IMG/VR virus record: IMGVR_UViG_3300020438_000236
Span: 1-26,133 of that record
DNA from: a virus
Strand: one strand, 5' to 3'
DNA: 26,133 bases
Shown: in pieces, positions 1 through 26,133 of the stretch
How positions within the stretch are numbered: position 1 is the first letter of the stretch
Layout of the letters: the number at the start of each line of letters is the position of its first letter
Notes under the pieces: model-generated
Told to the model about the DNA's origin: nothing
The model's input: the letters and a program-made list of their open reading frames with translations, nothing else
Database searches by the model: none
Translations under genes and position numbers: made by a program

Positions 1-92
1 GGGACAATTCCCCCACTAAGTAACACTTCGGTCAGCTGACCGATTAGTTCACCCATACTAGCACGAATCATGGCATCACACAGCTCCCCCAT
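1..92 (-). CDS. Possible minus-strand ORF, N-terminal part, runs off the left edge
   Basis: Reading the minus strand from an ATG at 92-90 gives an open frame of 30 codons that continues past the window edge. The peptide starts MGELCDAMIRASMGELIGQL, has two MGEL units and looks like an amphipathic helix, which is more protein-like than a random shadow. The frame stays open upstream to about 137. No clear ribosome binding site is visible. It conflicts with the + strand ORF at 70-210: the two 5' ends overlap by 23 nt head to head, so probably only one is correct as drawn. Product unknown. Low confidence because only 30 residues are visible. Confidence 0.33.
   Translation of the reverse strand, partial: MGELCDAMIRASMGELIGQLTEVLLSGGIV
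28..43. repeat. 16-bp perfect palindrome
   Basis: The bases TCGGTCAGCTGACCGA are identical to their reverse complement, and the symmetry breaks at 27 and 44. It has no loop and no T-tract, so it does not look like a terminator. It could be a dimeric-protein site or chance symmetry inside a coding frame. Confidence 0.5.
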
Positions 93-210
93 CTTAGGGG
101 TATGGACTGACCAGTCTGCACAAAAGAAACCAGTTGATCAAGTGGCACAGTGGGCATCGCTCATTGGAGGCATCGCCCTTATAATTAAGGAAGTTAAACG
201 AAGCACATGA
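70..210 (+). CDS. Possible 46-aa protein with one hydrophobic segment
   Basis: An ATG at 70 opens a 46-codon frame that ends at a TGA whose bases form an ATGA overlap with the next ORF, a usual sign of translational coupling in phage operons. The N-terminal half is polar and contains GVWTDQSAQKKP. The C-terminal half has a segment, about residues 29-41, reading WASLIGGIALIIK, long enough for a short membrane or buried helix, followed by a basic tail. No strong Shine-Dalgarno sequence is seen. The first 23 nt conflict with a minus-strand ORF, so the true start may lie further in. Function unknown. Confidence 0.42.
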   Translation: MASHSSPILGVWTDQSAQKKPVDQVAQWASLIGGIALIIKEVKRST

Positions 211-395
211 CCAAACTCACCCGCTCTGCAAACGGTATGTTCCTCCATAGCGAGAACCCATCACCCATGATGCAGACAGTCATGGAGAAGATCCAACGAC
301 AGATGCAGGCAGAGCATGAGTACAGGCAGGCAGTGAGAGCAGGTCGCATCGAACCTGACCACTTCACGAACTGGAACATCAGCGACAGACATTAG
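207..395 (+). CDS. Small unknown protein (62 aa)
   Basis: This short ORF starts inside the stop codon of the ORF before it (ATGA, 4-nt overlap). The protein is polar and probably helical in the middle, about residues 20-47, where Met, Gln, Glu and Arg dominate (MEKIQRQMQAEHEYRQAVRA). No known domain is recognised. The gene lies in the GC-rich accessory stretch left of the late genes, where T4-like phages often keep small early or middle genes. No promoter is evident next to it. Real-gene status rests on the overlap and on the protein-like composition. Confidence 0.58.
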   Translation: MTKLTRSANGMFLHSENPSPMMQTVMEKIQRQMQAEHEYRQAVRAGRIEPDHFTNWNISDRH

Positions 396-436
396 TCCCT
401 GACCCTGTAGAATTAAAACAACAAAGCAAACCAATC

Positions 437-664
437 ATGTTCGCAGTCCAACCCACTTCCTTCGGCACCTTTGATGAGTACGGTGCTGACTATGCCCCCA
501 CCATTGCAGGTGCCTATCGTATCGCAGCGATCAGACAGCAGGAACAAGAGGGAGACCAGATGATCTGGAAGATCACCTCAGGAGAACCCATCGCATGGGT
601 GCGGGTCTATGAAGACGAGAACATCTCCAGTGTGACAACCGAGGAACTGGCACTGTTGGTATAG
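437..664 (+). CDS. Small unknown acidic protein (75 aa)
   Basis: A 75-codon ORF follows a 41-nt gap. Its protein is acidic. The central part, about residues 27-59, contains AAIRQQEQEGDQMIWKIT followed by WVRVYEDENIS, a pattern suggesting short beta strands after a helix. No domain is recognised. The sequence upstream of the ATG is A-rich without a convincing Shine-Dalgarno. A TAGAAT at 408-413 could be a weak -10 element, but no matching -35 is clear. Codon use resembles the neighbouring small genes rather than the AT-rich structural genes. Confidence 0.58.
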   Translation: MFAVQPTSFGTFDEYGADYAPTIAGAYRIAAIRQQEQEGDQMIWKITSGEPIAWVRVYEDENISSVTTEELALLV

Positions 665-683
665 GCAACGCCTGCCCACCCGC

Positions 684-689
684 TATAAT
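684..689 (+). promoter_or_regulatory. Possible -10 element (TATAAT) for the YETWNV gene
   Basis: A perfect sigma-70-like TATAAT lies 27 nt before the ATG at 717, in the gap between two small genes. No good -35 hexamer is seen at the usual distance, so it may be a phage early or middle promoter or only a chance match. Confidence 0.35.
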
Positions 690-716
690 AAGTACATACC
701 AAACAAAGGACATCAC

Positions 717-986
717 ATGACAGCATCCACCACTACCTACAACGGTTGGGCAAACTACGAGACATGGAACGTGTCGCTGTGGATCGGTAACGATGAGTTC
801 CTGTACAACACAGCGAAGGCATGTGTGAAGTTCTGCAGTGAGGACGAGACACCATGGGACAAGTTCCAACGTTGCATGTGTGAGGGACAGATTGGTCGTA
901 TGCTCTGCAAGACAGCAGACGGCGTGGCATGGGATGACGCCGCCATCGATGCAGATGAGATGAATGAGATGATGGCAGAGCTGTGA
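717..986 (+). CDS. YETWNV-motif small phage protein (89 aa)
   Basis: The protein begins with a Ser/Thr-rich stretch and then YNGWANYETWNVSLWIGNDE (about residues 8-27). This block is typical of a small protein found in many phages, including cyanophages; from memory it may be the DUF7249 family. It has five cysteines (residues 36, 40, 53, 55, 64) and an acidic, Met-rich C-terminus. Its biochemical role is not known. The start is well supported by AAGGA at 706-710, 6 nt before the ATG. A TATAAT lies just upstream. Four other frames here are also partly open, including minus-strand frames, but they lack such a motif and are read as shadows. Confidence 0.85.
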   Translation: MTASTTTYNGWANYETWNVSLWIGNDEFLYNTAKACVKFCSEDETPWDKFQRCMCEGQIGRMLCKTADGVAWDDAAIDADEMNEMMAEL

Positions 987-1125
987 GGGTAGCACCCCTC
1001 ACGGGGGACAGGGCACAGGGGTAGACAGTTCGATGACTGTTATATGCCCCCCCGTTGCCCCTTAGCGATGCGCCAAGCGAAAACTCATGGGTCCCTCCTA
1101 ACCTACAAAAGTATCCAGACGACCG
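983..1125. other. Gene-free GC-rich gap with hairpin potential
   Basis: No credible ORF is seen between the end of the YETWNV gene and the late promoter at 1126. Several inverted repeats can be paired by eye: GTGAGGGT (983-990) with ACCCCTCAC (994-1002), with one bulged C; CCCC (995-998) with GGGG (1003-1006); and ACAGT (1026-1030) with ACTGT (1037-1041) around TCGATG. The last is flanked by GGGG (1018-1021) and a C7 tract (1047-1053). No U-tract follows, so this is not a classic intrinsic terminator. It could be a structured RNA end, a processing signal or a small RNA. Confidence 0.4.
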
Positions 1126-1132
1126 CTAAATA
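1126..1132 (+). promoter_or_regulatory. Possible T4-type late promoter (CTAAATA)
   Basis: CTAAATA followed by a T-run matches the variant of the T4 late box TATAAATA used by cyanophages. It sits 57 nt before the first ATG of a run of late-type small genes (1190 onward) and at the boundary where the GC-rich accessory stretch ends. Position and match support it; there is no direct evidence of transcription. Confidence 0.5.
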
Positions 1133-1189
1133 TTTTTGAAAATGGTTTTTTAGAAACCTTGAAACCCAAAAAATTTTCCCAGCAAAAAA

Positions 1190-1432
1190 ATGCCCCAAAA
1201 AGTCGATTATAGTGATTACGATAGAATTCTAGAGAACTTCGACGAGTTCTGCGATGAGTTTGAGAGTCGAGCGTCCAATGCATTCATGAGAGGAGATCAA
1301 AACGATGGAAGAGTTACTGGAGAGATTGAACGAGTTGGAGAGGACACTCCTATGGCAGTCAGAGAAGTTGACGAGCCTGGACCAACGGATATCGCAATTG
1401 GAGCGCCCCACCTTGATGTATCATCGTCCTGA
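1190..1432 (+). CDS. Possible small acidic protein (80 aa) overlapping the next gene
   Basis: The first 38 residues are strongly protein-like: VDYSDYDRILENFDEFCDEF and what follows form an acidic, aromatic helix. After that the frame runs for 128 nt under the downstream gene at 1305, where its product becomes Gly/Pro/Glu-rich and resembles a shadow reading. No Shine-Dalgarno precedes the ATG, which lies in an A-run, but it is the first ATG after the possible late promoter. Either the overlap is real, or an original shorter gene lost its stop, or the correct C-terminus lies in another frame. Function unknown. Confidence 0.42.
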   Translation: MPQKVDYSDYDRILENFDEFCDEFESRASNAFMRGDQNDGRVTGEIERVGEDTPMAVREVDEPGPTDIAIGAPHLDVSSS

Positions 1433-1538
1433 CTCTGAGGATTACGAGACGGTATCTCAAACCTTGGACTACTTACATAACAATGTGGAGGGGATCAAGG
1501 GGGATCTAGTCAAAATTGCAAGATCAATGAAATTCTAA
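1305..1538 (+). CDS. Small coiled-coil protein (77 aa) upstream of the PAAR gene
   Basis: The start is well defined: AGGAG at 1291-1295 lies 9 nt before the ATG, and the same frame has a stop at 1287-1289. Residues 1-34 form clear heptads of Leu/Ile with charged residues (MEELLERLNELERTLL and on), and the C-terminal part, residues 49-77, is also helical. No catalytic motif is seen. It ends 1 nt before the PAAR-like gene, so the two are almost surely co-translated. A role linked to spike or tail assembly is possible by position only. Confidence 0.75.
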   Translation: MEELLERLNELERTLLWQSEKLTSLDQRISQLERPTLMYHRPDSEDYETVSQTLDYLHNNVEGIKGDLVKIARSMKF

Positions 1539-1539
1539 G

Positions 1540-1914
1540 ATGGCATTTATAGTAGGACCAGAGACGGTTGACACACCGAGTACAGATGGAAACTGTGCAT
1601 ACGCTGCAGCACCCCTAGCAGGGACTCCATACCCCACGAAAGTTGTTGCAGGTGGCAAACCCTTGCTGATCTACGACAACCTCTCTATACCTGCTCCTGT
1701 GCCAGGTACAAAGATCAACCCAGCAATTCCGTTACCCTGCCAACCAGGTCAGAGGGTTATACGACCAACTGTAAACAAAACTGTGTTTATTAATGGCAGG
1801 TTACCAGCGGTAACTGGGGATGAAGCGCAGATGGTTGTTGGAGGTACGCCTAGGCCCTTGACAGGACCGTTCCAACATCCTACAATACTAATTGGTTCCA
1901 ATATCACAAACTGA
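1540..1914 (+). CDS. PAAR-like tail spike tip protein (124 aa)
   Basis: The protein carries the repeating pattern of PAAR-type spike tips: a first unit TKVVAGGKPLLIYDNL (about residues 33-48), a second KTVFINGRLPAVTGDEAQ (about 80-97), and a closing GPFQHPTILIGSN (about 109-121). In this family three such hairpin units build a small cone on the end of the central spike that sharpens it for membrane piercing. The two Cys (19 and 67) and a single His (113) could serve metal or packing roles, which is inference. It starts 1 nt after the coiled-coil gene and lies 0.4 kb before gp25, fitting T4-like baseplate order. The assignment is by pattern, not by search. Confidence 0.8.
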   Translation: MAFIVGPETVDTPSTDGNCAYAAAPLAGTPYPTKVVAGGKPLLIYDNLSIPAPVPGTKINPAIPLPCQPGQRVIRPTVNKTVFINGRLPAVTGDEAQMVVGGTPRPLTGPFQHPTILIGSNITN

Positions 1915-1923
1915 GAAACATTC

Positions 1924-2073
1924 ATGGCAAAATCAAAAGTCGGACTAAACGGTCAGCAAACGATCGAATCAAAACCCAAGCGTACTCGTCAGGGATCTGG
2001 GCAACACACGAAGCTTTCTGCAACATCACGTAATGGTGCGAAGAAGCGTTATCGTGGTCAGGGTCGCGGTTGA
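1924..2073 (+). CDS. Very basic small cyanophage protein (49 aa)
   Basis: An ATG at 1924, 9 nt after the PAAR stop, opens a 49-codon frame beginning MAKSKVGLNGQQTIESKPKR and ending GAKKRYRGQGRG. Thirteen of the 49 residues are Lys or Arg and only one is acidic. It is rich in Gly, Gln and Ser and has no hydrophobic core, so it is probably disordered alone and could bind nucleic acid or an acidic partner. I recall near-identical short proteins in other T4-like cyanophages beside the baseplate genes, which makes it a real gene despite its size. Function unknown. Confidence 0.8.
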   Translation: MAKSKVGLNGQQTIESKPKRTRQGSGQHTKLSATSRNGAKKRYRGQGRG

Positions 2074-2080
2074 GTAAATA
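2073..2080 (+). promoter_or_regulatory. Weak late-promoter-like box (AGTAAATA)
   Basis: AGTAAATA starts at the last base of the preceding stop codon and differs from TATAAATA at two positions. If used, transcription would start near 2086, after the ATG at 2084 but before the better ATG at 2117. The same AGTAAATA occurs after gp8 in a place where a promoter makes less sense, so this may be chance. Confidence 0.3.
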
Positions 2081-2116
2081 GATATGTTAAATCAAAATCA
2101 CGGACGGAGACCGAAA

Positions 2117-2290
2117 ATGGGCAACAGCAGAGTTGATAAATCAGAAGATTTCAGAGAATCTGGTATGACCCTAATCACCGAGGTAGAGAGCGACAAGTAC
2201 CTGCGCCGAGCGGGGAAGCGCAAAGACATGAAAGAAGGTGAGTTGTTTGATAACCAGGAGGAATGGGCAGACGGATTTTGTGGGAAGTGA
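2117..2290 (+). CDS. Small unknown charged protein (57 aa)
   Basis: The chosen start, ATG at 2117, has GGAG at 2106-2109 with 7-nt spacing. An in-frame ATG at 2084 would add 11 residues but has no ribosome binding site and would lie at or before the start site of the possible promoter at 2073. The protein has an acidic/basic mixed composition, with MGNSRVDKSEDFRESGM at the start, a short strand TLITEVES, a basic stretch YLRRAGKRKDMK and an acidic end NQEEWADGF. No domain is recognised. It lies directly before the gp25 promoter and may be a late accessory protein. Confidence 0.65.
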   Translation: MGNSRVDKSEDFRESGMTLITEVESDKYLRRAGKRKDMKEGELFDNQEEWADGFCGK

Positions 2291-2297
2291 ATAAATA
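2290..2297 (+). promoter_or_regulatory. Probable late promoter for the gp25-gp6-giant gene block (AATAAATA)
   Basis: AATAAATA differs from the T4 late box TATAAATA by one base. It overlaps the stop codon of the small gene before it and ends 24 nt before the gp25 ATG. No other promoter-like box is seen before the tightly packed genes that follow, so it may serve all of them. Confidence 0.55.
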
Positions 2298-2321
2298 CAA
2301 ATAGCTTCGTATCTTTCTGTA

Positions 2322-2714
2322 ATGCAGACCTTCAAGACGTTTAAAGATTTAAGCGTCACATTTAAGAAACATCCTATGACCGATGATCTATTGTCGGTCA
2401 AGGATAAGGCTGCTATTAAACAATCGATCATGAATCTTCTACTTACTCAGAAGCGTGAGAGATTATTCAACCCAGATTTGGGTAGTGCGATTACAGAGAT
2501 GTTATTTGAACCACTTGATTATGCTAGTGCTGCAATTATTCAAACTGAAGTTGCAAATGTATTAAATGAGTATGAACCTAGAATTGATGTATTAGATGTT
2601 ATTTGTAGACCTGATATTCGTTTAGATGGTTTTAACGTAGAGGTTCATTTCGAGATCACTGGCAGAAACGATGCGCCGCAGCAGATCAATTTTGTATTAG
2701 AGAGAACTCGATAA
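2322..2714 (+). CDS. gp25: Baseplate wedge protein gp25 (130 aa)
   Basis: This is the T4 gp25 homologue, a gpW/gp25-family protein that joins the inner baseplate wedge to the sheath and helps to start sheath polymerisation. Length (130 aa) is close to T4 gp25 (about 132 aa). The family signature is the EPR motif near the C-terminal half, seen here as NEYEPRIDVLDV (about residues 82-93). Before it lies a helical part with KAAIKQSIMNLLLTQKRERLF and the usual P-x-x-G turn (NPDLGSAI). The gene is followed directly by gp6 (its TAA touches the gp6 ATG). No strong Shine-Dalgarno precedes it. From here the DNA becomes clearly AT-rich. Confidence 0.95.
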   Translation: MQTFKTFKDLSVTFKKHPMTDDLLSVKDKAAIKQSIMNLLLTQKRERLFNPDLGSAITEMLFEPLDYASAAIIQTEVANVLNEYEPRIDVLDVICRPDIRLDGFNVEVHFEITGRNDAPQQINFVLERTR

Positions 2715-4511
2715 ATGCCATACGCACAAATATCAAATCTCGATTTTAAGGATATCAAGGCAGTTCTCAAAGAGTACATGAGATCGCAGTCAGATTTTAC
2801 TGACTATGATTTTGAAGGTTCCGTCCTTAATAATCTATTAGACGTATTAGCGTATAACACGTACTACACGGCGTTTAACACTAATATGGCGGTCAATGAG
2901 TTATTCATTGATTCTGCCACGTTGAGAGACAACGTAGTGTCCATTGCGAGGCAATTAGGGTACAGACCTAGATCGTACACCTCTGCAACTGCATACGTAT
3001 CATTTAATGTTGAATATACACAAGCAACATCTGATACTGAAATAATTTTAAAAGAGGGTACAGGATTTGTTGCTGTATTTAATAACAAGATTTATCAATT
3101 TGTATCGCCAAGCAACGTTTCAGCACAAGTTGTTAACAATAAAGCAACATTTAACGACGTATTAGTAAGAGAAGGAACATTACTTACTAGTAACTACACA
3201 GTTAACGCAGCAAATAAGACACAAAGGTTCGTATTAGATAACCTAAACATCGATGCATCGACAATTAAGGTCGAAGTGTTTGCAGATGGATCTAGTGTGA
3301 GTGAACCATATTTGTTGTCTGACAACATTTTAGATATTACAGCAGATTCCAAAGTATTCTTCCTCAATGAGATTGATGACCAGAGATATGAGCTAATCTT
3401 TGGTGATGGTGTTATTGGTAAGAAATTAGAAGATCAATCATCTGTCGTTGTAAAGTACATCACAACGAATGGACCAGAAGCAAATGGCATTAGAACGTTT
3501 GTCTTTTCAGGCGTCTTAGAGAACGACCTAGGCATCTCTCCTGGTGCATTTGATAGTAGTGTGTTATCAACCATCGCTGCAGTTGGTGGTGAAGAAGCAG
3601 AATCGATTCAGGAAGTCAAGTTTGCTGCACCTAAAACATTTGGTACACAGAACCGAGCAGTCATTGCATCTGATTATGCTGCTATTGTTCGTAACATCTA
3701 TCCTGCAGTTGGTGATATCATTGTATTTGGTGGTGAAGAGCAAGTTCCACCTGAATATGGTAAAGTATTCATTTCTGTTAAACCAAGAGATTCTGCATAC
3801 CTAACATCATTAACGAAATCAAATATTGTTACTGAATTAAAGAAGTATAGTGTTGCATCAGTAGAACCTGTTCTTATCGACCCATCTATTCTATATGTTG
3901 AACTGTCTAGTAAGATTTTCTATGATGGTTCTAAGACAGACAAAGCACCTTCGCGAATTTCAGCAAAGGCAATTTCCACTTTCCAATCTTATGTTGAGAG
4001 GAGTGAGACAGAGAAATTCAATGGTAAGTTCAGACATAGTAAAGCAGTCAGTGTAATTGATGATTCATCAAAGGCAATTACATCAAACTTGACTTCTGTG
4101 ACGATGAGAAAAGATTTCTATCCACAGTTAAATTCTACTTCATATTACGAGATCTGTTTCCAAAATCAGTTTGATAAAGATTGTGATGATCCTGTGTTGA
4201 CGAGTACAGGATTTAGAGTCACTGAATACCCTAATTTTGATGTCTATCTAGAAGATAATGATGGCAAAATTGTCCTATATAGACTAGATGCTTTGACTGG
4301 CGAAAAAGTTGTCCTTGACAAGGAAGTTGGTATTATTGATTATGTAAAAGGTGAAACGATTATGAATAGTTTAACTATTATTAAGGGATCATTTTTTGAC
4401 AATCGCATTTCAGTTAGAGTAAAACCCGCATCAAATGATATTAAAGCATCTCGCGAGGTGTATCTTGATGTTGATGTAGCAAATTCATCCTTTATTGCAT
4501 ACAAAGAGTAA
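2715..4511 (+). CDS. gp6: Baseplate wedge protein gp6 (598 aa)
   Basis: This is the T4 gp6 homologue (T4: 660 aa), which forms the continuous ring of the inner baseplate and links neighbouring wedges. The diagnostic N-terminal block is present at about residues 27-94: SDFTDYDFEGSVLNNLLDVL, then AYNTYY, NELFIDSATLRDNVVSIA and LGYRPRS. A baseplate-J-type motif FGDGVIG lies near residues 229-235. A further family segment, ASDYAAIVRNIYPAVGDIIV, is near 318-337. There is no gap after gp25, and only 5 nt to the following giant gene, with an AAAGAG near its stop that could serve as ribosome binding site for that gene. No oddities seen. Confidence 0.95.
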   Translation: MPYAQISNLDFKDIKAVLKEYMRSQSDFTDYDFEGSVLNNLLDVLAYNTYYTAFNTNMAVNELFIDSATLRDNVVSIARQLGYRPRSYTSATAYVSFNVEYTQATSDTEIILKEGTGFVAVFNNKIYQFVSPSNVSAQVVNNKATFNDVLVREGTLLTSNYTVNAANKTQRFVLDNLNIDASTIKVEVFADGSSVSEPYLLSDNILDITADSKVFFLNEIDDQRYELIFGDGVIGKKLEDQSSVVVKYITTNGPEANGIRTFVFSGVLENDLGISPGAFDSSVLSTIAAVGGEEAESIQEVKFAAPKTFGTQNRAVIASDYAAIVRNIYPAVGDIIVFGGEEQVPPEYGKVFISVKPRDSAYLTSLTKSNIVTELKKYSVASVEPVLIDPSILYVELSSKIFYDGSKTDKAPSRISAKAISTFQSYVERSETEKFNGKFRHSKAVSVIDDSSKAITSNLTSVTMRKDFYPQLNSTSYYEICFQNQFDKDCDDPVLTSTGFRVTEYPNFDVYLEDNDGKIVLYRLDALTGEKVVLDKEVGIIDYVKGETIMNSLTIIKGSFFDNRISVRVKPASNDIKASREVYLDVDVANSSFIAYKE

Positions 4512-4516
4512 CTTAG

Positions 4517-7500
4517 ATGGCTATCAGAACCAAGAAAATTTCTACTCTTATCGAGTCGCAACTTCCGAGCTTTATTGTAGATGAATACCCTCTCTTCTCG
4601 AAATTTGTAGAGAAGTATTATGAGGCGCAAGAAAGTTCTGGGCAACCATTAGATATTGCCAATAATCTTCTAGAGTATAATGACATTAATCTCTATGAGC
4701 AAAACTTGCTCAGGGAAAATAATATTCTAGATGTTACTATTACAGATTCTGATAGTACCATCGTTCTTCAGGATGCAACATCATTTCCAGAGAAGAATGG
4801 TTACATCAGAATTGACGATGAAATCATTTTTTACTCTACAAGAACCGACACTACACTAAACGAGTGTTCTAGAGGTGTTAGTGGTAACACAACTCTAGGT
4901 GACTTGTATGAGGAATCTGCATTTGTTACTACTGATTCTGCACCACACAACTCTGGTGCTGTAGTACATAATGTAAGTAACTTATTTCTCTATGCTCTAA
5001 TCAAGAGTTTTGAGTCACAGTATCTTGCATCTTTTCCAGAAAAGTATTTAAAAGGTGATGTAGACAAGAGAACCCTGATTAAGAATATTAGGCAGTTCTA
5101 CAAAACCAAGGGAACAAGCGCATCTATTAGGTTTGTTTTCAATTCTATTATCTCTAATACAACTAGAGATGTTCCTGAGACATATAATCCAAAAGATTTT
5201 ACATACAAATCATCTACTAGTGATTGGATTAACATCTATGCACTAAAATGTAAGGTTGTTAGTGGTAATCCTAAGGATTTGATTGGTATAAAGATCGTAC
5301 AGGAAGCAACAGAAGAGTATGGTTATGCTGATGCTGTTGTTGACAATGTATTTGCTGATGGTACATCAGATAGTGAGCAAATTTTCAATATTGTATTAGC
5401 ACCTGAAACTGTTAATGGTACATTTGGTGTATCTACAAAAACTAAACTCCGCAAACCCCTGTCAGGGACAGCGACTTCGGGGAATAGAATTGATGTGTTC
5501 TCAACAATAGGTTGGGATCTCACTGGATTAATTTTGATTGGTGATGAGACCATTGAGTTTGATGATAAGACAGTTGACCAGTTCATCATCAAAAAAAGAG
5601 CTGCTGCATCTGCTGGACCTCATGTTGTTGACACTCCTGTATACAAACCAGTAGTTTTAAAAGGATCTAATGTTACTTTGTTAACATTTGGTGTTGTATA
5701 CAACTTATTACCTTCTGATGCACAACCATATTCTGCTATTGGAGACAAGATTCAAGTTTCCAATCCAGGATTTGAGACATCTGATTCTAAAATTGTACAA
5801 ACTGGTACAAATACCACCAGATGGTTGTTAAACACTGGTGCCAATGTAGATGTACCTACGCTACCTGCAGTGGAAACTTTTCTTAATGAAGTATCTACTA
5901 ACGTTTCTTCTATTCTAGCAGATGATCAGTATTACTACATTGCAAGTTCTAGTTATCCATCACACAAAATTTTAGATGGTTCGACTGTAAACGAAGAACT
6001 ATTAGATCAGAAACTGCTTCGTATTATTAGAAAACAAGCAACCAGAACTACAGAAAAGTATTTAACACCCAAGAGTGATGTTGGCATTGCTCTCAATGGT
6101 GTTCCTTTCTATGGATATAAAGATCCTGAAAGTGTTAGGTTTGGTAAATTAGAAGAAATCAAGATTGACAAAAGAGGAACAGGATATACAAAACCTCCAT
6201 TTGTATTGGTTGATCAAGTTCCAAATAAAGCTAGAGCAATTCTTACTGGTCAAGTTGTAGAAAGTATCATTGTTGATACTAATGATGTATTCCCTAGAAC
6301 TCCAGATATTACTATCACCTCTGGTCGTAATGCATCTGTACGTGCTATCATTACTGGTGGTAAAGTTACTAGTCTTGTTATTGACAATCCAGGTGAATTT
6401 TACTCTGCACCTCCACTGATTAGAATTAGGGATAATGCAGGTCGTGGTAGATTTGCAGAATATCTATCTGTTGTTGATACTGACGGAAAGATCACTGATT
6501 TCACTAAAATTGGAGAAGGTAATTTCTATAATCAAGATACTGTTGTTGTTGATGTTATTCCAGTTGGTAATAGTGCAACTGGTATCCCACTTCTTAAAGA
6601 GTGGAACTTTAATAGATTTAATAAAATTGAAGATGAGTTAGATACTGAATATGGTTATATCTTCCCAAATTATAATAATGTACTAGAGTATGGTTATGGA
6701 TATGCTGCTAACCCTAAATCTTTACGTGTTGCTCTCAACGACAACATCAGTAGCTCAGGAACTGAACCCGCTACAAAAACTCACTCTCCTATTATTGGAT
6801 TCGCTTACGACGGTAATCCAATCTATGGTCCATTTGGTTATCAGAACTCTCTAGATTCAACATCCTCTATTGTTAGGATGACATCTAGTTATGCATTGAA
6901 AGGTACACGTAAGGAAGGACCATCATTAATAAAGTATCCCATAGGGTCTTTTGTTAATGACTACACCTATACCCACAGGAGTGGCACCTTAGACGAAAAC
7001 AATGGAAGATTTTGCATTACCCCCGACTTTCCGAAAGGAACTTATGCTTATTTCATTACTATTGATAGCAATCAAGTACCGCAATACCCATACCTTTTAG
7101 GAGAAAATTTCTACTCTCTACCAGTTGATAGTAACTACAATTCTAATATCAGTCAGAATGACGTTCCTAAGAATGCTAGAAAATTCTATGAAGCAGGAAT
7201 GCAGAGAAATGGTGGAGGTGTCATTGCTCAAATTGCAGAAGTAAAGCAAGGTAATGTAGAACAAGTTACTGTAGTAGATTCTTCTGCCAACTTTAGTATT
7301 AACTCACAGGTTTATTTTGACAATAGAGGAACAGAAGGTTCTGAAGTTGAATCTATTGTTAAATCTGTTAAAGGTAAAGGTGTATCTTACCTAGAATCAA
7401 AAGAAGATAAAGTTGTAAAATTAACAACTATTCAAAGTGCATATTTATTTGCTGATGACACATTAAACCAACCCTCTTCTGGTGCAACTGGTTCTATCGT

Positions 7501-10500
7501 TGGTACAGTAAAAAATGATAATATAATTGTACTAAGAAATGTCAATGGTGTGTTTGATGAGACAGGAACGTTCTCTGCAACCATCAAGACATTCATCATG
7601 TTACTTGATCAAAGAAGTTCTTACACCAAGGGTGCAACATTAAGTTTAACTGATGGTGTTAATGCACCCATAGCTAAAGGTATAGTATTAGAAGGAACAG
7701 CAGCACAGAATACAGTACAAATTAAAGTTATTCCTATTCAAGATAACTATGAAGATTTACTTGAAGCAGATTGGGATTATGGTGATTGGTTAGCGTTTAC
7801 TCCAGATTATTTCCTACAATCAGATGACCTATTCAATACTTCAGGTACTAAGTTAGTTCGACTCACTTCACTTAGTGATGGTCTCAATCCATTTGAAGTT
7901 AATCAAAGTGTTGCATTGATCGAAACAGCAGCACCACATGGATTAGGTATTGGTGATAAAGTAGACATCGATATTAATCCTGATGATGCTACTACAACTA
8001 AAACTTATTATCTAAGAAAGAGATTATATCAAGTAGCTACTTTAATTCCACCTAATAGAAAGACAAGTATCAACTTTACTGGTATTGGTCGTTTTGAGAT
8101 CCTTAATGGTGGAGCAGATTACACCCCTGATACTTATACTAGTGTTTCTCTTACTGGTGGATCGGGAACTGGTGCTACTGCTACATTTACTGTATCTGCT
8201 GAGGGTATTGTATCCGACATGCAACTTCAGGATGCTGGTTCTGGATATGCAAGAGGAGATTATCTTGGAGTTGCAGATGAAGATCTAGTAAGATCTGGTG
8301 CATCACAATCTACTGCAAGATTTGCTCTCTATGTTGGACACGTTGGTGTTCCTGCTGGCGGTACAAAGGTCACCGTTGATAGTACAGACGGTTTCTCTGA
8401 TAATGACCTTATTAAAATTGGCGATGAGATTTTGCAAATTGAAAGTATCACTGGAAGTGATCTGTTTGTATCCAGAGGAAAAGAAGGTACTGATGATGTA
8501 GATCACTTTGATGGTCAGGAAGTAGAACTATACAACCCAAGATTTAATTTTACAAATAACTTCCAAATTTTTGATGGATCCAATTCTGGTTACATTCAGT
8601 CATACGATCCTGTAACACATAAAATTAAAATTGTGTATGATTACTCTACTCTCACATCTACAGCAAGTAAAGTAGTATTGAGTTCTAGTTTCTTCGATAG
8701 CAGTAATCCAAGAAGATTAGTTTCTATTAAATCTGCAGAAAATGTTCAATACAATTTTGAATTCTCAGAAGATAATAGTACATTTGTACCTAATCCCAAT
8801 ATAAACATACAAGAATTCTATAAGTATAAATTTGATACTTCACATTCTAGTTTAACTGGTACTTATTTTGATATTAGTCCAAGCAACAACTATAACCTGA
8901 ATACGGTAGAAAAATTAGAAACCACAATTCTTCCTGGTAATGCAGGTTCATTTACTGATGTCAAATTTGGTTTTGGTTACAGAAATGCAACCAACAACTA
9001 TCAAACCAAAGTAGGAACTGATTTTACTAACTTCTATTACTTTGATAAAAAGAATGTAGTAAATTCTGGTGGTGCTTTATTTAAGATTGTAACAGATCCA
9101 CTACAAGGATCTAAAACTTTAATCTATGTTACCCCGAATCGTTTTGTTTACGATGTTGCCAGTCCTCCTCTTTGGGATGGTTCAGGATCTATCACATATA
9201 CTACTACTGGCCAGTTTGCTATTGGTAAGATTGACACAACTCAAATTATTAACTTAGGACTTAACTACAAGAAAGTTCCTGTTATCATTGGTGTTGATCC
9301 ATCTGCACCATATAGAGCAACTGCTGATTTAGAATTTGACATTAAAACTAATACTATTATTGGTGTTAATATCACAAACAAAGGATCAAACTACGTAAAT
9401 CCAAAAATTGTAATCACTAATGGTGATGGTGTTGATGCTTCCTTCAATATCATTTGTAGAAATGGAGAGATTGCTTCTATCACTGTAGATAATGCAGGTA
9501 AAGGTTATACATTCAAACCTGATATTATAATCATTGAAGGTGATGTAGAAGCTTATGCAGAAAGTACATCTATTGGTGTTCCTAAGAGTGTTAAGATTAC
9601 AACTAATGGTGGTGCTTTCCATCTAGACAAAACTGTATCTTCTACTTTCAGTTCAAACTTTATCGTTGCTGTCAAGAACATCAATGGTAAATTCAGCATT
9701 GGTGAAATTGTAATTCAGAAACTGAATGGGGTAGAAGTATTCAGAGGAGTTGTTACCGAATGGAGATTAGGATCTAATCTTCTTAAGATTTCAAATACAC
9801 AAGGAATTTTGCGTGAGAATATTTCTATAGAATCTCTCAGATTCCCTGTAGATGCTATTGTTAGTAAAGTATTTGTTTCTACTTTCAGCGAAGAAATTAA
9901 TAGTTTCTATGACAATTTAGGATACTATAAGTCAGATAGAGGAAGATTAGGTGTATCTAATCAAAAACTACAGGATAGTTTCTTCTATCAGGATTACTCT
10001 TATGTAATCAAATCGGAAACATCTATTGAACAGTGGCGTGATCTTATCAAGTCCACTACTCACCCTGCAGGATTTAAATTATTTGGACAAGTAGATGTTG
10101 AATCTACTGCAAGTTCTGAGATGCCAGTTGAGATGCCAAAGGCATCCCACTTTAGTGTTATTCAATTATGGGATCCTGATAAGAACAAGATAACAGTTGA
10201 AAATACAAGAAGAACTGTTACACAGATTGTACAGAAGGTAGAAAATCAAAGAATTCGTAAAGGTTTTGGTACTGCTGCTCCTAGTGAGTTCTTATTTAAT
10301 GAAAACCGTGCATTTGAGTTTACACTTGCCGCACCTTTTGATGGTTACTATGATACAGATGGTAGATTACAAGGAACTAAGTCATTCCAAATTTTAAATA
10401 ACGGAACTCCATTCTTTCCTGCTTCAGAAAAAGGATTGATTGTAACTCTTGATGGTGTTATTCAAGAACCAGGAGTTGCGTTCACAATTTCTAATGATCA

Positions 10501-13500
10501 AATTGTTTTCTCTACTCCACCTCTAGGACCAGGAACTAAATTAACGGGATCTGGTGGTGCAGTCACAGCATATAAGGGTGTTACTTTCTACGGTAAGGTA
10601 TTCCAATTCAAGGATGCACAATACAATACACAATACCTCAAGAAGATAAGAAATATTTTCCAACGTAATGGTACATGGATTGATGCTGCAAATCAAATTG
10701 AAAGAAATGTAGATTTTATCATTAATGAGGCAATTGGTTTTGGTAAAGCAACATATTCCACATTAGATTGGGCAACCAAGCAAGATGATTACGAAAGGGA
10801 TATTAGAGCAATCTTAGATGCATATCAGCATGACCTAAGATTTGGTGGAAATATTAAAATTATTAATTATACTGAAATTTTCAATAGCAGTGATATCTAC
10901 CAATACATTCAAAATAATAAAACTAACTCTATTGCTATTTTTGAATATGTTTCTAGATTAGCAAAACTTGCTATTAGGAACTGGGATTGGATTGATGTAA
11001 ACATCAGTTATGTCCAAGGGTCTAATATGATGACTGTTAGCAGCACTAAGAATCTTGCTATTGGTTTATTTGTAAGTTCTGGTAGAGCATTCCCTGTAGG
11101 AACAAAGATTGTATCTATTGATAGCGATACTCAGATTACATTAAACAATTCAGCACTAGCTAACTCTGGTGGTGGCGGTGGTGCTCCGTCAGGAACCACT
11201 TCATTAAGTGGCACAGCATCCACTGCTACAATTGCTACAAGCACTGGTGCTGTTGATCCTGGAAATACGTTTACTGTGCCTCCTGGCGTAACTGTTAGTG
11301 TTCCTGTATCATTCTCTGGTACTACACAAGCAGCATTCTCCTGGAGTGGTCAGAGCATTGGTATGTTCTACAAAGCAGGACAACTCATTGCACTCAACAG
11401 AGCATACATTGTATCAGAATCACTAACTTGGGCACAAACACAGTATCCTGGATTGAACTGGGGTTCTATGTCAAGTAAGTGTGGTAGAGACATTGGTCTC
11501 ATGTTAGATGCTTATGTTTATTCACTTAAGTTTGGTGGTAATGAAAAGATTGTAGATGCAGCACAACTATACTATCAGAAGAAACAATATCCATATGGTG
11601 AAGAATTATACTACATCTCTGGTCAGTTAACAGAAACAATTAATACATTTAATTATGCTAAAGATCTGATGATTCAAGCAATGAGAAATCAATTGCCTGG
11701 TACAGATCCTGATGCATTAATTGACTCTGTTTCTCCTGTATGTGCAGAAGTAGAAAGCACATTGAATACCTATCATGGTATTGTCAATACTATTCTAACT
11801 GAAGGTAGAGGTCTTGTCGAAAAAACAAAACAAAATCCTAATAAATCTGGTAACTGGACTCAAGATGTAACTTACTCTAACTACAATATCCTTGGTGATC
11901 CTTTACTTCCTGTAGAAGAATGCACTACAGTGATTTCTGCAATGGATGCATTACATGACAATTTAAGTGATGTAATTAGAGAAGAATCTGTAACAAGATC
12001 TCTTCCAGATTATATTGATGGTGAAACTAAAGAGTTTGAATTATACTGGGATGACAATACTAATGTTGATACTGACAAGGATGAAAATCTATTCATTACA
12101 CTTAATGCTGTATTGCAAAGACCTAAGTATACCGAAGGTTATCCTCTAGAGGATTCTTATTTTATTGATAGAACTGTAATTCCAAACAAAATTAAGTTCG
12201 ATGTAGCTCCTATTTGGGATCAAGATTTCAGTGCCAAAACTATTGGAGAACCAACTGCTGTAGAAAAAGTTGTTGGTATTGGTGTTGGCAATTACAAACG
12301 ACTCACTATTGATTACAATCTAGTCAATAATGTACGTAATGGTCCTTTCCTAATCTTAGATGTAGAGGACTTTACTGTACAAAACATTGAATCAGAAGAT
12401 AGCATGTATGTTTTTGTAGATGGAGTTCTACAAAGAAAAGGATATTCGTATGAAATTTCTGGTCCAAATATTACTTTCAATGTTCCAATTAAAAAGGAAA
12501 TGAAGGTTGACATTAGATATCTTTATGGTAGAGATGTTGGACAAGTTTTAAACATCTATGATTATGCTCCCGATACTTATTTCAGTCAGGGAATATTACA
12601 ATTTTCTGCTATTGAATCTACCTTAGATACTCTTCTTAAGTATACATGGATGGATGATTCAGTTGGAACTGCAATTCATGTTTGGCAACAGAGAGGAGAT
12701 GGAACATATAATGTAATTGGTGAAATTAGTAATCCAATTAGAAATGGTGTTAATACTGTATCTTTTAATATTAAATGTCAAAACCCTGTTATAGAATCTG
12801 GTATTGATTTTACATTTGCTGTTAAAGGCAAATATAATAGAAATATTACTATTTCAGTTTCTACTCCTGTGCTCTCATTCAAAGAGGATGAGTTTGGAAG
12901 AAAACTTCTGAAAGATGATAATGGAATATGGTCTGGAACTATTCTTGGCAAGACATACAAACAACCATTTGTATACCTTTCAAATAATGATAAGATTAGA
13001 GTAGAAGGTGAAGAAGGATTCAGAAGAATTAAGAAACTTCCATCTGAAGCTATCAGTAAAGATGGTAGAGATGGACAGCAAACTACAAATAATATTTTTG
13101 GTACAGTATCAATTGAAAGTTATACTGGAATTACTAGAGGTGAAGGTCTTTCTGTTGTTGCAACTATTAAAAATGGTAAAGTATTAGAAGTTGCTATCCA
13201 AAATGCGGGGTCAGGTTATAGCGATGCCATTGGAGTTGAAATTCCAGAATTTACAGAAACTATTGGTGGTGTTGATGTTAAGAAATTTGGTCTTGTAATT
13301 GATATTACAACAACTGGTGACACAGTTACTAATATCAAGATTATTGAAGGTGGAGAAAACTATGATATTGGTGATGTCATTGCAATTCCTGGAGGAACTG
13401 ATGGAACGTTTATTATTAATGATGTACTAGATGGTTACGTTTCAAATCTAACTTGGAACCAGCGTAGTTATGATCCAATTACCCAACCTACTGCATATCA

Positions 13501-15109
13501 GTATTATACACCACCTGTTCTTAAGTTTGAATCTTTAGATGGTAATGGTGGTGGTGCTAGAGCAAATGTTCTAGTAAGTAAAGGTCAAGTAATCAGTGTT
13601 GATCTGATTGATAGTGGTTTTGAATATACTACTGCTCCCAAGATTATTGCAACTAGAAGATTTGACATCTTAACAGAAAGAGACGTTGGTGTTTCATTAA
13701 TTAATATTGGTATTAACCCATATATTGAAACCTTTGGTCTGACTGCAATTTCGGTTGTATCTGAAATTGATGAATCTGGTCTTAACTCTATTAGTGGTAT
13801 CAGTTCTGTTTTTGTACAGGTTGCAGGTGATGCAGAAATTGTTATTGAAAGAGAATTTAATCTCAAGGAAGTTGAGGTATTCTCCATCGGTGGTGCTTTA
13901 GATCCAAAACGAGATTATATTGAATTCTTCTCAACAGAAGAAACATCAGCTGATGATGTTAAAGTTATAGATGTATTTGCTGGTGGAACACTAGTATCTG
14001 CAGCAGTACAAGATATTGTATCTCTAAATTCCATATCAACAATTTCTAAAGCAATTACTACTACAGTACAAGTAGAAATTGAAAATAATTCAATCGCGAA
14101 TTACAATTACTTTGAAAATGCTGCTTACTTACAAGTTGACTTTAATATCAATGATAGTATTGCTTATATTGGAGACACTACTAAGTTTGCTCCTAATGGA
14201 AAATTATTAATTGGTAATGAGATTGTATTCTATAATAGGAAACTTTCTGATAGATTTATACAAATTCTCAGAGGATACGAAAATACAACTGAGCAAGATT
14301 GGATTGCTGGAACATATCTAAGACAGATTGAAGATATCAGTGTTATCTCTGCTGGTATCGTTACTATTGAATCTGAAAGTGATTTCACAATGGTTGCTGG
14401 TGGTGTAAATAATACTCAGTTTGAAAGATCTACACAAAGAGAAGTTTCTGCACCTGCTGACTTCTCTATTACAAGAGAAGCATTTGAAATTGTTATTACT
14501 CCACCTCCTGGTGGTGCTGTTGACGGATATCAAGAAACTGCATTTATTAATGATCCAGTACAACAAAGAAATCAAAATAAAGTTGATTTACTTAAAGATT
14601 CTATTGGTAACTATACTGTCACCAAGCGTAATGGTACTATTATTATAGTTAGAAATGAATTGTTTGGAACCAATGACTACGTTGGCAAATATCTAAAATC
14701 TAACGTAGGACCAACAATTGGCAACTGGCAATATATCTCTTTTGATGATGGAACTGCTAATGTATCTGGTTTTAGTATTGGAGATATCACCCAATACTTC
14801 CCTGCCTTGACTATTGGTGATTTCACTGATAGAGCAGATTCTAGTTACACTAAATCAGGTGATAAGTTCAATTTAGGAAATCCATCAATTCAAAATCCAG
14901 TTACTAGTTCTCTGGATTCTGGAACTATTCCTAGTGTTCTTAATGCACAAAAAACATCATACTTCCCTGTTTCTGGTTACCTCTTTACAGGTCAAGGATC
15001 AGTTTTACAATACACAGGCAAAACCATAAATTCCTTTACTGGTTGCACTCTGGTGAGAGGTCCAAACACCATTGTGAACGGAGACGAGTTAGTTCCGTTC
15101 CCAATTTAA
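4517..15109 (+). CDS. Giant baseplate/virion structural protein (3530 aa) in the gp7 position
   Basis: A single uninterrupted frame of 3530 codons lies between gp6 and gp8, where T4 has gp7 (1032 aa); equivalence to gp7 is by position. Segments I recall from other T4-like phage structural proteins are the N-terminus (residues 1-50, SQLPSFIVDEYPLFSKFVEK; about 180-212, IRQFYKTKGTSASIRFVF) and a core near 1806-1865 (QDYSYVIKSETSIEQWRDLI, then HPAGFKLFGQ). Around these are modules: IGDE-type hairpins (about 86-125, 326-363, 1285-1330, 3208-3262); GxGY beta modules (about 549-640, 1189-1250, 1613-1673, 2876-2961, 3010-3048); a YHYH-like domain in two parts (522-541 and 725-868); DGVxQ units (about 1975-2010, 2525-2570, 2629-2675); and a duplicated helical domain (2061-2158 and 2291-2395) joined by a Gly5 and Ser/Thr-rich linker (about 2217-2280). 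No enzyme active site was recognised. It probably forms a large peripheral wedge arm. It starts 5 nt after gp6. Confidence 0.92.
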   Translation: MAIRTKKISTLIESQLPSFIVDEYPLFSKFVEKYYEAQESSGQPLDIANNLLEYNDINLYEQNLLRENNILDVTITDSDSTIVLQDATSFPEKNGYIRIDDEIIFYSTRTDTTLNECSRGVSGNTTLGDLYEESAFVTTDSAPHNSGAVVHNVSNLFLYALIKSFESQYLASFPEKYLKGDVDKRTLIKNIRQFYKTKGTSASIRFVFNSIISNTTRDVPETYNPKDFTYKSSTSDWINIYALKCKVVSGNPKDLIGIKIVQEATEEYGYADAVVDNVFADGTSDSEQIFNIVLAPETVNGTFGVSTKTKLRKPLSGTATSGNRIDVFSTIGWDLTGLILIGDETIEFDDKTVDQFIIKKRAAASAGPHVVDTPVYKPVVLKGSNVTLLTFGVVYNLLPSDAQPYSAIGDKIQVSNPGFETSDSKIVQTGTNTTRWLLNTGANVDVPTLPAVETFLNEVSTNVSSILADDQYYYIASSSYPSHKILDGSTVNEELLDQKLLRIIRKQATRTTEKYLTPKSDVGIALNGVPFYGYKDPESVRFGKLEEIKIDKRGTGYTKPPFVLVDQVPNKARAILTGQVVESIIVDTNDVFPRTPDITITSGRNASVRAIITGGKVTSLVIDNPGEFYSAPPLIRIRDNAGRGRFAEYLSVVDTDGKITDFTKIGEGNFYNQDTVVVDVIPVGNSATGIPLLKEWNFNRFNKIEDELDTEYGYIFPNYNNVLEYGYGYAANPKSLRVALNDNISSSGTEPATKTHSPIIGFAYDGNPIYGPFGYQNSLDSTSSIVRMTSSYALKGTRKEGPSLIKYPIGSFVNDYTYTHRSGTLDENNGRFCITPDFPKGTYAYFITIDSNQVPQYPYLLGENFYSLPVDSNYNSNISQNDVPKNARKFYEAGMQRNGGGVIAQIAEVKQGNVEQVTVVDSSANFSINSQVYFDNRGTEGSEVESIVKSVKGKGVSYLESKEDKVVKLTTIQSAYLFADDTLNQPSSGATGSIVGTVKNDNIIVLRNVNGVFDETGTFSATIKTFIMLLDQRSSYTKGATLSLTDGVNAPIAKGIVLEGTAAQNTVQIKVIPIQDNYEDLLEADWDYGDWLAFTPDYFLQSDDLFNTSGTKLVRLTSLSDGLNPFEVNQSVALIETAAPHGLGIGDKVDIDINPDDATTTKTYYLRKRLYQVATLIPPNRKTSINFTGIGRFEILNGGADYTPDTYTSVSLTGGSGTGATATFTVSAEGIVSDMQLQDAGSGYARGDYLGVADEDLVRSGASQSTARFALYVGHVGVPAGGTKVTVDSTDGFSDNDLIKIGDEILQIESITGSDLFVSRGKEGTDDVDHFDGQEVELYNPRFNFTNNFQIFDGSNSGYIQSYDPVTHKIKIVYDYSTLTSTASKVVLSSSFFDSSNPRRLVSIKSAENVQYNFEFSEDNSTFVPNPNINIQEFYKYKFDTSHSSLTGTYFDISPSNNYNLNTVEKLETTILPGNAGSFTDVKFGFGYRNATNNYQTKVGTDFTNFYYFDKKNVVNSGGALFKIVTDPLQGSKTLIYVTPNRFVYDVASPPLWDGSGSITYTTTGQFAIGKIDTTQIINLGLNYKKVPVIIGVDPSAPYRATADLEFDIKTNTIIGVNITNKGSNYVNPKIVITNGDGVDASFNIICRNGEIASITVDNAGKGYTFKPDIIIIEGDVEAYAESTSIGVPKSVKITTNGGAFHLDKTVSSTFSSNFIVAVKNINGKFSIGEIVIQKLNGVEVFRGVVTEWRLGSNLLKISNTQGILRENISIESLRFPVDAIVSKVFVSTFSEEINSFYDNLGYYKSDRGRLGVSNQKLQDSFFYQDYSYVIKSETSIEQWRDLIKSTTHPAGFKLFGQVDVESTASSEMPVEMPKASHFSVIQLWDPDKNKITVENTRRTVTQIVQKVENQRIRKGFGTAAPSEFLFNENRAFEFTLAAPFDGYYDTDGRLQGTKSFQILNNGTPFFPASEKGLIVTLDGVIQEPGVAFTISNDQIVFSTPPLGPGTKLTGSGGAVTAYKGVTFYGKVFQFKDAQYNTQYLKKIRNIFQRNGTWIDAANQIERNVDFIINEAIGFGKATYSTLDWATKQDDYERDIRAILDAYQHDLRFGGNIKIINYTEIFNSSDIYQYIQNNKTNSIAIFEYVSRLAKLAIRNWDWIDVNISYVQGSNMMTVSSTKNLAIGLFVSSGRAFPVGTKIVSIDSDTQITLNNSALANSGGGGGAPSGTTSLSGTASTATIATSTGAVDPGNTFTVPPGVTVSVPVSFSGTTQAAFSWSGQSIGMFYKAGQLIALNRAYIVSESLTWAQTQYPGLNWGSMSSKCGRDIGLMLDAYVYSLKFGGNEKIVDAAQLYYQKKQYPYGEELYYISGQLTETINTFNYAKDLMIQAMRNQLPGTDPDALIDSVSPVCAEVESTLNTYHGIVNTILTEGRGLVEKTKQNPNKSGNWTQDVTYSNYNILGDPLLPVEECTTVISAMDALHDNLSDVIREESVTRSLPDYIDGETKEFELYWDDNTNVDTDKDENLFITLNAVLQRPKYTEGYPLEDSYFIDRTVIPNKIKFDVAPIWDQDFSAKTIGEPTAVEKVVGIGVGNYKRLTIDYNLVNNVRNGPFLILDVEDFTVQNIESEDSMYVFVDGVLQRKGYSYEISGPNITFNVPIKKEMKVDIRYLYGRDVGQVLNIYDYAPDTYFSQGILQFSAIESTLDTLLKYTWMDDSVGTAIHVWQQRGDGTYNVIGEISNPIRNGVNTVSFNIKCQNPVIESGIDFTFAVKGKYNRNITISVSTPVLSFKEDEFGRKLLKDDNGIWSGTILGKTYKQPFVYLSNNDKIRVEGEEGFRRIKKLPSEAISKDGRDGQQTTNNIFGTVSIESYTGITRGEGLSVVATIKNGKVLEVAIQNAGSGYSDAIGVEIPEFTETIGGVDVKKFGLVIDITTTGDTVTNIKIIEGGENYDIGDVIAIPGGTDGTFIINDVLDGYVSNLTWNQRSYDPITQPTAYQYYTPPVLKFESLDGNGGGARANVLVSKGQVISVDLIDSGFEYTTAPKIIATRRFDILTERDVGVSLINIGINPYIETFGLTAISVVSEIDESGLNSISGISSVFVQVAGDAEIVIEREFNLKEVEVFSIGGALDPKRDYIEFFSTEETSADDVKVIDVFAGGTLVSAAVQDIVSLNSISTISKAITTTVQVEIENNSIANYNYFENAAYLQVDFNINDSIAYIGDTTKFAPNGKLLIGNEIVFYNRKLSDRFIQILRGYENTTEQDWIAGTYLRQIEDISVISAGIVTIESESDFTMVAGGVNNTQFERSTQREVSAPADFSITREAFEIVITPPPGGAVDGYQETAFINDPVQQRNQNKVDLLKDSIGNYTVTKRNGTIIIVRNELFGTNDYVGKYLKSNVGPTIGNWQYISFDDGTANVSGFSIGDITQYFPALTIGDFTDRADSSYTKSGDKFNLGNPSIQNPVTSSLDSGTIPSVLNAQKTSYFPVSGYLFTGQGSVLQYTGKTINSFTGCTLVRGPNTIVNGDELVPFPI
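10697..11701 (+). repeat. Two diverged copies of a helical domain within the 3530-aa protein
   Basis: This is a protein-level repeat. Copy A (10697-10990) and copy B (11387-11701) share an order of motifs: an N-x-x-[FY]-I start, a Y-x-x-L-[DN]-W step, C/E-R-DI, LDAY, then L-[RK]-FGGN-[IE]-KI, a tyrosine-containing segment, and a final A-[IM]-RN. Between the copies lies a beta-type stretch and a Gly5 plus Ser/Thr-rich linker. The DNA of the two copies is not obviously similar, so the duplication is old. Confidence 0.8.
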
Positions 15110-15133
15110 TAAATATTGCTATAAATATAAATA
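15108..15133 (+). promoter_or_regulatory. Tandem late promoter boxes before gp8
   Basis: Two perfect TATAAATA boxes overlap by two bases (15120-15127 and 15126-15133), and a third near-match AATAAATA (15108-15115) overlaps the stop of the giant gene. T4 late promoters consist essentially of this one box read by the phage sigma-like protein. The last box ends 36 nt before the gp8 ATG, the same spacing as the box before the 2696-aa gene. Confidence 0.8.
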
Positions 15134-15169
15134 ACTCAGGCACAAACCCTACGTCGGAACAGAAAACAA

Positions 15170-16984
15170 ATGGCTGCTATTATCTCTGATAAGTTTAGAA
15201 TTTTCAATGCTAAACAATTCCTGGAATCGTTAACGGAAGGTCCTAACGATACCAGTGCGGAACGCTCTCGAATGTACTTTTTTGTGGGTCGTCCACAACC
15301 ATGGAAAGCTTACTTAGAAGTTCACACAAAAAATTCCACGGCGTTTGTAGTTGGCAACGAAGTGTACGTTGGGACATATGGTTCCACCGTTTTCCGTGCC
15401 ACAGTTGCTGCAGTTTATGATAGTGCCCTTCTTCTGACCGACGTTTTTGGCAGCAACGGTGTTAACTCCGCTCCTCCTATTGGTTCTGCTTTAAAAGGTA
15501 GAAGTGGTGGTTCTGGCGGTTCTGATACTGGTGCCACAGCAGTTTCTGGTATATATCGTTACGCTACTGAAGATGTTCCGCCCCTTCCTCTTGATAACCA
15601 AACAGAGAAGAGAGCACTGTATGACGAGTTAGTTGCTGCAAAGCGTATTACTGATTCATTTGCAAGAACAGTTATCCGTCGTTACAACTGGGATCTAGTT
15701 GCTAACCCTAAGTTTGATATGTGGAAACCTGACTACTCTGCTACCCCTGGTGGCGGCGGTCAAGTCGGTAAGCAAACTGCAACAGGTGCTGCAAGCATTG
15801 CAGATGCTAAGTTCTATGTTATGAACTCCGCATATGAAGTATTCAAGTGTCTTTACAATGGTGAAGACCCTTCCAATAGCACTGGACAAAACGCTACTGA
15901 AGAACCAACTGTAGCAGGTGCTAATTATGATTCTGCTACTGGTATCTACACAGAGACAACTGGTGCTGGTTATGTTTGGAAGTATATGTACACCATCCCA
16001 ACTGATGATGTACTGAAGTTCCTTTCTTCGGACTTCATGCCAATCGTTCTTCCTGCTAACTCATCTAGACAGGCAGTTGTTGCTGTTGCTACTGGTGGCG
16101 CTGTTGATGTTGCTTTAGTTGAGAACTCTGGTACTAACCTCCCTGCATCACAAACTCTTTATACTAGTGTTAAAGGTGACGGAACTGGTGGTGTTGTTAA
16201 GTTTGTAACTAATGGTTCTGGTACAATCACATCTGCTGAGATTGAAGCTCGTGGATCGGGTTATACCTATTCCAATGTTCTTCTAGGCAATGGTAACCTC
16301 TTCTCTGATGCTGGTCTAAGCAGCGCAGTCACAACTGGTGCTACTGCTGTTGGTGCTATCGAAGTTGTTCTACCTCCTGCAGGTGGTCACGGTTCCGATC
16401 ACGAGACAGAACTAAATGGTAAGCGTGTTATGACTAACATTCGTCTTACTTATTCTGAAGGTCAGGGTGACTTCCCTGTAGATAACGACTTCCGTCGTAT
16501 CGGTATCATTGCTGATCCATACAACTATGGTACTACAACCTTTGCAACAGATGACACACTTTCTGGTCTAAAGGCACTTAAGATTACTGGTGCTACCGCA
16601 GATTTCTCTGTTGACGAGAAGATTACTCAAACAGTTGCTGGTGGTACAGCATATGGTACAGTTGTATCATGGACACTAGATAGCGGTTCTGTAACTGCTG
16701 GTGTTCTTAAGTACATCCAAACCAATGATGCACACACAGATCAAGGTGTTGTAAGAGCATTGGAGAGCAATGGTTCTAATGCTGTTACTGGAGAATCTTC
16801 TACCGCTTCTGGTAATGTAGATACAAGTTACAGTTCTGCTCTATTAGGTTCCACATTTGCAAGTGGTCTTGCTAATCCAGAGATTGAAAATAACTCTGGC
16901 AATGTAATCTACGTAGAGAACCGTCGTTTGATCACTCGTGCTCCTGACCAGATTGAAGATATCAAACTAGTCATCGAATTCTGA
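15170..16984 (+). CDS. gp8: Baseplate wedge protein gp8 (604 aa)
   Basis: This is the T4 gp8 homologue, a dimeric wedge protein of the outer baseplate. Signatures in order: SDKFRIFNAKQFLES (6-20) and FFVGRPQPW (37-45), like T4 ITFGRSEPW; GAGYVWKYMYTIP (about 264-276), like T4 GDGYVWEYLFEIP; DFRRIGIIADPYNYG (about 440-454); and the C-terminus NVIYVENRRLITRAPDQIED, like T4 EMIYMENRPPIIMAMDQTEE. T4 gp8 has 334 residues, so this protein is nearly twice as long. The extra length sits mainly in three places: a Gly-rich stretch (about 112-127), a beta-rich insert with a GSGY motif (about 290-430), and a segment (about 455-575) before the C-terminal motif. Ribosome binding is weak (CGGA at 15155-15158). 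Own promoters and terminator make it a separate unit. Confidence 0.96.
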   Translation: MAAIISDKFRIFNAKQFLESLTEGPNDTSAERSRMYFFVGRPQPWKAYLEVHTKNSTAFVVGNEVYVGTYGSTVFRATVAAVYDSALLLTDVFGSNGVNSAPPIGSALKGRSGGSGGSDTGATAVSGIYRYATEDVPPLPLDNQTEKRALYDELVAAKRITDSFARTVIRRYNWDLVANPKFDMWKPDYSATPGGGGQVGKQTATGAASIADAKFYVMNSAYEVFKCLYNGEDPSNSTGQNATEEPTVAGANYDSATGIYTETTGAGYVWKYMYTIPTDDVLKFLSSDFMPIVLPANSSRQAVVAVATGGAVDVALVENSGTNLPASQTLYTSVKGDGTGGVVKFVTNGSGTITSAEIEARGSGYTYSNVLLGNGNLFSDAGLSSAVTTGATAVGAIEVVLPPAGGHGSDHETELNGKRVMTNIRLTYSEGQGDFPVDNDFRRIGIIADPYNYGTTTFATDDTLSGLKALKITGATADFSVDEKITQTVAGGTAYGTVVSWTLDSGSVTAGVLKYIQTNDAHTDQGVVRALESNGSNAVTGESSTASGNVDTSYSSALLGSTFASGLANPEIENNSGNVIYVENRRLITRAPDQIEDIKLVIEF

Positions 16985-17002
16985 TCATAAGTAAATAACT
17001 TT

Positions 17003-17034
17003 AAATCCCCTGAGATCCTCGGGGGATTTTTTTT
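17003..17034 (+). terminator. Intrinsic terminator after gp8
   Basis: A stem of 12 pairs (17003-17014 with 17018-17029, one T-G pair) has a 3-base loop ATC. The arms are AAATCCCCTGAG and CTCGGGGGATTT, and the 3' arm runs into an uninterrupted T-tract (17027-17034). This is a textbook rho-independent terminator 18 nt after the gp8 stop. Confidence 0.92.
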
Positions 17035-17039
17035 ATCTC

Positions 17040-17047
17040 TATAAATA
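17040..17047 (+). promoter_or_regulatory. Late promoter (perfect TATAAATA) before the 2696-aa gene
   Basis: A perfect T4 late box lies right after the gp8 terminator and 36 nt before the ATG at 17084. Terminator plus promoter uncouple the next gene from gp8. Confidence 0.85.
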
Positions 17048-17083
17048 CTAAGGACAAAGAATGCTAGTATTTGGCGGAAAACG

Positions 17084-20000
17084 ATGCCACAGAAGACAAA
17101 CCTTAATGTAAATCCTTATTACGAGGACTTCGATGCGAATAAGAATTTTTATAAAATTCTATTCCGTCCTGGATATTCGATCCAAACTAGAGAATTAACT
17201 CAGTTACAATCGATCCTCCAAAACCAAGTAGAAAGTTTTGGTAAATATGCATTCAAGCAGGGTGAGCTTGTCATTCCTGGTGAGGTTGGTCTCAACACAA
17301 AATTAGATTACGTAAAATTATCGTCTGTTTCTGAGGTTGCGGTCTCTGAAGGAAACGATATTGTTTATAAGAAATATGATATTTCACAACTAATCGGTCA
17401 ACAACTGATTGGTTTAACTTCTGGTGTCAAAGCTACTATTCTCGCAACAACACTAGCAACAGAATCTACCTCTGATACATTGTATGTTAACTACATCAAT
17501 AGTGGTAGTTCTAATACAGAACCAACCTTCCGTCAAGGTGAAACTCTAGAAGTTGTAGATGGTGTCAATACACCGCTTCTAGTTGTTGGTACAGATGGTA
17601 GTGTTTTGCCTACTAGCATTGAAATTACAAACCCAGACACAGGAGAAACTACCTCTCTAGAAAGTCCTGCAATGGGATTTGGTTCTGCTGTAAAGGTAGA
17701 AGAAGGTATTTACTTTGTCAATGGTTATTTCGTCCGTTGTGATCAAGAACTATTAGTCATTGACGAATATTACAACAAACCATCTGCAAAAATTGGTTTT
17801 ACAATTAAAGAAGAAATTGTAACCCCCGAAGAAGAATCATCGTTATATGATAATTCTATTGGTTCTTCTAACTATACTGCTCCAGGAGCACACAGATTAA
17901 AAATTAGTTTAAAGTTAAAAGAGTTTGCTCTAAATGCAATTACCGATAAAAACTTTATTCAACTTCTTACTGTTTCTAAGGGGCAAATACAAAGTAAGAT
18001 TTCTTCGACAGATTTTAGTGTAATAGAGCAAACTCTAGCACGTAGAACATTTGATGAATCTGGTGACTATGTTGTCGATAACTTCTCTGTTGATGTTAGG
18101 GAGTGGGCACAGAAAAATGGTAACAAGGGTCTATATGCCGTAGATGACTTTGGTCTCTACAATGGATATGATGTTGGAACATCTTCTAGAAAGATGGTTG
18201 CTAGCGTTGGTCCTGGTAAAGCGTACATTAAAGGTTATGAGATTGTTAATAAAGAAACTAAGTATCTAGAAATTAACAAAGCAAGAGAAAGTCTCTCTAC
18301 TGATAATGTAAATATTAAATCAAGAGGTTTACCTTCTTACAGCATTACTAATGTATATGGTAGCGTTCCTTTGAATAAGGAAGGATCCGACCTAACTGCA
18401 TATCCTGACGTATTTTTATACTCAGTATTTAATGATGGTTCTATTGGTCTCAACGATACAGAATTATCAACAGATCACAGACAAACAATTGATAGAAGAG
18501 GACTATCTTTCACTCCAAATGATGGTATCAAAACCATTACTCTACAAATTACAGATCCAGTAAATTTAATTGGTTCTGTATCAGATAGTAGTTTTCAATC
18601 TCAGTATGGTGAAATGTATTTCATCAAAACAAGAAGTGATGTAGGAACACCAACTGCTATTTCATCGTTCAAAACTCTATCGTTTGCTATTACAAACAAA
18701 CCATTAATTCAGTCAGAAATATCTGTTAAGTTTTTAGAGTTAACTATAGTTGGTCCTAAAAACGAATTAGAACAGTTATTATTGGAATATGATCTTTCTG
18801 ATCCTGATCTCAAGAGAAACATTTATCTTTCTGAATCTGATGCTGCATCTGGTGGACAAGAATTTGGTTTTGTTGTAGATTACTCTAATACTATCACACC
18901 TGTTATCGGTAAATCTAAACCAAATAACTTCTTCCTTAAGAAAAGAGGAGATGGTTTTAATTCAGATTCTGATATTATTTTATCTAGAGGTCGTCTTGCT
19001 GCTGGATCTAGTGCATACAATGCAACTTTTGGTTTATCATATTTCGATCCCCAATTCTTCACTAAAATTATCCTAGAAACAGTTCCTAATGGATACAGCG
19101 AAGGTAAGTATGTATTTGGTGTAGACAGTGGTGCATATGGTGTTGTAGAAGGAACTCCTTCTGGTGTATACAGTACAAATAATCTTTTGTTTGTTAAAAC
19201 ACTATCTGGTAGATTCTTATCTGGAGAAACTATTAGAGATGAAGATGGTAATACGGTAAGGATTGCTAAAGAAAATACTATCTCTCATTTTGTTGTACAA
19301 AAAAGAGGTTTAGGATATGCTGATGGTTGCACGTTATTAATTAATGGTTTGCAGTTTGATTCATCTAAAATTCTTCTTAGTAAAACAAACTCAGGTTCTA
19401 TTTACAAAGCTTCTGTTTCTAATAGAAGATCGGTAAACATTGAATATGCACAACCTCCTAATGTAACTGCACAAAATCCTGAAGGTGCATCAGTTCCTGC
19501 AGCAGCTGCATCTGTTGTACCTATTCTATTCAGAGATACAGTTACTACGTACACTCCACAGAATGTAAAATCTCTTGGTTGTTCATATGGATCTGGAAAT
19601 GCAAATACTTTTTCTGCAGACGTTGTAGTTGATAGTCAAAAATATTCTGAAATTAAAACTGTCACTGACTATACATTCTTTGGTTCACAAGGATCTTCTT
19701 TTGTAGAATCTACTAGTTTTAGTGCTGATGCTTCTAATGATGTACAGCAAGGAGATCTAGTACAATTCTCTGACGATGATAATAATTTGGTAAGGGCAAT
19801 TGTACAATTTGCCACCAAGCAAGAAAGTTCATATAAATCTAGAATTTATTTTGATACTGTGCTGCCAGGTCCAGTAACAAATGCAAGTATTGTAAGATTA
19901 CGTCCAAAGGTAGACAATTCTACAAGTGGCACACTATTATTCTCCACTGGAAGCAAGCAGGTTTCTCAAATTTCTGCAGGTGGTGATGATACTAAGATCA

Positions 20001-23000
20001 AATATTACTTCCGTAGAGATTTTGTAACTACTGCATCATCTAATGGTGGTACAATTACATTTGCTGCTCAGTTACCATTTGGTACACAGAGATTTGCAAG
20101 GTTTACTGAAGAGAACTACATGATCACTGTGATTGATCCAGGTGATGCACCTGATATTGTTAGGGGTGATATTGTTTACATTTCAGAAGAAAATGTTGAG
20201 ATTTCATCTTCTACTGACACATCCAGTGGTTTAACTTCTGGTAGTATTAGTTTATCTCTACCTACAACTTACTTTGGTAGTGTACCATCTAATGGAACAT
20301 TCCCAAAACTTAAGTTAACTGCAACATTAGAAGTATCTAATGCAAAACCAAGATTAAAAACTTCCATAAGAAACAAAAGAATTACAGTTACATCCGCTGG
20401 TGATCGTGTTGTACCATTAAGAGGTACTGATTACGATACAGAAGTTGTATCAATCTTATCATACTCTGATGCATTTAAACTCAGATATGTATATGAGGGA
20501 ACACCTTCTCAACCACCACAAATTGATACTGCTGGAAATCTAATTTCTGGTACTGACGTAACATCCAGATATACTTTTGACAATGGACAAAGAGATACAA
20601 TTTATGATGTATCCCGTATTGTATTGAAACCTGGATTTGAAGCAACTATTGGACAACTTGTTATTGCTTTCGATTTCTTCGAGCATTCACAAGGTGATTT
20701 CTGTACTATTGATAGTTATCTACATGAAGCAGGAGTTGCGGAAGATGAAATCCCAACATTTGATTCATCTGTTCTTGGTATTACAGAACTCAAAAATGTT
20801 ATCGACTTTAGACCTAAGGTGGATAACAATGCTATCATTCCTGGTTTCCTTGATACTGCTACATTAGAAAGGACAGAAGGATCTTTTGCTGGTGCTGGTG
20901 CGGTTATTGCTAGCAGTCCTGCTCCTGATTTAGGACTAGAGTATACATTCTCCTTTAGTCAAAAACAATATCTAGATCGTATTGATGGTATCTTCCTAGA
21001 CAAAAAAGGAAGATTCATCGTCAAAGAAGGTAACTCTTCACTCAACCCATCTAAACCAGATCCTATTGAGGATGCTGTACCTTTATTCTATGCACATATT
21101 CCTGCATTCACAAAGACCAGTAAGGATGTAAGGATTACTCCAGTTGATAACCGTCGCTACACAATGCGTGACATCGGTAAACTAGAGAAGCGTATTGAGC
21201 GTCTTGAGTATTACACTACACTCAGCATTCTAGAGCAGCAAGCTCTTAATATGCAAGTCAAGGATGAGATTGGACTTGATAGATTTAAGTGTGGATTCTT
21301 TGTTGATAATTTTGAAGCACATAGAGTAGGTAATCTTAAGTCATTGGATTACAGATGTGCTATCGACCCACAACAATCTGTATTAAGACCACAATCTAAA
21401 GAAGATTCTATTAAACTAGTAGAAGTCAACGTTAGAGAAGATCAAAGAACTGTTGCTGGATACAAGAAAACTGGTAATATGGTAACTCTACCATACTCTC
21501 CATTATCTTTATTAGGAAATAGTTTTGCTTCTGGAAAATTAAATCCAAATCCATTTGTTGTTCTCCAATATGTTGGTGATGGTGATTTAACTCCTTCTAT
21601 TGATCAATGGTATGATCAAAGTGTAGAACCAGTTGTTGTTGATACAAATACCGACTTATTTAATATTTTCTTGGCAAAAGAAAATGTCAAAGAAAGTTTC
21701 TCAAGTTTACACAATTCATTTGTAATTAATTGGGTTGGTGCTTCTTCTTCATTCACTTCTATTAATTCTCTTGGTGAAGTTAATTCACAAGTAGCAAATA
21801 CTTCTGTTACAACTGCATCTGTAGGAAGTTCTTCTAACATCAGTCCTAAGAATAATGAGGTAGGAAAAGGAGTACAAACAAAAACTTCTGGTGATAGAAT
21901 TGTATCTACATCTCTTGCATACTTTACTAGAAGTGTTCCTGTCAAATTTAAAGTTGGCAGAATGAAACCTAATACTAGAATCTACGTTTTCCTAGAAGGA
22001 AGAGATATTTCTCGTTGGGTTAACCCTGACCTAAGATATACTGGGATTGCAGGTAATTCCTTGTCTGCATTTAATGGTACTATTACAACTGATGAGTATG
22101 GTAATGCATCTGGTTTAATTGTTGTTCCTGCGGGTGCTCCACCAGCAGAAAATGCAACGTGGTCTGGAGATCTTGGAACATTAAATTATGACAATAGTGC
22201 AGAAGAGTTGAACTTTACTTCTGGTATCTTAACATTTAGATTTACTTCTAGTGCAACTAATGAAGAAAAACTAGGTGTAGATTCTTATACTGAAGTTAAG
22301 TATTATGCCACTGGTATTTTACCAGAAAATCCTTCTGGAATTGTATCTACAAAACCATCTGTCTTCAAATCTAATGAGGGTGTACAGTTAATTGAAAGTA
22401 ATACTGACAATCCCATCAGACCAAATCCACTAGCTCAAACCTTCAAAGTTGAAAATCTAGATGGTGGTTGTTTTGTTACTGGAATTGATCTTTACTTTAG
22501 CAAGAAGAGTAATACTATTCCAGTCAAAACATATATCACTAATGTAGATGCAGAAAAACCTGCTAAGAACATTATTCCTGGTTCTGAAAAAACTTTATCT
22601 CCAACTACAATTCTAAAATGTTTTGCTAGTGGAAATATGTCAGTTCTAAAAGGAGAGAATGTAACTGGTGCATCTTCTGCTGCTTCTGGTCCTATTCTTA
22701 AGATCTTTGATAAGAACAACGTAGAATTAGTATCTACTGTATCTGGTAGATATAGTTTGACTAACGAACAAGTTTACACTGTTGTTCTTAGTAATCATAA
22801 TGGAAAATCTTTCCGTCCCAATGAAGATTTAACTATTCCATCTGTAACTCTTGCAAATGCAACTGATGGTACTGACTTTGTTCTTGCTATTGCAAAAGAC
22901 AGTGGCAAGTTGTCAGATATTAGAATTACAGATACTGGTCTTAACTATGATAGTGCAATTATCAGTATTGAAAGTCCACAACTTCCTGGTGGTTCTAATG

Positions 23001-25174
23001 CAACCGCAAATATTGAAGTTTCTAATGGCAAAATTTATAACGCTGAAGTTTCACTACCTGGATTTGGATATACAGAAGCACCTTCAGTCGTCATCAAAGG
23101 CGTCGGAAATGGCGCTGGAGGGTGTGAAATCCAAACCTTTATCGAGATAGACACACCAGCAGTTAGAATGGGTGTAGCGATCGATTCTGGCGATGTTACG
23201 TCGTCCACGACACCAACACATTTTGCTTTCGATAACCCTGTATATCTACAAAATGATACCGAGTATGCTCTAGTAGTTGAAACAGATTCAACTGATTATG
23301 AACTATGGTCTTCTAAACTTGGAGAAACTGATATTGCTACAAGCACAGTCATTACAACTCAACCATCTCTAGGTTCTGTGTATCGTTCACAGAATACAGA
23401 AAGTTGGACTGAAGATATCTTTGAAGATCTTAAGTTCACTGTGTACCGTGCTGAATTTAATGTTACTAGACCTGCAGAACTGTTACTCAAAAATAATAGT
23501 TTAAACTACGAACTTTTAGATTCAAATCCATTTGAAACTAATGCAAGCTCAAATACAAACTCTACTTCAAAACTTTACAAAAATAATAACGCTATTGCAA
23601 AAGTAAATCATAGAGATAATGGATTTGAAGATACTGGTCACTCTTATGTCTTCTATAGAACTGCATTAGAGACAGGTGGTATTACATCATCTATTTTAAA
23701 CAGCACATTGTTTGAAGTATCTAACTCTGGTGTTGATTATTATAACATTAAATCTCCTGGTCAAGCATCAGGAAATTCTGTTGGTGGTGGAGATCTTGTT
23801 TATGCATCATATAATAGAAAGTATGAAACATTATACCCACAAGTTGGTTATCTTTCATTCATTGGTACTACTTTAAATACAGAAGTTAAAACAACAAATG
23901 TTGTACCTGTAGATTCTGCTACTACAAACTACACTTCATACTCTCAACCTGATTTTGAAAAAACATTCTTGAATGAACCACATTACTTTACTAATCAAAA
24001 GTTTATTGCATCTGATATTAACGAAACTTTAAACAGTTTACCTCAATCACTTACATATAAGATGACTCTATCGTCTACTGTATCTCATTTGAGTCCAATT
24101 ATTGATCTTTCTAGTGCTACTGTTAAAACAGTATCAAATAGAATTGAAAATGCTCAAGGTAAAGAAAACAGATTTGGTAGAAGAGATCAAGTTATTGAGT
24201 TCTATCCCGTTTATCAGTTCAATCTTGCTGGTAATGCTGGAACAGAACTACGAGATAATCAAACAATCAAAGGTCTAACTACAAAGACAACAGGAACTAT
24301 TGCAAGAGTAGATGGTCAGGTTGTATATGTTAGAGTTAAGACAAGTCAATTCTTCCAGAAAGGAGAGACAGTAACTTTAGGTAATCAGTTAGGTCTTACT
24401 AATGTAACTGTAGATTCCAATCCATCTCAGTTCTTAATCAACATTAATGACGCTTCTACTATTGTAGCACGTAATCCAAATGCCATACTTCAAACATATG
24501 ACAATAAGATTACTGGCAAGACAACTATTTGGAATAGTCAAACACAACAATTAACTCTAAGAGTTGATACTAATCCAATCAATGATAATTACAATGAAAG
24601 AATTGTAGATAATACTGCTCTATACAATAGAAATGCAGATGTTTCAGAGCAAATTGCTGATATTTTCCGTGTAGGTGATTTTGTTAAGTATCCAAACCAA
24701 CCAGAAGATGAAGCATCTTATTTGGAAGTTGGTAAACTAACTTATACCAATGGTTTCGATTTTGTTTCTGAAGATACATCCAAGAATGGATCTGCTGCAG
24801 CAAAGTATGTAACCAAAGAAGTTTCTATTACAAATCCAGCTACTGCAATTGATGTACACTTACTTGCAAATGTCAGAGATATTTCTAACTTGCAAGTATT
24901 TTATAAGTTTAAGAAAGCATCTAGTCAAGAGAATTTCGAGGACATTGATTGGATCTACTTTAACACTAAAGGAGAACCAGATGTATTTGAAATCGCTAGC
25001 AGCGAAAATACAATTTCAGGAATTGTAGAGAAGCAATCTTCATATCAAGATCTCAAATATAGTGTGAAAAATCTACCAGAATATTCATCATATGCAATTA
25101 AAATTGTAATGATGGGAGTAGATCCTTCTTATGTTCCTAAGATTCAAGATATTCGTGCTGTTGCTGCATTCTAA
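17084..25174 (+). CDS. Giant DUF4815-type virion structural protein (2696 aa)
   Basis: The N-terminus carries the DUF4815-type phage signature: NLNVNPYYEDFDANKNFYKI, then RPGYSIQTRELTQLQSILQN (to about residue 49). Two later family segments are DNGQRDTIYDVSRIVLKPGF (about 1165-1184, followed by NVIDFRPKVDN) and RRYTMRDIGKLEKRIERLEYY (about 1356-1376), a helical region. Then come RIYVFLEGRDISRW (about 1636-1649), NPLAQTFKV (about 1781-1789), a GxGY beta module (about 1944-2008), a segment with LSPIIDL (about 2343) and a conserved-looking C-terminal beta domain (about 2575-2696). GE-type beta units recur near 670-720 and 2385-2440. Proteins of this type are virion components of T4-like marine phages; the exact place, probably outer baseplate or fibre attachment, is not known. 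GGCGGA at 17073-17078 may be its ribosome binding site. A GC-rich patch lies near 23075-23235. Confidence 0.92.
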   Translation: MPQKTNLNVNPYYEDFDANKNFYKILFRPGYSIQTRELTQLQSILQNQVESFGKYAFKQGELVIPGEVGLNTKLDYVKLSSVSEVAVSEGNDIVYKKYDISQLIGQQLIGLTSGVKATILATTLATESTSDTLYVNYINSGSSNTEPTFRQGETLEVVDGVNTPLLVVGTDGSVLPTSIEITNPDTGETTSLESPAMGFGSAVKVEEGIYFVNGYFVRCDQELLVIDEYYNKPSAKIGFTIKEEIVTPEEESSLYDNSIGSSNYTAPGAHRLKISLKLKEFALNAITDKNFIQLLTVSKGQIQSKISSTDFSVIEQTLARRTFDESGDYVVDNFSVDVREWAQKNGNKGLYAVDDFGLYNGYDVGTSSRKMVASVGPGKAYIKGYEIVNKETKYLEINKARESLSTDNVNIKSRGLPSYSITNVYGSVPLNKEGSDLTAYPDVFLYSVFNDGSIGLNDTELSTDHRQTIDRRGLSFTPNDGIKTITLQITDPVNLIGSVSDSSFQSQYGEMYFIKTRSDVGTPTAISSFKTLSFAITNKPLIQSEISVKFLELTIVGPKNELEQLLLEYDLSDPDLKRNIYLSESDAASGGQEFGFVVDYSNTITPVIGKSKPNNFFLKKRGDGFNSDSDIILSRGRLAAGSSAYNATFGLSYFDPQFFTKIILETVPNGYSEGKYVFGVDSGAYGVVEGTPSGVYSTNNLLFVKTLSGRFLSGETIRDEDGNTVRIAKENTISHFVVQKRGLGYADGCTLLINGLQFDSSKILLSKTNSGSIYKASVSNRRSVNIEYAQPPNVTAQNPEGASVPAAAASVVPILFRDTVTTYTPQNVKSLGCSYGSGNANTFSADVVVDSQKYSEIKTVTDYTFFGSQGSSFVESTSFSADASNDVQQGDLVQFSDDDNNLVRAIVQFATKQESSYKSRIYFDTVLPGPVTNASIVRLRPKVDNSTSGTLLFSTGSKQVSQISAGGDDTKIKYYFRRDFVTTASSNGGTITFAAQLPFGTQRFARFTEENYMITVIDPGDAPDIVRGDIVYISEENVEISSSTDTSSGLTSGSISLSLPTTYFGSVPSNGTFPKLKLTATLEVSNAKPRLKTSIRNKRITVTSAGDRVVPLRGTDYDTEVVSILSYSDAFKLRYVYEGTPSQPPQIDTAGNLISGTDVTSRYTFDNGQRDTIYDVSRIVLKPGFEATIGQLVIAFDFFEHSQGDFCTIDSYLHEAGVAEDEIPTFDSSVLGITELKNVIDFRPKVDNNAIIPGFLDTATLERTEGSFAGAGAVIASSPAPDLGLEYTFSFSQKQYLDRIDGIFLDKKGRFIVKEGNSSLNPSKPDPIEDAVPLFYAHIPAFTKTSKDVRITPVDNRRYTMRDIGKLEKRIERLEYYTTLSILEQQALNMQVKDEIGLDRFKCGFFVDNFEAHRVGNLKSLDYRCAIDPQQSVLRPQSKEDSIKLVEVNVREDQRTVAGYKKTGNMVTLPYSPLSLLGNSFASGKLNPNPFVVLQYVGDGDLTPSIDQWYDQSVEPVVVDTNTDLFNIFLAKENVKESFSSLHNSFVINWVGASSSFTSINSLGEVNSQVANTSVTTASVGSSSNISPKNNEVGKGVQTKTSGDRIVSTSLAYFTRSVPVKFKVGRMKPNTRIYVFLEGRDISRWVNPDLRYTGIAGNSLSAFNGTITTDEYGNASGLIVVPAGAPPAENATWSGDLGTLNYDNSAEELNFTSGILTFRFTSSATNEEKLGVDSYTEVKYYATGILPENPSGIVSTKPSVFKSNEGVQLIESNTDNPIRPNPLAQTFKVENLDGGCFVTGIDLYFSKKSNTIPVKTYITNVDAEKPAKNIIPGSEKTLSPTTILKCFASGNMSVLKGENVTGASSAASGPILKIFDKNNVELVSTVSGRYSLTNEQVYTVVLSNHNGKSFRPNEDLTIPSVTLANATDGTDFVLAIAKDSGKLSDIRITDTGLNYDSAIISIESPQLPGGSNATANIEVSNGKIYNAEVSLPGFGYTEAPSVVIKGVGNGAGGCEIQTFIEIDTPAVRMGVAIDSGDVTSSTTPTHFAFDNPVYLQNDTEYALVVETDSTDYELWSSKLGETDIATSTVITTQPSLGSVYRSQNTESWTEDIFEDLKFTVYRAEFNVTRPAELLLKNNSLNYELLDSNPFETNASSNTNSTSKLYKNNNAIAKVNHRDNGFEDTGHSYVFYRTALETGGITSSILNSTLFEVSNSGVDYYNIKSPGQASGNSVGGGDLVYASYNRKYETLYPQVGYLSFIGTTLNTEVKTTNVVPVDSATTNYTSYSQPDFEKTFLNEPHYFTNQKFIASDINETLNSLPQSLTYKMTLSSTVSHLSPIIDLSSATVKTVSNRIENAQGKENRFGRRDQVIEFYPVYQFNLAGNAGTELRDNQTIKGLTTKTTGTIARVDGQVVYVRVKTSQFFQKGETVTLGNQLGLTNVTVDSNPSQFLININDASTIVARNPNAILQTYDNKITGKTTIWNSQTQQLTLRVDTNPINDNYNERIVDNTALYNRNADVSEQIADIFRVGDFVKYPNQPEDEASYLEVGKLTYTNGFDFVSEDTSKNGSAAAKYVTKEVSITNPATAIDVHLLANVRDISNLQVFYKFKKASSQENFEDIDWIYFNTKGEPDVFEIASSENTISGIVEKQSSYQDLKYSVKNLPEYSSYAIKIVMMGVDPSYVPKIQDIRAVAAF

Positions 25175-25182
25175 TTCCGCAT

Positions 25183-25389
25183 ATGGATTTTGTAAAAGTT
25201 GAAGGACATGATGGTCTCGTTAGAGACCAAAACACTGGTGCTATCTTAAATGTAGACAATTCTGCTATTGATGCAAGACGTAAATCTAAACAGTTAGGTT
25301 CCGCGTTAGACGACATAAATAAGTTGAAGAATGATGTCTCTGAGATCAAATCCTTACTAAGAGAGTTAATAAAAAATGCCAGCAACTAA
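25183..25389 (+). CDS. Small conserved-looking coiled-coil protein (68 aa)
   Basis: This gene starts 8 nt after the giant gene. The N-terminal part, MDFVKVEGHDGLVRDQNTGA followed by ILN (residues 1-23), resembles a short protein I recall near structural genes in many T4-like cyanophages: G-H-D/E-x-L-x-R-D, then a strand and Asn. The C-terminal half (about residues 38-64) has Leu/Ile heptads (LDDINKLKNDVSEIKSLLRE) and should form a coiled coil, so the protein may trimerise or dimerise. Function unknown; an assembly or connector role with neighbouring fibre-like proteins is a guess. Its last 14 nt overlap the next gene. Confidence 0.78.
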   Translation: MDFVKVEGHDGLVRDQNTGAILNVDNSAIDARRKSKQLGSALDDINKLKNDVSEIKSLLRELIKNASN

Positions 25390-26133
25390 TGTAGCACGTA
25401 CTGATACCTTTGAACAGCAAAGGTTGAAGATTAACGAAGTCGCTGCTCAAATTTTTAACGTTACTGCAGGTGGATCTGATCTATCTACAGGAAATTTAAA
25501 ACTAGGTGATGGTCTAGTAGGCAATCCAAGTTTGGCATTTGTAAATGATGCTACGTTAGGCATCTATAGAAATGGTACAGGTACACTAGGATTTGCTAGT
25601 AACAGTAAAAAATTATCTGATCTCTCTGCGGCAAACGTCAAGTATTATAGAGATTTTGTAATTGAGAAAAATAGCCTTGATACTTTAGGCATTGCAATTG
25701 CATCTGCTGGTTCCAATTACGATGCTGGAACATACTCTGGAATTGCTGCAATTGGTGGTACTGGTGATTCTGCTACCTTAGGTATTGAAATTGATGGATT
25801 TGGTGGAAGTATAACCCAAACAGGTACTGGATATACACCAGGTGTTTATTTAAATATTCCCGTTCTCAATAACGGATCGGGTACTGGTGCTCTTATCGAC
25901 TTCACGGTTGATCAAATTGGTGGTGCTATTTCTGATGGTGGTATCAACTATGCTACTGGTGGATATACAAATATTGCAGTAACAGGTGGTAGTGGTCAGC
26001 AGATGACTGCTGATATTACAGTTAGTGCGTTTGCTGCCACAGTAACTGGAGGAACCAACTATCCAAACGGGGTGTTTAAGAGCATCCCAATGACGGGTGG
26101 TAATGGAACAGGAATGCTGATGAATCTCAGTGT
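25376..26133 (+). CDS. Virion structural, fibre-like protein, N-terminal part (runs off the right edge)
   Basis: An ATG at 25376 overlaps the preceding gene by 14 nt in another frame and opens a frame that stays open to the window end (252 codons visible). The N-terminus MPATNVARTDTFEQQRLKIN is followed by a helix, then a unit LGDGLVGNPSLAFVNDATLG with IYRNGTGTLGFAS (about residues 45-78), which resembles the start of phage tail fibre or YadA-like trimeric proteins. From about residue 110 it becomes Gly/Thr-rich with repeated units such as GTGYTPGVYLNIPVLNNGSG, the same GxGY beta module as in the giant proteins upstream. It is probably a fibre or baseplate decoration. The C-terminus is not visible. 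Confidence 0.85.
   Translation, partial: MPATNVARTDTFEQQRLKINEVAAQIFNVTAGGSDLSTGNLKLGDGLVGNPSLAFVNDATLGIYRNGTGTLGFASNSKKLSDLSAANVKYYRDFVIEKNSLDTLGIAIASAGSNYDAGTYSGIAAIGGTGDSATLGIEIDGFGGSITQTGTGYTPGVYLNIPVLNNGSGTGALIDFTVDQIGGAISDGGINYATGGYTNIAVTGGSGQQMTADITVSAFAATVTGGTNYPNGVFKSIPMTGGNGTGMLMNLS

What the first reader, a model, noticed from the sequence alone, without database searches (positions are those of the whole stretch)
6080..7126. YHYH-like domain split by inserted beta modules and without its histidines
Residues 522-541 (VGIALNGVPFYGYKD) match the beginning of the YHYH family, and residues 755-868 (HSPIIGFAYDGNPIYGPFGY, then LDENNGRFCITPDFPKGTYA and YFIT) match its C-terminal half. Between them lies about 180 residues with GxGY modules. 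At 725-735 YGYGYAANPKS appears where the family has its Y-H-Y-H-x-N-P motif, so both histidines seem lost. This would be an ancient enzyme-like or metal-binding fold recycled as a structural scaffold.
Basis: partly seen in the sequence, partly recalled or inferred. Interest (0 to 1): 0.7.

Follow-up and report, generated by a model that had tools for sequence, protein, structure and literature searches.

The report
Split, histidine-less YHYH domain in cyanophage baseplate
A very large protein in the cell-piercing baseplate of ocean cyanobacterial viruses contains a domain related to a suspected metal enzyme, but its metal-holding histidines are gone and a string of beta-strand modules is inserted in its middle, so it is most likely a structural relic of an enzyme and not the wall-cutting enzyme that a published survey predicted.

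Summary
ORF 4517-15109 (3530 aa) lies between gp6-like and gp8-like genes, the place of T4 gp7. Residues 751-855 match Pfam YHYH far above threshold (107 vs 25 bits). About 160 residues of GxGY modules (aa 533-694) separate the halves. AlphaFold models the stretch confidently (pLDDT 92.7, pTM 0.82), but coordinates could not be inspected.

Cellular and compact phage YHYH proteins keep D, H, YHYH and a further D (70/70). In 102 gp7-type relatives all three His columns are lost while both Asp are kept. Of 44 near-invariant family positions, 25 of 41 non-His are kept and 0 of 3 His. Purifying selection is strong (dN/dS about 0.1).

13 of 14 diverse cyanophage genomes carry the gp7-type version; four also encode an intact compact one. 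Iyer et al. 2021 predicted YHYH to be a tail zinc hydrolase, citing AOO14285.1. That protein is gp7-type with no H-x-H in 6198 residues; its neighbour AOO14286.1 is intact. This is a new variant of a known family: most likely a metal-dead structural module.

The parts
4517..15109 (+). gp7-type giant baseplate wedge protein (3530 aa) that carries the split YHYH domain
   Evidence: ORF; phrog_4406 over nearly the whole length, phrog_2885 baseplate wedge; N-terminal PF23786 Baseplate_wedge; lies between gp6-like and gp8-like genes
5897..6112 (+). N-terminal half of the YHYH domain, aa 461-532, ends in VGIALNGVPF
   Evidence: hhalign to intact YHYH profile, template 5-85; shuffle control; HMM piece at the same place in orthologues
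6113..6598 (+). inserted beta modules of GxGY type, aa 533-694, in place of about 18 residues of the family
   Evidence: no match to YHYH profile; same kind of module recurs elsewhere in the protein
6599..7102 (+). C-terminal part of the YHYH domain, aa 695-862, including the degenerate metal loop
   Evidence: hhalign template 104-278, E 1.9e-42; PF14240 aa 751-855
6641..6643 (+). D709, counterpart of family D119; kept in 96/102 relatives
6656..6658 (+). Y714, counterpart of family H124; His in 4/102 relatives
6695..6715 (+). YGYAANP, aa 727-733, counterpart of YHYHxxP; H132 column Gly/Ala (His in 2/102), H134 column mainly Val/Leu/Ile
6782..6784 (+). H756, a histidine shared by phage forms (101/102) but not by the cellular ones compared
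6809..6811 (+). D765, counterpart of family D179 (ADG motif), invariant
2322..2714 (+). gp25-like baseplate wedge gene
   Evidence: PF04965, phrog_261
2715..4511 (+). gp6-like baseplate wedge gene
   Evidence: PF21379, phrog_219
15170..16984 (+). gp8-like baseplate wedge gene
   Evidence: PF09215, phrog_438

Best explanation
The region is a YHYH-family domain built into the gp7-type wedge protein of a T4-like marine cyanophage. Its two halves (aa 461-532 and 695-862) are separated by about 160 residues of GxGY beta modules inserted just after the NGV strand. Shown: the homology of both halves, their order, the insertion point, loss of all three family histidines with retention of both aspartates and most other family-wide residues of the C part, strong purifying selection, and (from the literature) presence of an orthologue in virions. 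Inferred: the halves close into one domain, the inserted modules protrude from it as a side arm, the domain no longer binds the metal predicted for the family, and it serves as a structural (possibly adhesive) module of the baseplate. In some relatives an intact, compact YHYH protein encoded by the next gene would keep whatever activity the family has.
For: PF14240 far above cut-off; two collinear profile matches with shuffle control; histidine columns lost and aspartates kept in 102 relatives; no H-x-H at the motif in 266 segments, the single H-x-H found lying next to HSPII; AlphaFold pLDDT 92.7, pTM 0.82 over aa 440-900; Foldseek match to the compact S-RIM14 YHYH protein, E 6.5e-16 over 437 columns, TM 0.42, more than the 168 residues of the C part alone could give; dN/dS 0.11 (N), 0.12 (C), 0.07 (motif); virion detection of S-CREM2 ORF122 (PMC10665884), whose ORF carries the same domain; gene order gp25-gp6-this-gp8.
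Against: No YHYH protein with a solved structure was found, so 'dead enzyme' rests on a prediction.
Confidence: 0.75

Rival explanations
1. The domain still binds a metal, through a changed site made of D709, D765, H756 and other invariant acidic residues (D815, D826), and is catalytic or metal-stabilised.
For: D709 (96/102), H756 (101/102), D765, D815 and D826 (102/102) are conserved; H756 is shared with the intact phage form but not with cellular ones.
Against: All three histidines that are invariant in 70 intact proteins are gone; no other H-x-H at the motif; D815 and D826 are family-wide and may be structural.
Confidence: 0.15
2. The domain is a receptor- or carbohydrate-binding module of the baseplate, as one paper groups phage YHYH domains with host-recognition domains.
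For: [quoted passage not shown] the domain is in a baseplate protein.
Against: No binding data; the C part and motif loop are under strong purifying selection and conserved across many phages, unlike typical host-range modules. Not exclusive of the structural reading.
Confidence: 0.2
3. It is a working tail-associated zinc hydrolase, as predicted for YHYH in phages.
For: Iyer et al. 2021 predicted this for the domain and cited AOO14285.1.
Against: AOO14285.1 is itself a gp7-type protein with no YHYH and no H-x-H in 6198 residues; the window lacks all three histidines.
Confidence: 0.03
4. Only the C-terminal part is YHYH-derived; the N-terminal resemblance is chance and the segments fold apart.
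For: Pfam reports only aa 751-855; the N-half HMM hit alone is weak, c-E 0.018.
Against: Profile-profile score 49 vs 17.8 maximum in shuffles; recurs at the same place in orthologues; Foldseek match spans more than the C part.
Confidence: 0.06

Closest known systems
PF14240 YHYH proteins of bacteria (e.g. Deinococcus WP_239051980)
   Same: Same order of parts: NGV ... W and D ... P ... G-x-A-x-D-G-x-P-x-Y ... LD-x-x-NGR ... TPE/D-x-P-x-G-x-Y-x-Y; scores above the Pfam cut-off
   Different: Bacterial forms are contiguous, free-standing and keep D-x4-H and YHYH; here the three His are lost and about 160 residues of modules are inserted
Compact phage YHYH protein (phrog_2576; S-SSM4 CYXG_00060, S-RIM14 AOO14286.1)
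   Same: Same side of the phage/cellular split of the family (100/99 support); shares the phage-only His before S-[PK]-I and the FC-x-TP and YAYF features
   Different: Keeps CGGH and YHYH, has no insert, and carries a C-terminal region with weak alpha/beta-hydrolase similarity; absent from 10 of 14 genomes checked
YHYH-containing tail proteins of Iyer et al. 2021 (AOO14285.1)
   Same: AOO14285.1 is the gp7-type protein of S-RIM14, with the same split and degenerate domain
   Different: The paper describes a conserved histidine triad and predicts a Zn hydrolase; the triad is absent from its own example
T4 gp7 baseplate wedge protein
   Same: Gene position between gp6 and gp8; relatives annotated gp7 in P-SSM2 and S-SM2
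   Different: No sequence match to any solved chain; about three times larger than T4 gp7 (about 1030 aa, from memory)

Membership tests
Pfam YHYH (PF14240) | Profile score above the curated cut-off | tested here: met
   107.2 bits vs 25
Pfam YHYH (PF14240) | Y-H-Y-H motif | tested here: not met
   YGYA at the aligned place; His columns lost across the 102 relatives (His in 2/102 at the first)
Pfam YHYH (PF14240) | Upstream D-x4-H of the predicted metal site | tested here: not met
   D709 kept, His replaced by Y714
Pfam YHYH (PF14240) | N-terminal half before the motif, same order | tested here: met
   aa 461-532 match template 5-85
Pfam YHYH (PF14240) | Fold of the family | tested here: inconclusive
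   Foldseek match to compact phage YHYH model, TM 0.42, rmsd 9.4 A; no solved YHYH structure found; own compact model only pLDDT 68.8
Tail-associated Zn hydrolase (Iyer et al. 2021 prediction) | Histidine triad plus aspartate | tested here: not met
   0 of 3 His, Asp kept
Tail-associated Zn hydrolase (Iyer et al. 2021 prediction) | Hydrolase activity and bound metal | not testable with these tools
   needs purified protein
T4 gp7-type baseplate wedge protein | Gene between gp6 and gp8 in a baseplate cluster | tested here: met
   gp25 and gp6 upstream, gp8 downstream
T4 gp7-type baseplate wedge protein | Sequence similarity to T4 gp7 | tested here: inconclusive
   no phmmer match to solved chains; no profile comparison with T4 gp7 was made
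T4 gp7-type baseplate wedge protein | Presence in the virion | not testable with these tools
   Literature only: S-CREM2 orthologue ORF122 detected by mass spectrometry (PMC10665884)

The most novel reading that the evidence does not exclude
The gp7-type YHYH domain is an exapted pseudoenzyme, general to cyanomyoviruses, that keeps the family fold as a platform; in phages that also encode the intact compact YHYH protein next door it is that protein's docking partner, so that an active and a dead copy of one domain work together in the baseplate.
Probability: 0.1. Interest if true: 0.65.

Novelty: new variant of a known kind. Interest (0 to 1): 0.45.

Why it matters
YHYH is a widespread domain for which no solved relative and no shown activity were found here. 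Marine cyanophages offer a natural pair, an intact copy and a histidine-less split copy, in some genomes in neighbouring genes, which makes the proposed metal site directly testable. It also corrects a published functional prediction: the baseplate-fused form, including the example cited, lacks the predicted zinc ligands, so annotating these giant proteins as peptidoglycan hydrolases on the strength of the YHYH hit would be unsafe.

Tried and rejected
Solved-structure searches by sequence and profile with the window segment, the whole protein, the compact and a cellular YHYH protein: no credible relative. Structural comparison with the PDB: for the window model mainly the inserted beta modules were matched (Ig-like and tail-sheath domains at Z 5.3 or less), which may mean only a common arrangement; the compact model gave nothing at Z 2 or more, but it is low-confidence. 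The intact-YHYH model is too poor for a residue-level comparison of the metal site. NCBIfam gave nothing. A simple HMM of cellular proteins finds the N half only weakly; it took profile-profile comparison to show it. Considered and dropped: a sequencing or assembly artefact, because hundreds of independent contigs and isolates encode the same arrangement. VrlC as a name for this protein: records apply it inconsistently (in S-RIM14 it labels the gene after gp8), so it was not used. Relatives by genome taxonomy could not be drawn for a virus record.

Full report
What was claimed.

The gene. ORF 4517-15109 encodes 3530 aa. Upstream are gp25-like (2322-2714) and gp6-like (2715-4511) genes, downstream a gp8-like gene (15170-16984). 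The protein matches phrog_4406, phrog_2885 (baseplate wedge) and, at its N-terminus, PF23786 Baseplate_wedge. Relatives in P-SSM2 and S-SM2 are annotated gp7. The window is thus part of the baseplate cluster of a T4-like marine cyanophage and the protein stands in the place of T4 gp7, although no sequence similarity to a solved chain was found. The S-CREM2 orthologue (ORF122) was detected in virions with 91 unique peptides (PMC10665884).

The domain. PF14240 covers aa 751-855 at 107.2 bits, cut-off 25. Two alignments were built: A3, 102 diverse gp7-type segments from the window and viral contigs, and A4, 70 intact YHYH domains, 68 from bacterial genome contigs and two compact phage ones. hhalign gives two separate, collinear hits: aa 461-532 to A4 positions 5-85 and aa 695-862 to 104-278. 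The insert alone gives nothing. Against 100 column-shuffled templates the N-half score is 49 versus a maximum of 17.8, and 11.2 for the reversed template. An HMM of intact proteins finds the same two pieces in S-SSM4, ACG-2014d, S-RIM14, P-TIM40 and the window. The insertion therefore sits between the NGV strand and the W-to-D segment and replaces about 18 residues with about 162. Modules of the same GxGY kind recur elsewhere in the protein, for example near aa 1198, 1235, 1623, 1661, 2892, 2940 and 3034.

The metal site. In A4, D119, H124, Y131-H132-Y133-H134 and D179 are invariant, which agrees with the histidine triad and aspartate described by Iyer et al. (PMC7824862). Transferred to A3: D119 becomes D709 (96/102 Asp), H124 becomes Y714 (4/102 His), YHYH becomes YGYA (H132 column Gly/Ala/Ser with His in 2/102; H134 column mainly Val/Leu/Ile), D179 becomes D765 (102/102). 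Of 44 A4 near-invariant positions, 25 of 41 non-His are kept at 80% or more and 8 are mixed; 0 of 3 His are kept. In 266 segments, nearly all gp7-type, the only H-x-H in the stretch upstream of the D-G motif lies next to HSPII, not at the motif. In 53 of 102 relatives a His occupies the second Tyr position of the motif (Y729 here); in a regular strand this would face away from the motif histidines, but a one-residue alignment shift cannot be excluded for those relatives. It does not concern the window, which has Tyr.

Structure. AlphaFold2 on A3 gave pLDDT 92.7 and pTM 0.82. Foldseek against viral models finds gp7-type proteins first and then the compact S-RIM14 protein at E 6.5e-16, 437 columns, TM 0.42 of 461 residues. 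That is about 194 residue equivalents, more than the 168 residues of the C part, so both halves probably contribute; the rmsd of 9.4 A warns against claiming more. The order of strands agrees between the two models. Coordinates and error matrices were not available. No solved structure resembling the YHYH part was found.

Selection and origin. Median dN/dS against 42 to 58 close relatives is 0.11 for the N half, 0.17 for the insert, 0.12 for the C part and 0.07 for the motif loop, so the degenerate domain is maintained. In a tree of the C part all phage forms are separated from cellular ones by a branch with 100/99 support; intact and degenerate phage copies therefore probably share a phage ancestor, though the branching among them is not resolved and a few distant rows (L377-L379) may not be orthologues.

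Distribution. In 50,697 phage records three different YHYH queries each hit 463 records, labelled Synechococcus, Prochlorococcus, cyanophage, marine virus or (one) Actinomycetia phage. Of 14 diverse records searched in full, 13 carry a gp7-type copy (S-B64 shows only the third kind described below); only S-SSM4, ACG-2014d, S-RIM14 and P-TIM40 also have a full-length compact copy. In S-SSM4, ACG-2014d and S-RIM14 it is the very next gene. A third YHYH-derived domain, split at another site, occurs in a further baseplate protein of these phages.

Relation to published work. Iyer et al. predicted that phage YHYH domains are tail-associated metal-dependent hydrolases and gave AOO14285.1 as example. 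That accession is the 6198-aa gp7-type protein of S-RIM14 Sn_11_0110; it contains no YHYH and no H-x-H anywhere, and its YHYH match is split in the same way. The neighbour AOO14286.1 keeps YHYH. The prediction may hold for the compact protein but is not supported for the baseplate-fused one.

Verdict. The most likely role is structural: a split, metal-dead YHYH module of the baseplate wedge with the beta modules as a side arm. The sequence facts are shown; the single-domain packing, the lack of metal and the role are inferred.

Noticed in passing
L383:22414-25968 (S-RIM14 AOO14288.1); also L117/L120 (ACG-2014d), S-SSM4 CYXG_00062: A third YHYH-derived domain in another baseplate wedge protein (about 1150-1190 aa) also lacks YHYH and is split at a different site: about 150 residues inserted in the C half.
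   Followed up: partly
L096:2200-3093 and L098:2200-3054: The compact intact phage YHYH protein carries a C-terminal region with sub-threshold similarity to Abhydrolase_2 (E 0.0025 to 0.025), including a G-x-S-N-G stretch; a possible esterase fused to YHYH.
   Followed up: partly
MN018232.1 (S-B43), 133308-133793 plus strand and 43599-43892 minus strand: This record has two YHYH matches in different large ORFs (2162 and 4346 aa) on opposite strands; either two genes or a chimaeric assembly.
   Followed up: no
BFVD A0A5B8IDC5, A0A5J6VJS1: YHYH domain proteins also occur in giant viruses (Mimiviridae ChoanoV1, a Megaviridae sample).
   Followed up: no
window 15170-16984: The gp8-like protein (604 aa) is longer than its PHROG profile (478), and that profile also hits GxGY modules of the gp7-type protein (aa 1610-1666), so gp8 of this group seems to carry such a module too.
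   Followed up: no
window 17084-25174: A 2696-aa ORF with DUF4815 (PF16075) follows gp8; phrog_358, unknown function.
   Followed up: no
window aa 756 (6782-6784): A histidine before SPIIG is conserved in both intact and degenerate phage YHYH domains but not in the cellular ones compared.
   Followed up: partly
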